Positions 1 through 64,000 of a stretch of DNA of 64,000 nt are shown here, piece by piece. The stretch covers positions 1,469,041 through 1,533,040 of the forward strand of contig NZ_CP087952.1 of assembly GCF_028752835.1 (NCBI RefSeq). Direction: 5' to 3'. Positions within the stretch are counted from its first letter, which is position 1; the number at the start of each line of letters is the position of its first letter. Under the pieces are notes generated by a model that saw only the letters and a list, made by a program, of their open reading frames with translations, was not told the origin of the DNA and did not search any database. This DNA comes from Desulfosarcina sp. BuS5. GTDB taxonomy: Bacteria; Desulfobacterota; Desulfobacteria; Desulfobacterales; BuS5. The position numbers and the translations under genes are program-made.

Positions 1-495
1 ACAGGTCAAAGATATTACGATGAATCAGATGTAAGGAAAATTTTAGGTATTAAAGATATTGATCGAAAAACTATTGTGTATTGTCGTGTGTCCTCTTCTA
101 ACCAAAAAGATGACCTCAAATCTCAAATAACAGCAATGGAACAATTTTGTTTGAACTGCGGAATCGCTGTTGATGAATGGATTCAAGAAATTGGCGGCGG
201 GATGAATTTTAAAAGGAAAAAATTTCTTTTTTTAATGTCGCGGATAGCTACCGGGGAGGTTAAAATATTAATCGTAGCTCATAAAGACAGATTATGCCGA
301 TTTGGATTTGATTTTTTTGAACATATGGCAAATGAAAATGGATGCAAAATAAAGGTGGTAAATCAAGAATCTTTGTCCCCTCATCAGGAAATGGTCGAAG
401 ATTTAATGGCAATTATTCATACTTTTAGTTGCAGGTTATACGGCTTACGCAAGTATAAAAAAAACATAAAAAAAATAATCCAGGAAATTGAATAG
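1..495 (+). CDS. tnpA: IS607-type serine recombinase TnpA (5' end outside window)
   Basis: The frame is open from the first base of the window, so the start lies upstream. The visible protein begins with the end of a MerR-like DNA-binding segment (YYDESDVRKILGI) followed by a small serine-resolvase domain (YCRVSSSNQKDDLKSQ, with the catalytic Ser in the RVSS motif, then IVAHKDRLCRFGF). This order is the IS607-family transposase layout: it cuts and joins DNA through a phosphoserine link without needing target repeats. The stop codon overlaps the next start (tnpB) by one base, which is the usual IS607 arrangement. The partner tnpB is broken, so the element is probably no longer complete. Family call is firm; activity is unknown. 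Confidence 0.85.
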   Translation, partial: TGQRYYDESDVRKILGIKDIDRKTIVYCRVSSSNQKDDLKSQITAMEQFCLNCGIAVDEWIQEIGGGMNFKRKKFLFLMSRIATGEVKILIVAHKDRLCRFGFDFFEHMANENGCKIKVVNQESLSPHQEMVEDLMAIIHTFSCRLYGLRKYKKNIKKIIQEIE

Positions 496-1327
496 TGAAC
501 ATTCAATTGGCCCATAAAATCGAACTTAAACCCAATGACGCGCAGAAAGGCTATTTTGCAAAAGCGTGCGGCATATCAAGGTTTACGTGGAATTGGGGAC
601 TGGCTGAATGGAAACGGCAATACGAAGACGGATTGAAGCCAGCCGGATTGGAGCTGAAAAAACAGTTCAACGCTATTAAAAAAGAACTATATCCTTGGGC
701 TTTTGAAGTGCTAAGAGATGCCAACAGTCAGCCGTTCAGTAATTTACAAACGGCATTTAACCGGTTTTTCAAAAACAGTTCAAAATATCCTCAATTTAAA
801 AAGAAAAGCGTAAATGATAGTTTTTATATTGCCAATGATAAATTCAAGGTTGAAAAAAAGAAAATTTACATTCCAAAATTAGGTTGGGTGAGAATGCGGG
901 AATGCTTAAATATTTCCGGTAAAATTTTATCAGCAATGGTGAAGTCTTTGAAGGGCCGAAGCCGCATAATGCCCTACTGAATAGATTAAGACGGTTGAAC
1001 AAATCATTATCCAGAAAGGTCAAAGGGTCTAATAACTGGAAAAAAGCAAAGCTAAAGTTGTCACGATTACATATGAAGATTGGTAATATCCGTAAAGATG
1101 CCCTTCACAAACCAACTAATCATCTGGTTTGTGAATACGACATTATCGGGATTGAAGATCTAAACGTGAACGAGATGTCTAAAAACCATAAATTAGCCGG
1201 ATCAATTTTGGATATGGGATTTTATGAGTTTAAACGTCAACTTGAATATAAAGCTTTGATTGCCGGGGTCAAAACTGTTCAAGCTGACAGATTTTATCCG
1301 TCTTCAAAACAAGGTAAGAATGAGTAA
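495..1327 (+). pseudogene. tnpB: tnpB (IS607/IS605 OrfB) with internal and C-terminal deletions
   Basis: Two open stretches (495-980 and about 918-1327, the latter in another frame) together make a degraded TnpB, the RNA-guided nuclease ancestor of Cas12. The first part matches the N-terminal helical and OrfB region (LAHKIELKPNDAQKGYFAK). Near position 935 the sequence jumps directly to NGEVFEGPKPHNALLNRL in a new frame, so the segment that normally carries the first RuvC Asp motif is missing. The second part keeps the helical hairpin and the GIEDLNV motif with the RuvC Glu, but ends shortly after DRFYPSSK, before the CxxC zinc ribbon and third catalytic Asp. It is therefore inactive. The 3' end where a guide RNA would be encoded also appears lost. 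Confidence 0.85.
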
Positions 1328-1353
1328 GAAGAAAGGAACAGCAATAAAGTCAG

Positions 1354-2520
1354 ATGAAAATTGAAAAATCAGAAAGGTTGAAAAGCCTGCCTCCGTATTT
1401 GTTTAAGGAGATTGACAGGCAAAAGGATGAGGCCAGGGCACGGGGTATAGATATAATAGACCTGGGAGTGGGAGATCCGGATATGCCGACTCCACCCCAC
1501 ATAATAAGAGAGCTGGAAAAAGCCGCCAATGATCCGGCTAATCATCAGTACCCGTCCTATACAGGCATGGATGCTTTTAACAAGGCTGTTGCAGGATGGT
1601 ATGAAAAACGGTTTAAGGTGGATCTGGATCCGTCAAAAGAGGTGGTTACGCTAATCGGGTCCAAAGAGGGGATTGCTCATATACCCCTTGCCTTTATCAA
1701 CCCTGGTGACATGGCGCTGGTTCCCAATCCCGGGTATCCTGTTTATGAAATAGGCGTAAATTTTGCCGGAGGCGATGTCTGTTTTATGAATCTTCTCAAG
1801 GAGAATGATTATCTGCCCGATTTGGATGCTGTGCCCGAGGAGGTTGCACAAAAAACGAAACTGATGTTTATAAATTATCCTAATAACCCGACATCTGCTG
1901 TTGCTGGCATGAGTTTTTTTGACAAGCTGGTATCTTACGCCAAAAAACATGATATAATAATCTGCCATGATGCCGCCTACACAGAGATGGCTTTTGACGG
2001 ATATAAGCCGATAAGTTTTCTTGAAGCAGACGGCGCCATGGAAGTAGGCATGGAATTCCATTCTCTTTCAAAAACGTATAATATGACCGGCTGGCGTATA
2101 GGTTTTGCAGTCGGCAATGCTGAAGTGATCCAGGCCCTGGGTCAGGTCAAGAGCAATATAGATTCCGGAGCTTTTCAGGCCGTGCAACTTGCCGGTATCA
2201 CAGCCCTTGAGGGTGATCAGACCTGTATTGATGAAATGAACGGGATTTATACTGAACGCCGCGATCTATTGGTTGATGGTCTTCGGGAACTTGGACTTAC
2301 GGCTAAAAAACCTAAAGCCACTTTTTATGTCTGGATAGATGTTCCTGACGGATATACTTCCTCTGAATTTGCAAGCCATTTGCTGACAAAAGCGGGAGTT
2401 GTGGCAACACCCGGGAATGGGTTCGGGACGGCCGGCGAAGGTTACATAAGGATGGCTCTCACTGTTGATAATGAAAGGATTAAAGAAGTCTTAAAGAGAA
2501 TAAAAGAGACAGGTTTTTAG
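1354..2520 (+). CDS. dapL: LL-diaminopimelate aminotransferase
   Basis: Fold-type I PLP aminotransferase of 388 residues. DapL converts tetrahydrodipicolinate directly to LL-diaminopimelate using glutamate, a one-step shortcut in lysine and peptidoglycan precursor synthesis that is common in Desulfobacterota. The N-terminus ([16 protein letters not shown], then [12 protein letters not shown]) is typical. The motif YPNNPTSA binds the substrate carboxylate, D206 and Y209 bind PLP, and K240 in [12 protein letters not shown] is the Schiff-base lysine. It starts 27 bp after the tnpB remnant, with a weak aaagga upstream. It abuts folK without a gap, so the two are probably co-transcribed. A generic aspartate-type aminotransferase is the alternative, but length and motifs favour DapL. 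Confidence 0.9.
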
Positions 2521-3015
2521 GTGCAAACACATAATGTTCTGATTTCAGCAGGCTCCAATATCGGCGATAAATCAGGAAACTGCAAAAAAGGTATTTCGGC
2601 TCTTATTCGGACGGAGCGTGCCGTACTTCTTGGGGAATCGAAACTTTACAAAACCGAGCCGGTTGATTATACAGATCAGGACTGGTTTGTTAACTGCGCA
2701 ATCAAAATAAGTACTCCCCTTGAACCTTTGGAACTTTTAACGGAGATAAAAAGGATAGAGTTTGAAGCAGGACGGAAAAAGGATGCTGTCAGATTCGGGC
2801 CGAGAGTTCTTGACCTTGATATTATTTTTTTTGATGACCAGGTGGTAGAATCTGATAATTTGATTATTCCGCATCCCAGGATGCATCAAAGACGGTTTGT
2901 TTTAATGCCGATTTGTGATATAGACCCGGATATTATGCATCCGGTATTAAAAAAAAGTATCCGCGCGCTGCTTGCGGAACTTGATGGCTCAGGGCAGAAG
3001 GTGTCTGAATTATAA
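2521..3015 (+). CDS. folK: 2-amino-4-hydroxy-6-hydroxymethyldihydropteridine diphosphokinase
   Basis: HPPK transfers pyrophosphate from ATP to 6-hydroxymethyl-dihydropterin in folate synthesis. The 164-residue length is normal. The opening ISAGSNIGDK and the signature RFGPRVLDLDIIFFDD around residues 91-106, with the Mg-binding aspartates D98 and D100, are family hallmarks, as is IPHPRMHQRRFVLMPI. It begins with GTG in the base right after the dapL stop, which implies translational coupling. Cytosolic. No folP or folB is visible nearby. Confidence 0.92.
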   Translation: MQTHNVLISAGSNIGDKSGNCKKGISALIRTERAVLLGESKLYKTEPVDYTDQDWFVNCAIKISTPLEPLELLTEIKRIEFEAGRKKDAVRFGPRVLDLDIIFFDDQVVESDNLIIPHPRMHQRRFVLMPICDIDPDIMHPVLKKSIRALLAELDGSGQKVSEL

Positions 3016-3016
3016 A

Positions 3017-3286
3017 ATGAAATTACTAATATTCCTTGCTCTAATATATTTTGGATTCAGGATGTTGAAATCCGGCCTGCAAAGAACCGGACATATAAAA
3101 AACAATGCTCGCAAAAAAGCAGGCTATGGGGGAGTTGCCGGAGAAATAGATGATGTAATGGTGCAGGATCCTTTTTGCAAAGTATATTTTCCGAAAAGAG
3201 ATGCTTATCATTTAAAATACGGCGGCACAGATCTTTATTTTTGCAGCGAGGAGTGTAAGAATAAGTTTGTAGAATCAAAGAAATAA
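3017..3286 (+). CDS. small membrane-anchored TRASH/YHS-type metal-binding protein
   Basis: An 89-residue protein starting one base after the folK stop; I chose the ATG at 3017 because it opens directly with a hydrophobic segment (LLIFLALIYFGFRML). After a basic linker comes a TRASH/YHS-like knuckle with DPFCKVYFPK and YFCSEECKNKF, whose cysteines suggest metal binding. The layout matches small conserved proteins of the PP0621 type. The role is unknown; metal sensing or handling at the inner membrane is an inference. It probably belongs to the dapL-folK transcript. Confidence 0.65.
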   Translation: MKLLIFLALIYFGFRMLKSGLQRTGHIKNNARKKAGYGGVAGEIDDVMVQDPFCKVYFPKRDAYHLKYGGTDLYFCSEECKNKFVESKK

Positions 3287-3347
3287 TCGACGTCTTTTTA
3301 TTGGGGCGTGAAAGCAGGTAACACTTTTTTTCATGTCAAAATCGGTA

Positions 3348-3438
3348 TTTTAACCGCAGAGTACGCAGAAAGCGCAGAGGAAACTGCTTGAATTTTAATC
3401 TAATATCTCAGCGATCTCTGTGTTCTCCGCGGTTAAAT
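3348..3438. repeat. dispersed imperfect palindrome (ccgcagag type)
   Basis: Left arm starts at taaccgcagagtacgcaga and the right arm ends with tctccgcggttaaat; the two are imperfect inverted copies separated by about 30 bp of AT-rich sequence. The wording resembles a palindromic repeat family seen between genes in many bacterial genomes. The rest of 3287-3543 shows only AT-rich spacer, ending in an aggaga ribosome-binding site for the next gene. Confidence 0.6.
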
Positions 3439-3543
3439 CCAGTTTTTTGTGCAAAGTAAATGTAAACTGAAAAATGAAGGATGCCAAATAATTTATAGAT
3501 TGCAGGTTTAAATTAAGTATGCTTATTAAATCAGGAGATAAAA

Positions 3544-4188
3544 ATGAAATTTTTTATAGATACAGCAAATATTGATGAAATTAAGGAAGCTCACAGCATG
3601 GGGATGGTTGACGGTGTTACAACCAATCCCAGTCTGATTGCAAAAGAAGGGCGGGATTTTGAAGAGATTATTAAAGATATCTGCGAAATAGTCGATGGCC
3701 CCATAAGCGCCGAAGTGATCAGTCTTGAAACTGAAGGCATGGTAAAAGAGGCCCGGCACCTGGCTGAAATTCATGAAAATATAGTGGTCAAGATACCGAT
3801 GACGGTGGAAGGGCTAAAGGCTACCAGGGTACTGTATGGTGAAGGGATAAAGACCAATGTTACCCTTATCTTTTCTCCTCTACAGGCTCTTATGGCGGCC
3901 AAGGCAGGCGCAACTTTTGCGAGTCCGTTTGTGGGACGGCTTGACGATATATCCCAGGAAGGTCTTCTTTTGGTGGAACAGATGGTCGAAATATACAGTA
4001 ACTATGCCTTTGAAACCGAAGTGATTGTTGCAAGTGTTCGCAACCCGCTGCATGTGCTGGACGCAGCCCTTTTAGGCGCCGATATAGCCACCATACCCTT
4101 TAGCGTGCTTGGCAAACTGGCGGCGCATCCCCTTACTGATAAAGGTATCAAAGCTTTTCTGGATGACTGGAACAGGTCACAAAAATAA
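3544..4188 (+). CDS. transaldolase of the small TalC/Fsa type
   Basis: A 214-residue TIM-barrel aldolase. It begins [15 protein letters not shown] and carries [13 protein letters not shown], and K83 in VVKIPMT is the Schiff-base lysine. Small transaldolases of this subfamily move a dihydroxyacetone unit between sugar phosphates in the non-oxidative pentose phosphate pathway; some are instead fructose-6-phosphate aldolases, and sequence alone does not settle that here. A good aggag stands upstream of the ATG. The downstream pgsA begins within a few bases, so an operon is likely. Confidence 0.9.
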
Positions 4189-4195
4189 TAATTTT

Positions 4196-4768
4196 ATGAA
4201 AAAGCTTTCAAAGACAAATATAAAAGAGATCATGGTCCATCCCAACAGCTTGACCTTGTTTAGAATAGTTGTTATACCAATTATTATCATTCTGCTTATG
4301 TATCCAAACAGGTTTTGCTCATTTCTGGCAGCGCTTTTTTTCAGTGCTGCTGCGATTACTGATTATCTGGATGGGTTTTATGCCAGAACAAGGGGACTCG
4401 AAACGAGTCTGGGTAAGGTGATGGATCCGGTGGCGGACAAGTTGCTCATATCATCGGCTTTTATAATGCTTGTTTCCCTGGGCTGGATTCCGGCATGGAT
4501 AGTTTGTATTATAATAGGAAGGGAGCTTGCTGTAACCGGACTGCGCAGCATAATAGCGGCAAGCGGAGAAGATGTTTCGGCATCAAGTCTGGGTAAATAT
4601 AAAACAGGGTTTCAGATAGCAGCTACCATACCCCTGATGATACATTCGGAATATTTTGGAATAAATTTTCATGAGATAGGGTATGTTTTATTGTGGGGCG
4701 CTTTAATATTTACGATATGGTCAGGTGCCGATTATTTTTACAGATTTAAAAAACTCCTCAATTTATGA
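4196..4768 (+). CDS. pgsA: CDP-diacylglycerol--glycerol-3-phosphate 3-phosphatidyltransferase
   Basis: Integral membrane enzyme that makes phosphatidylglycerol phosphate, the committed step to phosphatidylglycerol and cardiolipin. The CDP-alcohol phosphotransferase signature D-x2-D-G-x2-A-R-x8-G-x3-D-x3-D is intact at residues 56-81. Several hydrophobic helices surround it. I take the ATG at 4196, seven bases after the transaldolase stop; MVHPNSLTLFR at 4232 is an alternative start. Length (190 residues) is typical. Confidence 0.9.
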   Translation: MKKLSKTNIKEIMVHPNSLTLFRIVVIPIIIILLMYPNRFCSFLAALFFSAAAITDYLDGFYARTRGLETSLGKVMDPVADKLLISSAFIMLVSLGWIPAWIVCIIIGRELAVTGLRSIIAASGEDVSASSLGKYKTGFQIAATIPLMIHSEYFGINFHEIGYVLLWGALIFTIWSGADYFYRFKKLLNL

Positions 4769-4791
4769 TTGTTGTATTATCGATTTTTTTG

Positions 4792-4820
4792 TTGACTTGA
4801 ATGCCTTCAACAGGTAAATA
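4792..4820 (+). promoter_or_regulatory. sigma-70 promoter for tRNA-Gly/tRNA-Cys
   Basis: TTGACT and TAAATA are spaced 17 bp apart, with the -10 element 14 bp before the tRNA-Gly start. The same hexamers and spacing precede tRNA-Asn at 45293, which supports the call. Confidence 0.7.
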
Positions 4821-4834
4821 GATTATTTTGTTGG

Positions 4835-4909
4835 GCGGGAATAACTCAGCGGTAGAGTGCGACCTTGCCAAGGTCGAAGTCGCGGGTTCAAATCCCGTTT
4901 CCCGCTCCA
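4835..4909 (+). tRNA. tRNA-Gly (GCC)
   Basis: Full cloverleaf: acceptor GCGGGAA pairs with TTCCCGC, the anticodon loop reads TTGCCAA with GCC, the T loop is GTTCAAATC, and the CCA is encoded. Confidence 0.97.
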
Positions 4910-4916
4910 TTTTTTT

Positions 4917-4991
4917 GGCGGCATAGCCAAGTGGTAAGGCAACGGTCTGCAAAACCGTCATTCACCAGTTCGAATCTGGTTGCCGCCTCCA
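4917..4991 (+). tRNA. tRNA-Cys (GCA)
   Basis: Acceptor GGCGGCA pairs with TGCCGCC, the anticodon loop CTGCAAA gives GCA, the T loop is GTTCGAATC, and CCA is encoded. It lies 7 bp after tRNA-Gly and is surely co-transcribed. Confidence 0.97.
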
Positions 4992-5082
4992 TCTAATTCT
5001 TTTTTTATTCCCGGCAAGATCCCCTTTTCATTAGAAATTATCCATTTAGTTTTTTCTGCGTAACAAACAGGAGCTATTAAAC

Positions 5083-6309
5083 ATGATCAACCGTGGTTAT
5101 TATGATGGATTCGGAGGAGCCTTTCTCCCTGAAATTCTTGTTGCGACCTTTGATGAACTCGACAGTGTCTTTACGCAAGCAAAAAAAGAGCCTGCTTTTT
5201 GGGAAAAATATAAGGACATAATGTCCGACTATTCATGCCGCCCCACTCCTTTGACCTTTGCAGAAAATCTTACACGGCATTTCGGAGGAGCCAGGATATA
5301 TATAAAACGTGAGGATCTTAATCATACCGGGGCGCATAAGGCCAACAATGTAATGGGCCAGGGTTTGTTGGTCAAAAGAATGGGCAAAACCAGGGTGATT
5401 GCGGAAACAGGCGCCGGCCAGCATGGGGTCGCCACGGCCACAATGGCGGCCAGGTTCGGTTTTAAATGCACTATATATATGGGTGAAGTCGATATGATGA
5501 GGCAGAGACCGAACGTATTCTGGATGGAACGGCTTGGGGCTGAAGTCATACCGGTTCTTGACGGAACAAGGATTTTAAAGGATGCGATCAATGAGGCCTT
5601 CCGTGACTGGGTGACAAATATGGATACTACCCACTATGTGCTCGGCACTGCCTGCGGGCCGCATCCATTTCCGGAGATGGTATCTTTTTTTCAATCTATT
5701 ATCGGCAAAGAAGCGCGTAATCAGATCCTGGAAAAGGAGGGCCGGCTTCCTGCCAGGGTTTATGCCTGTGTAGGCGGCGGATCTAATGCTTTGGGCATAT
5801 TCCAGGGATTTCTTGATGACCCTGTGGAACTTGTGGGCGTGGAGGCCGGAGGACTTGGGCTCGATTCGGGACGGCATGCTTCCCGTCTTTCTTCCAAAGA
5901 TGCAAGCATAGGCATTGCGCAAGGATATAAAACATATTTTCTCCAGGATAATGACGGTCAGATGAGAGAGACCCATAGTGTGGCAGCGGGACTTGATTAT
6001 GTGGGTGTCTCTCCTATTCTTGCTCAACTTAAAGAAAAGGGCCGTGTACGGTTTGAATCGGCAACAGATAGAGAAGTCGTTGATGCTCTTTCCCTGGCGA
6101 TGAAAAAGGAGGGGTTGATCCCTGCCCTGGAGTCTGCGCACGCTTTTGCTCAAGCATTTAAAGAGGCGCCGCACCTTTCAAAAGAATATATAATTATTAT
6201 AAATCAGTCCGGCAGGGGAGATAAGGATATTTTTACGATTGCGGATGCTTTTAACGATTCGGCCTGGCAGGAATTCATAAAGGGTAAAGCGGAGGAGTAT
6301 AATGCTTGA
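5083..6309 (+). CDS. trpB: tryptophan synthase beta chain
   Basis: PLP enzyme that condenses indole with serine to give tryptophan, working as an alpha2-beta2 complex with TrpA. 408 residues. K86 in HTGAHKANN is the Schiff-base lysine. ETGAGQHG is the COMM-domain approach carrying the catalytic Glu, and GGGSNA binds the PLP phosphate. The ATG follows an aggag. It overlaps trpA by eight bases, so the subunits are translationally coupled. No other trp genes lie next to the pair in the window, so the rest of the pathway must be elsewhere. The 4992-5082 leader is too short to show a trp-type attenuator. Confidence 0.96.
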   Translation: MINRGYYDGFGGAFLPEILVATFDELDSVFTQAKKEPAFWEKYKDIMSDYSCRPTPLTFAENLTRHFGGARIYIKREDLNHTGAHKANNVMGQGLLVKRMGKTRVIAETGAGQHGVATATMAARFGFKCTIYMGEVDMMRQRPNVFWMERLGAEVIPVLDGTRILKDAINEAFRDWVTNMDTTHYVLGTACGPHPFPEMVSFFQSIIGKEARNQILEKEGRLPARVYACVGGGSNALGIFQGFLDDPVELVGVEAGGLGLDSGRHASRLSSKDASIGIAQGYKTYFLQDNDGQMRETHSVAAGLDYVGVSPILAQLKEKGRVRFESATDREVVDALSLAMKKEGLIPALESAHAFAQAFKEAPHLSKEYIIIINQSGRGDKDIFTIADAFNDSAWQEFIKGKAEEYNA

Positions 6310-7066
6310 ATCTTATCTGCTGAAAAAATTACAGAAAAAAAAGATCCTGTTGATGACCCATATAGTATTAGGCTATCCTAGTTTTGAAGATTCTTTCCGG
6401 ATAATTGAAACCATGGTCAATGCCGGCGTCGATCTGATGGAATTACAGATACCTTTTTCAGAGCCTGTTGCGGATGGTCCGGTTATTCTCCGTGCCAATC
6501 AAAAATCCCTGGCAGGCGGGGTAACCGTAAAGCAGTGTTTTGACCTGGCAGAGAGAGTTGCCGGCAGTTTTGATATTCCTTTTCTTTTTATGAGTTATTA
6601 TAATATCCTTTTTAAATACGGAGCCGATAGATTTGCAAAAAAGATGAGCGAAATCGGCCTGTATGGTGCCATTGTTCCTGACTTGCCCCCTGAAGAGGGG
6701 GGCGTCTATCTGAAAGCCATGCAAAAAAATCAGCTTGCCCCGATATTTATATTTTCACCGACCACACCGGATGAACGGCTGAAATATCTCGACTCATTTG
6801 GAGATGGTTTCGTATACTGTGTGGCCAGAAAAGGAGTAACAGGTGCAGATACCAATTTTTCGAAAGATTTGAATTCCTATCTCGCCAGATGCAGAAAAGC
6901 GACAAAGCTGCCTCTGGCTTTGGGTTTTGGGGTTAAAGAACAAAAGGATATAGATTTTTTAAAAGGCAAAGTCGATATAGCGGTTATCGGTTCTGAAACG
7001 ATCCGTTTGATCGATGATAAAGGGGTTGGAGTTGTGGGTGAGTTTATCAAAAGCCTTAAAATATAG
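6302..7066 (+). CDS. trpA: tryptophan synthase alpha chain
   Basis: Cleaves indole-3-glycerol phosphate and passes indole through a tunnel to TrpB. 254 residues, TIM barrel. Catalytic E47 sits in DLMELQIPFSEP and D58 in ADGP, both conserved. The usual PFSDP reads PFSEP here, a conservative change next to the active site. GADTNF and GFGVKEQKD are the phosphate-binding loops. It starts inside the end of trpB. Confidence 0.95.
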   Translation: MLESYLLKKLQKKKILLMTHIVLGYPSFEDSFRIIETMVNAGVDLMELQIPFSEPVADGPVILRANQKSLAGGVTVKQCFDLAERVAGSFDIPFLFMSYYNILFKYGADRFAKKMSEIGLYGAIVPDLPPEEGGVYLKAMQKNQLAPIFIFSPTTPDERLKYLDSFGDGFVYCVARKGVTGADTNFSKDLNSYLARCRKATKLPLALGFGVKEQKDIDFLKGKVDIAVIGSETIRLIDDKGVGVVGEFIKSLKI

Positions 7067-7110
7067 ATTCCCACCTATTTTCATCCAGTGATATAAAACA
7101 GGATACTGTT

Positions 7111-7935
7111 ATGAATAAAGTCAAGGCTCTTGTCTTAACCGGTTACGGTTTGAACTGTGATTATGAAACCGCATATGCCTTGAAACTTGCAGGTGCAAAA
7201 GCGTATAGGGTTCACATTAATTCACTCATAGACGGAACAGTGATGCTGAAGGATTTTCAGATCATGGTCTTTGTGGGCGGATTCAGTTGGGGAGACGATC
7301 ACGGGGCAGGTGTAATCCAGGCTGTGCGCATGAACACCAATATTGGCGACCAGATCCTTGAATTTATTGAACATGGCAATCTTGTGCTGGGAATTTGCAA
7401 CGGCTTCCAAACCCTGGTGAATATGGGCCTTTTACCGGCATTAACAAAAGACACCGATACTGAACCGGGGAAAAACAGATCAGTTGCGCTTACATGCAAT
7501 GACTGCGGCAACTTCAGGGATGACTGGGTGCATTTAAAGGTTAATACCGCATCACCCTGCGTTTTTACAAAAGGATTGGACAGACTGGAATTCCCTGTGA
7601 GGCATGGAGAGGGGAAGTTCTATGCCAGTGAATCTGTCATCGAGGAATTGATTGATAATAATCAGATTGTATTAAGATATGCTTTGCCGGACGGTGAGCC
7701 GGCCGGAGGACTATTCCCATTTAATCCAAATGGATCGGTTAATGATATTGCCGGCATCTCGGACCCGGCAGGACGTATTTTCGGATTAATGCCGCATCCT
7801 GAAGCATTTAATCACTGGACAAATCATCCTGACTGGACAAAGACAAAAGAAAAGCTGAAGCGTCAAGATAAAAAACCGGATTCAGGGCCGACAACAGGCA
7901 TACTGTTGTTTCAAAATGCGGTAAATTATTTTTAA
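7111..7935 (+). CDS. purQ: phosphoribosylformylglycinamidine synthase, glutaminase component
   Basis: Class I glutamine amidotransferase that supplies ammonia to PurL in purine synthesis. The nucleophile C96 is in GICNGFQ, and H229 and E231 in LMPHPEAF complete the triad. VFVGGFSWGDD is a PurQ-specific opening. At 274 residues it is longer than short Bacillus-type PurQ and resembles the glutaminase domain of larger synthases. It is preceded by a 44-bp gap after trpA and ends convergently with map, 20 bp away. No purL or purS is adjacent. Confidence 0.9.
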   Translation: MNKVKALVLTGYGLNCDYETAYALKLAGAKAYRVHINSLIDGTVMLKDFQIMVFVGGFSWGDDHGAGVIQAVRMNTNIGDQILEFIEHGNLVLGICNGFQTLVNMGLLPALTKDTDTEPGKNRSVALTCNDCGNFRDDWVHLKVNTASPCVFTKGLDRLEFPVRHGEGKFYASESVIEELIDNNQIVLRYALPDGEPAGGLFPFNPNGSVNDIAGISDPAGRIFGLMPHPEAFNHWTNHPDWTKTKEKLKRQDKKPDSGPTTGILLFQNAVNYF

Positions 7936-7955
7936 TATAGACCTGAGAAATCGTT

Positions 7956-8843
7956 TTATGGATTTAGATCAAAAGGCGTAAGACTCTCAAAACCATCTTC
8001 TGTAACCAGGATGGTCTGTTCAAACTGTGCGGAGAGTGAACCGTCCGCAGTAACTGCTGTCCATGCATCTTCAAGTATTGTTAACTCTTTCCTGCCAAGG
8101 TTGATCATCGGTTCTATAGTTATTACCATGCCTGGCGTCAATACAATACCCTCTCCCTTTTTTCCATAATGGGGGATCTGTGGAGGTTCATGGAAACCCA
8201 GACCTACTCCATGCCCTACAAATTCCCTGACAACGGAGCATCTGTTTTTTTCAGCATATTCTTGAATAGCCCAGCCTATATCTCCGATAGTGTTTCCCGG
8301 CTTCACGGCTTTAATTCCCAGACGAAGAGATTCCTTGGTTACAGAGACAATTTTTTTTGCGTTTTCACCTGGAGTCCCGACAAAGAATGTTTTGTTTGTA
8401 TCGGCATAATATCCGTTTAAAATGGGTGTTACATCCACGTTTACAATATCTCCATCCTGTAAAACACGTTTTCCGGGAATGCCGTGGCAGATCACCTCGT
8501 TAATAGAAACGCAGACACTTTTCGGGAAACCACGGTAATTTAAAGGAGCAGGTATCGCGCCGTTTTTTATGGTGAATTCATGCACAAGCCGGTTGATATC
8601 GCCTGTCGTTATTCCCGGCCTTATTTTTGCTTCAACAAGGTCAAGGGTTTTTACAGCAAGCCGTCCGGCAGTTTTTATGCCCTCAATATCCGTTTTACTT
8701 TTAAGCCTGATATTATATTTTTTTAAATATAATTCCTTTATATTTTTTGTGGGCTGGAATTTTTTGCCGAAGCAGCACTTTTTAAATTTAAGCCCGCTGC
8801 CGCATGGGCAGGGATCATTCCGCCCGATTTTTATATTTTTCAT
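7956..8843 (-). CDS. map: type I methionine aminopeptidase with N-terminal SEC-C zinc motif
   Basis: Removes the initiator methionine from new proteins. Residues 1-25 hold a SEC-C motif ([16 protein letters not shown]), a zinc knuckle seen on some MetAPs and thought to help ribosome association. The pita-bread fold follows with all five metal ligands: D137, D148, H211, E244 and E275. It starts with ATG after a gaggaag. The gene is divergent from the HD-GYP regulator, with 224 bp between them. Confidence 0.95.
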
Positions 8844-9067
8844 TCAATATCTTCCTCTTGATTTGTTTTTTGGATAATGCTTGTTGAATAATTTCCAGAA
8901 GAAATTATATTAATATATTAATAAAAATTATATTAAATAGTGTTGAAAAATAAGCAAGAAAAAAAGATAATAGACATCTTTTTTTATTTGGTATCCATTT
9001 ACGGTTAATTGTAAACTGTGAGCGGATGCGCTTGGTTAGGAACTGAGGACGAAATAACTTATATATC

Positions 9068-10591
9068 ATGAATGATAAAGAACGAGAGACAATTCTCTTT
9101 GTGGATGATGAAGAGGGACTCGTGGAGTTGGCGGGTGAATATTTTCGGCGCAAGGGCTTTAGACTGTTTACGGCAAAAAACGGAGCAGAGGCTGTTGAAA
9201 TTTTAAAACATGAGAGCATAGACTGCTGCTTTACCGATCTTAATATGCCGGGCATGGATGGCCTGGAACTTGCCGGGTATATCAGGCAATTGGATAGTTC
9301 TATTCCCGTTATTGTGGTTACCGGTTATCCTTCGCTCGACAGCGCTGTCAACACGTTGAAAAATGGTGTCGTCGATTTTCTGGTCAAGCCGGTAAGGTTC
9401 AGTATGCTGGAGGCCTGCCTTGGACGTGTTTTGCGGGAACGGCGATTATTTATAGATAATATTTTTTTGAAAAAAAAGCTGGAAGGCAAGTCACGCTTAG
9501 AGGCACTCAACCGTGAATTAACAAACAAGGTTGAAGAGCTCAATACTTTAAATATGATAATGAGCAATCTGAGCTCCATAGATGCAAGTTCAGATATTTT
9601 TAAATGTGTGACGGATTTGGCTACGGAAATAACCAATGCTGATGAATCAAGGTTTTATGTAATAAATGATGATATTCAACAACCCTTTCAGGTAGCTGCT
9701 TCTTGCGGTTCTGCCGGTGAAATATGTGATGATGGTTTGGATGATGTTGCAGAGCTTTTAATGGAGACAGTGAATGATAAAATACCGTTTCTTGTTGCTG
9801 AAAATAAAAATGTACGTGGGCTGCCTGAAAAAATTCTCTCTTTTATGGCAGTCCCTCTGAAAATTCGTGAAAGAGTTTTTGGAATATTGGTGCTCCATGT
9901 TATTGGTGGAGATACCCGTTTTGATAAAAAAGATCTTTTTTATATGTCTTTTTTGACTATGAATGCCGCCTCTTCAATAGAAAACATAGCGCTTTACGAT
10001 AATATTTTTGATAATCTTTTTTCGACTTTATACGCTTTTGTCCAGGCTCTTGAAGCAAGGGATCCCTATACCAGGCAGCATTCGGACAGGGTGGCGCGAC
10101 TCTCTGTGTCCATAGCCGGGGAGATGGGATGTTCAAAGGAAGAGATGGATATTATAGATTTTGCGGGACGGCTTCATGATATCGGCAAAATCGGAGTGAT
10201 GGATAAAGTGCTTCTTAAACCCGGCAAGCTAACGGATGAAGAATTTGATATGATAAAAAAACATCCTGTTATAGGGGCGAAAATAATAGGGCAGTTAGGA
10301 ATGTGGGACAGGGAACAGGAGATTATTAAATATCACCACGAACGTTTTGACGGAACCGGATACCCTGAAGGATTAAAAGGAGAAAAGATACCCTTTCTTG
10401 CCAGGATACTTGCAGTTGCAGATGCTTTTGATGCAATGGATTCTGACAGGGCATACAGAAAAAAGATGGAGATTGAAAGGATAATGGATATTATTAATGA
10501 AGCGGCCGGTACACAGTTCGATCCGGATGTTGTAAAAGTTTTTCAAAAGTTATATAAACAAGGTAACATTCAGCAAACCAAAAAGGAATAA
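9068..10591 (+). CDS. response regulator with GAF-like and HD-GYP (c-di-GMP phosphodiesterase) domains
   Basis: 507 residues in three parts. Residues 1-125 form a receiver domain with the phospho-acceptor D57 (FTDLNMPGMDG) and K at FLVKPV. Residues about 150-310 form a coiled linker and a GAF-like sensor. The C-terminal part is an HD-GYP domain (DPYTRQHSDRVARLS, RLHDIGKIGV, HHERFDGTGYPEGL) with all expected metal ligands. HD-GYP enzymes hydrolyse cyclic di-GMP to GMP. The cognate kinase is not visible. It may share a transcript with def, which starts 10 bp later. Confidence 0.92.
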   Translation: MNDKERETILFVDDEEGLVELAGEYFRRKGFRLFTAKNGAEAVEILKHESIDCCFTDLNMPGMDGLELAGYIRQLDSSIPVIVVTGYPSLDSAVNTLKNGVVDFLVKPVRFSMLEACLGRVLRERRLFIDNIFLKKKLEGKSRLEALNRELTNKVEELNTLNMIMSNLSSIDASSDIFKCVTDLATEITNADESRFYVINDDIQQPFQVAASCGSAGEICDDGLDDVAELLMETVNDKIPFLVAENKNVRGLPEKILSFMAVPLKIRERVFGILVLHVIGGDTRFDKKDLFYMSFLTMNAASSIENIALYDNIFDNLFSTLYAFVQALEARDPYTRQHSDRVARLSVSIAGEMGCSKEEMDIIDFAGRLHDIGKIGVMDKVLLKPGKLTDEEFDMIKKHPVIGAKIIGQLGMWDREQEIIKYHHERFDGTGYPEGLKGEKIPFLARILAVADAFDAMDSDRAYRKKMEIERIMDIINEAAGTQFDPDVVKVFQKLYKQGNIQQTKKE

Positions 10592-10601
10592 GTATGGTGT
10601 T

Positions 10602-11111
10602 ATGGAAAAGCTTGAGATTTTAACATATCCTGATAAAAGTTTACGCAATTTATCAAAACCAGTAGAAAATATAGATGGGAAAATTATCGGCCTTATAGAT
10701 AGCATGACAAATATCATGTACACATCCGACGGGGTCGGCCTGGCTGCCATACAAGTCGGCATAGAAAAAAAGATTATTATTTATGATGTTGAGCAGAATA
10801 ATGGAAGCAGAGATTTACAGGTGCTGATTAATCCGAAAATCATCTCAATGGAGGGAGAAAAAGTATCGGAGAATGAAGGTTGTCTAAGCCTGCCGGATTT
10901 AAGGGCCAATGTAAAACGCGCTGCATCAGTCTTTGCTAAAGGGCTCGACAGGGAAGGGAATTCCCTTGAGATTGAGGCTGAAGGATTGTTATCTGTGGTG
11001 CTGCAGCATGAGATTGATCATTTGAATGGAGTCCTTTTTATAGATCATCTTAGCGCTTTAAAAAGGAATCTTTATAAAAAGCGTGTGAAAAAAAAAATGA
11101 AAAAAGGATAA
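10602..11111 (+). CDS. def: peptide deformylase
   Basis: Removes the formyl group from the N-terminus of new proteins. All three motifs are intact: GVGLAAIQVG (residues 44-53), EGCLSLP with metal ligand C94, and QHEIDH with H136, E137 and H140. 169 residues is normal. It sits directly before fmt, the classic def-fmt pair in which one gene adds and the other removes the formyl group. Confidence 0.96.
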   Translation: MEKLEILTYPDKSLRNLSKPVENIDGKIIGLIDSMTNIMYTSDGVGLAAIQVGIEKKIIIYDVEQNNGSRDLQVLINPKIISMEGEKVSENEGCLSLPDLRANVKRAASVFAKGLDREGNSLEIEAEGLLSVVLQHEIDHLNGVLFIDHLSALKRNLYKKRVKKKMKKG

Positions 11112-12098
11112 ATGCCCCAAAAAAATAAGATGGGAAAAGACAAGATAGAAAAAAATAAGATAGAAAAAATTGTTTTTATGGGAACTCCTGATTTTGCAGT
11201 CCCGTCCCTGAAAGCTCTTAATCAGAATGGTTATGAGGTATCTATAGTTGTAACCCAGCCGGATCGCCCGAAGGGACGGGGTCGCAAGATAATACCGCCT
11301 CCCGTGAAATCTGCTGCTTTAAGTCTGGGATATGATATAGCTCAGCCGGCATCGGTCAGGACAGATGAATTTGCTGAACAAATTACGGCTATTAACCCTG
11401 ATCTTTTTGTTGTGACTGCATTCGGCCGGATACTCCCTGAAAATATCCTTGCCATACCAAGGATAGGAGCGATCAATGTCCATGCCTCCCTCCTTCCGAA
11501 ATATCGTGGTTCAGCTCCGATACAATGGGCAATAATCAATGGTGAAAAAAAAACGGGTGTTACTACCATGCTGATGGATAACGGCCTCGATACGGGCGGT
11601 ATCCTTTTGAAAGATGAAACGTTGATCCTTCCTGGGGACACATCATCCATACTGCATGACCGCCTTGCTGAAATGGGGGCCGTGCTGCTTATAAAAACAC
11701 TCAGGAGGATTGAATCGGATGGTTTAAAGCCTGTTCCCCAGGATGATGCTATCGCCACTTATGCGCCATTATTAAATAAGAAAGACGGTTGTATAGACTG
11801 GAAATTGCCGGCTGAAAGCATAGAATCGTTTATACGCGGTGTAACCCCATGGCCGGGAGCTTTTACATTTCACAATGATAGACGACTCAAGATATTTAAA
11901 GCCATAGCGCTGAGAACTGATATTGACGAAAATCCCGGCAGAGTAATTAAGAGTTTTCCTGGTGAGCTGATCGTGGCAACCGGAAAAGGCGCCCTCTCGA
12001 TTTTTGAGATTCAGAGCGCATCAGGCAAGCGTCTTTCCATAAGAAATTTTTTACAGGGGAATCATATACCTCCCGGGACAATGCTGGGTTTAATTTAA
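11112..12098 (+). CDS. fmt: methionyl-tRNA formyltransferase
   Basis: Formylates initiator Met-tRNA using 10-formyl-tetrahydrofolate. The core begins at IVFMGTPDFAVPSL. NVHASLLPKYRGSAPIQW contains the catalytic Asn and His, and MDNGLDTGGIL the Asp region. The ATG abuts the def stop and adds a 17-residue lysine-rich leader; the ATG at 11130 or the one at 11178 could be the true start. C-terminal beta-barrel tRNA-binding domain is present. Confidence 0.95.
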   Translation: MPQKNKMGKDKIEKNKIEKIVFMGTPDFAVPSLKALNQNGYEVSIVVTQPDRPKGRGRKIIPPPVKSAALSLGYDIAQPASVRTDEFAEQITAINPDLFVVTAFGRILPENILAIPRIGAINVHASLLPKYRGSAPIQWAIINGEKKTGVTTMLMDNGLDTGGILLKDETLILPGDTSSILHDRLAEMGAVLLIKTLRRIESDGLKPVPQDDAIATYAPLLNKKDGCIDWKLPAESIESFIRGVTPWPGAFTFHNDRRLKIFKAIALRTDIDENPGRVIKSFPGELIVATGKGALSIFEIQSASGKRLSIRNFLQGNHIPPGTMLGLI

Positions 12099-12118
12099 AT
12101 TTAAGAATTGCTGAAATA

Positions 12119-13093
12119 GTGACACCCCGCATAATAAAAACAGCCGGTTTGATTATGGTCTTTTGCCTGATAGCCGGAATTTGTGCATACCTGACCCTCA
12201 GCCTTATAGTCAGAAGTGAAGATACAATATTAGTACCTGACCTTATTAATAAAGATATTGTATATGCGCTTGAAATTTTATCGGATCTCGGCGTTAATAC
12301 AAAGGTTAAGGGATCTGAGTACAGTTCTTTAATCACGAAAAATAATGTGATTTATCAGGATCCTGAACCGGGTGCTGAAATAAAAAAAGGGCGGGATGTA
12401 AGAATAATAATATCAAAGGGTCCGGAAACTATTATTATGCCTGACCTTAAAGGCATGCTTTTTCAGTCTGCTCACATAATCCTGGAAGAGAATGGTTTGA
12501 TATTAAATGCGCACTCTATTACTTATAGTAAAAAAGTAAAAAAGGATGTTGTAATCGAACAGAGGCCGGGCCCGGGCAGGGTAATAAAACGGGGATCCGG
12601 CGTAAACCTTCTGGTTAGCATCGGCTCGCAGCCTGTTTTTTACAAAATGCCTGACCTTAATGGCCTTCCACTCGATGATGCAATTATATTAATCGGAAAA
12701 AGTAATTTTGTTGAAGGAGAAATAAAATCATTATTTGATGCAGATAAGCCGTTAAATTCGATCACAAGCCAGGAGCCGCCATCCGGTCATCGTGTTCTTG
12801 AAGGAACCGCAATAAACCTTGTTATAAACAGAAAATCCGGGAAAAGTTATGGAAGGAATATATATTCTGCCATAGGATGCAGCCTGTTTAGATACAGGGT
12901 AAAATGCGGTTTTTTAAAAAAACATATAAGGGTTAACATTAACAGCTATGGCGTATCAAACGATGCTTTCAATGATTTTGTAGATCCGGGTCATGAAATT
13001 CGGATTTTGATCCCAAATAATGATTCGGTGCTATTTCTGTATGTTGATGATGAGCTTGTACAAACAAAAGTATTCGATTCCTGGCAAAGATAA
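12119..13093 (+). CDS. membrane-anchored PASTA-domain protein
   Basis: 324 residues with one N-terminal membrane helix (GLIMVFCLIAGICAYLTLSLI) and then three PASTA repeats, each opening with a variant of PDL, ending at about residue 240. A further C-terminal region of about 80 residues is not recognised. PASTA domains bind peptidoglycan fragments or mediate envelope contacts. No kinase or penicillin-binding domain is attached. The GTG at 12119 is chosen because it gives a short cytoplasmic tail before the helix; there is no clear Shine-Dalgarno. It lies between fmt and rpe on the same strand. Confidence 0.8.
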   Translation: MTPRIIKTAGLIMVFCLIAGICAYLTLSLIVRSEDTILVPDLINKDIVYALEILSDLGVNTKVKGSEYSSLITKNNVIYQDPEPGAEIKKGRDVRIIISKGPETIIMPDLKGMLFQSAHIILEENGLILNAHSITYSKKVKKDVVIEQRPGPGRVIKRGSGVNLLVSIGSQPVFYKMPDLNGLPLDDAIILIGKSNFVEGEIKSLFDADKPLNSITSQEPPSGHRVLEGTAINLVINRKSGKSYGRNIYSAIGCSLFRYRVKCGFLKKHIRVNINSYGVSNDAFNDFVDPGHEIRILIPNNDSVLFLYVDDELVQTKVFDSWQR

Positions 13094-13113
13094 AAAAAGG
13101 AGATTTTTAAAAA

Positions 13114-13770
13114 ATGAAAATAATAGCGCCATCTATACTTTCGGCGGATTTTTCCAAATTAGGCGAAGAAATAAAAGCTGTTGAAAAAGCGGGGGCGGAC
13201 TGGATTCATGCGGATGTTATGGATGGTCATTTTGTGCCCAATATTACCATAGGACCGTTTATTGTTGAAGCAGTAAGCAAGATCACTCAACTTCCCATTG
13301 ACGTTCACTTGATGATTGAAGAGCCGGACAGATATATACCCGATTTTATCAAAGCAGGCGCCAACTGGATTTCCGTGCATGCAGAGGCTACGGTCCACCT
13401 GCACAGAACAATTCAGCTTATAAAAGAATCCGGAGTACGCGCCGGAGTTGCACTTAATCCGGCTACTCCTTTATCTTCAATCGAGTCTCTGCTTGAAGAC
13501 CTTGATTATGTGGTGGTCATGAGCGTTAATCCCGGATTCGGCGGGCAGTCTTTTATCAGGAGCAGCCTGGACAAGTTAAGGCGGCTCCGTACAATGATAC
13601 AGGATAGAGGGCTTTCCACACTTATACAGATAGACGGCGGAGTCAGCCGGGATACCATCGAAGAAATTTCCCTTGCAGGCGTCGATTCATTTGTTACAGG
13701 CTCGGCTTTGTTCGGAAGCCCTGATTATAACGACACTATCTCTTATTTTAGAGAGAAAACGAAAAATTGA
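13114..13770 (+). CDS. rpe: ribulose-phosphate 3-epimerase
   Basis: Interconverts ribulose-5-phosphate and xylulose-5-phosphate in the pentose phosphate pathway. 218-residue TIM barrel with [14 protein letters not shown], the metal site [21 protein letters not shown], and the phosphate loop [10 protein letters not shown]. Strong aaaaaggag before the ATG. Functionally related to the transaldolase at 3544 but not contiguous. Confidence 0.95.
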
Positions 13771-13828
13771 AATTATTGAATCCGCATTTTAAATTTTGAA
13801 AATAGGCGGTGGAATTATATAAACCGGC

Positions 13829-14254
13829 ATGATTTATGTAAACTCAAACATCTCAATTGATGAAAAAGAAATTAAACTCGATTTTATTCGCGCCTCAGGG
13901 CCTGGGGGGCAGAATGTCAACAAGGTCGCTTCGGCTGTACAATTGCGCTTTGATGTCGAGGGTTCATCCTCTTTGCCGGATAAAGTCCGCGCAAGGCTTG
14001 TTCTCCTGGCAGGCAGAAGGATTACCGACGACGGTATCCTTATCATTAAGGCGGAGCGGTTTCGCACGCAGGCTCTGAATCGTCAGGACGCAATCAATCG
14101 TTTGACCGGGTTGATCAGGGAAGCCCTGAAAGAACCGAAAATTCGAAGAAAAACAAAACCTTCAGCATCATCAAAAAGGCGTATGCTGGACGGCAAACGT
14201 CACAGAAGTAATCTCAAAAAGTTACGAAAATCTGCTCAAACAACTGATGATTAG
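13829..14254 (+). CDS. arfB: ArfB-type alternative ribosome-rescue peptidyl-tRNA hydrolase
   Basis: 141 residues with the release-factor-like catalytic loop RASGPGGQNVNKVASAVQLRF, GGQ at residues 26-28, and a basic C-terminal tail (RRKTKPSASSKRRMLDGKRH) that in the family enters the empty mRNA channel of stalled ribosomes. It lacks the codon-recognition domains of RF1 and RF2. It is the last intact gene before the decayed region. Confidence 0.92.
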   Translation: MIYVNSNISIDEKEIKLDFIRASGPGGQNVNKVASAVQLRFDVEGSSSLPDKVRARLVLLAGRRITDDGILIIKAERFRTQALNRQDAINRLTGLIREALKEPKIRRKTKPSASSKRRMLDGKRHRSNLKKLRKSAQTTDD

Positions 14255-14343
14255 CCATTTAGGGTGGGCATTGCCCCATATGCATCAAGCTAAATCAGAT
14301 GTTCAATGAATACTGGTAGTTTTGATCAAAACTATTCTGATAT

Positions 14344-14618
14344 CTAAAACTCCGATATAAGGATTTTTAAATAAAGAGGTAGCTTTCAACGCTTACGTTA
14401 CGAGGGGTTTTAAAGCGCGTACAGGCGCGTAATTGCGCCAGGGCAAATCGATAAGCACCGCTCATCTCGGCATGTTTTAAAGCGCGTACAGGCGCGTAAT
14501 TGCATAAATAGAGGTGTTTGTATGACTGTGTGGCTATCAAGTTTACTTAATTAACATATTGATATAATTAGTATTTCATACTATTATCTTTGCTTAAATC
14601 CTTATATCGGAGTTTTAG
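14344..14618. mobile_element. 275-bp MITE-like element with 23-bp perfect terminal inverted repeats
   Basis: 14344-14366 and 14596-14618 are perfect inverted copies (ctaaaactccgatataagg and onward). A TA dinucleotide sits just inside each outer end, so a TA target duplication with 20-bp inverted repeats is an equally good reading, as for IS630/mariner elements. It has no gene inside. It holds two 30-bp direct repeats. It fills most of the 391-bp gap between arfB and the nuclease remnant. Confidence 0.65.
14407..14503. repeat. two 30-bp direct repeats separated by 37 bp
   Basis: 14407-14436 and 14474-14503 are identical (gttttaaagcgcgtacaggc and on to aattgc). Spacing is CRISPR-like in size, but there are only two units and both lie inside the inverted-repeat element. 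Confidence 0.75.
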
Positions 14619-14645
14619 TACTATACAGCCGACGGTTTTTTAAAC

Positions 14646-15023
14646 ATGGAATCCATACTCATTGATTTTGAGGAGTATATTATTAAAATCGGAGTCAATG
14701 CCTTTTATTCCAGCCGGAAGCCATATGAAAAAACCGGACAATTCCTCCTTTCAGCATGGCTGTATCAGTTTGTTGAAAGGGGAAAAGGTGAATTGCGCTT
14801 TGAGCCTTTTACGGGTCTGGGCAGGATAGATATTCTTTTAATCTATAAAGGGCGAAAATACATAATTGAAACAAAAATAAACCGTTCGACCGGAGTGCGC
14901 ATAATTGAAAAAGCAATTGATCAGCTCTGCCACAAATATCTTTTAACTGAGCGGGTAAATGAAGGATATGTGGTTGCTTTTGATGTAACCGTTCACGGTT
15001 ATAGGTTCACAGTTAACGGTTGA
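14646..15023 (+). pseudogene. PD-(D/E)XK nuclease-domain fragment
   Basis: 125 residues resembling the C-terminal nuclease-like domain attached to AAA-type ATPases of the DUF1703-like group. GLGRIDILLIYKGRKYIIETK gives the D-x(n)-ExK core. The ATPase portion that normally precedes it is absent, and the MITE-like element lies immediately upstream, so I read it as a 5'-truncated remnant. It could still be expressed from the ATG at 14646, but no clear ribosome-binding site is seen. Confidence 0.55.
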
Positions 15024-15040
15024 AAAATACAGCAGGTTTC

Positions 15041-15129
15041 GGTGGATTCGCTTCGCTTAATCCACCCTACAAACTTACGTTGCTTTTGAACCGTAGGGTG
15101 GATTAAGGAGCGTAAGCGACGAATCCACC
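15041..15129. repeat. REP-like palindrome (gtagggtggatt type)
   Basis: 15041-15070 (ggtggattcgcttcgcttaa and on) and 15093-15129 (gtagggtggattaaggagcg and on) are inverted copies with a small internal gap. The pattern resembles a widespread bacterial intergenic palindrome. Confidence 0.75.
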
Positions 15130-15187
15130 AAAGTAGCTGTCCCGCCTTACGTTGATGGCCTGAGATTCAATTTATAAACAGGAAATT

Positions 15188-15820
15188 ATGCCGCTTGTAA
15201 CCGTGAACGGTTACCTTTTTTTTAACTGGGACACGCCAAAGGTCAAGGCAGCATACCGGCAAGACCCCGTTTTTTTTGAATCAGATGCGCGAATGTTATG
15301 CAGCGGGGGAAAAAAGTATGGGTAGCGTTGGATGAAATCCATAAGCGCACCATGTGGAAGGATATTCTTAAGGGCTATTATGACCAGTTTTATGAAATCT
15401 TCCGCTTTGTGATATCAGGAAGCGCAAGGCTTGATATGTTCAAAAAAACGGGTGATGCGCTCATAGGAAGGTATTTCCCTTTCGGAAACCGGATCAAAAA
15501 AATTTAAAAACCTTCACCTGTGGCATGAAATAATTACCGACGAAAATAGGTCAAACCTTTTTGACCTGATAGCTGGTGAAAAACCCCTTCCGTATGACCT
15601 GTGGGATCAAATGTATGAATTTGGGCCATTCCCCGAGCCTTTGCTGAAAGGCGACAAAGCCTTTTCAAACTTGTGGCATCAGGATTACCTCTCCTTGTAC
15701 CTGAGAGAGGAGATCAGGGATCTGACCAGAATCTCAGACATCGACGGCGTTGAGACCCTGGTTTCTCTTCTGCCGCCACGGGTGGGAAGTATGTTGTCTA
15801 TAAACAGTCTTATTAAATGG
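15188..15820 (+). pseudogene. AAA_14/DUF4143-type ATPase, broken
   Basis: Pieces in three frames make up the middle of an ATP-binding protein of the AAA_14 plus DUF4143 type. They read GYLFFNWDTPKVKAAYRQ, then after a frameshift VWVALDEIHKRTMWKDILKG (Walker B) and RFVISGSARLDMFKKTGDAL, then after another frameshift HEIITDENRSNLFDLI and LSLYLREEIRDLTRISDI. The Walker A region is absent and the 3' end is cut at a junction with the cas1 remnant near 15817. Such proteins are common in defence and mobile neighbourhoods. Clearly non-functional. Confidence 0.8.
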
Positions 15821-16404
15821 CGGCATAGATTGCGAATCTGATTTTTTATCACATTTTTTAAAAGTACCTTTTCACCATGATACTTAACGGCGGCGCCCTG
15901 TTTTTCAAGCAGGGATTCAATTAATTTTTTTCTGCTCGCATTGTTTATCAAGCCGTTTCTCTTGTTCATCGCCAGTTTTTCATTTTTGGTAAGCATGCTG
16001 AAAACAACCCGATCCACAGCCTGGGGCCGGAATCTCTTCCGCGGCGGCAGAGCCGTAAACTGTATCAGGAGACCGGTGTCTGCTGTAATATTTAAGAAGA
16101 TTAATCTGGTTTTTTACTTTTCCTTCAATAATTTTTTTTGCCAGCTCTAATGCTTCGTGTCCGTTGTGAAGAAACTGTAATTGCAAAAGACCGAGATCCA
16201 TATCGCCGTACACAGGATTCTGGAGCGCGCATAAAGGCGCTCCAAAGGTATCGCTGAAGAATATCGAAATTTTATTTTTACTGCAATACAGGATCAGATC
16301 CGATGAAAGCGTAATCCCCCGTGAAATAATATTGATTGTTTCCAGTTTATGCAGCGGAAAATCCAACTGTTTCACGCCTCTTTTTTTTACGACCATATTT
16401 TTTT

Positions 16405-17713
16405 CAGTAGTGTCCGGTTAAGTTTTTGCATATAGCATTTGCTCTTTGATAATCAGATTATCAGACCATACGTTTTTTTCGTCAGTACGTAATTCGTTCT
16501 GGATGGTATTTCTAAGCTGACGAATCCTCTTTATTGATACAGGTTCATTAAACTGTTCATGGCAGTATATGGCCATAAGCAGGTAGGTTATTAACCCCGC
16601 AAGGATTTGAACCATCAGGCCATATCTACTGTGAGCAATCAAGTGGTACACTTTTAAATGTTTCTTCCACCATTTGAAAAAAGTTTCGATATCCCATCTA
16701 AGCTTATAAACGGTTGCAACCTGCTCGGCTGTAAGGTCATAACGATCAGTTGCCACAAAATATTTGACACCGGCAATTTTATAACCAACCAGTCGAACCG
16801 GCTTTCTGGTCTGGTTTACCCCAGGAGTGCCAAGAAGAACCACAGCATCATAAAAAATATAGCTGTCGGGATCAACAGGCTGCTCTTTGATAATAGTTCT
16901 TGTTGTTTTCGCTTTGATGCGGCAAACAAAATGTTTTTTTTCATCCTGAAGAAGATCAAAATCCTTATGTGATTGATACCCCCGATCCATGATTCCTGTT
17001 TGGCCTTTTGTAAGGATAGACCTGACAAAGGGGCGTTCAGCGCCATTTCCATTTGTCAGATGAATTTTTATAGGAATCTTGCGATTGACATCAAAGCCGA
17101 AATGGCCTTTTGCTTTTTTAGCGCCTTTTCTGTAATCAGCCCAGTACATGGACAGAACTGCATCAATTAAAGATCCATCAATGGAAACGAGTTCACCGAG
17201 ATCTGAATAATTTGATGGTAAAGCATTTTGTGCCTGGCTGCAAAGAGCTTGAAAAACATATTCAAGCTGTTCAAGCCCTCGAGAATTGATAATTTCGGAA
17301 AAACTGCTACGACTGATCCCTCCATCTGGAGCGACACATTCTTTGGCAAAATCGTCTTCTTTAAGGTGTTGAATAAGATCACGAGCTGATTCATGTTCTT
17401 GTAGATGGAAAAATATCAGTGCGTGAAGCTGATCTTCAAAAGTCATTTTCAATGGCCTGTGACCTCGGGATTTAAGCTGTGGCGTGTCAGGAAAAATCTT
17501 TTGCAAAGGTTTGAGAAATCGAGCATGAGATTGGGGATTAAAATTCTTTTTTGGGATATTGAATATGTCCATTTTTGTCTTAACTCCTTGTTATAATTAT
17601 AATTTTATAACAAAACGATAAAAAATTTTTATTTGGTTTGTCAAGTAAAAAATGAACATTTTTCTAATTTTTTTATCCCATATAACATGCAAAAACCTAA
17701 CCGGACACTACTG
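16405..17713 (-). mobile_element. IS4-family insertion sequence, copy 1
   Basis: 1309-bp element with about 26-bp terminal inverted repeats (cagtagtgtccggttaagtt and on, one mismatch) and a 9-bp target duplication tattttttt at 16396-16404 and 17714-17722. It interrupts the cas1 remnant. A nearly identical copy lies at 49702-51009. Confidence 0.95.
16418..17572 (-). CDS. IS4-family DDE transposase (copy 1)
   Basis: 384 residues. The N-terminal region resembles the DUF4372-type domain of IS4 transposases. DDE residues lie in SIDGSLIDAVLS, IMDRGYQSHKDF, and the Y-x2-R-x3-E-x6-K signature YKLRWDIETFFKWWK. Full length and intact, so probably active. It differs from copy 2 by one residue near the C-terminus (VWSDN against VWSNN), which points to recent transposition. 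Confidence 0.93.
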   Translation of the reverse strand: MDIFNIPKKNFNPQSHARFLKPLQKIFPDTPQLKSRGHRPLKMTFEDQLHALIFFHLQEHESARDLIQHLKEDDFAKECVAPDGGISRSSFSEIINSRGLEQLEYVFQALCSQAQNALPSNYSDLGELVSIDGSLIDAVLSMYWADYRKGAKKAKGHFGFDVNRKIPIKIHLTNGNGAERPFVRSILTKGQTGIMDRGYQSHKDFDLLQDEKKHFVCRIKAKTTRTIIKEQPVDPDSYIFYDAVVLLGTPGVNQTRKPVRLVGYKIAGVKYFVATDRYDLTAEQVATVYKLRWDIETFFKWWKKHLKVYHLIAHSRYGLMVQILAGLITYLLMAIYCHEQFNEPVSIKRIRQLRNTIQNELRTDEKNVWSDNLIIKEQMLYAKT

Positions 17714-18187
17714 TATTTTTTTGATTCTTTCCAACAAAGACGCCAAAACTTTCAACAACCAGTTCACGATTAATATTTTCAAGTTTCCTGTACCTGTTTT
17801 TCTGTTTTTTAACGGCCAGGTCGGCTGCTTTTTCAGGGTTTTTCTCTTTGGCGGATTTGGCCTGCCGGGATTTGTCAAGATTCCTGATACATTGATTTGC
17901 CGTGTCAATTATCCATTTATCAAGAAACGCTTTACCCTTTGAGCCGAATAACATTACAGGCATGAGCATGGTTTTAACAGCAGTTTTAGCGGGCCGCCTG
18001 CTGCTTCTATTATAATGATAAACAAGAGAATCAATTATTCTGTTCTGCAAAAACAGGTTGAGTCTGTCGCAGGCTGCTTTGGAATCGACAAGTCTTCCAT
18101 AATAGTATTCAAAGCCGGTTACCTTTTCCTTGAGTTTCAAAAAAAAACTTCAGTCTGTTTCAGGAATTTATTTTGAACCGGATTTTC

Positions 18188-19514
18188 GGTGCTCTCCCGC
18201 TACTACATTGATTATAAACCGAGCATGTTTAATGTTTTAATTGAAAGTTAACATAGCTTTTTGTTACATACTGTTTATTTTTAATTCTGATTTGATGCTT
18301 ATTTTTAAAACAAACAAGGACTCATTTTTGCTTCTTGCTACCCAGTTTGGGAGGAAAAGATTATGAGAAAATCATCAGATTGGAATCAACCTTGCCCGAA
18401 CAAAAATTGTAAGTGCTATGGGCAAGTAAATCAAAGAAATATTAGTTCTATCAGTACTTATATGACAAAAAGTGGTAAAAGGCGTATTTTTAAATGTTCT
18501 ATCTGTGGCGAAAGATTTTCCGAAACACGTGACACTGCTTTTTTCGATCTAAAAACTGAAGAAGAAAAGGTAATGATGGCATTGAAGATGATCCTGGTAA
18601 ATGTTGGAATAAGTGGAATCGCTTTCGTGCTTGGTATTAAAGAGGATACCGTTTTGTTCTGGTTGGATAAAGCATATAAAAACGCAGATGCAATTAACAA
18701 AGCGCTTCTCAAGGAACTTCCTGTAACTCATGTGGAATTGGATGAAATGTGTAGCTTTGTCAGGCGAAAAGTAAGTAAAAAATCTGAGAATACGAAACCT
18801 GAGAGCAGTCAAGAAGCAGAAGATGGTCGACAATGGATCTGAATCAGTTATGCTCCGCAATTCCGTCTTATTCTGGCTATGGTTGTTGGCCCCAGGACAT
18901 TTGAAACCGCTCTTTCACTCATTGCAATGACTGCTGGCATAGTATTGGGAGTTCTCTGCTTCTTTAGCGACGGGTTTAGCTGCTACTTCAATGCTCTGCT
19001 TGAATACTACCATGAAATAAAAATCTTCCCAAAAACCGGACAAAGGGGACATCCGAAAGAGCCTGTTAAAGAGCCTCATTCTGAGTTGGTATATGGCCAG
19101 ATGGTAAAAGAGAAGAAAAATGGAAAACTCCTCAAGATCACTTACCGCATCAGGTGTGGAGCAGAACGACTTGCTAAACTGGGGTTCAAAATAGGCACCA
19201 GTTTCCTTGAAAGATTGAACCTTACCATCAGGCAATCTCTCTCTCCTCTGAAACGAAAGACTCTTGGCTATAGCAAAAATAGAGAGAATCTTAAAAAACA
19301 AACTGTTTTTTTTCAAGCATTTTATAACTTTGCTCGTCCACATATGAGTCTCCGGGAAAGGATCTGTGATTCTGAAGAACGTTTTCAAAAAAAATGGAAT
19401 CAAAAAACTCCAGGTATGGCAGCCGGAATTACTGACCACGTTTGGACGTTTAGAGAACTCTTAACTGTAAAAATTGCTACTGATTTATAATCAATGTAGT
19501 AGCGGGAGAGTACC
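18188..19514 (+). mobile_element. IS1-like insertion sequence
   Basis: Terminal inverted repeats of 31 bp with one mismatch (ggtgctctcccgctactaca and on at 18188-18218; complement at 19484-19514). A 7-bp duplication gattttc flanks it at 18181-18187 and 19515-19521. It sits at the 5' edge of the RT-Cas1 remnant. Confidence 0.85.
18363..19490 (+). pseudogene. IS1-like transposase split by one in-frame TGA
   Basis: Reads as one frame from 18363 to 19490 apart from a single TGA at 18840-18842. The N-terminal half is an InsA-like zinc-finger and helix-turn-helix region (CPNKNCKCYGQ, FKCSICGERFSETRDT). The DDE catalytic residues span both halves: VELDEMCSFV before the stop, then CFFSDGFSCYF and SFLERLNLTIRQSLSPL after it. 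The stop suggests a nonsense mutation and an inactive element. Readthrough or selenocysteine is unlikely in this protein type. Confidence 0.85.
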
Positions 19515-19595
19515 GATTTTCAGATAATTACCTGATTTTAAAACTTGGCACAAGGCCAGAGGGAGGAAGGTGTATTGTAATACTTCGACGACCGA

Positions 19596-19633
19596 TAACA
19601 CAGTGAAATTATTTATGTGAAAATCTATAGCAT
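19596..19633. repeat. dispersed 28-38 bp motif, copy 1
   Basis: gataac, 4 bp, then tgaaattatttatgtga, 3 bp, tctatagc. Shared over 38 bp with 29264-29301 and over 28 bp with 33716-33743. Meaning unknown. Confidence 0.7.
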
Positions 19634-19700
19634 CGATGATGAAGAACGTGAGGCTATAGCAACGTATGAGAAAGTTCGAAAAAATTCTCACACAGAATGA

Positions 19701-19737
19701 AAAGAGTCCCTCAGTATGACACCCTGAGGGACTCTTT
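19701..19737 (-). terminator. hairpin terminator after tRNA-Lys
   Basis: Perfect 14-bp stem aaagagtccctcag / ctgagggactcttt with a 9-base loop, followed on the minus strand by a short T run. It lies 28 bp beyond the tRNA-Lys 3' end and could work in both directions. Confidence 0.8.
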
Positions 19738-19765
19738 AACTATAACAAATTATTTATTATTTTAT

Positions 19766-19842
19766 TGGTGGGCCGTGAAGGAATCGAACCTTCAACCTAC
19801 TGATTAAGAGTCAGGTGCTCTGCCTGGTTGAGCTAACGGCCC
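19766..19842 (-). tRNA. tRNA-Lys (CTT)
   Basis: On the minus strand, acceptor GGGCCGT pairs with ACGGCCC, the anticodon loop is ACTCTTAAT with CTT, the T loop is GTTCGATTC, and CCA is encoded. Confidence 0.97.
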
Positions 19843-19882
19843 ATATAAGGTGTTCTGATGATATTATACAACAGAATTTTAC

Positions 19883-19910
19883 ATAATATCTTATTTTTAG
19901 CTTTTGTCAA
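19883..19910 (-). promoter_or_regulatory. possible promoter for tRNA-Lys
   Basis: Minus-strand TTGACA (19905-19910) and TATTAT (19883-19888) are 16 bp apart. The distance to the tRNA start (about 40 bp) is longer than for the other tRNAs, and a TATAAT lies nearer at 19863-19868. Confidence 0.4.
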
Positions 19911-19952
19911 TATTTTAATTCTAATTATGATCGAACAGGTCGAATTTTGCTA

Positions 19953-21434
19953 CTACAGCTTTTCCAGTAGATCACAGAATAGCCTTACTCCGAAGCCCGT
20001 TCCTCCATGCCCGCAGTATGCTTCCTCTTTTTTTATATAAGCTGGCCCTGCAATATCTATGTGAGCCCACCTTTTATTGTCGGTAAATTCTTTAAGAAAC
20101 AGGGCGGCGGTTATAGCTCCTCCCCATCTTGAATCGCTGATATTGTGTATATCCGCAAAACCACTTTTTAGAAGTTTCTGATAATCATCCGGCAGGGGCA
20201 GTCGCCAGCACCTTTCATTTGTGTCTTGTCCGGATTGAAGGATTTTTTCAGCAAGTTCATCGTCAGAGGCAAATATGCCTGCTATTTTTTCACCCAGCGC
20301 TACAACGCAAGCACCTGTCAGTGTGGCGATATCTATAATTATTTCCGGTTTATATTTTTCAATGGAGTATGAAATGGCATCTATTAATATCAGCCTTCCC
20401 TCGGCATCGGTGTTGCCTATCTCAACGGTTTTACCACTATAACTTTTTACTATATCACCAGGCCGTGCCGCATTGCCTGAAGGCATGTTTTCAACCACAG
20501 GCAGAACACCGACGACCTTGAGTTTGGGCTTAAGTTTTGCAATAGTGATCATGGTGGCGGCAACAACAGCAGCTCCGGACATATCTGTTTTCATATCTTC
20601 AAGGGCACCCTGGGGCTTCAGGTTTATGCCTCCCGAGTCGAATGTAACGCCTTTACCCACAAGCACAATGGTTTCCTGGGCATCATTGTGGCTATATTCA
20701 AGACAAATCAACGATGGTTTGCTTTCACTCCCTTTTGCCACTGCAAGCATTGCCCCGAATTTTTTTTGTTTTAGCTGGGTTTCATCCAGGACTTCAACCT
20801 TCAGGTCAACTTTTTCAGCGTTGGCGACTATAGATTCTGTAAACTGTTCCGGCCGCTTGTCATTAGACGGAGTGCTTATCCATTCTCGTGCCAGAATGGT
20901 GCCACTACATAATGCTTCGACTTGTGCCGGCAATTCTTTGAATTGATCCGTTGCGTCATGTTTTAAAAGAAGATTGATCCCTGTTAAAGGTTTAAGTTTT
21001 TTTTCTTCTTTATATTTATCAAAAATATGATTTCCAAGACAGGCGCCCTCCAGCAGGGCTTTGATAATAAAATGTGGCTCAGCCTTAATTCCCCTGGTAA
21101 TGTTTTGACCCGCAGGAGCGGCTATTAAAATATTTGATAATTTTTTCTTAATGGATTCCTTTGTAGCTTTACCTGCAAAAGCCCGTAATACTTCAATATT
21201 AATATCCTCAAGTTTACCAAGACCTAAATATATCACTCTTTCCGCTTTTATTCCTGGAAGATTATACAGGATTACCAAATCATCTTTTTTGCCCTCAAAT
21301 TCATTCAGAGATTTTGCTTTTTTTATAAGAGAAGATATTTTTCGTAAATTATGGATCTCTTTATCTTCACATACCGGTATAATCAGAGCATCCACAGATG
21401 TTTTTTTCAGATCGACCGATTTTAATTGCATCAT
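19953..21434 (-). CDS. pepA: leucyl aminopeptidase (M17)
   Basis: 493 residues. Cytosolic zinc or manganese aminopeptidase that forms hexamers. The N-terminal macro-like domain is followed by the catalytic domain with VGKGVTFDSGGINLKP, MKTDMSGAA and the signature NTDAEGRL, which together contain the two-metal ligands and catalytic Lys and Arg. An aaggag precedes tandem ATGs at the start. Some M17 enzymes also regulate transcription or recombination; nothing here shows that. Confidence 0.95.
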   Translation of the reverse strand: MMQLKSVDLKKTSVDALIIPVCEDKEIHNLRKISSLIKKAKSLNEFEGKKDDLVILYNLPGIKAERVIYLGLGKLEDINIEVLRAFAGKATKESIKKKLSNILIAAPAGQNITRGIKAEPHFIIKALLEGACLGNHIFDKYKEEKKLKPLTGINLLLKHDATDQFKELPAQVEALCSGTILAREWISTPSNDKRPEQFTESIVANAEKVDLKVEVLDETQLKQKKFGAMLAVAKGSESKPSLICLEYSHNDAQETIVLVGKGVTFDSGGINLKPQGALEDMKTDMSGAAVVAATMITIAKLKPKLKVVGVLPVVENMPSGNAARPGDIVKSYSGKTVEIGNTDAEGRLILIDAISYSIEKYKPEIIIDIATLTGACVVALGEKIAGIFASDDELAEKILQSGQDTNERCWRLPLPDDYQKLLKSGFADIHNISDSRWGGAITAALFLKEFTDNKRWAHIDIAGPAYIKKEEAYCGHGGTGFGVRLFCDLLEKL

Positions 21435-21455
21435 ATTTAAATTCTCCTTATTGAA

Positions 21456-22220
21456 TTATTGATCAAGATTATTATTTCTGAGACGCAAAACCATTTCACG
21501 AGTCTCCCCTGCCGATTGCAGTGCTTTATATGACAGCAAAACGGCAAGACAAGAGAGACTTATTGACGCAAAATTAAGAAGAAGACGGAGCCATCCTGTA
21601 ATTCCTTCATGGTAAATTTTGCCGTTGGATGCTAAAGGGTCTTTCTTCTGTTCTGTTACCGATGAAATAATCTTGCCGGATACTTTGCCAGTATTCAAAG
21701 AGTTTGTATTATTCTTCTCATCTATTTTTTTTTTTTCAGTTTTTATCTCTGTTGCGGCTTCTACAGGTCCTTTTGTATAAACTGTCGGATCACTTGTTTG
21801 TTTGCTGCTAAGGTCCGCCTGGTCGATGTTTTTATAAACAGGTGGTTTTTCAATACTTTGTTCATCAGGAATAGTTTCATGAGCTTCTGATACCATAGTT
21901 TTTTTTTGGTCATTCGGAATTTTTTTTTCAACGCTGATCAGTTTTAAAAATTTTCCGTAAATCCAACCCTCATATGAATATGCTGTTCCGGATATGGCTA
22001 CTCTGTACCAGTCTGTCTGCTGATCCTTTACGATAACCAGGGTCCCGCCCGGGATTCCTGTTATAATTTTTTTATTCATCCCCGGCGCCTGCCTGAGGTT
22101 CACACTGGATATTATTTCGCCATAAATGATCTCTGTTGCGAAAGAATTGCGAGATGGGCAGGTAATCATAACCATGATAAGAAAAATAAGATTTATATAT
22201 AAATTTATATTTTTTTGCAT
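21456..22220 (-). CDS. secreted or membrane-bound bacterial SH3-domain protein
   Basis: 254 residues. It starts with a signal-like hydrophobic stretch (LYINLIFLIMVMITC). An SH3b domain follows (GEIISSVNLRQAPGMNKK to YEGWIYGKFLKLI), then a low-complexity Lys/Thr/Glu-rich linker, and a C-terminal membrane helix (LLLNFASISLSCLAVLLSYK) with a basic tail. SH3b domains usually bind cell-wall peptides. The layout resembles TIGR04211-type envelope SH3 proteins. Function unknown. It ends 21 bp before pepA on the same strand. Confidence 0.7.
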   Translation of the reverse strand: MQKNINLYINLIFLIMVMITCPSRNSFATEIIYGEIISSVNLRQAPGMNKKIITGIPGGTLVIVKDQQTDWYRVAISGTAYSYEGWIYGKFLKLISVEKKIPNDQKKTMVSEAHETIPDEQSIEKPPVYKNIDQADLSSKQTSDPTVYTKGPVEAATEIKTEKKKIDEKNNTNSLNTGKVSGKIISSVTEQKKDPLASNGKIYHEGITGWLRLLLNFASISLSCLAVLLSYKALQSAGETREMVLRLRNNNLDQ

Positions 22221-22275
22221 AGTTCCTCGTTCCTCAGGGCTCTCTCAAAAACAAATTTTTTATGAAAGATTCGGA

Positions 22276-22854
22276 TCAGGCGCGCCATTGCATCAGTTCT
22301 TTCCTGGTAATAATTGCTGAGACATTTTCAACTTGTTTTCGTATATTTGCTATGCCGCCTTCTTGCCGATCTACAAGTATTACAACCTTGACAACTTCCA
22401 ATCCTTCTGAACGTGCTCTATCTATTGCTTTTATTGTCGAACCTCCGGTCGTGGCAACATCGTCAAGGATTGCTACTCTTTCTCCCGGGAGTATCTCTCC
22501 TTCGATCCATTTGACTATACCATGGTCTTTTTTTGTTTTGCGTATGGAAAAGGCTTTTATAGGCTCATTCTGTAATTCGGATGCAAAAGCAGCGGCAATT
22601 GACACAGGGTCGGCGCCGAATGTAAGGCCTCCTACCGCACGGATCCTTTGGTCTTTAATGGCGTCAAATACAAGGTGGCCGGCAAGAAACATTCCTCGCG
22701 GGCTTAATGTGGTCGGTTTACAATTGATATAAAAACGGCTAAGTTTGCCTGAAACCAGCTTAAAATCCGGTTTTTCGCTATATTTAAATGATTTGTGGCA
22801 TAGAATATCGATTAGTTCTTGTTTCATTTGATTGATCGGAGTATTTAGATTCAT
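22276..22854 (-). CDS. pyrE: orotate phosphoribosyltransferase
   Basis: Joins orotate and PRPP to form orotidine monophosphate in pyrimidine synthesis. The PRPP-binding motif [14 protein letters not shown] is intact, and the KTKKDHG loop carries the conserved basic residues. The start is uncertain: ATG at 22854 gives 192 residues and ATG at 22827 gives 183; neither has a strong ribosome-binding site. A longer in-frame extension upstream is AT-rich and overlaps the likely attenuator, so I leave it out. Confidence 0.93.
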
Positions 22855-22933
22855 TAGCTTGTTTGGATTGTTCGAGTGTATTGCTTTGTATAATATAATA
22901 AAAAAACAGTTTATTTTAAAATAAATATCATAT

Positions 22934-22985
22934 AAAAAAACCTCCACTGGAATGGAAGAAGCGAGTTAATGGGATTCAGTGGAGG
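22934..22985 (-). terminator. intrinsic terminator upstream of pyrE, probable attenuator
   Basis: On the minus strand a 9-bp stem (gcctccactg / cagtggagg) closes a 27-base loop and is followed by seven T. It lies about 80 bp before pyrE and reads toward it. No gene on this strand is evident just upstream, so it most likely controls readthrough into pyrE, as pyrimidine attenuators do. Confidence 0.65.
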
Positions 22986-23165
22986 CATTTAGCAAGGAAA
23001 ACTGATTAGAGCACTCCTTAAGCCAAAAAACACATACCAATAAAAATTATTCTGGTCAATTGTAAAATGAATTGTAAAAGGCAATCTGCCTTGGCTGTGG
23101 AGAATATAAATAGATTTAGGGAACTGGAAGAAAATAATATACCTATATCGTGCAGAACTTTTGTT

Positions 23166-23230
23166 CGTCTTCAAGGCGTGATGGCAGGTACATAGCGAGC
23201 TATGTACCTGTTATTACAACGTAGAAGACG
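23166..23230. repeat. intergenic hairpin
   Basis: Perfect 11-bp stem caggtacatag / ctatgtacctg with a cgag loop at 23185-23210, framed by cgtcttc (23166-23172) and gaagacg (23224-23230). The 22986-23387 gap otherwise shows only AT-rich sequence and no convincing gene. Confidence 0.7.
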
Positions 23231-23387
23231 GGCAAAAGGGCAAGCAGGATGGGTAAATTATTTTTTGGAAGTTCCCTTACCAGTAAATTTTGTATTTCCG
23301 GATGAACAATAGCAAATGGCATAAAATTTGCTATTAATGAAAACATATATTTAATATTACATTTTATCCGGATCAGGAAACCATTTA

Positions 23388-24077
23388 ATGATAAACGGTC
23401 GGTCTGAGATGCCTATTATCAGAATGTTTCATGTTTACAGATATTACGGCAAAAAAAAAGCCTTGATCGATATAAATCTCGATGTTTACAAGAATGAGGT
23501 TTTATTTCTAAGCGGTCCAAGCGGCGCCGGTAAAACAACTCTTTTGAAACTTCTATATCTTGGGGAATCTGTCTCTGAAGGGCAGGTAATAGTGGATGGT
23601 ATGAACCTGTCCAGAACCAGCTTCAAACGCATACCTGCATTAAGGCGCAAGTTTGGTATAATATTTCAGGATTATAAACTAATACAAACAAAGACTGTTT
23701 TTGAAAATGTTGCGCTTGTTCTTGAGGCTGCAGGAAGAAAGAGCCGGCTTCTTGAAAAAAAGGTCAATAGTGTCCTCAGGATAGTAGGTATGGAGGATAA
23801 ACGTGATCTTTTTCCTCCAAGTCTTTCTGGTGGAGAGCAGCAGCGGGTGGCCGTTGCCAGGGCTGTTGTGGGTGATCCTAAAATTATACTGGCCGATGAA
23901 CCGACCGGTAGTCTCGATTCCGAGTCAGCCGGTATTGTTTTCGATCTTCTTAAGAGGTTTCATACACGGGGTACTACTGTAATAATTGCAACACACGACA
24001 AGAATTTGATCACCCAGGCAGGAGCTCGTGTTGTATATCTCAATAATGGCTATCTTCAAACGCATACAAACATATAA
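23388..24077 (+). CDS. ftsE: cell-division ATP-binding protein FtsE
   Basis: ABC ATPase that pairs with FtsX to control septal peptidoglycan hydrolysis through EnvC. Walker [10 protein letters not shown] (residues 43-51), signature LSGGEQQR, Walker [13 protein letters not shown] and switch His in IATHDK are all present. 229 residues. ATG at 23409 ([10 protein letters not shown]) is an equally possible start. It heads a same-strand series ftsE-ftsX-envC-ctpA-yibQ. Confidence 0.93.
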
Positions 24078-24096
24078 AGCGGACCCTTAACTATAA

Positions 24097-24249
24097 CCTC
24101 GAAAGGCCATAAATTGCGCTTTTTCAATGGCCCTGAACATCAATAGCTGCGTTGCTCAGGCTCGCAATAGCCCGCTATTACGAGCCTTCCCGTCTTGCTC
24201 TTGATGCTCATTGCTCACCGAAAAAAACGCAATTTATAACCTTCCGAGG
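24097..24249. repeat. 153-bp palindromic element between ftsE and ftsX
   Basis: Outer 22-bp arms at 24097-24118 and 24228-24249 (cctcgaaaggccataaattg and on; three mismatches) enclose an inner palindrome ggctcgcaatagcccgctat near 24159-24186. It splits an otherwise tightly packed gene pair. Confidence 0.75.
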
Positions 24250-24274
24250 TATATTTCTGCAAAAAACATATCCG

Positions 24275-25153
24275 ATGATTATTTTTTTCAGACGTGCCGT
24301 TCAGGATATTTTGAGAAACAGAATCCTGAATATGATCACTGTTATCACAATAGCTTTATCCATAATTATTATAGGAAGTTTTGCTATTTTTATTATCAAC
24401 ACGAACGATATCCTGGATTCCTGGAAGCAGTGCACAAGGATAATGGTATATCTTAGGCCGGATATTTCTAAAAATGAAATTCCCGGTATTAAACAAAAAA
24501 TAATCGGAATCTATGGGGTAAAAAGTGCCAAGTTTATTGCAAAAGATGAGGCTTTATCGTTGCTTAGAAATAAGATGAAACGGCAGGCGGCGATCCTTGA
24601 CAATTTGCGTAAGAATCCTCTGCCGGATGCCTTTGAAATAGAGATGACGCCTTCATGCACTGATAAGAGAAAAATTGAATCTATTGTCACGGTGATTGAG
24701 TCTCTACCATTTGTGGATGATTTGGAGTACGGCCAGAGATGGATCGGACAGTTTGCTGATATCATGCGCCTCTTTAGGCTGGCAGGCTTTGCCGTTGGAG
24801 GTCTTTTTTTTATAGCATCCGTGTTTATAGTTGCCAATACCATACGGCTGGTTTTATATTCGAGACGTGAAGAAGTCGAAATCATGCGCCTTGTGGGAGC
24901 AACTGAAAAGTTTATTAAAATACCTTTTTTTATAGAAGGGATTATACAGGGAGTTCTTGGAGGAATAATAGGTGTGGTTGTGTTGTATATCGCTTTTGTT
25001 TTTATATCTTCAAACCTTTCACAGGGAATGTTAACCGGATTTCTAAGCCTCAGATTTTTCCATTTTAAGGTGCTCTGCTCAATTATTTTATGCAGCATGT
25101 TTGTCGGGTGGTTAGGATGTTTTCTTTCTTTTATACATTTCAAAAGAATATGA
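24275..25153 (+). CDS. ftsX: cell-division protein FtsX
   Basis: 292 residues with four membrane helices: one near the N-terminus (MITVITIALSIIIIGSFAIF) and three in the C-terminal half, with a periplasmic loop (residues about 60-170) that in the family contacts EnvC. The ATG at 24275 begins MIIFFRRAVQDILRNR, the usual FtsX opening. An earlier in-frame start would run through the palindromic element and is rejected. The stop overlaps the envC start (ATGA). Confidence 0.9.
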   Translation: MIIFFRRAVQDILRNRILNMITVITIALSIIIIGSFAIFIINTNDILDSWKQCTRIMVYLRPDISKNEIPGIKQKIIGIYGVKSAKFIAKDEALSLLRNKMKRQAAILDNLRKNPLPDAFEIEMTPSCTDKRKIESIVTVIESLPFVDDLEYGQRWIGQFADIMRLFRLAGFAVGGLFFIASVFIVANTIRLVLYSRREEVEIMRLVGATEKFIKIPFFIEGIIQGVLGGIIGVVVLYIAFVFISSNLSQGMLTGFLSLRFFHFKVLCSIILCSMFVGWLGCFLSFIHFKRI

Positions 25154-26589
25154 GTATTTTCAAACAAATAAATAGAAAAAATTTTTTTTCTGCTTTAATT
25201 TTTTTCTGTTCGGTTTTGACCGTTAATAATGGATTGGCCAAAGCCGATGTATTAAGTGAGATAGGTGTTGTTACTGTCAAGAATCTTAATTTACGTCCAG
25301 CACCCGACCGAAAAAATACTCCTATCAAGCGGCTGAAGCTGGGTGCCAGGGTGGAAATTATAGATCATGAAAAAAAATGGCTGAAAATTTTACATGAAGG
25401 TTTGACCGGTTATGTGAGAAACAGTAAGAATTATATTCAAATTATACAAATGCATGGGATAGAGAGAAACAAAAAAGATAATCTCTCGACACTTGATCTG
25501 GCTAAAAATGAAGTGGAAAATATTAACAGGAGGATTGAGCAGAGAAGAGCGAATATTCGGTCATATACAAAAAAGGAGGCTGATATTGTGGCAAGACTTG
25601 ACGTATTGGACCGATCCCTCAATGATTCAAGAAGATCTCTCCGTTTATTTAAAGAAGAGGTTGAAGGCTTCGAAAAGCGGATAGATAAAATCCGAATGGA
25701 GTACGATGCATTAAGTGCAGAGGTCGAGAGTTGTGAAGAGTACATCTCATTGCGGCTGGTGGCCCTGTATAAACTTAATGCCCTTGGCGGGATGTATATT
25801 TTAGCCTCTTCGGAATCGATTAGTGAGCTCTATCAAAGAAAAAGAGCCTTTGAACAGATACTTGGTTATGATAATGAGGTTCGTAGTAATCTTTTGGATT
25901 CCAAGTTGCGGCTTAAGAGAGTTAAAGATAGTCTGAATGCACGAAAAAATGAGAAACTGGCGCTTGAAAAAAGTATTGATGAGCATGTTAGGCTTATCTC
26001 CCGCGAACAGGTTGAGCGATCAAAGTGTCTTGATGATATACGCAACAAGAAATCGCTGGAATTAGCCTCTCTTGCTTCCTTAAATAAATCTGCAAAGGCG
26101 CTTGACAATACGATAAGGTCATTAATCCTTGAACCTAAAGCGCATAAATCGGCTGCCGGTTTGCAAACATATGGATTCAGCTCGAGGAAAGGATTGCTCA
26201 GAATGCCTGTAAAAGGCAGGATTGTAAACTTTTTCGGCCCTTATCAGGATACTAAATTCAACATGAAAAGTTTTCGCAAGGGCATAGATATTAAAATTGA
26301 AAGAGGCGAGCCGGTCCGTGCCGTTTATAATGGGACGACAATATATGCAAAATGGTTTAAAGGATACGGCAATATGATAATCATCGATCATGGTGAAAAT
26401 TATTATACTGTTTATGCGCATGCTGAAGAAATTTTTATTACAAAAGGTGATATTGTGGAAGAGGGGGATGTTGTTGCTACGGTTGGAGATACCGGATCAA
26501 TGATTGGTTCGAGTCTCCATTTTGAGATACGCCATCACGGCAAACCGATCGATCCGCTTGAATGGATTAATAAGGACCGCAAGGGGTAA
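25150..26589 (+). CDS. envC: EnvC-like murein hydrolase activator with N-terminal SH3 domain
   Basis: About 479 residues: signal peptide (ALIFFCSVLTVNNGLAKA), SH3b domain (VKNLNLRPAPDRKN to GYVRN), a long coiled coil (residues about 115-345), then a LytM/M23 domain (GRIVNFFGPY, KGIDIKIERG, YTVYAHAEEI, SSLHFEIRHHGKPIDP). The first metal-ligand His is replaced (RKGIDI), as in EnvC, which activates amidases instead of cutting peptidoglycan. The added SH3 domain is unusual for E. coli EnvC. The 4-bp overlap with ftsX supports joint function. Confidence 0.88.
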   Translation: MSIFKQINRKNFFSALIFFCSVLTVNNGLAKADVLSEIGVVTVKNLNLRPAPDRKNTPIKRLKLGARVEIIDHEKKWLKILHEGLTGYVRNSKNYIQIIQMHGIERNKKDNLSTLDLAKNEVENINRRIEQRRANIRSYTKKEADIVARLDVLDRSLNDSRRSLRLFKEEVEGFEKRIDKIRMEYDALSAEVESCEEYISLRLVALYKLNALGGMYILASSESISELYQRKRAFEQILGYDNEVRSNLLDSKLRLKRVKDSLNARKNEKLALEKSIDEHVRLISREQVERSKCLDDIRNKKSLELASLASLNKSAKALDNTIRSLILEPKAHKSAAGLQTYGFSSRKGLLRMPVKGRIVNFFGPYQDTKFNMKSFRKGIDIKIERGEPVRAVYNGTTIYAKWFKGYGNMIIIDHGENYYTVYAHAEEIFITKGDIVEEGDVVATVGDTGSMIGSSLHFEIRHHGKPIDPLEWINKDRKG

Positions 26590-26594
26590 ATAAA

Positions 26595-27989
26595 ATGAAA
26601 CTTACTGAAAACCGACACTTGAAACTATGGATGGTCGTGATATGTGCTGTAATATTCTGGACAATAGGGGCGGGCTATTCCAGGGATCTTTCCGCAAGCA
26701 GTGAAGAGACATACAAGGGGCTGAAAACATTTTCCGATGTTCTTGATATTATAGAAAAAAACTATGTTGATGAAGTCGATACCAAAGAGTTGATACAAAA
26801 AGCCATCCAGGGCATGGTCCATAGTCTTGATCCACATTCTTCATTCATGCCGCCTGAAGCTTTCGAAGATTTGAAGATTGATACAAAGGGCAAATTCGGA
26901 GGAATCGGTATTGTGATCAGCATGCCGAAAGGTATTCTTACGGTGATCTCACCTATAGAGAATACACCGGCATATAAGGCCGGGATTAAAACCGGAGATA
27001 TAATTATAAAGATAGACGGTGAATCGACCAAGGATATGATGCTTTGGGAATCCGTTAAAAGAATGCGGGGTCCCAAGGGCGAAAAGGTTGTTATAACCGT
27101 TTTTCGCAAAGGAACTCCTGAACCTATAGAGTTTAATCTTGTACGTGATATCATACCTGTTGAGAGTGTTAAATCGATTGTTCTAAAACCCGGATACGGA
27201 TATATAAGGATTACCAATTTTCAGAATAACACTACAAAGGATGTTGCGAAGGTTTTGAAAGATTTTGAATCCGATAATCACCGTATTAAAGGTTTGATAC
27301 TCGATCTGCGTGATAATCCGGGCGGACTCCTGGATCAGGCTGTAACGGTTTCAGACCTTTTTCTGAAAGATGGTATAATTGTAACTATAAAGGGCCGGCT
27401 TGGTAAACATACAAAAAACTACAGGGCTCATAATGATGATACTGACAGGAATTATTCCATAGTGGTTCTGGTCAGCGGCGGCAGCGCCAGCGCTTCCGAG
27501 ATAGTGGCCGGAGCGCTGCAGGATCATGGAAGAGCGTTAATACTGGGAACAACAACCTTCGGCAAGGGATCGGTTCAAACAGTAGAGTCTTTGCGTGACG
27601 GATATGGCCTGAAATATACAATTGCAAGGTACTATACTCCAAACGGGAGATCGATCCAGGCCCTGGGTATTAAGCCTGATATCGTCGTTAAGCAAAGATT
27701 CCTGGAAGAAGATGAAGAGGATAAACCGGAAGATATTTATTTTAAGGAGAAAGACCTGAAAAATCATCTTGATGCGGAACCTGATAAGGGTAAGCAAAAG
27801 AAAAAAAAATCTGAAAACAATGATTCCGTAAAAGAGAAAAAGCATGAAATTCAGAGCAGGCATGGCGTTCTCAACCTTGAAACGCTTAAGATGGATAACC
27901 AGGTAATGCGCGCACTCGATATTCTTGTGGGATATGATATCCTGAACGGCGGCAAGGCACAAAAGGACGAAAGTAATATAGATGGCTAA
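26595..27989 (+). CDS. ctpA: S41 C-terminal processing protease
   Basis: 464 residues with an N-terminal signal or anchor (WMVVICAVIFWTIGAGYS), a PDZ domain (residues about 95-175, GGIGIVISMPKGILTVISPI) and a tail-specific protease core. The catalytic Ser lies in SGGSASASEIVAGAL and the Lys in TTFGKGSVQ. A charged Lys/Glu-rich stretch follows near the C-terminus. Periplasmic; in other bacteria such proteases trim peptidoglycan enzymes. It overlaps the next gene by 8 bp. Confidence 0.93.
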   Translation: MKLTENRHLKLWMVVICAVIFWTIGAGYSRDLSASSEETYKGLKTFSDVLDIIEKNYVDEVDTKELIQKAIQGMVHSLDPHSSFMPPEAFEDLKIDTKGKFGGIGIVISMPKGILTVISPIENTPAYKAGIKTGDIIIKIDGESTKDMMLWESVKRMRGPKGEKVVITVFRKGTPEPIEFNLVRDIIPVESVKSIVLKPGYGYIRITNFQNNTTKDVAKVLKDFESDNHRIKGLILDLRDNPGGLLDQAVTVSDLFLKDGIIVTIKGRLGKHTKNYRAHNDDTDRNYSIVVLVSGGSASASEIVAGALQDHGRALILGTTTFGKGSVQTVESLRDGYGLKYTIARYYTPNGRSIQALGIKPDIVVKQRFLEEDEEDKPEDIYFKEKDLKNHLDAEPDKGKQKKKKSENNDSVKEKKHEIQSRHGVLNLETLKMDNQVMRALDILVGYDILNGGKAQKDESNIDG

Positions 27990-28929
27990 AAGAAAAACCT
28001 ATAGCCTTGCAACTCAATCTATACGTTTAATTGCCGGACTGGTTATTATGATATTAATAGTCGGTTCGGCTCTGTTTGTTGCGAATTATTATCTAAAAAG
28101 CCCGGAGCCGGAACAAGATATCGCCAAACAAGATATCGCCAAACAACATATCGCCAAAAAAAGTCCGATGCATTCACGGCCTGTTTATGAAGTCTTTCCG
28201 GTTGAAAAGAAACAAGTCCATAAACCGGTCTCATTGCCTGTAGTCAAGAGACCGAAAAAATTACCCCGTGTAGCCATCATTATCGATGACATAGGGTATG
28301 ACCGCTTAATAGCCGAGAAATTCCTCAGACTTGATGCAAGGCTTACTTTCTCTGTGCTTCCGCATAGCCCTTTTGGCAAACAAATTGTCGATTCAGCACG
28401 CAGAAAAGGGGTTGAAATAATGCTCCATCTTCCCATGGAACCTGTTGAGTATCCGAAAATCGACCCCGGAAAGGGCGCGCTTTTAACCTTAATGTCGCCT
28501 GATCAACTTATAAGTATGTTGAATAAAGATCTGGACTGCATCCCCTGCATAAGAGGAGTTAACAATCATATGGGGTCAAAAATGACGGCGGAATCGGAAA
28601 AAATGAACCAGATCTTTTCCATACTCAAAAAAAGGGGACTCTTTTTTATTGATAGCCGCACGACTTCGGACACCTTGTGCAGATCTTCGGCCCGTCTTTT
28701 TAAGATTCCTTTTGCACAAAGGGATATATTTATAGATCATAGATCAGATTCCGTTTTTATACGCAAACAGATTAATGCTCTTATCCACACAGCCATGAGT
28801 CGAGGAGAAGCTGTGGGTATAGCGCATCCCCACCATGAAACTTATAAGGTATTCTCTGAAATGCTTCCGAAACTGAAAAACAAGGTAAAGCTTGTTCATG
28901 CTTCAGATATAGTGCACACGCTGGGTTAA
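27982..28929 (+). CDS. divergent polysaccharide deacetylase (YibQ family)
   Basis: 315 residues. An N-terminal membrane helix (LIAGLVIMILIVGSALFVAN) is followed by three tandem 5-residue repeats of the form KQDIA / KQHIA and then a NodB-like fold (PRVAIIIDDIGYDRLIAEKF, IMLHLPMEP, GVNNHMGSKMT, DSRTTSDT). This family (DUF610/YibQ) often sits after ctpA and envC. Substrate unknown; a peptidoglycan or glycan target is an inference. Confidence 0.88.
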   Translation: MAKRKTYSLATQSIRLIAGLVIMILIVGSALFVANYYLKSPEPEQDIAKQDIAKQHIAKKSPMHSRPVYEVFPVEKKQVHKPVSLPVVKRPKKLPRVAIIIDDIGYDRLIAEKFLRLDARLTFSVLPHSPFGKQIVDSARRKGVEIMLHLPMEPVEYPKIDPGKGALLTLMSPDQLISMLNKDLDCIPCIRGVNNHMGSKMTAESEKMNQIFSILKKRGLFFIDSRTTSDTLCRSSARLFKIPFAQRDIFIDHRSDSVFIRKQINALIHTAMSRGEAVGIAHPHHETYKVFSEMLPKLKNKVKLVHASDIVHTLG

Positions 28930-28931
28930 AA

Positions 28932-29123
28932 TTGTTTTTGGCGGGTATGCAGTTCGGCATTAAAAGGGATACGGTCTACAAATGGATCAGTAACAAACAA
29001 ATGCCGGGGCACAAAATCGGTAGGCTTTGGAAGTTTAAAAAATATGAGGTTGATGAATGGGTTCGCAGTGGAGGAACCAATTACGCGCTAAGCGATGACC
29101 AAGGGAAAAATGATGACCAATAG
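28932..29123 (+). pseudogene. excisionase-like helix-turn-helix protein, 5' truncated
   Basis: The conserved body IKRDTVYKWISNKQMPGHKI and GRLWKFKKYEVDEWVR is a MerR/excisionase-like DNA-binding domain of a type frequently placed beside BREX-like and other defence genes. The family normally has about 15 more residues before this point (a first helix), and here the sequence runs directly out of the yibQ stop, so the 5' end is deleted. The ATG at 28947 or TTG at 28932 could still give a short protein. It overlaps the following remnant. Confidence 0.65.
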
Positions 29124-29262
29124 GAGCTTTCTAAAAGACCGTCTGGAAAGATTTGTACTTAAATTGCGCGTTCTTGTTTTGGTGCTTGGAGAAATTGCAC
29201 AACCACCTTGGTGGAAAACGGAATTTATGAACAAGACGGGATTAAGCTACCCTGACACATAG
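29113..29262 (+). pseudogene. BrxE-like protein, N-terminal remnant
   Basis: A 49-codon stretch starting with ATG inside the end of the HTH gene encodes LVLVLGEIAQPPWWKTEFMN followed by KTGLSY. The LGE...WW.t.F....GL pattern resembles the N-terminus of BrxE, the first gene of some BREX phage-defence loci. It then ends at a stop. Nothing else of a BREX locus is visible; 29302-29465 holds only short open stretches. The BrxE identification rests on motif memory and is moderate. Confidence 0.5.
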
Positions 29263-29263
29263 G

Positions 29264-29301
29264 GATAACGTAGTGAAATTATTTATGTGACGGTCTATAG
29301 C
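29264..29301. repeat. dispersed 28-38 bp motif, copy 2
   Basis: Same 38-bp pattern as at 19596, starting right after the BrxE-like remnant stop. A GTG inside it opens a short frame (VTVYSKQRLKNKIDKLF and on) to 29391 that I do not recognise. Confidence 0.7.
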
Positions 29302-29465
29302 AAGCAGCGATTAAAAAATAAAATTGATAAATTGTTTAATATCAAAGCAGCTCAATTGCGAAAGCTCATAACTGATATGTATGGTGAATAATCATTTCCT
29401 CCATAAGATTCCTGAGCCAGTTACGGCATACGAACACTGTATGTATTTTTTGATTTAATGTTACT

Positions 29466-31004
29466 TCAGGTGTACTTCACATTCCCACGGTCCAGGCTTC
29501 TGTATTGAATTGCCTCGGAAATATGATCAACTCTTATATCTGTTTCCCTTGCCAGATCTGCAATTGTACGCGCAATCTTCAGCACCCTATTATAGGCCCT
29601 GGCTGAAAGGCCGAGTTTGTCGATAGCTGTTTCAAGGAGAGCGCTGCATTTATTATCAATTTTGCAGTATTTTTTGATGTGGCGGCTGCTCATCTGTGCG
29701 TTGCAGTATATTTTAGTCCGTTTCAATCTTTCCGATTGCAGGTCACGAGCTTTTGTAACACGTTTTCTGATCTTCTCCGAAGTTTCTGCCATGGAATCCT
29801 GCATGAGATCTTTGTATGGAACAGCCGGCACATCTACATGAATATCTATCCTGTCCATTAGCGGTCCTGATATTTTAGACCTGTATCTCCGGATCTGCTG
29901 GTAAGTGCAGCGGCACTCGTGTTTCGGGTCGGACAAATACCCGCACGGGCACGGATTCATTGCTGCAACAAGCATAAAACTCGCAGGATATGTTAAAGTC
30001 GATGCTGCCCGAGAAATGGTAACCTTGAGGTCCTCCATAGGTTGTCGCAGCACTTCCAGTACATGCTTTTTAAACTCCGGCAGCTCATCGAGGAATAGGA
30101 CTCCATTATGCGCCAGGCTGACTTCACCTGGCCTTGGAATATGGCCCCCGCCTATTAAACCCGCATCCGACATTGTGTGATGCGGTGTTCTGAAAGGCCG
30201 TTCCGTTACAAGGGCCTGCTCTTGTTCAAGCATGCCGGTTACTGAAAATATTTTAGTTGTTTCAATAGCTTCATCAAAAGTTAAAGGAGGCAGGATTGTG
30301 GGAATACGTTTTGCCAGCATGGTTTTCCCGGAGCCGGGCGGCCCGATCATTATGAGATTATGTCCTCCGGCTGCAGCGACTTCCATGGCGCGTTTTACAT
30401 GTTCCTGGCCCATAACTTCGGCAAAATCGTTTCCGGATCTGTTAACATGAGCGAAAATCGATTCAATATCAGTAACGGCAGGTTCTATCTTGTTAAAACC
30501 TTGCAAATAATTGACCACCTGGGGCAAATTTTTTACAGGCAGCACTTCTATACCCTTTACTACGGAAGCTTCGTTTATATTGTCATCAGGAATCAAGATT
30601 CCTTTATAACCTGCATCCCTTGCGGCAATGGCCATTGAAAGTGAGCCTGTCACAGGCTTAATGCGGCCATCCAGGGAAAGTTCGCCCAATACCAGGTAGT
30701 CTGATATTAACTCCTGCTGAAACAGCCCTGTTGCGGCCAATATCCCCAAGGCAATCGGCAGGTCAAACCCGGTTCCTTCCTTTTTAATATTTGCAGGAGC
30801 AAGATTTACTGTAATCCTGTCATCAGGAAAGGTATAACCTGAATTGTTTATTGCAGATTTTACCCTCTCACGGCTCTCCTTGACGGAGGCTTCCGGCAGC
30901 CCGACTGTTGTGAATACCGGAAGCCCCAGGGAAATATCTATTTCCACTTCAACCAGGTATGCATCTATACCAATAACCGCACTGCTGAGTATCTTTGCAA
31001 GCAT
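29466..31004 (-). CDS. comM: YifB/ComM-family Mg-chelatase-like AAA+ ATPase
   Basis: 512 residues. The N-terminal domain resembles Lon-type S16 folds (GIDAYLVEVEIDISLGLP). A central AAA+ module has Walker A MIGPPGSGKTMLAKR and FLDELPEFKKHVLEVLRQPM, followed by a cysteine-containing insert (NPCPCGYLSDPKHECRC) and a C-terminal Mg-chelatase-like helical domain. ComM acts as a branch-migration helicase during natural transformation in Gammaproteobacteria; its role in Desulfobacterota is not established. Confidence 0.93.
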   Translation of the reverse strand: MLAKILSSAVIGIDAYLVEVEIDISLGLPVFTTVGLPEASVKESRERVKSAINNSGYTFPDDRITVNLAPANIKKEGTGFDLPIALGILAATGLFQQELISDYLVLGELSLDGRIKPVTGSLSMAIAARDAGYKGILIPDDNINEASVVKGIEVLPVKNLPQVVNYLQGFNKIEPAVTDIESIFAHVNRSGNDFAEVMGQEHVKRAMEVAAAGGHNLIMIGPPGSGKTMLAKRIPTILPPLTFDEAIETTKIFSVTGMLEQEQALVTERPFRTPHHTMSDAGLIGGGHIPRPGEVSLAHNGVLFLDELPEFKKHVLEVLRQPMEDLKVTISRAASTLTYPASFMLVAAMNPCPCGYLSDPKHECRCTYQQIRRYRSKISGPLMDRIDIHVDVPAVPYKDLMQDSMAETSEKIRKRVTKARDLQSERLKRTKIYCNAQMSSRHIKKYCKIDNKCSALLETAIDKLGLSARAYNRVLKIARTIADLARETDIRVDHISEAIQYRSLDRGNVKYT

Positions 31005-31096
31005 TAATTATGATATCCCGAAAATGAGATGTTGGAGTGTTTTGGTTTACAGTTTTAAAGTCGAATTTTTAAAAAAACGTTTCTTAATATTTTGAG

Positions 31097-31882
31097 TTAC
31101 TCAAAAACTTTCCGTTTCAGAAAGAAACCCTCCGGATCACACTTTTCCCGCAGCAGCCTTAAATCATCTTCGGATGGTTCTTTCATTTCTTTCAAATATG
31201 GAGATATCAGCAACTCGAAACTTACCATTTTCTGAATATCATCAGGTTTTTTACCGGGGATCACTTCCAACAGCATCATCCGATGTGACTCCGGATCAAA
31301 ACCAAACAGGGCCTGATTGGTGATCACACGGTAGGGACCGGAGCCGAGCACACCGGCTTTCCTTCTGTAATCAGGTGATCCGTCTCCGAAACCGATACTG
31401 CTGCAGAAATCAAGTTTTTCAACAAACCGCCGTTTTTCAAGGGCCATGATGGATATTGTTTTTTCACAATTGGCCGCCATAGCTCCGGCGCCCCCGCTTC
31501 CCGGGAATCTTGTAACCGGACGGCCGTAGGTTCCGCCCTGGAAGTGAGAATTAATATTACCGTACATATCAATCTGTGCTCCGCCGATAAACGCGTAATC
31601 CGCATATCCTCTTTGGGTCAACTCAAAGGCATTGCACAGTCCTTTGGCGTACAATGCTTTTCGAAAAGCCCTTGTATCGCCCACCGAAAGAGGCATGCCT
31701 TGCTCCAGAATTGATGCCAGAGATCCGGCTTCAAAAATCATGTTAAGGTTAGGCGCATGGGTTAGCTGAGCGAACATTGCAGAGATAATCGGCAAGCCTG
31801 TTCCCACGAAAACGATAGTTTCATCTTCCAGCACTCCGGATCCGGTGTAAGCTATCATTTCAAATGCTCCGTATCCAGCCAT
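31097..31882 (-). CDS. CoA-transferase family I, subunit B (GctB-like)
   Basis: 261 residues similar to the beta subunit of glutaconate-type CoA-transferases. It begins YGAFEMIAYTGSGVLEDETI and contains VGTGLPIISAMFAQLTHAPN, a candidate catalytic Glu in NMIFEAGSL, and AFIGGAQIDMYGNIN. It has an aaggagg ribosome-binding site. It lies just downstream of subunit A. Such pairs move CoA between acyl groups and are common in aromatic- or fatty-acid-degrading sulfate reducers; the actual substrate is unknown. Confidence 0.85.
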   Translation of the reverse strand: MAGYGAFEMIAYTGSGVLEDETIVFVGTGLPIISAMFAQLTHAPNLNMIFEAGSLASILEQGMPLSVGDTRAFRKALYAKGLCNAFELTQRGYADYAFIGGAQIDMYGNINSHFQGGTYGRPVTRFPGSGGAGAMAANCEKTISIMALEKRRFVEKLDFCSSIGFGDGSPDYRRKAGVLGSGPYRVITNQALFGFDPESHRMMLLEVIPGKKPDDIQKMVSFELLISPYLKEMKEPSEDDLRLLREKCDPEGFFLKRKVFE

Positions 31883-31915
31883 TATACAATCCTCCTTGAG
31901 CCGGTTTAAATTTTT

Positions 31916-32995
31916 TCATATTTTGACAATCGGTTGGGCTCCGTCCTGTTTTATGAGATCCTTCAAAAGTTTGTAAGGCTTTTTCTCCAGGAAATCGTCA
32001 AAAGTCTCACATCCGAAGATGTACTCATCATAGTATGCCCGCAGTTTGTCTTTGTTACCGGTTTTTCTGAATTCGTCGCAGATTTTTTTAAACTTAAGAA
32101 AATACGGCATGTCAAACCAATAATATCCGTAGCAAGCTCCGGGAGTGGCACCGAAAGGCTGCTCCACAACTGCATCTACAACCGCGTAGGGGATTTCGGT
32201 CAGATTAGGGTAACTTCGGATATTCCCGTCAGGTATGATTTGCTCGGTGGTAAGAATACAATTAACTGCTGCCTGAGCGATCTCCGGGCATGTGCAGAGG
32301 GCACCGAAAATTCTTGCATTACCATACATATCACTCATGGGAACATGAATAATGGCCAGATCCGGATGACAGGCTGGTACCAGGTATACGTTTTCGTCTG
32401 TAAAAGGACATTTCACCATTTGTCCCCGGTTGACCAGTTCCATATCGCTGCCGCCGTGATCGCGGGTCGGTAAAAACGGCACTCCCATAGCTCCGGCTTT
32501 GAAGCGGGCAGACATTCCGTAATTGGTGTAATCGTCCAATTCCACCATACCTTTGCTGGTCAGATACCGTAACAGCGGTGCGATGCCGATGACCCCATAT
32601 CCGTACCATGCCAGTTCAATCCGCCGGATGGACAAATGATCCGGTTCCAGGATCATGGCGCCGGCTAGAAGCTCGCAACAAATGGAATTGGATTGAAAAG
32701 AAAGGGTCAGATTTTTGGCGCCTTGCCGGATGATTTCATGAATAATGGCTACCGGTGCCCGGGTATTCACAAATCCTCCGATTCCGATATTTATCCCATC
32801 GCGCAGATATGTAGAAAGCGCTTTTTTTAATGTGCACTGCTTGTCTTTTAATCCCTTTGTCTTTGCGACAGCGGCTTTTCTTGCTTCTTCGGGAGTCGGC
32901 CCCCAAAATTCAAACGGTGCGTCGGCTCGTTTGTTTATTTCTTCCCGGCTCAGCGCCGTGATATTCATAATATCGGAACTGACTCGTGTTACCAT
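31916..32995 (-). CDS. CoA-transferase family I, subunit A (GctA-like)
   Basis: 359 residues. The N-terminal extension is followed by the CoA-transferase fold with NIGIGGFVNTRAPVAIIHEI, LSFQSNSICCELLAG and LVPACHPDLAIIHVP. ATG at 32995 follows ggaggtacata, a good ribosome-binding site. It is separated from subunit B by 33 bp, so the pair is an operon. A DNA-binding or sensor partner is not seen. Confidence 0.85.
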   Translation of the reverse strand: MVTRVSSDIMNITALSREEINKRADAPFEFWGPTPEEARKAAVAKTKGLKDKQCTLKKALSTYLRDGINIGIGGFVNTRAPVAIIHEIIRQGAKNLTLSFQSNSICCELLAGAMILEPDHLSIRRIELAWYGYGVIGIAPLLRYLTSKGMVELDDYTNYGMSARFKAGAMGVPFLPTRDHGGSDMELVNRGQMVKCPFTDENVYLVPACHPDLAIIHVPMSDMYGNARIFGALCTCPEIAQAAVNCILTTEQIIPDGNIRSYPNLTEIPYAVVDAVVEQPFGATPGACYGYYWFDMPYFLKFKKICDEFRKTGNKDKLRAYYDEYIFGCETFDDFLEKKPYKLLKDLIKQDGAQPIVKI

Positions 32996-33127
32996 ATTAT
33001 GTACCTCCGTAACAATTAAGGAAAGTCAGTGATAATAAAAGGCTATCGAGTTTTAGAAATTTGGGAACGAGGGTCTCTTGAAAAGAGTACCAGACCCTGA
33101 AGCCCGAGCCCTGCACTCTGTAAACGG

Positions 33128-33574
33128 TTACAAAAGCGTTTTAAGGACATCCTCTTTACCTATTATACCCACCAGTTTTCCATTATCAATAACCGGCAGC
33201 GTGTGAAAATTTTTATCAACCATAAGCATTGCCATATGACCTACATCAGTATCCGGGTCTATGGTTACCGGATTTTTCGTCATCGCATCTTTAACTTTGA
33301 TGGCTGCAATTTTTTTTATATCCTTTTCAAGTTTTTTAAATGAAGTTAATGGAATGTATCCGTCAAGCAAGGTAAAGATGGAAGGTAGTTTAATATTTTT
33401 CTGCTGCGCTATCAGATCGCTCTGACACAATATTCCCACCACTACTCCCATATCATCCACAACCGGCGCTCCGTTGATATTATTGTCAATAAGTGATTTT
33501 GCCGCAGGAACTATATCTGTTTCCAGGGAAAAAAATATTACATCCTTTTTCATTATATCTTTAGCTTTTAACAT
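33128..33574 (-). CDS. CBS-domain pair protein
   Basis: 148 residues made of two CBS repeats (KDIMKKDVIFFSLETDI to GILCQSDLIAQQ; KDAMTKNPVTIDPDTDVG to GIIGKEDVLKTL). CBS pairs bind adenine nucleotides and regulate attached or partner proteins. No effector domain is present, so it probably acts on a separate partner. Confidence 0.9.
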   Translation of the reverse strand: MLKAKDIMKKDVIFFSLETDIVPAAKSLIDNNINGAPVVDDMGVVVGILCQSDLIAQQKNIKLPSIFTLLDGYIPLTSFKKLEKDIKKIAAIKVKDAMTKNPVTIDPDTDVGHMAMLMVDKNFHTLPVIDNGKLVGIIGKEDVLKTLL

Positions 33575-33715
33575 AAGTCCGCCTTTTATGAGATTTTGTA
33601 TTACAATTTATAATAAATAGATCAAATACCTATAATTTATGGAATCAGTATGTTCCGTATAGATGCAAGCCTTTTATCAATCTTTCCAGGAAGTAGAAAA
33701 GGGCTTTGGTAAAAA

Positions 33716-33743
33716 TGAAATTATTTATGTGACAATCTATAGC
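33716..33743. repeat. dispersed 28-bp motif, copy 3
   Basis: tgaaattatttatgtgacaa followed by tctatagc, matching copies at 19606 and 29274 in at least 25 of 28 positions. It lies just past the 3' end of the subtilase-like gene. Confidence 0.7.
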
Positions 33744-33754
33744 TTTCCGGCAGT

Positions 33755-35362
33755 TTACTGTGCGGCAGCAGATGTTTTGCCGAAATCGGAGGCGAACTGC
33801 TTCAGGGTTACGTTACTTTCCGATCTTATATAATCGGCAAGGTCCATTCCGTCCACGTCTTCATCCGCTTTAAAGTCCCCGCCTAATGAATTGGTCAGGC
33901 GCCATGCCAGCGCATAATCCCATCTGAACACGCCTTGTCCTTCACCCGGGACAACCTCAAGAAGGTAATCACGATTTTGTTCCAGTAATATCCATATATT
34001 TTCCGAATTATTTGTCCGGCTTTCCGAACTGGTGATCATAACAGGATTGTCGGAGTCAGTTATATCGTATAGTATTAGGTCAAGATTGTAAAGAGCGGCG
34101 GCGCCGTCAAAACTCCCTGTCTCACCGCCGTTGATCATGAGGTTCCATGATAAATTAACCACAAGACGGATATGTTCTGAGTCTGTGCAAAAGTAATAAG
34201 ATCCCGTATTATTACAATCATCTTCCCCACCAAAGCAGGGATCGTAATCAAAACCTGACAGACCTATCTCCCCCCGGTCGTTGTCAGGATCATCATCATA
34301 ACTGTTTTGTTCACCTGCGGCTATGATGTAATAACTTTGATAAATATTTAACTGGCCTGCGCCATATCGGGAATCCAGACCGTTGGGAGCCATATTTGCC
34401 TCGTCTGAACGATAATCGATTATGTTGGCGTCCCCAAAATTGGAAGTGCAACGGTCGGCGCCTGCCATCAATGCGGCCTTGATAACCTCGGATCGTTCCG
34501 CATTATATATGGTGTTTCCATTTCTATTGGCAGAGTAAGATGATTCAGGATCTGTTGAGAGATTCGGGTTTTTATGACCTAAGTGGACAAGCAGCGCTGC
34601 CGCTGAGGCCACTACAGGTGTAGCGCTGCTGGTTGTTCCCATGGGCGCAACAATATCCGGGCGGGCCCTGTTGTCTGTGTAGGTTTCATCTACATAGGGC
34701 AAACCGTGCCCATGGCCGTCGTCAGTACGCCCAGTAATTATGGCGTTAAAGGAGCTGGATAAAAAAGGTTCGTTTGTAGAACCGTTACTAAGAGCCGCCA
34801 CATGAATATATTCATCTCGATCTATAACCCAGTCGAGCCGCCTTAGAGCGTCGGAATTGTAAGTATTTCCAGAGAAACTGCCTATCCAGCTGTGGTTCGC
34901 CACCCGGGCGGATGTGGCGTCCGGTTTCTTTGTATTGTTTCCAGTATTTAAAAACCCGGATGTCAGCCAATCTATTGCCGAAAAACTTTCAATAAGTTTT
35001 ATCCCCGTAGTCATGGAGGAAGTGTTGCCGTAAAAGATCCCTCCAACCGATGTTGCATGCCCGGAATATAGCCCAGGAGTTATTCCGGATTTGTCGATGA
35101 TCTCTTTGCCGGCAAACTGGTCTGAAGATGGATCAGGCATCCAGGCATCTACACCAGCTTCTATTTGCGCAACCTCTATTCCATTTCCGTCAGGAAGAGT
35201 CGTATCAGGTTCTTCCTGTAATTTTGTGAATTCTATATCATCCTTGTACCCGGCATAAGCTGTGTTCAAATTGAGCGTTGCAGATGCAAGAATGACTGCA
35301 AATAACAAAAAGTTGTAAAAAGATAAAATAGTCGTTTCTTTTTTTAATTTGTTTTGAGTCAT
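33755..35362 (-). CDS. secreted subtilase-like protein with dockerin-like C-terminal segment
   Basis: 535 residues with a signal peptide ending near AYAG (residue 38). It has S8 subtilase features: GHATSVGGI with candidate catalytic H102, NHSWIGSF, and the Ser block TTSSATPVVASAAALLVHLG. The Asp block reads VAQIEAGVDAW, with Glu at residue 68 where the catalytic Asp is expected, so activity is doubtful or this is a divergent clade. A beta-rich domain follows, then a calcium-loop segment GDFKADEDVDGMDLADYI that resembles dockerin or EF-hand repeats. Probably exported to the surface or medium. Confidence 0.8.
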   Translation of the reverse strand: MTQNKLKKETTILSFYNFLLFAVILASATLNLNTAYAGYKDDIEFTKLQEEPDTTLPDGNGIEVAQIEAGVDAWMPDPSSDQFAGKEIIDKSGITPGLYSGHATSVGGIFYGNTSSMTTGIKLIESFSAIDWLTSGFLNTGNNTKKPDATSARVANHSWIGSFSGNTYNSDALRRLDWVIDRDEYIHVAALSNGSTNEPFLSSSFNAIITGRTDDGHGHGLPYVDETYTDNRARPDIVAPMGTTSSATPVVASAAALLVHLGHKNPNLSTDPESSYSANRNGNTIYNAERSEVIKAALMAGADRCTSNFGDANIIDYRSDEANMAPNGLDSRYGAGQLNIYQSYYIIAAGEQNSYDDDPDNDRGEIGLSGFDYDPCFGGEDDCNNTGSYYFCTDSEHIRLVVNLSWNLMINGGETGSFDGAAALYNLDLILYDITDSDNPVMITSSESRTNNSENIWILLEQNRDYLLEVVPGEGQGVFRWDYALAWRLTNSLGGDFKADEDVDGMDLADYIRSESNVTLKQFASDFGKTSAAAQ

Positions 35363-35634
35363 GTGCCACTATCCTTATTGTTTCCTAAGGTTTTTCCCTA
35401 TATTTTCTCCCTCTGTCTCTGAAAACCTGTAAATGCTACTACGCAAATATGGTGCCGGAAAAAAATCGGAATTGGAGTATTGCAGTTACAAAACAAATTT
35501 AAAAGGAGTTGATATTTTACGTAAATTTAGGTTAATAGATTTAGGTTGAATTCATTAGCTTTTTTGGATTTGCATTTTATAGAACAATTTTTTACATCAG
35601 CCGGTCATTTTTTTAGCATGAAAGGATAAAACAG

Positions 35635-36459
35635 ATGGGCAATATCATTACTGTTGAAAGGGAAAAGTGTTTAAAAGACGGGCTTTGCGTTGCTGACTGC
35701 CCGTTAAATATTCTTACGCAGGATAAGGACGGTTATCCTGTGCCGGTTGAAAATGCCGACAAGGTTTGTATTGATTGCGGTCATTGCGTGGCTGTATGTC
35801 CTTCCGGTGCGCTGGACCAGCGAAAGATGGCAGCCGCCGATTGCGTGCCTCTAAAAAAAGAACTTGAAATCAGCGCCGAACAGATGGAGCAATACCTTTG
35901 CGCACGCCGGTCCATTCGCCGGTATCTGCAAAAACCGGTTGAAGGTAAAAAAATCGAAAAGCTGCTTGCTATTGCCGGCTATGCCCCCAGCGGTCATAAT
36001 GTTCAGCCGACCAAATGGCTGGTCATTAATGATGCAAACGAAGTCCGCAGGCTGGCCGGACTTGTGGCTGACTGGTTACGCTGGATGATAGAAGACCAGC
36101 CGGAGTTTGCCGCAATGCTTCATATGGACAAAGTGCTTGCTGCGTGGGATAAGGGCAAGGATCTGATTTTACGTAACGTACCACATTTGCTTGTTGCCTA
36201 TGCACCGAAAAATGAACGTACCGCTCCGGCCGCCATTGTTTCCGCAATTGCCTACATTGAAATAGCCGCCCCTGCTTTGGGGCTAGGCACCTGCTGGGCC
36301 GGATACTTTTTGCGTGCCTGCCAGACATTCGAGCCGCTAATGAAGGCGCTATGCATGCCTGAAAACCATACAGTCTACGGTGCTGTGATGATAGGTTATC
36401 CCAATGCTGAATACCATCGCATTCCGGCCAGAAAGGATGTGGATTTGACCTGGCATTAG
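35635..36459 (+). CDS. ferredoxin-nitroreductase fusion
   Basis: 274 residues. An N-terminal 2[4Fe-4S] ferredoxin module has CLKDGLCVADCPLNI and CIDCGHCVAVCP. The C-terminal nitroreductase-fold FMN domain has RRSIRRYLQKPV, YAPSGHNVQPTKW and a GLGTCWAGYF core. Such fusions are common in strict anaerobes and probably reduce an unidentified small molecule using ferredoxin-derived electrons. aaagga precedes the ATG. Monocistronic by spacing. The upstream gap 35363-35634 is AT-rich with no other gene. Confidence 0.9.
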   Translation: MGNIITVEREKCLKDGLCVADCPLNILTQDKDGYPVPVENADKVCIDCGHCVAVCPSGALDQRKMAAADCVPLKKELEISAEQMEQYLCARRSIRRYLQKPVEGKKIEKLLAIAGYAPSGHNVQPTKWLVINDANEVRRLAGLVADWLRWMIEDQPEFAAMLHMDKVLAAWDKGKDLILRNVPHLLVAYAPKNERTAPAAIVSAIAYIEIAAPALGLGTCWAGYFLRACQTFEPLMKALCMPENHTVYGAVMIGYPNAEYHRIPARKDVDLTWH

Positions 36460-36601
36460 GGTTTAAAATCTATTATGGCATGCAAATATGTTTGATTTGA
36501 CATATAATGTTTACTGATTATGTTTGGTAAAATGAAAAAAAACCAACAAAATAATTTTTAAAACAGGTAAGATTATTCAAATTATAAATAAAATAAAAGA
36601 G

Positions 36602-37420
36602 ATGCAGTCTCTTCCCGATCGTATTAAACGTGAAGAAAAAAGGATTGCGCTTGTCCCCACAATGGGATTCCTTCACAAGGGGCACATCTCCTTGATGAAA
36701 GAAGGGCTGAAACATGCAGAATTTCTGGTTATCAGTATTTTTGTTAATCCAACCCAGTTCGGCCCCGGGGAAGATCTGGAATCTTATCCGCGGAATTTTG
36801 AAAGGGATTTCGCTCTTGCCGAAAAAGCGGGGGTAAATGTAATTTTTGCTCCCGAAGCCAAGGAAATATACTCAGCACACTTTCAAACTTATGTTACACT
36901 TCAAGACCTTCCCAACCATCTTTGCGGTATCTCCAGGCCTGACCATTTCAGAGGCGTTGCAACTATTGTCACCAAGCTTTTTAATATTGTCAAGCCCAAT
37001 GCAGCGGTTTTTGGCCAAAAAGATTTTCAGCAGCTTGCCGTTATAAAACAGATGGTATCCGATCTGAATTTGGATATTAAAATCATCGGCGCCCCTATTA
37101 TAAGGGAAGACGACGGACTGGCCCTGAGTTCGCGCAATGTATATCTTTCCCCCTCTGAACGTTTACCTGCTCTCTCCCTTTTTAAAGCTTTGAATAATTC
37201 ACAAAGACTTCTTGCAAGCGGGGTTACCGACGCTTCTAAAATTATCAGCGAAGCAGTTGAACTGATCGATTCATACAGGGAAACCGTAATCGACTATATT
37301 GCTGTTTGTGATCCTGAAACATTGACAGACATAAAAAGAATAGAAAAGCCTGTCTTAATGGCTCTGGCAGTCAAGGTCGGTAAAACACGACTGATAGACA
37401 ACATGGTACTTGAGCCATAA
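36602..37420 (+). CDS. panC: pantothenate synthetase
   Basis: ATP-dependent ligation of pantoate and beta-alanine. Nucleotide-binding motifs PTMGFLHKGHISLM and LALSSRNVYLSPSE are intact, as is VFGQKDFQQL. The ATG at 36602 gives 272 residues but the coding similarity seems to continue about ten codons upstream (KIIQIINKIKE), where no ATG, GTG or TTG exists in frame before a stop; an ATT after aggtaag near 36571 is a possible non-standard start. It precedes metK by 33 bp. Confidence 0.92.
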   Translation: MQSLPDRIKREEKRIALVPTMGFLHKGHISLMKEGLKHAEFLVISIFVNPTQFGPGEDLESYPRNFERDFALAEKAGVNVIFAPEAKEIYSAHFQTYVTLQDLPNHLCGISRPDHFRGVATIVTKLFNIVKPNAAVFGQKDFQQLAVIKQMVSDLNLDIKIIGAPIIREDDGLALSSRNVYLSPSERLPALSLFKALNNSQRLLASGVTDASKIISEAVELIDSYRETVIDYIAVCDPETLTDIKRIEKPVLMALAVKVGKTRLIDNMVLEP

Positions 37421-37453
37421 TTATTTTATCCATCAAATATAAGGAGACATTAT

Positions 37454-38623
37454 ATGAACAGGGAAAAAGTATTTTTCACATCAGAATCGGTGACTGAAGG
37501 ACATCCCGATAAGGTGGCTGATGCTATATCCGACTCCATACTGGATGCTATTATCGCACAGGATAAATCATGCAGGGTAGCTTGTGAGACTCTTGTAACA
37601 ACAGGAATAGCTTTTATTGCGGGTGAAATTACAACTACATGTTATGTGGATATGCCTCAAATAGTCCGCGAAACACTAAAAGATATAGGTTACAATTCAT
37701 CAAATATGGGCTTTGACTGGCAAACCTGTTCCGTTATTACCAGCATAGACCACCAGTCACCTGATATTGCCCAGGGAGTTAATACCGGCGAGGGACTGTT
37801 CAAGGATCAGGGAGCGGGTGATCAGGGTATTATGTTCGGATACGCAACCGATGAGACCCCGGAATTGATGCCTATGCCTATTATGTATGCCCACAAACTT
37901 ACCCAAAGGCTTGCTTATGCAAGAAAGAATAAAATTCTCGATTTTCTGCGGCCGGACGGTAAATCCCAGGTAACGGTGGAATATGTCGCCGGCATCCCCA
38001 AAAGGATAGATACCATTGTAATATCTACACAGCATAAACCTGATATCCCTTATGATCAATTGAAAGAGGCTGTGATTGAAGAGATTATAAACGCTGTTGT
38101 GCCTGAAGAATTGATTGATGAAAATACAAGATATTTAATCAATCCCACCGGTAAATTTGTAATCGGCGGCCCCATGGGCGACTGCGGGTTAACAGGCCGC
38201 AAAATTATTGTCGACTGTTATGGAGGGAAGGGGAGCCACGGCGGCGGATGTTTCTCTGGAAAGGACCCGTCAAAAGTCGACCGGAGCGCAGCGTATATGG
38301 GAAGATATATTGCAAAAAATATCGTAGCCTCCGGTATAGCAAAAAAATGTGAGCTACAGGTGGCTTATGCAATCGGCGTGGCGGAACCTGTATCGGTGAT
38401 GGTCGATTTTCTGGGAACCGGCGTTATTTCCGAACAGAAAGCGGAAGAGATAATCTATGAGATCTTTGATCTAAGGCCGGCTGCCATTATAGAAAATCTT
38501 AATCTTTTGAGACCAATTTATAGAAAAACGTCCGCCTACGGACACTTTGGACGAGAAGAACCGGATTTTACCTGGGAAAGAACGGACAAGGCCGACATTA
38601 TCAGAAAAAAAGCCGGATTATAA
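37454..38623 (+). CDS. metK: S-adenosylmethionine synthetase
   Basis: Makes SAM from methionine and ATP. 389 residues with [32 protein letters not shown] and [19 protein letters not shown], all hallmark motifs. aaggag lies before the ATG. It forms an operon with ahcY, 9 bp downstream: product and by-product recycling side by side. The 33-bp leader is too short to hold a SAM riboswitch. Confidence 0.97.
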
Positions 38624-38632
38624 GGAGGATAT

Positions 38633-40057
38633 ATGCCCTGTATGGAACTAAATCTCACCTTGCCCTTTAAGGTCGCCGATATATCACTTGCGGATTTCGG
38701 CATAAAAGAGATGAAATTATCTGAAAAAGAGATGCCGGGATTAATGGCGGTTCGTGAAAAATACGGGCCCCGGAAACCGCTGAAAGGATTGCAGGTCATG
38801 GGAAGTCTCCATATGACCATCCAGACTGCCATGCTTATCGAAACTCTAAAAGAACTCGGCGCGGATATACGATGGGCGACTTGCAATATCTTTTCTACAC
38901 AGGATCATGCCGCCGCTGCTATTGCCAAAAATGGTTCTGCTGCTGTATTTGCATGGAAAGGCGAAACCCTTGAGGATTTCTGGTGGTGTACGGAACAGGC
39001 GCTTATATGGCCGGACATGACCGGCCCGGATCTTATTGTTGATGACGGCGGCGATGCGACTCTTTATGTCCATCAAGGTGCACTGATAGAAAAAAATCCT
39101 GAACTTCTTGAGCAGGAATATGATAGTCCGGACATGAAATGCCTTATAGAAAGATTAAAAGCCGGCTATAAACGTGATCCCGGCTTCTGGACAAGGATTG
39201 CATCTAATATCCGCGGCGTTTCAGAAGAGACAACCACAGGCGTGCATCGACTTTACAGCCTGGCCGAGAATAATCAGCTCCTTTTCCCGGCTTTTAATGT
39301 AAACGATTCGGTTACTAAATCCAAATTTGACAACCTTTACGGTTGCAGAGAATCCCTTGCAGACGGAATCAAACGTGCAACAGATACCATGATAGCAGGA
39401 AAAAAAGTAGTAGTTTGCGGGTATGGCGATGTTGGTAAAGGATGCGCCCAATCTATGCGCGGATTCGGAGCTCGGGTGATTGTAACCGAGGTTGATCCCA
39501 TATGCGCTCTTCAGGCGTCCCTGGAAGGTTATGAGGTCTTGACCATAGAAGAGGCGGCTCCGATTGGTGATATTTTTGTTACCGCTACCGGCTGTACCAT
39601 GGTAATCCGGGGTGAGCATATGGAGCGGATGAAGGATGAGGCTATTATCTGCAATATCGGTCACTTTGATAATGAGATTGAAATGCGCTACCTGGACAAC
39701 AGTCCTGATTGTAAAAAGGAAGAGATTAAACCCCAGGTTGATAAATGGAGATTGAAATCAGGTCGAAGTATTATAATGCTGGCTGAAGGACGTCTGGTTA
39801 ATCTGGGATGCGCAACCGGACATCCGAGTTTTGTAATGAGCAGCAGTTTTACCAATCAGTGCCTGGCGCAAATTGAACTGGCCTCCAAAAAGTATGGCAA
39901 GCAGGTTTATATGCTTCCTAAACTTCTCGATGAAGAGGTGGCGCGACTGCATCTTGACAGGCTTGGAGTAAAACTATCCAAACTAACCAGGGAACAGGCA
40001 GATTACCTTGGCGTTCAGGTTGAGGGGCCGTATAAATCTGAGTATTACAGATACTAA
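38633..40057 (+). CDS. ahcY: adenosylhomocysteinase
   Basis: NAD-dependent hydrolysis of S-adenosylhomocysteine to adenosine and homocysteine. 474 residues. The active-site block [13 protein letters not shown], the NAD loop [13 protein letters not shown], and the C-terminal YKSEYYRY are typical. aaggagg lies upstream. Completes the SAM cycle with metK. Confidence 0.97.
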
Positions 40058-40061
40058 TTAT

Positions 40062-40155
40062 GTAGGGGCAGAATCCATTTCTGCCCCCATTTCTAAGCAA
40101 GCAGAATCTATTTCTGCCCCTGTATCATTTTTGGCGGATTAGAATCCGCCCCTAC
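40062..40155. repeat. GC-rich palindromic repeat after ahcY
   Basis: Begins gtaggggc and ends gcccctac (8-bp inverted ends). It contains a 9-bp hairpin ggggcagaa-tccat-ttctgcccc at 40065-40087 and a second hairpin ggcggatt-ag-aatccgcc. It may act as the metK-ahcY terminator. The remaining 40156-40369 is AT-rich without a gene. Confidence 0.65.
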
Positions 40156-40369
40156 ACGGCACTCTTTCAAAAACGCCGGATATTCGGCATTACTTATTAC
40201 CAGAATTTTACAAACTGAAATTATGCTAGGCGTTTTACGCATCATAATATTTTATGTTTTTGTAATAAATTCAAACTGCTTCTTTAGCTTAAATATCAAA
40301 TGGTTAGGATACTGTAAAATGAGTTTGTAAATTTCTGATTACTATATTAAACTGTCCTGATCCTATTTT

Positions 40370-41242
40370 TTACTCATATATTTTTTTGAATTGCTCAATG
40401 GTTTTTTTTATTTCCATCATTCCGCCGGAAAGATCTTTAGGACTATTCATAACCGGTGCGCTTACCGATCTTATACTTTCTATATTAAAAATATTTTTTT
40501 TAAAAGAAGGAGCTGTAATAACATTAACGGCTTTAATTTCACGCAGTTTGTTATTGTTATGAAAAAATTCTATAAGCATTGGATACCATCTCTTATTTAT
40601 TTTCTGCCAGTTATGGTAGCGGATTTCAAAAAAGTCTCCTGGGTTTTCAGGCGTTTTTCCGGTAATAATCCATCGCAAAGGCATGAAAGTTTCTTTATCA
40701 AACCAGACCTGCGGGGCAGATTCATCGGGATATTTAGCTCCTATTACATATGTCGTCCTTCCTTGAAAACGTCCAAAACTGGAAATATCTATATTGACGC
40801 CAAGTAAAGATAATCTTTTTTCAAGCAACTCTCGAGAATTGTATAGAAAAATATCTTTGTAGAAGTCAAATCTGGTTTCAAAGTACTCCGAGATACTGCC
40901 GTCGGTTAAAGACCAGGCTCCCTTTTGTGAAATAATAATGGTTCTCTGTATATTCTTTGCTATAATATCTGAACGAAATTTTCGGGGAAAAGAAAAGCTT
41001 AATGTCTCAGGGAGTTCTATAAAATCAGATTGAGAACCAGATAGAGAATCATCTTGTTGTATTTCGTTTAAGATTTTAAGCCGCTGTTCAATTAAAAGCC
41101 CTTTGGATTTGCCGATATTTTGTAACATTAACTGGAGGATATGCGGGCCGCTCAGGATATATGCTGCTGTCTCTGAACCGGAACATAAAAAGACGGAAAA
41201 GAAGAATAAACAGGTTATAGTTTTTTTAATATTTGTAATCAT
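40370..41242 (-). CDS. exported protein of unknown function, possibly LolA-like fold
   Basis: 290 residues with a signal peptide (ITCLFFFSVFLCSGSETAA). The body alternates strands (RFQGRTTYVIGAKYPD, QVWFDKETFMPLRWIITG, FEIRYHNWQKINKRWYPMLI), which recalls LolA/LolB-like lipoprotein-carrier folds, but no diagnostic motif is seen. It is followed downstream by no gene on this strand. It may share a transcript with the TPR-like gene and the Nudix gene upstream. Confidence 0.55.
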   Translation of the reverse strand: MITNIKKTITCLFFFSVFLCSGSETAAYILSGPHILQLMLQNIGKSKGLLIEQRLKILNEIQQDDSLSGSQSDFIELPETLSFSFPRKFRSDIIAKNIQRTIIISQKGAWSLTDGSISEYFETRFDFYKDIFLYNSRELLEKRLSLLGVNIDISSFGRFQGRTTYVIGAKYPDESAPQVWFDKETFMPLRWIITGKTPENPGDFFEIRYHNWQKINKRWYPMLIEFFHNNNKLREIKAVNVITAPSFKKNIFNIESIRSVSAPVMNSPKDLSGGMMEIKKTIEQFKKIYE

Positions 41243-41273
41243 AGTATAATGTTATATATTTCCTTCGACTGGA

Positions 41274-41555
41274 TTACAGACTTTTGCTCAGTCTCTTAAG
41301 TTTTTGCAGATTGTTATATTTCAGCGCAAGATTGATCCATTCTCTGAATAACGAAATAATATGATCTGAGGATTTTCTCTTTTTTTTAGCAATTTGTTCA
41401 TTAATCCAGAATAGTTTGTCAAAAATATCCTTTCTGTCCGGATCGCTTTCAAGCAGATATCTGTAAACATCCGCTGCTTTTTCCAGGTTTCCCTGGTCAG
41501 AAAAGATTTTGGCCATAGTTTCAGTATAAAAGAGCGTATTTTTTATCACCTTCAA
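41274..41555 (-). CDS. small TPR-like protein
   Basis: 93 residues. AKIFSDQGNLEKAADVYRYL then LESDPDRKDI is one TPR unit, followed by a basic helical tail. It overlaps the 3' end of the Nudix gene by 35 bp; the internal ATG at 41516 would remove the overlap. Function unknown, probably a protein-contact adaptor. Confidence 0.6.
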   Translation of the reverse strand: MKVIKNTLFYTETMAKIFSDQGNLEKAADVYRYLLESDPDRKDIFDKLFWINEQIAKKKRKSSDHIISLFREWINLALKYNNLQKLKRLSKSL

Positions 41556-42042
41556 TATATCCTTTTATTTTTTGACAAACAAGGAGATCTGTCGGAAAGG
41601 CCATTTCTTCCGGCAGGTTGTCAACCGGATAAAAAACAGCTTCACTTGCATCAGAATCAGGGTTAAGCGCTCCGCCTGTTAATTGCCCTAAAAACCATAT
41701 TCCCACAGTCTGTTTCGCCGAATCATGAAAGTTGGAATAAACCGCAAAAACCGGTCCAATCTCTACCTCCAGCCCAGTCTCCTCTTTAAACTCGCGTTGT
41801 GCAGCTTCTCTTACATCTTCGTCCCATTCCAAATGTCCGCATGGAATACACCACTTACCTTCATAAGATCCGATCCGCTTGACAAGAAGCAGTTTTTTAC
41901 CTTGGAGTAGAATAACCGCAACACCCACAGTAGGATTTCTGTAATGAATAATATCGCATTCTTTACAGTATAATCTTTTTCTGTCTGTATCTGATATTAT
42001 ATGTAATGATTTTCCGCAATAAGGGCAAAATTTAAATTCCAT
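41521..42042 (-). CDS. Nudix hydrolase with N-terminal zinc ribbon
   Basis: 173 residues. FCPYCGKSL and LYCKECDIIHYRNP form a zinc ribbon like that of NADH pyrophosphatases. The Nudix box Gx5Ex7REUxEExGU is intact in GHLEWDEDVREAAQREFKEE (then TGL). It hydrolyses a nucleoside diphosphate linked to another group; the exact substrate cannot be told. The NudC-specific SQPWPFPxS motif is not seen. Confidence 0.88.
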   Translation of the reverse strand: MEFKFCPYCGKSLHIISDTDRKRLYCKECDIIHYRNPTVGVAVILLQGKKLLLVKRIGSYEGKWCIPCGHLEWDEDVREAAQREFKEETGLEVEIGPVFAVYSNFHDSAKQTVGIWFLGQLTGGALNPDSDASEAVFYPVDNLPEEMAFPTDLLVCQKIKGYIEGDKKYALLY

Positions 42043-42120
42043 ACTAGTACCATTTTTGTAGGATTATTTATTATTGATAATACCAGCAAATTTAAAGATG
42101 GGGCAATAAAAATATTATTA

Positions 42121-42150
42121 TTGACTAAAGTATTCATTTTAGAATATTAA
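42121..42150 (+). promoter_or_regulatory. candidate promoter for hisS-aspS
   Basis: TTGACT and TATTAA are 18 bp apart, about 55 bp before the hisS ATG. Confidence 0.5.
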
Positions 42151-42205
42151 TAAAGGTTTATGTGATTTATCTTATAATATTAAACCTTATAGAGGGAATT
42201 CAAAC

Positions 42206-43477
42206 ATGGCAGGGATACAGCTAATCAGAGGCTTTAAAGATATTCTTCCTGGAGAGACCGAGCTGTGGAAGTATATAGAAAAAATTGCCGTGGATGTTTT
42301 TGAAAGCTTTGGTTTTAAAGAGATCAGGCTGCCTGTTCTGGAACATTCCGAACTCTTTGCAAGGAGTATAGGAGCAGATACAGACATAGTTGAGAAAGAA
42401 ATGTACACCTTCCCGGACAGAAAAGGCGATTTGATCACCATGCGGCCGGAGGCAACGGCATCCGTAGTAAGAGCCTATATTCAGCATAAACTTTATGCCA
42501 AAGATCCTGTTCAAAAATTTTATACAATAGGGCCAATGTTCAGAAGGGAGAGGCCTCAAAAAGGCAGATACAGGCAGTTCTACCAGATTAACGCCGAGGT
42601 CTTTGGGATTGCTTCCCCTTTAATAGATGCCCAGTTAATATTTATGCTAACAACGATCTTTTCAAGGCTTAAGGTTGCGGATATTGCAACCCATATAAAT
42701 TCCCTTGGATGCCCTGTGTGCAGACCTGAATTCAAAAAAGCGCTTTCAACCCTGCTATCATCGGTATCTGGTAAACTCTGTTCCGATTGTATAAGAAGGC
42801 ATAAAAAAAATCCCTTAAGAGTCCTCGATTGCAAGGTTCCGGCTTGCAGAGATGCCATGTCCGATGCTCCGGCAATCCTCGATTTTTTATGCCCTGAATG
42901 TAAAGAGCATTTTAATACCGTCAAAGCAACCCTTGAAAATCTTGAAATACCATACCATGTGGACAAGAACCTGGTAAGAGGACTTGATTATTATACCCGT
43001 ACAACCTTTGAGATTCAGACCGGTTCCCTGGGAGCCCAAAGCGCTGTGGCAGGAGGAGGCAGATATGACGGCCTGGTCAAATCTCTGGGAGGGCCTGATC
43101 ATCCCGCCACCGGCTTTGCAATCGGTCTGGACCGACTGGCGGAAATAATCAGCGCCAAATCAGACGATTTGTTACAGAACCCTGAAATTTTTATAGCTGC
43201 CATCGGCAGTCAAAGCAGAACAGCAGCCCTGGAGTGGGCCTGCCGGCTGGGCATTGAAGGAATCAAAACCGAGATCAATTTAACTGACCGGAGCCTTAAA
43301 AGCCAGATGAAACGAGCTGACAGACTGGGGGCCGCTCATGTTATTATAGTTGGTGAAAATGAGCTTAAGCAGGGATCCGTGGTAATGCGTAATATGCTCA
43401 CCAAAGATCAAATCTCTATTCCCGTCCAGGGCTTGGTCGCTAATATTAAACAAACTTTAAAAGGAATTATCCATTGA
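42206..43477 (+). CDS. hisS: histidyl-tRNA synthetase
   Basis: Class II synthetase, 423 residues. It opens IQLIRGFKDILPGETELW. Motif 2 is FRRERPQKGRYRQFYQINAE, and the histidine-specific blocks LVRGLDYYTRTTFEI and AVAGGGRYDGLVKSLGGPDH are present, followed by an anticodon-binding domain. The stop overlaps the TTG start of aspS by 4 bp. Confidence 0.96.
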   Translation: MAGIQLIRGFKDILPGETELWKYIEKIAVDVFESFGFKEIRLPVLEHSELFARSIGADTDIVEKEMYTFPDRKGDLITMRPEATASVVRAYIQHKLYAKDPVQKFYTIGPMFRRERPQKGRYRQFYQINAEVFGIASPLIDAQLIFMLTTIFSRLKVADIATHINSLGCPVCRPEFKKALSTLLSSVSGKLCSDCIRRHKKNPLRVLDCKVPACRDAMSDAPAILDFLCPECKEHFNTVKATLENLEIPYHVDKNLVRGLDYYTRTTFEIQTGSLGAQSAVAGGGRYDGLVKSLGGPDHPATGFAIGLDRLAEIISAKSDDLLQNPEIFIAAIGSQSRTAALEWACRLGIEGIKTEINLTDRSLKSQMKRADRLGAAHVIIVGENELKQGSVVMRNMLTKDQISIPVQGLVANIKQTLKGIIH

Positions 43478-45267
43478 CAGACATACTTGGAAATATGAGG
43501 CGGACTAATCACTGTAATGAACTCGCCTTGAAAGATGAAGGTTCTGAAGTAACGCTGATGGGGTGGGTACAGTATCGCCGGGATCATGGCGGAGTTATTT
43601 TTATAGATCTCCGTGACCGGGAAGGCCTGACCCAGGTTGTTATCAACCCGGAAATAAGCCCGGAAGCCCACCGCAAAGGGCATGACATCCGGTCTGAATT
43701 TGTTCTCGGAGTTAAGGGGAAAGTTGAAAAAAGGCTTGAAGGGATGACCAATCCCAACCTTAAAACCGGCGAGATTGAAGTCATCGTAACAGAACTTAAG
43801 ATTCTGAACAAGGCCGAAACACCCCCTTTTTTAATAGAAGACAAAATCGACGTATCTGAAAACTTGCGCCTGAAATACCGCCATATAGACCTGAGACGCC
43901 CCAGGCTGCAAAATAATTTAATTTTAAGACATAAAGCATCTTCCCTTATTAGAAACTACCTGAATAACAATCGCTTCCTTGAAATTGAAACCCCTGTTCT
44001 CACACGCAGCACCCCCGAAGGCGCCAGGGATTACCTGGTGCCGAGCAGGGTAAATCCGGGCAATTTTTATGCTTTGCCCCAATCTCCCCAGCTTTTTAAA
44101 CAGCTTTTAATGATTTCGGGATTTGACCGTTATTACCAGATAGTCCGCTGTTTCAGGGATGAAGACCTGCGGGCTGACCGTCAGCCGGAGTTTACCCAGA
44201 TAGATATGGAGATGTCTTTCCTGGGCGAGGAAGAGATCATAAATATTACAGAAGGAATGATGGCAGATCTTTTTGGCGAACTCCTCAATATCGAGCTTGA
44301 ACTTCCTTTTAAGCAGATTTTATATGACGATGCCCTTGACCGATACGGCCTTGATAAACCGGATATCAGATTCGGACTGGAGCTCAAGGATATCTCCGAT
44401 ATAGTCGAGGATTCCGGATTCAAAGTATTCTCCAGTGTTGTCAAAAAAGGAGGGATTGTAAAAGCCCTGAACGCCAAAGGCTGCATCGATATGTCGCGCA
44501 AGGAGATAGATGATCTGACGGATTTTGTGGCTGTTTACAAGGCCAGGGGACTGGCCTGGATCAAAGTAAAAGAAGATGGCTGGCAGTCACCCATCGTAAA
44601 ATTTTTTACTGATCAGGAGAAAGAAAAACTATCCCGGCGGATTGAAATGGAACCCGGAGATCTTGTCTTTTTTGTGGCCGATCAGCCCAAGGTTACCAAT
44701 GAAGCCCTGGGCCATCTCAGGAATCATATCGGCAAAAAAAGAGGCTTGATAGATAAAAAGAAATTCAGCTTTATCTGGGTTACCCATTTCCCCCTGCTTG
44801 AATATGATGAAACGGAAAAAAGATACCATGCCCTGCATCATCCTTTTACGGCCCCCCTGGAAGAGGACTATGATTTATTGGAAAACAACCCACTGGAAGT
44901 AAAATCCCGGGCTTACGATCTTGTCTTAAACGGATCAGAAATAGGCGGCGGTAGTATCCGTATTCACAGGAAAGACCTCCAGGAGAGAGTCTTTGAAGCG
45001 CTGGGCATGGATAAAAAGACCTATCAGGAAAAGTTCGGATTTCTTCTCTCCGCACTGGCCTCGGGCGCGCCACCGCACGGCGGCATAGCCCTCGGTTTTG
45101 ACCGGCTGGTTATGATCCTCTGCCGGCAGGCGTCCATCCGTGATGTAATTGCATTTCCCAAAACCCAGAAAGCAGCCTGTCTTTTAACGGAAGCGCCTTC
45201 CGGGACAAGCAAAGCCCAGTTGGATGAACTCTGCCTGAAAGTTAAACAGATTGATAAAAATCTGTAG
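43474..45267 (+). CDS. aspS: aspartyl-tRNA synthetase
   Basis: Class IIb synthetase, 597 residues. The OB-fold anticodon domain is followed by the catalytic core (LVPSRVNPGNFYALPQSPQ, YYQIVRCFRDEDLRADRQPE) with the bacterial GAD insertion, and motif 3 PHGGIALGFDRLVMIL. I accept the TTG at 43474 because aaagga is well placed and it overlaps the hisS stop; ATG at 43495 is the alternative. Whether it also charges tRNA-Asn cannot be decided here, though tRNA-Asn follows directly. Confidence 0.95.
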   Translation: MTDILGNMRRTNHCNELALKDEGSEVTLMGWVQYRRDHGGVIFIDLRDREGLTQVVINPEISPEAHRKGHDIRSEFVLGVKGKVEKRLEGMTNPNLKTGEIEVIVTELKILNKAETPPFLIEDKIDVSENLRLKYRHIDLRRPRLQNNLILRHKASSLIRNYLNNNRFLEIETPVLTRSTPEGARDYLVPSRVNPGNFYALPQSPQLFKQLLMISGFDRYYQIVRCFRDEDLRADRQPEFTQIDMEMSFLGEEEIINITEGMMADLFGELLNIELELPFKQILYDDALDRYGLDKPDIRFGLELKDISDIVEDSGFKVFSSVVKKGGIVKALNAKGCIDMSRKEIDDLTDFVAVYKARGLAWIKVKEDGWQSPIVKFFTDQEKEKLSRRIEMEPGDLVFFVADQPKVTNEALGHLRNHIGKKRGLIDKKKFSFIWVTHFPLLEYDETEKRYHALHHPFTAPLEEDYDLLENNPLEVKSRAYDLVLNGSEIGGGSIRIHRKDLQERVFEALGMDKKTYQEKFGFLLSALASGAPPHGGIALGFDRLVMILCRQASIRDVIAFPKTQKAACLLTEAPSGTSKAQLDELCLKVKQIDKNL

Positions 45268-45292
45268 ATTTTTTCTTAAACCATTTTTTTTC

Positions 45293-45321
45293 TTGACTTC
45301 CAGAGCAACTATTATTAAATA
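45293..45321 (+). promoter_or_regulatory. sigma-70 promoter for tRNA-Asn
   Basis: TTGACT, 17 bp, TAAATA, with the tRNA starting 15 bp later. Same elements and spacing as at 4792. Confidence 0.75.
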
Positions 45322-45336
45322 AACATTTTTACATAT

Positions 45337-45412
45337 TCCCCAGTAGCTCAGTTGGCAGAGCGGGTGGCTGTTAACCACCAAGTCCGCGGTTCGAGTCCGT
45401 GCTGGGGAGCCA
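45337..45412 (+). tRNA. tRNA-Asn (GTT)
   Basis: Acceptor TCCCCAG pairs with CTGGGGA, the anticodon loop CTGTTAA gives GTT, the T loop is GTTCGAGTC, and CCA is encoded. Confidence 0.97.
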
Positions 45413-45421
45413 AAAAACAAT

Positions 45422-45437
45422 CCGCCGAATCCGGCGG
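45422..45437 (+). terminator. short hairpin after tRNA-Asn
   Basis: ccgccg-aatc-cggcgg stem 10 bp past the tRNA end, followed by ttcttattt. The following 45438-45714 holds no gene I can support; open frames there look like by-products of GC-rich intergenic sequence. Confidence 0.6.
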
Positions 45438-45726
45438 TTCTTATTTAACACAAAACCCTGTGGGTTGATCCCCACGTGGTTTTGTCGTTTCTGCTCTTTC
45501 TTCGGCGACTTACGCCTCCGGGTACATCCTTCCCGATTCTCCGTTTTGATACTCTCCCCTCGGGGGAGCATCCGCAGTTTCTGACCGAGATAGAGAGTAC
45601 TCAGGGTATTGTGCTTCTTAAATCTATATAACCTGTTGATAAGACAGGAGATAAAAATTATAGACAAAAATGTCCAACTATTATAATTAATTATGGGAAA
45701 TGACATATTATTAAAAGGAGTATATT

Positions 45727-45810
45727 ATGCCAGCTCAAGCAGTTCAACTCTTTCCCATAAAAAATTCGGATAATGTCTGGCGCGATGAGATGTTTGAATC
45801 TCTAAACTGA
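45727..45810 (+). CDS. 27-residue open frame with strong ribosome-binding site, probably a truncated gene
   Basis: aaaaggag stands 6 bases before the ATG, and the frame reads MPAQAVQLFPIKNSDNVWRD and on for 27 codons. It stops shortly before the IS1634-type transposase. The good translation start suggests the 5' end of a real gene cut off by insertion, though a genuine short peptide is possible. No family recognised. Confidence 0.4.
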   Translation: MPAQAVQLFPIKNSDNVWRDEMFESLN

Positions 45811-45907
45811 AGTTCCTGACGAAATTAAGCCTTGAGCCAGTCTTAACATTAAGATAATATAGGTAATACTGAGTAATTGATTGGATTTAAGGTGTGAAAA
45901 CGTAGGC

Positions 45908-47815
45908 ATGTACATCGCCACAATACCAAATCGCAAATCGCCACCGGCCATTTTGCTCCGCGAAAGTTATCGCGAGAAAGGAAAGGTCAAAAGTCGCACA
46001 TTGGCAAACCTTTCCAGTTTGCCCCCACAGTCTGTTGAAATCCTGCGCCGTTCTCTCAAGGGCGAGAATCTTGTCTCTACCGATGCCTTTGAAATCATCG
46101 AAGACGGATCTCCCGCTCATGGTCATGTTGATGCCGCAATGACAGCCATGAGGCGGATGGTTGCAGCACGCATTCTTGAGCCCAAATCAAAACTGGCAAC
46201 CACACTTTGGTGGGCGGATACAACACTGCCTGAGATATTGGACGTCAGTGATGCTGATGAAGACGATCTTTACGGTGCGATGGACTGGCTGTTTGAACGT
46301 CAGGGCCGCATTGAAAAAAAGTTGGCGGACCGCCATCTCAAGAATAATGCTTTGGCACTGTATGACCTGACATCGAGCTATTTTGAAGGCTGTACGTGCC
46401 CGCTTGCTGCTTTGGGACACAACCGCGATGGGAAGAGGGGTAAGCTTCAGGTTAACTATGGACTGCTCACGAATCAAAAGGGCATCCCGGTAGCGGTGTC
46501 GGTCTTTGAAGGTAACACGGGCGACCCGAAGACACTTATGCCGCAGGTTGAGAAAATGCGGGATGCGTTTGGTATCGAGAAGTTTGTGATGGTTGGGGAT
46601 CGCGGGATGTTGACCCAGAAGCAAATTGATGCATTGCATGATATCGATGGCCTTGACTGGATTGGTGCGCTTCGTCCTGAGGCAATCAAGAAACTCGCCA
46701 CCAGCGGTGCTATCCAAATGGGACTTTTTGATGAGCGTAACCTTTTTGAAGTAAAGCACCCGGACTTTTCTGGCGAACGTCTGATTGCTTGCCGGAATGC
46801 GGAACTTGCTCACAGGCGAGCCATAAAGCGAGATAGTTTGCTTAAAGCCACAGTCAAGGAACTGGATAAAGTCAGGGGCATGGTTCGAAAAGGACGATTG
46901 AGGGGAAAAAAAGAGATTGACGATCGGGTGCGCACAATACTGAAAAAGTACAGAATCGGAAAACACTTCAATCTTGATATCCGGGAAGACGGGTTTATTT
47001 ACAAAGTCAATGAGGACGAGCTCATTGCCGAAATAACGGCAAAGAGCAAGGGCAATCAAGAGTTAATCGAAAAGCGCCTTAAAAGAAGCCGAACTCACAT
47101 TGAGTCTATCTCCAGGCAATTGGCAAAGCTTAGCCGGAAGATCGACAAAGGCCGGCTGCATGGACAGGACAAGATTGGTGTTCGTGTCGGCAAGGTTATC
47201 AACAAGTACAAGGTCGGCAAGCATTTCGAACTCGACATTCGTGACAACGATTTCAGCTTCGGAATCAATCGAGATAAGGTCAAAAAAGAGGCTGCAGTCG
47301 ATGGAATCTACATCGTACGAACCAGCCTTTCCAAAGAGAGAATGGATGCAAACGAGACGGTACGCAGCTATAAGTTACTCAGCCAGGCCGAAAGAGCGTT
47401 TCGTTCCTTCAAGACCGTAGATCTTATGGTACGCCCCATTCGCCACCGCCTCGAAGATCGCGTTCGGGCTCACATATTTTTGTGCATGCTCGCCTACTAT
47501 GTGCAGTGGCACATGATGGAAGCATGGAGGCCACTCCTTTATGCCGACGAAGATCAAAAAGCTAAAAACCTGCGTGATCCAGTGGCCCCTGCAAAGCGCT
47601 CGGATTCAGCGATGAAAAAAATAAGGACTAAACGACTCGACGATGGGTCAAGAGTTCACTCCTTCCGAAGCCTTCTCGGCCATCTTGGTTCAATTGTCCG
47701 TGCCACTTGTCACTGTTCAGGCGAGAAAGATACATCGAATACTTTTACGATGATCACCAAGCGTAACCAAAAACAGCAAAAAGCATTCGATTTGCTCCAG
47801 ACGATACGTGTGTAG
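45908..47815 (+). CDS. IS1634-family transposase
   Basis: About 635 residues from the ATG at 45908 (MYIATIPNRKSPPAILLRES); an upstream TTG would add nine residues. IS4-superfamily DDE core: YDLTSSYFEGC, MVGDRGMLTQKQIDAL, and a late Glu in LLSQAERAFRSFKTVDL. The middle contains two copies of one module (KGRLRGKKEIDDRVRTILKK against KGRLHGQDKIGVRVGKVINK), an internal duplication typical of the long insert in these transposases. Intact. Clear terminal inverted repeats could not be located, so element ends are left open. Confidence 0.88.
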   Translation: MYIATIPNRKSPPAILLRESYREKGKVKSRTLANLSSLPPQSVEILRRSLKGENLVSTDAFEIIEDGSPAHGHVDAAMTAMRRMVAARILEPKSKLATTLWWADTTLPEILDVSDADEDDLYGAMDWLFERQGRIEKKLADRHLKNNALALYDLTSSYFEGCTCPLAALGHNRDGKRGKLQVNYGLLTNQKGIPVAVSVFEGNTGDPKTLMPQVEKMRDAFGIEKFVMVGDRGMLTQKQIDALHDIDGLDWIGALRPEAIKKLATSGAIQMGLFDERNLFEVKHPDFSGERLIACRNAELAHRRAIKRDSLLKATVKELDKVRGMVRKGRLRGKKEIDDRVRTILKKYRIGKHFNLDIREDGFIYKVNEDELIAEITAKSKGNQELIEKRLKRSRTHIESISRQLAKLSRKIDKGRLHGQDKIGVRVGKVINKYKVGKHFELDIRDNDFSFGINRDKVKKEAAVDGIYIVRTSLSKERMDANETVRSYKLLSQAERAFRSFKTVDLMVRPIRHRLEDRVRAHIFLCMLAYYVQWHMMEAWRPLLYADEDQKAKNLRDPVAPAKRSDSAMKKIRTKRLDDGSRVHSFRSLLGHLGSIVRATCHCSGEKDTSNTFTMITKRNQKQQKAFDLLQTIRV

Positions 47816-49701
47816 ACAGTACGATCGCATCAAGGCGAATTCTAACAATATGTATTTACAGGATATTTATGCTTTTTTAAAAATAGATGGGAGACAACCA
47901 GCGGTCCTCTCGTGCCAAGATAAATCCGAATCGTTGGGATAAGACACAAGGTCTTTGAAACTCGATATTGTTACCAAGTGGGTGCTCGGGAAACGGTTTG
48001 TTTCCTTCATCTCTGCAGGGCTTGCTCTGGCATTGATGTTAAGATAGTCCCACCTGACTAAAGACTAACCAGCAGGTCAGTAGCGAAGTCCACAGGTAAA
48101 CCCGGTAACGGGAGTCTGGAGCTGGACGGAGCAAGATTGCAGGCTCTGTATTGAGCCCCGAAAAATGTATGGTTGTGGTCATTGTGATAATCCTGCTTGC
48201 AGGAAAAAGCCGACGCTTTGGAGACAGCGGAAGGCAGCAGTCCTGAATATGCTAAGGCAAGTATTCAGGACACCACCGGGGTCTTAGACCAGGGCATGTA
48301 CTCAAAGGGGTAGCTCGGGAACTTGGGAGACCCGGATGTTTCCTTGGGTAAAAAGAACGGTAACAGGAAATCCAGCGCAAGCGAAATCCCGGCGTTGCAT
48401 AGGAATGTCCCGCCTTGCAACGAGTCTGCCATTGGCAGAAACACAAACATTAAAAGATGGGCGATACAAGGTATCAGGGGAGGATAGCGAAGAGCGAACG
48501 AACCTGAGATAAACATTCGGAAGTCTTAGCAGATCATAGTACCGATGATTAAGAATTGAACTATCTTGATCGGAAAGGTGGGGAAGTGATGCCCAAGCGA
48601 CCCACTGCAGGGAAGGTGAAGCAGGGTATAACGTTTTTTTGGCAGGAATTATGGGAGATACACAGATGTCACAAACCATATCAACAAAAAGCCGAGAAAT
48701 TGCAAGAACGGTCGCTTGCAATTCCAGACCGATAGAATGGGGACAACCACCGGTGTTAACAGGTGGGTCATCCCTTATCAAAATCGAGCTGCTTGCTCAA
48801 AGTAATCCTGAACTGGTATTTACATCAGTAGTCCATCGGATAGACTTTGATTTACTGAAACAATCCTTTCGTAAAATTCGGAAAAGCAAATCTGCAGGAG
48901 TGGACAAGGTTACGGCAAAGGAGTATGCCGAAAATCTTGATCAAAACCTCTATAATCTGTATGAACGACTGCGGAGAGGACAGTACGTTGCGTCTCCTGT
49001 AAAGCGTATCTGGATAGACAAGGAAGGAGGGAAAAAGCGTCCAATTGGCATACCTGTACTTGAGGATAAAATTGTCCAGAAAGCAGCAGCAGCCATATTG
49101 AATGTCATATTTGACAGGAATTTTTACAATTTTTCCCATGCATTCAGAAAAGGTCGGAGCCAACACATGGCAATCAAAGATTTACGTGAGCAATGCTTGA
49201 AGCAGAATATCAGCTGGATAGTAAGCGCAGATATTACAGGACTATTTGACAATATTAATCACGAGTTACTTAAAGACATGATACGTCGGAGAGTAAGTGA
49301 CGGCGGAATGATTCGCCTGATAGGGAAGTGGTTGAATGCAGGCGTAATGGAGGAAGGCAACCTGACGTACTCTGAAACGGGCACTCCACAGGGAGGAGTA
49401 ATTTCCCCTGTGCTCAGTAATATCTTTCTTCATTATGTTTTAGATGACTGGTACGTGAAAGAAGTGATCCCCCGGATGAAAGGGAGATGCTCCATCATAC
49501 GCTGGGCGGATGATTTCATCCTCGGGTTCGAGTATGAAAAAGACGCATTGCGTGTCATGGATGTATTACCCAGGCGGTTCGAACAGTTCGAGCTGTCACT
49601 TCACCCGGAAAAGACAAAACTGATTCGATTTTCCAAACGCATTAGCGGAAAGGGAAACGGGACGTTTGATTTTTTAGGGTTTACATTTTACTGGTCAAAA
49701 T

Positions 49702-51009
49702 CAGTAGTGTCCGGTTAAGTTTTTGCATATAGCATTTGCTCTTTGATAATCAGATTATTAGACCATACGTTTTTTTCGTCAGTACGTAATTCGTTCTGGA
49801 TGGTATTTCTAAGCTGACGAATCCTCTTTATTGATACAGGTTCATTAAACTGTTCATGGCAGTATATGGCCATAAGCAGGTAGGTTATTAACCCCGCAAG
49901 GATTTGAACCATCAGGCCATATCTACTGTGAGCAATCAAGTGGTACACTTTTAAATGTTTCTTCCACCATTTGAAAAAAGTTTCGATATCCCATCTAAGC
50001 TTATAAACGGTTGCAACCTGCTCGGCTGTAAGATCATAACGATCAGTTGCCACAAAATATTTGACACCGGCAATTTTATAACCAACCAGTCGAACCGGCT
50101 TTCTGGTCTGGTTTACCCCAGGAGTGCCAAGAAGAACCACAGCATCATAAAAAATATAGCTGTCGGGATCAACAGGCTGCTCTTTGATAATAGTTCTTGT
50201 TGTTTTCGCTTTGATGCGGCAAACAAAATGTTTTTTTTCATCCTGAAGAAGATCAAAATCCTTATGTGATTGATACCCCCGATCCATGATTCCTGTTTGG
50301 CCTTTTGTAAGGATAGACCTGACAAAGGGGCGTTCAGCGCCATTTCCATTTGTCAGATGAATTTTTATAGGAATCTTGCGATTGACATCAAAGCCGAAAT
50401 GGCCTTTTGCTTTTTTAGCGCCTTTTCTGTAATCAGCCCAGTACATGGACAGAACTGCATCAATTAAAGATCCATCAATGGAAACGAGTTCACCGAGATC
50501 TGAATAATTTGATGGTAAAGCATTTTGTGCCTGGCTGCAAAGAGCTTGAAAAACATATTCAAGCTGTTCAAGCCCTCGAGAATTGATAATTTCGGAAAAA
50601 CTGCTACGACTGATCCCTCCATCTGGAGCGACACATTCTTTGGCAAAATCGTCTTCTTTAAGGTGTTGAATAAGATCACGAGCTGATTCATGTTCTTGTA
50701 GATGGAAAAATATCAGTGCGTGAAGCTGATCTTCAAAAGTCATTTTCAATGGCCTGTGACCTCGGGATTTAAGCTGTGGCGTGTCAGGAAAAATCTTTTG
50801 CAAAGGTTTGAGAAATCGAGCATGAGATTGGGGATTAAAATTCTTTTTTGGGATATTGAATATGTCCATTTTTGTCTTAACTCCTTGTTATAATTATATT
50901 TTATAACAAAACGATAAAAAATTTTTATTTGGTTTGTCAAGTAAAAAATGAACATTTTTCTAATTTTTTTATCCCATATAACATGCAAAAACCTAACCGG
51001 ACACTACTG
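49702..51009 (-). mobile_element. IS4-family insertion sequence, copy 2
   Basis: 1308 bp, same inverted ends as copy 1, with a 9-bp target duplication ggtcaaaat at 49693-49701 and 51010-51018. It differs from copy 1 by one missing base near the right end and very few substitutions. Confidence 0.96.
49715..50869 (-). CDS. IS4-family DDE transposase (copy 2)
   Basis: 384 residues, identical to the copy at 16418 except for one D to N change in the C-terminal VWSNNLIIKEQ. DDE motifs and the YREK signature are intact, so it is probably functional. Confidence 0.93.
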   Translation of the reverse strand: MDIFNIPKKNFNPQSHARFLKPLQKIFPDTPQLKSRGHRPLKMTFEDQLHALIFFHLQEHESARDLIQHLKEDDFAKECVAPDGGISRSSFSEIINSRGLEQLEYVFQALCSQAQNALPSNYSDLGELVSIDGSLIDAVLSMYWADYRKGAKKAKGHFGFDVNRKIPIKIHLTNGNGAERPFVRSILTKGQTGIMDRGYQSHKDFDLLQDEKKHFVCRIKAKTTRTIIKEQPVDPDSYIFYDAVVLLGTPGVNQTRKPVRLVGYKIAGVKYFVATDRYDLTAEQVATVYKLRWDIETFFKWWKKHLKVYHLIAHSRYGLMVQILAGLITYLLMAIYCHEQFNEPVSIKRIRQLRNTIQNELRTDEKNVWSNNLIIKEQMLYAKT

Positions 51010-51422
51010 GGTCAAAATCATTAAAAGGGTACATGGTAATAAAGAAAAAGACGGCAAGAAAGCGTTCAAGCCGTTTTATGAAGAGAATATGGATATGGTG
51101 CAAGGATAACCGTCATAAGCCAATGGCCGAGCAGTATGAGATTCTTTGCAGTAAACTGCGAGGTTTTTACCAGTACTTTGGAGTAATAAGTAACTACAAA
51201 GTGCTGGAAGTTGTGTTTGAATATACTGAGAAAGCATGGCGTCGATGGTTAAGCCGAAGAAGTCACAAGGGCGAAGTAATGTTCGAGGACTTGCGCACAA
51301 CATACCCACTGCCATTACCCAGAATAGTCCATAATATTTGATGCCGTAAGGGCTGCAAAGTTATACGCCAAACGGGGTGTCGCCTGTTTGGTTGATAATC
51401 CGGTAAAAAGGATTTGAACCGA

Positions 51423-51490
51423 GGAACCGTATGAGGGAAATCTTCACGTACGGGTCTGTAGGGGGGGCGTCGGGTAACCGATGCTCCTAC
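51423..51490 (+). ncRNA. group II intron domains V and VI
   Basis: ccgtatgagggaaatcttca and on to cgtacggg forms the catalytic domain V hairpin (stem, gaaa tetraloop, bulge). The next hairpin gtaggggg...ctcctac has an unpaired A in the 3' strand (ggtaaccg), the expected domain VI branch point. The intron therefore ends at or near 51490. Confidence 0.8.
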
Positions 51491-52137
51491 CTGGACTGTG
51501 TTAGGTATGCGCGAATAAACCGGGCCAGTGAGTCGATATCTTCCTCCACGCCCCAAGCTTTGGCGCGACCTGATGGATTGCCGGAAAGATCTATCGTTTA
51601 CGTTCGGTTTTTTTCTCAGGGGTGCTTTTGTCTTGTTTAATCTCACGACTGTACCCTGTCCCGATAGGATCGACAAAAACCAGATCGGTGAATGCCAACC
51701 AGCTTTTCGGATTTTCCACAATACGTGCCGGCATTGGCGGCACAGTGCCGTCTTCATTGAAAACAACACGTTGCGGCCCCATCGCCCCAATATGAAGGTA
51801 TGCGGATGCCGCACCCGGACCGCCGTTAAATACAAACGTAAGCGGCCGCTTATCCTGGCCCTTTTGTTGGACACAATAAGATATGTAAAATATCCGACCG
51901 ACCGGTTCTGACTGTTCATTTTGGACTGTGATTGAAGCTGCAGTGGCCGTGTATTTTATTTTTTTATTGTCTATCTCGATAGAATGCTGTGTAGCCGAAC
52001 GATTCGAGGCGTCCAACACCGCGGTGGCACCATTCAGAGCAGAAGGCGCTGTTTTCGGTTCTTCCTGTGCATACGCGCCCGCAGCAGGTTGAAAAAAGCA
52101 ATATTATACGGAAAAAAGAATGATAATAATCCACCGA
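51491..52137 (-). pseudogene. S10-type serine carboxypeptidase-like gene, broken
   Basis: The largest piece (51591-52019) reads IFYISYCVQQKGQDKRPLTF then VFNGGPGAASAYLHIGAMGP and FVDPIGTGYSR, the N-terminal third of an S10 peptidase. After a frameshift the sequence continues AWGVEEDIDSLARFIRAYLT and is then cut off by the intron before the GESYG nucleophile. At the 5' end a signal-peptide-like stretch ending AYAQEE is also out of frame. So at least two frameshifts plus truncation. It lies just downstream of the HPF-sigma gene and may once have belonged to the island. Confidence 0.8.
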
Positions 52138-52138
52138 A

Positions 52139-53209
52139 TCATTCGGGTCCCCCGTTCCTGAAATCTGAAAGCAGGTCACCGGTCTGAGCTTCAAATCCCG
52201 CCTCCAGCAGTCTTTCTCGAACATAATGATTGGCCTTGCTGATCCGGGCCGTAACGGTGGGCAGATCGACATCCAAGATGCTTGTCATTTCTTCCTCAGC
52301 GATATCCTCAAACTCATGCAGCATCAAAGCACGGCGCCAGGCGATGGGCAGATCCTTTAACAAGCGAAGCGTATACCCTACCTTTTGATCGTCACGCGCG
52401 CTTGCAGCAGGGGTTTCTGAGGCCTCGCCGGCAATCACATCTTCGATGCGCAGCAGTTCATCCGGCTGCCAGAATTCATAAAATTCTTCACCGGCCATGC
52501 TTTCGGTTTGATCCGCAGGATCAAGCAACACCGGCTCCTCCAAGGGAACCATTTCACCGAAGGTCCTGCTTGCCTGCACTTCTTTGTCAAGCACCCTATG
52601 CATTTCCTTGAGCATGCGCAGGTACGCCGCATGGCTGTCCATGCCTGCTTCCCAATCAGCGATTACAGCTGCCACGACTTCGCCCACGACATCCTGCACC
52701 GTGGGGTAATCGGGGGGCAAATCACCCTGACTATGCAGGAAGGCAAGTTCCCTTTTCACCGCACGTTCGAGATTAGGCAAAAGTGTATCAGTGAGTGCGG
52801 ATGCATCATTGACGCCACCGGTCGGCAGCGTATTTCGATGCGCCCTATAGTTTTCAAGACGCGACAGGCGCGTCTGGCGTTTATGGGACTCCTGTCGGCG
52901 CACACGATCAGTGTGATTATTAACCTTTCTGAGAAGTGCCTTGACTGCCCCGTCAATGGCTATCTCCAGATTTTCTGCACTGCTTTCCGATACCAGGATC
53001 GTTTTTGGCGGCACATGCATGCGAAGTTTGATTCGATAAGCATCTCGGCCATCACCCCGCTTTCTGATAACGGCGGCTATTTCGCTGCGTTCTAGCCCGA
53101 TACCCGTCAAACGAGGTACAATGTGACGATTAACCCGGTTTTCGAGCGTCGTCTCGATATGTTTTTGATCGACTGGATCACTCTTTACAAATGTAAAACT
53201 CAGTTTCAT
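52139..53209 (-). CDS. HPF/RaiA ribosome-hibernation domain fused to sigma-70-like regions
   Basis: 356 residues. Residues 1-100 match the S30AE/HPF fold (MKLSFTFVKSDPVDQKHIET, AAVIRKRGDGRDAYRIKLRM, IDGAVKALLRKVNNHTDRVR), which binds the small ribosomal subunit. Residues about 145-215 (NLERAVKRELAFLHSQGDLP, VQDVVGEVVAAVIADW) resemble sigma region 2, and residues about 278-335 (LLKDLPIAWRRALMLHEFED, EEEMTSILDVDLPTVTARIS) match sigma-70 region 4. The joining of translational dormancy and transcription modules is unusual. It is the last intact gene of the leftward chaperone series, with aagggggg before the ATG. I infer a stress regulator of the island; no activity is proven. Confidence 0.75.
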   Translation of the reverse strand: MKLSFTFVKSDPVDQKHIETTLENRVNRHIVPRLTGIGLERSEIAAVIRKRGDGRDAYRIKLRMHVPPKTILVSESSAENLEIAIDGAVKALLRKVNNHTDRVRRQESHKRQTRLSRLENYRAHRNTLPTGGVNDASALTDTLLPNLERAVKRELAFLHSQGDLPPDYPTVQDVVGEVVAAVIADWEAGMDSHAAYLRMLKEMHRVLDKEVQASRTFGEMVPLEEPVLLDPADQTESMAGEEFYEFWQPDELLRIEDVIAGEASETPAASARDDQKVGYTLRLLKDLPIAWRRALMLHEFEDIAEEEMTSILDVDLPTVTARISKANHYVRERLLEAGFEAQTGDLLSDFRNGGPE

Positions 53210-53325
53210 TTGATCCCCCTTGTCCCGGGCATGGATGCGTCACTCCGCCTCAGTGCTTGCACAAAATGAAGTCATCGGCCAAGATGGAAAAGTCTTTATA
53301 CGCCTCAATTCTTGGATAGAGAAAA

Positions 53326-53745
53326 TTATGAGGCTGTCGTCACCGCAACGCGTGCCGGCCGGATCAGCCGCCCGTTGAGCAGGCATCCCTTCTGATGGAC
53401 TTGGGCCACAACATTGACAGGAAGCTCGCTGCTTTTCAGCGTCATAACGGCCTCGTGCCGTTCCGGATCAAATGGTTGCCCCTGTGGGTCGATGATTTCA
53501 ACGCCGAAATCCGCAAGCACCGCAGCCAGCTTACCCAAGGTCAGCTCAATACCCCGTCGCAGGCCCTCTGCATCAGCTTCACTGTCAGGGGCGAACAAGC
53601 ATACTTTCGGCGTCAGGATTCTTGCTCCGGGTCGCCCGGAGAGAGTATTGGTCAGCAGATCCATCCGGCGGGTCAGGTTCTCCAGATCCGCAAACGGATT
53701 TCGCCAGCCTATTGACGGTAAACCAAATAGATTTCTTGTAAGCAT
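53326..53745 (-). CDS. GrpE-like nucleotide exchange factor with Hsp20-like N-terminus
   Basis: 139 residues. Residues about 56-139 match the GrpE C-terminal half: EGLRRGIELTLGKLAAVLAD, then IDPQGQPFDPERHEAV, and the beta-wing NVVAQVHQKGCLLNGRLIRP. The long N-terminal coiled coil of GrpE is absent. Residues 1-40 (MLTRNLFGLPSIGWRNPFAD, LENLTRRMDLL) instead look like the start of bacterial Hsp20 proteins. So it is a short chimera. It presumably promotes ADP release from the island DnaK, but dimerisation may differ. Weak agga before the ATG. Confidence 0.7.
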   Translation of the reverse strand: MLTRNLFGLPSIGWRNPFADLENLTRRMDLLTNTLSGRPGARILTPKVCLFAPDSEADAEGLRRGIELTLGKLAAVLADFGVEIIDPQGQPFDPERHEAVMTLKSSELPVNVVAQVHQKGCLLNGRLIRPARVAVTTAS

Positions 53746-53801
53746 GACTGTTTCCTACTTTTGTATGAAGTTGTAATTATTCATAAAATCGTTGTGAAGC
53801 T

Positions 53802-54368
53802 TTAGGTAGTTTTAACCTCGATTTGTTTTACATCCGATTTCGGAAGCGCCTTTCTCGGCATGGTCACTGTCAACACACCTTTTTTAAAGGAGGCATTGAT
53901 TTTGTCCTGATCCGCGTCCTCCGGAAGGGAAAGCACCCGCTGAAACGAGCCGTAGGAGCGCTCCATCCGGTAGTAGTTCTTTTCCTTCTGCTCCTTTTCC
54001 TGTTTTTTTTCGCCTCTGATGGTCAGGGTGTCGTTAACGATCTCCAACTTGACATCCTTTTCATCCACACCGGGTATCTCAACGGTAATTTTGTACTCAT
54101 TGTCAGTGGCGCCTAAATCCAGGGTGGGCTTCAGGATGCCGTCAGCCAGTCGCGGAAACAGAGGCTGGTCAAAACCGAAAGAGGACAGCCCGAACCCGCG
54201 GAATGCCTGATCGAAAAGCCGGTCGATCTCATGATGAAACTGCTGCAGTGGATGAGCCGGCACGCCGCCTTGATCTTTGGCGTTTTCGCGTTTCACCGGC
54301 ACCATTTTGCCAGCATCTTCTTCTTCCTTCTTGAACCAATTCCAGGGAATCCATTTTTTAATGTTCAT
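53802..54368 (-). CDS. small heat-shock protein, Hsp20 family
   Basis: 188 residues from ATG 54368, chosen for its aggaggt. Alpha-crystallin domain: ATDNEYKITVEIPGVDEKDV, KLEIVNDTLTIRGEKKQEKE, ASFKKGVLTVTMPRK. The C-terminus lacks a clean IxI motif but has VKQIEVK. It binds unfolding proteins without ATP and hands them to DnaK and ClpB, both encoded in this block. The 234-bp gap upstream (54399-54632) is AT-rich compared with the island and could hold its own promoter. Confidence 0.93.
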   Translation of the reverse strand: MNIKKWIPWNWFKKEEEDAGKMVPVKRENAKDQGGVPAHPLQQFHHEIDRLFDQAFRGFGLSSFGFDQPLFPRLADGILKPTLDLGATDNEYKITVEIPGVDEKDVKLEIVNDTLTIRGEKKQEKEQKEKNYYRMERSYGSFQRVLSLPEDADQDKINASFKKGVLTVTMPRKALPKSDVKQIEVKTT

Positions 54369-54632
54369 TGTGCACCTCCTATCGTTGAATGTTAACATTA
54401 TAAATAGCCTTTTGACAAAAAAGTAATGCTTAATATTTCTGTGTCAAGAGGCTTGGCAAAATCATCTTAGCATTATAAGTATCAGTAATATTAGTATAAA
54501 ATAATTATTATCGGAAAAATGGAGACAAAATATTGAGTTGCCGATTTCCGAAAAATAGGAGAATCAAAGCCCATAACTGGTCAGTAGAGACGAAAAGGTA
54601 ATGAAGCTAAAAGAAAGATTGTAGACGGTTGG

Positions 54633-54899
54633 TCAAAACAGCGGGCTTAACAAGTGCGCCGCCGCGTTCACCAGCCGTGTTCCAGGCGGCAGCTGCTTAA
54701 AATCATCGGCCACAACCTCTGCGGCGTCAGACAGCAACCTGTCGAGCCAAGCCTCAATATCACGGTTTAATCCGGTACTGTGCACAAAAGTACTCAATTC
54801 GAAATTGAGCCGGAAACTACGAATGTCGAGGTTCGCGCTGGCGAGCCACGACAGCATACACAAGGCCTGGAGCACACCGGATGCGTTTATTTCGGCCAT
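54633..54899 (-). pseudogene. cardiolipin synthase (phospholipase D superfamily), C-terminal remnant
   Basis: 88 codons. ASANLDIRSFRLNFELSTFV and then RLVNAAAHLLSPLF match the extreme C-terminus of ClsA-type cardiolipin synthases just after the second HKD motif. Both catalytic motifs are missing. It probably marks a deletion between clpB and hsp20. Confidence 0.7.
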
Positions 54900-54992
54900 G
54901 AATTGTACCCTTTTACCAGTATCGGGCTGTGAGGATCGCGTATCGGATTTCGTATTGCCGGGTTTATGCGACTACCGTGCTCTCCTCCGCTG

Positions 54993-57602
<2,610 letters not shown>

Positions 57603-57629
57603 TGTGTCATTCCTCCATTATTAAAACTG

Positions 57630-59524
57630 TTATGAAAGGGCTTTCTTGTTGAAATCCATGACGAGAAAAACACTTCCATTCTCATGGCTTTTTTTAGCAT
57701 CAGGATAGCGTTTGTTTAAAACGTGCAGCATAGCTTTGTTGTCGGCCAAGATGTATGCGGCAAATCCTTGAAAGTCGTTTTCAATGGCAAGTTTTTCCAA
57801 TTCATCCAGCAGAAATGATGCAATGCCTTGCCACTGGAAATCCTCCCGCACCACAAAGGCAACTTCCGCCCGGTTCTCCTCGGATTCCATATAGGTGCCG
57901 ATGGCCACGATTTCCTTGTTTCCCTTGTTGCGAACAAGGCCAACCAGCGTAATGTTTTTGCGGTAATCCAGTTCCGCCCAGTGGGCTTGCGCCATTTGGT
58001 GGGAAAAGATTTTAATCTTGCTGAAAAAACGCAAATAAACAGTCTCTTCCTTGAGTTTGTAAAAAAAGTTGCGATAGGCGATTTCATCGGATGGCAGAAG
58101 CGGCCGGACCGAAAGGGATTGGCCGCTTTTCAGCTTCACCCGGCTTTTGTATTTTTCGATGAACAGCAAATCCATAGCGGGAGGTGGCAGCTGATCCGGA
58201 AACACCAAATGGTGCCTTTTCGCGGTTTCGATGAGACCGGTCCTGAATTTGGGATGGGCGATCTGGGTCAACTCCACGGCCCTTTGGAAAATGCTTTTAC
58301 CCCGAAGTTGCGCGATGCCGTACTCGGTTACGACGAAATCCACGTCCGCTCTCAAGGTCGACGTGTCCGCTCCTTTGCTGAGATAGGGCACAATGCGCGA
58401 TTGGGTCTCCCCTTTGGTGGTCGAAGGCAGGGCGATGATTGAAAACCCACCCTTGGACATGGCCGCACCGCGAATAAAATTGGCCTGGTCACCCGACCCG
58501 CTGTAAAACAATTTGTCGATGGAATCCGAACAGACCTGGCCGGAAAGGTCCACTTCAAGAGCGGAGCTAATGGAAATTAATTTGTCGTTTCGCGCGATGA
58601 CAAGCGGGTCGTTTACAAAATCGGCTGACCGAAAATAAAACCGGGGATTTTTGTCGATGTAGTCATAAATCTTTTTCGTCCCCATGCAAAGCGTGGCCAC
58701 CGCCCGGCCCGGTAGAAAACTCTTGTTTTTGTTCGTGACAACCCCTTTTTCAAACAGCGGAATAAAGGCATCAGTGATCATCTGGGTATGGATCCCAAGA
58801 TTTTTTTTGTTATCGAAATGCCGGAGAATGAAGTAGGGCAGATGCCCGAATCCGACTTGCAACGTCGCTCCGTCATCAACCAGTTCCGATACGTAGTGGC
58901 CGATTCTTTCAACAACGGTTTCATCGGGCATCCGGGGAAGCGATTCCACCAGGGTTCCTGATAGGGAACCAGATAATCAATTTCATCGACATGGACAAAG
59001 CTGTCCCCCCACGTGGATGGCATATGGGGGTTCACCTGGGCGATAACCAAATCAGCGTTCGCGATCGCCGCTTTGGTGACATCCACGGACACACCTAGAC
59101 TACCGAAGCCGAACCGGTCAACGGGACTGATTTGAATCAAGGCAATCTCCAGCCCGATCTGCTTGATATCGAATAAATGCGGGATTTCGGAAAGATAGGC
59201 CGGGATATAATCCACTTTGCCTTCAAAGGCTGCCTGGCGCATCAAGTCGCTGACAAAGAAAAGCTTTAGGGAAAACCGCCTCCAAAAATCCGCATCGTCT
59301 ATATGGTCCGCGAGTGAAAAGGCATACATCTGGTAGATCATGGCATCCTGGATGCGATGATTGCATGCCATGGCCTTGACCAGCCGTTGCGGTTCGCCGC
59401 AGCCTGAACCGATGAAGATGCGGCTGCCGTTCTTGATCATTTCAACCGCTGATTCGGCGGTTGTCAATTTTTCGGGACAAAGCTGTTTTAATTCCCGAAT
59501 AGTTGTATCCATCGATCCTTGCAT
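57630..59524 (-). pseudogene. acetyl-CoA hydrolase/transferase family protein with C-terminal GNAT domain, frameshifted
   Basis: Two overlapping frames form one protein of about 630 residues. The 5' part (59524 to about 58940) carries the N-terminal CoA-transferase domain (SRIFIGSGCGEPQRLVKAMA, NPHMPSTWGDSFVHVDEIDY). The 3' part starts in another frame at about 58950 with VESLPRMPDETVVERIGHYV and continues through DGATLQVGFGHLPYFI and TEYGIAQLRGKSIFQRAVEL to a GNAT acetyltransferase domain (residues about 270-435 of that part; EVAFVVREDFQWQGIASFLL). One lost base near 58940 explains the break; assembly error is possible. The fused form is known and may link acyl-CoA use to protein acetylation. 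Confidence 0.8.
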
Positions 59525-59615
59525 CCTTCATTCTCTCTGTGCATTAACAAGAAACCACTTGATACTATGCCACGGCCTGGTTCGGCGTCGCGCCTCCAGA
59601 CCCAGTTGCTTTGTT

Positions 59616-60218
59616 TCACTTGCGCAATTTCAGCCCCAGCATCGTGAGTACGATGCCGGAAAACAGGGCATACGCGCCAATAAGCCACCCGGCGGCAAGA
59701 AAGGATTCAACTGGTCGCGTCAGGAACATCCAAAACACGAAAGCCCCGAGAGCGACCGAAAGTGCACCGCTTAGAGCCAACCAGAATTCACCTTTGATTT
59801 CCTTGCGCAGGCGAACGACCGCCGAAATCTCCAAAACTCCGGTGAAGATCGACCAGATTGCGACGCTGGCCCACATGAAGGTGGCAATCACCAAGGTGGC
59901 AACCAGTGGCCAGACGATCACCAGGATTCCGGCCAGAATGCCAAGAACGCCGCTGAAGGCAAGCCAACCCCAGCGCTCATCCTTCCGGATATTGCGCACT
60001 GCTGATATGAGGCCGAAGGCGCCATCGACAAGCGAAAAGACGCCGAATACCAACGTGAATGCCAGTAACGCACCGGTCGGCATCAAGAAGGCCAGAACCG
60101 CAAAAATCAGAGACAGCGCCCCGCGCAAGACGAACAACCACCAATTACCGGCCAGCGAGCAGAAAGGCATTGCATTGCCGCTGTCTTGACTTCCAACCAA
60201 ATTATCAAAACTCATCAT
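59616..60218 (-). CDS. hdeD: HdeD-family membrane protein
   Basis: 200 residues with about six hydrophobic helices (WWLFVLRGALSLIFAVLAFL, LVFGVFSLVDGAFGLISAVR, ILGILAGILVIVWPL). This DUF308/HdeD family is linked to acid resistance in E. coli and recurs in mobile heat-resistance islands. ggaggtga precedes two adjacent ATGs; the second (60215) has the better spacing. Confidence 0.88.
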   Translation of the reverse strand: MMSFDNLVGSQDSGNAMPFCSLAGNWWLFVLRGALSLIFAVLAFLMPTGALLAFTLVFGVFSLVDGAFGLISAVRNIRKDERWGWLAFSGVLGILAGILVIVWPLVATLVIATFMWASVAIWSIFTGVLEISAVVRLRKEIKGEFWLALSGALSVALGAFVFWMFLTRPVESFLAAGWLIGAYALFSGIVLTMLGLKLRK

Positions 60219-60286
60219 TCACCTCCTATTGTAAAAGTACGAAACCACACGAAGCTGTTTCAAAACGGTCATGTCATACAGCCGGG

Positions 60287-60616
60287 TTACAGCCCCCGTT
60301 CCAACTCGCGGATACGGTTTTCCAGCATATTGATACGTTCCAACAGTTCAAGAACGACACCAACACCGGCATAGTTGACTCCCAGTGCATTTCGCAGGCG
60401 GATGATTTTGGCGATCAACGGTACCGCCTCGCTTTCAAAAAGCCATTGTTCCGGCGTTCCGCTCGTATCGATCGGATCAACCAAGCCCAGTCGCACAAAT
60501 CGATGGACCAGGCCCGGATGTGTTCGGCAGCGCACGGCCACCTCACCGATTCTCAGATAAGAGTGATCAGGTCCGGTGTGTTTCACCAGAACCGGTAGAT
60601 TTGCTCGTCTTTTCAT
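60287..60616 (-). CDS. cbpM: chaperone modulator CbpM
   Basis: 109 residues from the ATG at 60616, which has aaggag upstream; a TTG at 60667 would add 17 residues. LRIGEVAVRCRTHPGLVHRF then VRLGLVDPI is the MerR-like CbpM fold, and the C-terminal leucine-rich helix (LELLERINMLENRIRELERG) is typical. CbpM binds the J domain of CbpA and restrains it. It lies directly after cbpA. Confidence 0.85.
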   Translation of the reverse strand: MKRRANLPVLVKHTGPDHSYLRIGEVAVRCRTHPGLVHRFVRLGLVDPIDTSGTPEQWLFESEAVPLIAKIIRLRNALGVNYAGVGVVLELLERINMLENRIRELERGL

Positions 60617-60674
60617 GGACGTTTGTACTCCTTGGAACCTGTTTTTTAGTTTTTCCGATTCCCTCAAAACGACA

Positions 60675-61652
60675 CTACCTCGGATTGAAGGATGATACCT
60701 TGCTCAATTCCTCGAACAGTTGCCGTTCCTTTTTGGATAATTTTTTCGGAACCTTGATTTTCATCACCACATAAAGATCGCCTCGCCGCCCCTTGGGGTT
60801 GGGCATGCCCTTGGCGCGGAGTCTTAGTTTCTGCCCGCTTTGGGTACCTGCAGGGACCTTAAGGGTAACCGTTTCATCCAGTGTTTGGACATCGATTTGC
60901 GCTCCCAAGGCCGCCTCCCATGGGGTAATGGCCAGCTCGGTGTATAGATCATGTCCTTCCAGACGGAATCTGGGATGCGGTTCGATTTCAACCTTGAGAT
61001 ACAGGTCCCCGCTGCCGCCGCTGCCGCTTCCCTTGCCGCCCTGGCCCGAAAGGCGGATTTTCTGCCCAGACATGATTCCCGGCGGAATTTTCACATCATA
61101 ACGTTTTTCCCGGCTGGATGGGCTTCCATCCATTCCCGGCCCGGTGGATTGCATGGTGATGGTTTTGGTGCCACCGCCAAACGCCTCTTCCAGGGGTATG
61201 CGCAACACCGCCTCGTGATCGCTGCCGCGACGATTGATTGAAAAGGGCCGGCCGCCTTGGGCGCCCTGAACATTTTCATGGAACCGGCCGCCGAAAAGCG
61301 CTTCAAAAAAGTCGCTGTACTCTCCACCGTCCGAACTCCAGAAAAAGGTCTCCTCGGGGCCCTGTTGCCCCTGGCTAGAATTCGACCGGTGTTGCCAACC
61401 CGGTGGTGGCTGAAAATTGTCTCCCTGCTGCCAATTGCTGCCGAACTGGTCGTATTTTCCCCGCTTGGCCGGATCCTTGAGAACCTCATAGGCCTCGTTG
61501 ATCTCCTTGAATTTTTCTTCGGAGCCAGCCTCCTTGTTCAAATCCGGATGAAATTTACGCGCCAGCTTGCGATAGGTGCGCTGGATCTCGTCCTTGGATG
61601 CGTCGCGGGAAATGCCCAGGATTTCATAGTAGTCTTTATATTGAACGGCCAT
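60675..61652 (-). CDS. cbpA: DnaJ-like co-chaperone CbpA
   Basis: 325 residues. J domain with KDYYEILGISRDASKDEIQR and the HPD motif in ARKFHPDLNKEAG, then a Gly/Gln-rich linker and two C-terminal beta domains (RIPLEEAFGGGTKTI, LYTELAITPWEAALGAQIDV). The DnaJ zinc-finger repeats are absent, as in CbpA. It stimulates the ATPase of the adjacent DnaK. Confidence 0.93.
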   Translation of the reverse strand: MAVQYKDYYEILGISRDASKDEIQRTYRKLARKFHPDLNKEAGSEEKFKEINEAYEVLKDPAKRGKYDQFGSNWQQGDNFQPPPGWQHRSNSSQGQQGPEETFFWSSDGGEYSDFFEALFGGRFHENVQGAQGGRPFSINRRGSDHEAVLRIPLEEAFGGGTKTITMQSTGPGMDGSPSSREKRYDVKIPPGIMSGQKIRLSGQGGKGSGSGGSGDLYLKVEIEPHPRFRLEGHDLYTELAITPWEAALGAQIDVQTLDETVTLKVPAGTQSGQKLRLRAKGMPNPKGRRGDLYVVMKIKVPKKLSKKERQLFEELSKVSSFNPR

Positions 61653-61818
61653 AGTTCCCTTTTATACCTCGGGTTTGCTTGATAGTTGTTTACAGTGCGC
61701 GGCCACTAACGGCCGCTGAATGGAACCAATGCAGTGCGACTACGTCTGCCTCAAGGTAAAGTCGAGTAATATTCTATTGCGGCTGCCTCGCTATGGGGCG
61801 GCTGCAATAGCTTTAAAA

Positions 61819-63723
61819 TCAGCTTCGCTCGGTGAATTCGGCATCCACCACATCATCATCGCTACTTGCACCGTCAGCCCGGCCGCCGCCTTCTGAAGGC
61901 TGCCCGGCAGCGCTGCCTTGCTGTTGATATGCCGCTGCTCCGACCATGCTCAACGCCTGCTGCAGGTCGCTGGCGATCTGGATGTAACGCTGCTTGTCTG
62001 TATTTTCGTTTTTAACCGCTTCCCTGGCATCGGAGACGAGCTGTTCGCACCGTGATCTTTCATGCACCGGCACCTTGTCACCCATATCGGCCATCAACCG
62101 CTCCAGCTGATTGGCCAGGCTGTCGGTTTTGTTTCGGGCATCGATGGTTTCACGCCGCTGTTTGTCTGAGGCGGCATGCTGCTCGGCCTCCCTGACCATG
62201 CGATCCGCTTCATTTTTGTCCAGATTGGTTGATTCAGTGATGGTCACGGTCTGGGATTTACCCGTAGTTTCGTCCTTGGCGGTCACATTGAGAATGCCGT
62301 TGGCGTCGATATCAAAAGACACTTTGATCTGGGCAACACCACGCGGCGCAGGGGCGATGTCTTCGAGGCGGAAACGTCCCAGCACGCGGTTGTCCGACGC
62401 CATTTCGCGTTCACCCTGCAGGACGACGATATCCACCGCGGTCTGGTTGTCGTCGGCGGTGGAAAAGACCTCTTCCCGCCGGCAGGGGATGGTGGTGTTG
62501 CGATCGATCAGCTTGGTCATTACGCCGCCAAGGGTCTCGACACCCAGGGACAACGGGGTAACATCCAGCAGGACTACATCCTCCATCTCGCCCTTGATGA
62601 CCGCAGCCTGTATGGCGGCCCCAACGGCAACCACTTCGTCGGGATTCACGCTCATGTTGGGCTGCTTTCCACCGGTAAGCTTCTTGACCAACTCCTGAAC
62701 AGCCGGTACGCGGGTGGACCCACCCACCAGAATCAGTTCGTCGATGTCATTGGCCGTCAGTTTTGCGTCCGCCAATGCTTGCTCGATGGGTTTCATGCAT
62801 CGTTGAACCAGATCGTGGATCAAACTCTCAAACTTTGCTCGTGTGATCTTCTGGGTCAGGTGTTTGGGACCGGTCGCATCCGCCGTGATAAACGGCAGGT
62901 TGATTTCCGTCTCCACCGCCGAGGAAAGCTCGCACTTGGCCTTTTCCGCAGCCTCATACAAACGTTGAAGGGCCTGCCGATCCTTGCGCAGGTCAATACC
63001 GTTTTCTTTCTTGAATTCGTCGGCCACCCAGTCCACGATGCGTTTGTCAAAGTCATCGCCGCCAAGATGGGTATCGCCGGAGGTGGAGCGAACCTCACAC
63101 ACGCCGTCGCCCACATCCAGAACCGATACGTCGAACGTACCGCCGCCAAGGTCGAATACCAGCACAGTTTCATTTTTCTTCTTTTCGAGCCCGTATGCCA
63201 ACGCCGCCGCCGTGGGTTCATTGATGATGCGCAACACTTTGAGTCCCGCGATTTCGCCGGCGGTCTTGGTGGCCTGGCGCTGGGCGTCATTGAAGTAAGC
63301 CGGGACGGTGATGACCGCCTCGGTGACCTTCTCTCCCAAGTGGCTGGAGGCGTCGGTTACCAGTTTGCGCAGCACTTGGGCGGAGACTTCCTCCGGGGCG
63401 ACCTTTTTACCGCGTACGTCAAAACGGACCGCATCGCTGCTGTCTTTAACCACTTTGTAGGATACGATTTTAGACTCTTCATCCACCTCGCCCCACCTGC
63501 GGCCGACAAACCGCTTGGCCGAGTAGATGGTCGAATCCGGATTCATCACCGCCTGCCGCTGGGCTATTTTGCCCACCAGTCGCTGTCCATCTTCAGTGTA
63601 CGCCACGACCGATGGTGTGGTGCGAGATCCCTCACTGTTGGGGATCACCGCCGATTTGTCACCTTCCCAAACTGCGACGACCGAATTGGTCGTTCCCAAG
63701 TCTATTCCGATTGCTTTAGCCAT
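61819..63723 (-). CDS. dnaK: Hsp70 chaperone DnaK
   Basis: 634 residues. ATPase domain opens [20 protein letters not shown], with [20 protein letters not shown] and [15 protein letters not shown]; interdomain linker [18 protein letters not shown]; substrate domain and a short C-terminal tail ending in acidic residues. GGAGGG precedes the ATG. It heads the leftward chaperone cluster. A housekeeping dnaK-grpE-dnaJ set is expected elsewhere in the genome, since this one is paired with cbpA and cbpM. Confidence 0.96.
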
Positions 63724-63760
63724 AGTTCGTTCCCTCCTTCGGGTGGATTGTGTTTTCTAA

Positions 63761-63788
63761 AAATTATGGCATGTTCAATTTTTGTCAA
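63761..63788 (-). promoter_or_regulatory. sigma-70-type promoter of the chaperone island
   Basis: On the minus strand TTGACA (63783-63788), 16 bp, TAATTT (63761-63766), about 38 bp before the dnaK ATG. No CIRCE operator (TTAGCACTC-N9-GAGTGCTAA) is present, and no clear heat-shock sigma CCCCATNT box. Confidence 0.6.
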
Positions 63789-63896
63789 CAATAATCAGCA
63801 ATTCTAATTTTGGAAGGTTGTGGCACATCATATTGTAGCAACGCTATGCTTCATAATCTATATATAGATAAAAATATGCCATAATTAGAATTGCTG
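63762..63896. repeat. nested inverted repeats upstream of dnaK
   Basis: cagcaattctaatt (63796-63809) is inverted at 63883-63896, and aattatggcat (63762-63772) is inverted at 63876-63886; between them lies the palindrome atctatatatagat (63856-63869). The first pair brackets and the second overlaps the promoter, so a regulator site or insertion-element end is possible. 63897-64000 shows nothing further. Confidence 0.65.
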
Positions 63897-64000
63897 AACA
63901 ATAATAACATTACTTTTTTAATTTATGGCGTTATGTAATGAATCGGCGCTTGTTTTTTGTGCGCTTAGTCCTAAAAAAGGTCGCAGGCATATCAAAAACT

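Follow-up and report, generated by a model that had tools for sequence, protein, structure and literature searches.

Fusion of an HPF-type S30AE domain to an ECF-sigma-like body in a chaperone island of Desulfosarcina sp. BuS5: a homologue of tLST orf11

Introduction

At the end of a run of chaperone genes in Desulfosarcina sp. BuS5 lies a gene, here called P0001, whose product appears to join a domain of ribosome hibernation factors to a body resembling an RNA polymerase sigma factor. This raises the question of what kind of protein it is, where else it occurs, and what it could do beside chaperone genes. The gene is part of the window, which is the whole analysed stretch of 64,000 nucleotides (contig NZ_CP087952.1, positions 1,469,041 to 1,533,040). 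The original prediction had placed an S30AE domain at residues 1-100, followed by sigma region-2-like and region-4 modules, and had proposed that the protein couples translational shutdown to the transcription of stress genes. One protein made of two kinds of module, one for idling ribosomes and one for redirecting RNA polymerase, is a testable case.

Domain architecture and predicted fold of P0001

P0001 is an HPF-sigma fusion gene encoded at 52139..53209 on the minus strand, with the ATG at 53209 and a stop that ends at 52139, and comprises 356 amino acids. The plus-strand reading of 52139-53209 was ruled out by stops in frame. A chance fusion or a frame artefact could be ruled out as well, the domain order being identical in 35 aligned members of the family. 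The gene and its parts are:

52139..53209, minus strand: P0001, HPF-sigma fusion, homologue of tLST orf11 (ORF, Pfam, profile, model and fold matches)
52886..53209, minus strand: S30AE domain of the HPF/RaiA fold, residues 1-108 (Pfam and fold match to 4hei)
52835..52969, minus strand: long basic helix, residues 81-125 (model helix, charge count)
52562..52825, minus strand: sigma2-like helices, residues 129-216 (fold match to 5uxx over 129-343, residue counts)
52424..52561, minus strand: acidic linker, residues 217-262 (model pLDDT, charge count)
52457..52486, minus strand: signature EFYEFWQPDE, residues 242-251 (family alignment)
52190..52423, minus strand: sigma4-like helix-turn-helix domain, residues 263-340 (Pfam, NCBIfam, profile, charge and pattern counts)

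The profile searches agree with the proposed architecture in part. The S30AE domain (PF02482) is recognized at residues 17-103 with an E-value of 4.6e-6 and a score of 27.7 bits (cut-off 23.7), and is the only Pfam match of P0001 above its cut-off. Sigma70_r4_2 was found at residues 281-326 with an E-value of 0.0068, which falls short of its cut-off, and the best NCBIfam models of ECF sigma factors reach E-values of 3e-6 to 2e-5 over about residues 263-342, which is far below their whole-protein cut-offs. For sigma region 2 no Pfam match exists in P0001, and this part was placed by the predicted model. A receiver domain is absent from the Pfam matches of P0001 at E <= 1.

Structure prediction by AlphaFold (mean pLDDT 81, pTM 0.68) gave a model that starts with the beta-alpha-beta-beta-beta-alpha order of S30AE domains, the second helix being 45 residues long, and continues with a sigma2-like helical set, the linker and the sigma4 helix-turn-helix. 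The linker has a net charge of -13 and pLDDT values below 50 at residues 218-250 and 261-269. The long helix carries a net charge of +7, and a basic helix is found in all 35 members (net +2 to +11, mean +6.3). Residues 1-103 superpose on the HPF of V. cholerae (4hei) with a Z-score of 15.2 (1.3 A over 92 residues), and residues 129-343 on RpoE of B. quintana in complex with NepR (5uxx) with a Z-score of 14.3 (3.2 A over 159 residues). Further matches of the sigma half are SigW:RsiW (Z 11.3) and PhyR:NepR (Z 10.2), so that its best matches are sigma factors solved together with anti-sigma partners. Since Z-scores up to about 13 can reflect a common arrangement of helical proteins, the sigma2 assignment is based on sigma2 and sigma4 matching together and on the sequence. 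A Foldseek search of P0001 gave one match at E <0.001, the RaiA protein in 8rd8.

From P0001 taken by itself the claim of a sigma-like half is moderate, and it becomes firm through the family evidence. A profile of the 35 members matches sigma-E (1or7) with an E-value of 5e-14 and HPF (8uu4) with 1.7e-9 in the PDB; the sigma-E match comes mainly from sigma4, its separate stretch in sigma2 falling short of significance when taken by itself. At E <= 1, Pfam detects S30AE in 31 and Sigma70_r4_2 in 29 of the 35 members. Both halves of the original domain reading are thereby upheld, and P0001 is confirmed to consist of an S30AE domain of the HPF/RaiA type, a basic helix and an ECF-sigma-like body of the order sigma2-linker-sigma4.

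The chaperone island in the window

As predicted, P0001 stands at the end of a set of chaperone genes which all run in the same direction. The original list of these genes had omitted three members, namely the grpE-like half gene, the split acetyl-CoA hydrolase-like gene and the phospholipase-D-like remnant. The neighbours are:

53326..53745, minus strand: GrpE-like gene, only profile positions 83-164 of 165, the C-terminal half (Pfam)
53802..54398, minus strand: Hsp20, 51% identical to tLST sHsp20 (Pfam, pairwise comparison)
54633..54899, minus strand: phospholipase-D-like remnant, 88 amino acids (Pfam E 0.00039, below cut-off)
54993..57602, minus strand: ClpB, second copy in the genome, 57% identical to the other (NCBIfam, genome search)
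57630..59524, minus strand: acetyl-CoA hydrolase/GNAT-like gene in two overlapping frames (ORFs, Pfam of the 57630-58949 frame)
59616..60218, minus strand: DUF308/HdeD-like protein, 61% identical to tLST HdeD-GI (Pfam, pairwise comparison)
60287..60667, minus strand: MerR-type, CbpM-like gene (Pfam MerR_2, E 1.1e-14)
60675..61652, minus strand: putative CbpA/DnaJ-like co-chaperone, named by sequence reading and relatives (49% identical to a relative at locus L050)
61819..63723, minus strand: DnaK, second full-length copy in the genome, 58% identical to the other (ORF, 55% identical to an annotated DnaK)

Read along the minus strand the order is dnaK, cbpA-like, MerR/CbpM-like, HdeD-like, acetyl-CoA hydrolase/GNAT-like, clpB, phospholipase-D-like, hsp20, grpE half and P0001. 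The acetyl-CoA hydrolase-like gene, which has a C-terminal GNAT domain, is probably broken or mis-sequenced because it is spread over two overlapping frames. The phospholipase-D-like remnant is 33-37% identical to the corresponding ORF of the tLST loci. Elsewhere the genome contains a full-length dnaK, a clpB and three more grpE matches, and dnaK, clpB and grpE of the island are therefore second copies. Such second copies have been called a hallmark of TLPQC/tLST (PMC7685784).

Between 52000 and 64000 only one weak sigma-32-like promoter match could be identified on the minus strand, compared to a mean of 2.1 in shuffled sequences, and no CIRCE element was found there. Sigma-70 and terminator matches are at chance level. 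Upstream of dnaK (63762-63897) a 19-nt inverted repeat of 95% identity, with arms at 63795-63813 and 63879-63897, overlaps a second repeat of 14 nt; it is a possible operator.

P0001 is a homologue of tLST orf11

In tLST1 the gene orf11 is located between hdeD-GI and trx-GI (PMC8290217). A homologue of P0001 occupies just this place, between an HdeD-type gene and trx-GI, on a P. fragi plasmid and in E. coli G3/10, where it is annotated as hypothetical protein. P0001 and the E. coli orf11 protein share 35% identity over residues 64-347 (E 9e-56). Single tLST copies score weakly in Pfam: the Pantoea copy L043 shows S30AE at E 0.06 and no sigma match, and the copy L037 shows sigma4 at E 0.021 and no S30AE match. 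These weak scores are the likely reason why the fusion was not recognized. The model of L043 (pLDDT 78.6) matches RpoE with a Z-score of 14.3 and HPF with 13.6, though it is not independent of the P0001 model, as the underlying alignments overlap.

Annotators are partly aware of the sigma half, since RefSeq calls at least four C-terminal pieces of orf11 an RNA polymerase sigma factor (among the best 15 of 16 records; one is a partial pseudogene), and the Burkholderiales copies H9, H16 and H17 are labelled as RNA polymerase subunit sigma-28 or as sigma factor-like helix-turn-helix. The S30AE half is unnamed in the annotation of the database records examined. By megablast L043 finds a match in 15 of 5,426 complete E. 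coli genomes, which in four of them covers at least 80% of the query.

The tLST papers cited here give orf11 no function. Of 13 functional genes that were singly deleted in E. coli MG1655 lacZ::LHR, seven are described as required for resistance to heat or chlorine, and the list given there does not contain orf11 (PMC8407380). Deletion of orf11 is also described to leave the ratio of unoxidized to oxidized cells unchanged in a membrane-lipid assay. Expression of 11 of 16 LHR proteins has been reported (PMC7010813). In LHR2-type islands orf11 is described as split (PMC5383660), and many of the tLST copies carry it broken in two.

The island in the window resembles tLST or LHR islands in having an orf11 homologue near HdeD- and Hsp20-type genes. 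Within the window, which ends 277 bases beyond dnaK, it has no dna-shsp20-clpK core, and ClpB, not ClpK, lies near P0001. There is good support for the two folds, for the family and for the link to the tLST. The orf11 gene of these mobile heat- and chlorine-resistance islands thus has a concrete fold and a family.

A widespread, unnamed family

Relatives of P0001 were found at 58 loci of a collection of genome contigs and on one viral contig, which also encodes relatives of ClpK, Hsp20, DegP, Trx and KefB. Among plasmid records, 297 match in tblastn and 25 contain a single place that covers 80% of the query. A match was found in 32 of 395 genomes of the same phylum, the own genome included; 10 of these matches are long (own included), 21 are sigma4-only and represent ordinary sigma factors, and one covers residues 81-195. 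An earlier search of the own genome and 57 relatives had given 2 matches in 58 genomes, the own one and a sigma4-only match. Because so few related genomes match, the gene is scattered and not inherited with the order.

The alignment used here (A3) consists of P0001 and 34 of the 59 relatives (58 genome loci and the viral contig). Left out were 21 near-copies as well as L070, which is split, L080 and L081, which align in two frames, and L079, which matches residues 131-261 only and has no Pfam match at E 0.01. The signature EFYEFWQPDE of the linker is strongly conserved, E245, Q248, P249 and D250 being present in 35 of 35 members, an invariance that is partly by construction since the scans that yielded the 34 relatives used the QPD motif as their seed (in the viral scan as one of a pair of patterns). 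The motif is missing in the distant relatives L004, L006, L008 and L010, which were found by another route. In a tree of 42 sequences P0001 and tLST orf11 fall into one group of 13 with a support of 100/100.

The family is widespread and unnamed. It reaches beyond the tLST to GroEL-DnaK islands of Paraburkholderia, to Calditrichota and Chromatiales and to members of the phylum of Desulfosarcina sp. BuS5. Literature searches for the combination of S30AE and sigma found no description of such a fusion among the titles and abstracts of the matches listed. A phage origin of P0001 was set aside, as the phage collection gave no match at E 1e-5. A fold search of viral models gave S30AE-type and sigma-type proteins among the 50 matches listed, none of which superposes well over both halves.

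Linkage to chaperone genes

The original prediction had raised the question whether homologues of this architecture always neighbour dnaK, cbpA, clpB and hsp20 genes. Linkage to chaperone genes holds for a considerable part of the family, and it is not universal. A chaperone gene is nearby in 17 of 34 non-redundant relatives compared to 0 of 11 control stretches around ordinary ECF genes, and any tLST-type gene in 20 of 34 compared to 2 of 11, counted at 30% identity or more, so that a ClpK match of 25% in control L094 falls below the threshold. For all 58 genome loci the numbers are 37 and 42, respectively. The control stretches are 6-16 kb long and many loci end at contig edges; the reference set was built from the window, the tLST and the Paraburkholderia islands, and other stress genes could thus be missed. 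The 17 chaperone-linked relatives are not independent, since eight are from Burkholderiaceae and four are tLST copies. On the 42-sequence tree the chaperone label, set by hand, changes five times compared to 14.4 times in shuffles, which indicates a clustered linkage with several gains or losses. It is nevertheless real and above that of ordinary ECF genes.

Homologues away from detected stress genes, which had been named beforehand as grounds for refuting the original prediction, do occur in part of the family and include the nearest relative. For this relative (L026/L027, 65% identical) no chaperone match was found within the 10-kb contig; the genes upstream are of sugar-metabolism type, as named from sequence, and an S10 peptidase lies downstream. 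The eight distant members from the same phylum have a chaperone gene nearby in no case and a tLST-type gene in five, which is DegP in all five and comes from two genera. Strict operon control of the chaperones is ruled out by L026 and the distant members.

Some further loci deserve mention. In L085 of the same phylum (6447-11627) the HPF-sigma gene has a DegP/HtrA-type protease on one side and a DacZ-type diadenylate cyclase on the other, and a PpiC-type isomerase is encoded close by. In L069 from Chromatiales it follows a gene for a DUF1931 protein (4218-4661), and a similar ORF is found at the same place in L073 (3175-3621). Two contigs labelled as Desulfovibrio (L033) and Spirochaetia (L035) contain a tLST nearly identical to that of Pantoea, due to either recent transfer or contamination.

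The sigma-like half lacks promoter-contact patterns

According to the original idea P0001 would be a working ECF-type sigma factor, whose S30AE extension senses the state of the ribosomes and which switches on the neighbouring chaperone genes. The order and fold of sigma2, linker and sigma4, the chaperone linkage and the RefSeq label of some C-terminal pieces are in line with this. The residues by which sigma factors contact promoters are not. The pattern of the -35-reading recognition helix of sigma4 is present in 0 of 35 members and in 12 of 13 ECF controls, and the looser form [RY]AR in 4 of 35 and again 12 of 13. In sigma2, a WLYRIxxN-type pattern occurs in 0 of 35 members and 11 of 13 controls, and Q[ED]xF of sigma2.2 in 1 of 35 and 10 of 13, both after the patterns were loosened upon inspection of the control sequences. 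In its first version the sigma2.2 pattern had been present in none of the 13 controls and none of the 35 members, and the WLYRI pattern in 3 of 13 and 0 of 35. All of these counts are to be read with the patterns having been composed with the alignment already in view and the controls chosen by similarity to the family.

The mean net charge of sigma4 is -2.1 in the 35 members and +2.5 in the 13 controls. P0001 itself retains an R and a K in its recognition helix (TVTARISKAN), which is consistent with a working sigma factor. An acidic sigma2.2 motif (DVVxE at 173-177 of P0001) is kept in most of the family, with D or E at position 173 in 34 and D at position 176 in 33 of the 35 members; at the latter P0001 is an exception with G. 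Taken together, the sigma-like half of the family can probably no longer recognize promoters, to judge from these contact residues.

A scan for zinc-finger anti-sigma motifs gave one convincing adjacent gene among the family loci compared to 7 of 11 ECF control stretches. It is a zf-HC2 anti-sigma-type gene of the Calditrichota locus L067 (8874-9110, E 3.7e-8) directly downstream of the HPF-sigma gene. The remaining motif matches in family loci were rejected by eye as out-of-frame or unrelated ORFs. The L067 gene is the only direct pointer to a partner, and it would suit a working sigma factor as well. With the contact patterns missing in 35 of 35 members, a sigma4 that is negative on average, an orf11 outside the genes listed as required for tLST heat or chlorine resistance and relatives lacking detected stress genes, we consider a working sigma factor quite improbable.

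The HPF-like half

The surface of the S30AE domain gives a similar picture. Four columns of helix 1 are occupied by K or R in 31 of 31 canonical HPFs (the 30 best-scoring from the phylum search and the genome's own) and in only 9, 17, 17 and 40% of the family, a comparison which depends on the alignment; P0001 has E23, H29, P32 and G36 at these columns. Of the basic positions of helix 2 some are kept in the family and others are lost. The ribosome part may thus also be a relic, because the basic positions of helix 1 are lost.

These results bear on the possibility that P0001 is a hibernation-type binder of ribosomes or RNA, whose sigma-like half serves for structure or targeting only. Its best arguments are the S30AE domain as the sole Pfam match above cut-off and the basic helix in 35 of 35 members. 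They are set against the loss in helix 1, a separate ordinary HPF in the genome of Desulfosarcina sp. BuS5, and the finding that residues 181-356 are more alike than residues 1-108 in 14 of 15 comparisons with P0001. We regard such a binder as rather unlikely. The claimed coupling of translational shutdown to stress-gene transcription did not find support either, given the absence of strict promoter patterns, the K/R frequencies of 9-40% in helix 1 and the place of orf11 outside the needed genes.

Mosaic structure and selection

The similarity of P0001 and its nearest relative L026 changes along the gene. In 100-base windows their DNA is 45-61% identical up to residue 140; from about residue 185 onwards, across the end of the gene and into the S10 gene, the identity is mostly 83-94%. 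The rise from about 57% to 83% and more is spread over about 50 codons (52650-52810 of the window). At the amino-acid level the two are 42% identical in residues 1-108, 60% in residues 109-180 and 81% in residues 181-356, and the synonymous difference (pS) falls from 0.81 over residues 1-108 to 0.16-0.26 over residues 217-342. The simplest reading is a recombination within the gene between full-length homologues, which would have joined a front from the chaperone island to a resident back.

The gene downstream overlaps the end of P0001:

51496..52142, minus strand: serine carboxypeptidase-like (S10) gene, frameshifted and interrupted, intact in L026

The S10 gene region (47881-52142) contains an insert of about 3.6 kb, with a 37-base piece of S10 beyond it. 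ORFs of the insert, as named from sequence, are reverse-transcriptase-like (48639-49718) and transposase-like (49715-50869).

By a simple counting method dN/dS is 0.14-0.44 in seven pairs of other members and 0.25 for P0001 and L026, a single value that is hard to read due to the mosaic origin. The constraint is weakest in three close tLST pairs (0.38-0.44), and in lineages outside the tLST the gene is full-length with 0.14-0.23 in three pairs. To all appearance both canonical surfaces, for promoter and for ribosome, have eroded, whereas folds, basic helix and linker motif persist under purifying selection.

The weak constraint in close tLST copies would fit a dispensable passenger of stress islands without present function in most hosts, as would the absence of orf11 from the genes listed as required for heat or chlorine resistance in E. 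coli, its split state in LHR2-type islands and the broken S10 gene in the window. Purifying selection in the three pairs outside the tLST and the DegP neighbour common to five of eight distant members in two genera point the other way, and a mere passenger seems unlikely to us.

A possible sigma mimic

The loss of the promoter-contact patterns in a kept fold resembles PhyR, and for this reason we favour, tentatively and as a possibility which we would not yet call probable, a sigma mimic of PhyR-like logic that is tethered to an HPF-like module for binding RNA or ribosomes. Its mechanism we infer, whereas the two folds, the family, the homology to tLST orf11 and the frequent position beside chaperone or stress genes result from computation. 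The sigma-like half would bind a partner of sigma factors and not promoters; the partner could be an anti-sigma factor, with PhyR-like release of a real stress sigma factor, or the clamp of core RNA polymerase. The S30AE domain and the basic helix might place or gate the sigma-like half on ribosomes or on structured RNA; how free this half is would then depend on the state of the ribosome pool. In stress islands such a protein would be a fine-tuning accessory and not a master switch. The kept acidity of sigma2.2 and the PhyR logic point to different partners, because the core-contact region of PhyR is reported to be degenerate.

A more specific version is a single-chain switch, in which the S30AE domain together with the basic helix would attach to idle ribosomes or rRNA, thereby freeing or hiding the sigma-mimic half for capture of an anti-sigma factor or of the RNA polymerase clamp. 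As it stands this is a long shot. If true, the translation status would tune a stress transcription programme, by a switch that would have spread in the tLST and in other chaperone islands.

Comparison with known systems

The tLST orf11 protein shares the predicted two-fold architecture and the 13-sequence tree group with P0001, and relatives of HdeD and sHsp20 are common to the tLST and the island in the window. The islands differ in that the latter contains ClpB, DnaK, CbpA, CbpM-like and GrpE-like proteins, whereas tLST loci have ClpK, YfdX, Trx, KefB and DegP. With the HPF/RaiA (YfiA) hibernation factors P0001 has the S30AE fold in common; it differs from them by the lack of the basic positions of helix 1 and by its fusion to a sigma-like body. 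An extra domain in one chain with sigma2 and sigma4 is also described for ECF41, ECF42 and the ECF groups with N-terminal extensions (PMC8103513). However, in P0001 the extension is S30AE and the usual DNA-contact patterns are absent. A further parallel is PhyR of the alphaproteobacterial general stress response, which is reported to have a correct ECF fold with degenerate promoter and core-contact regions and to sequester the anti-sigma factor NepR (PMC8103513). Like its sigma-like domain, P0001 has an ECF fold without promoter-contact residues, and PhyR is the NCBIfam model with most members of the family (27 of 35 at E <= 0.01, followed by ordinary sigma models with 25). In contrast to PhyR, P0001 shows no receiver domain among its Pfam matches and carries an N-terminal S30AE domain instead. 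The family may thus be another case in which, as in PhyR, the sigma fold has been put to a use other than the reading of promoters.
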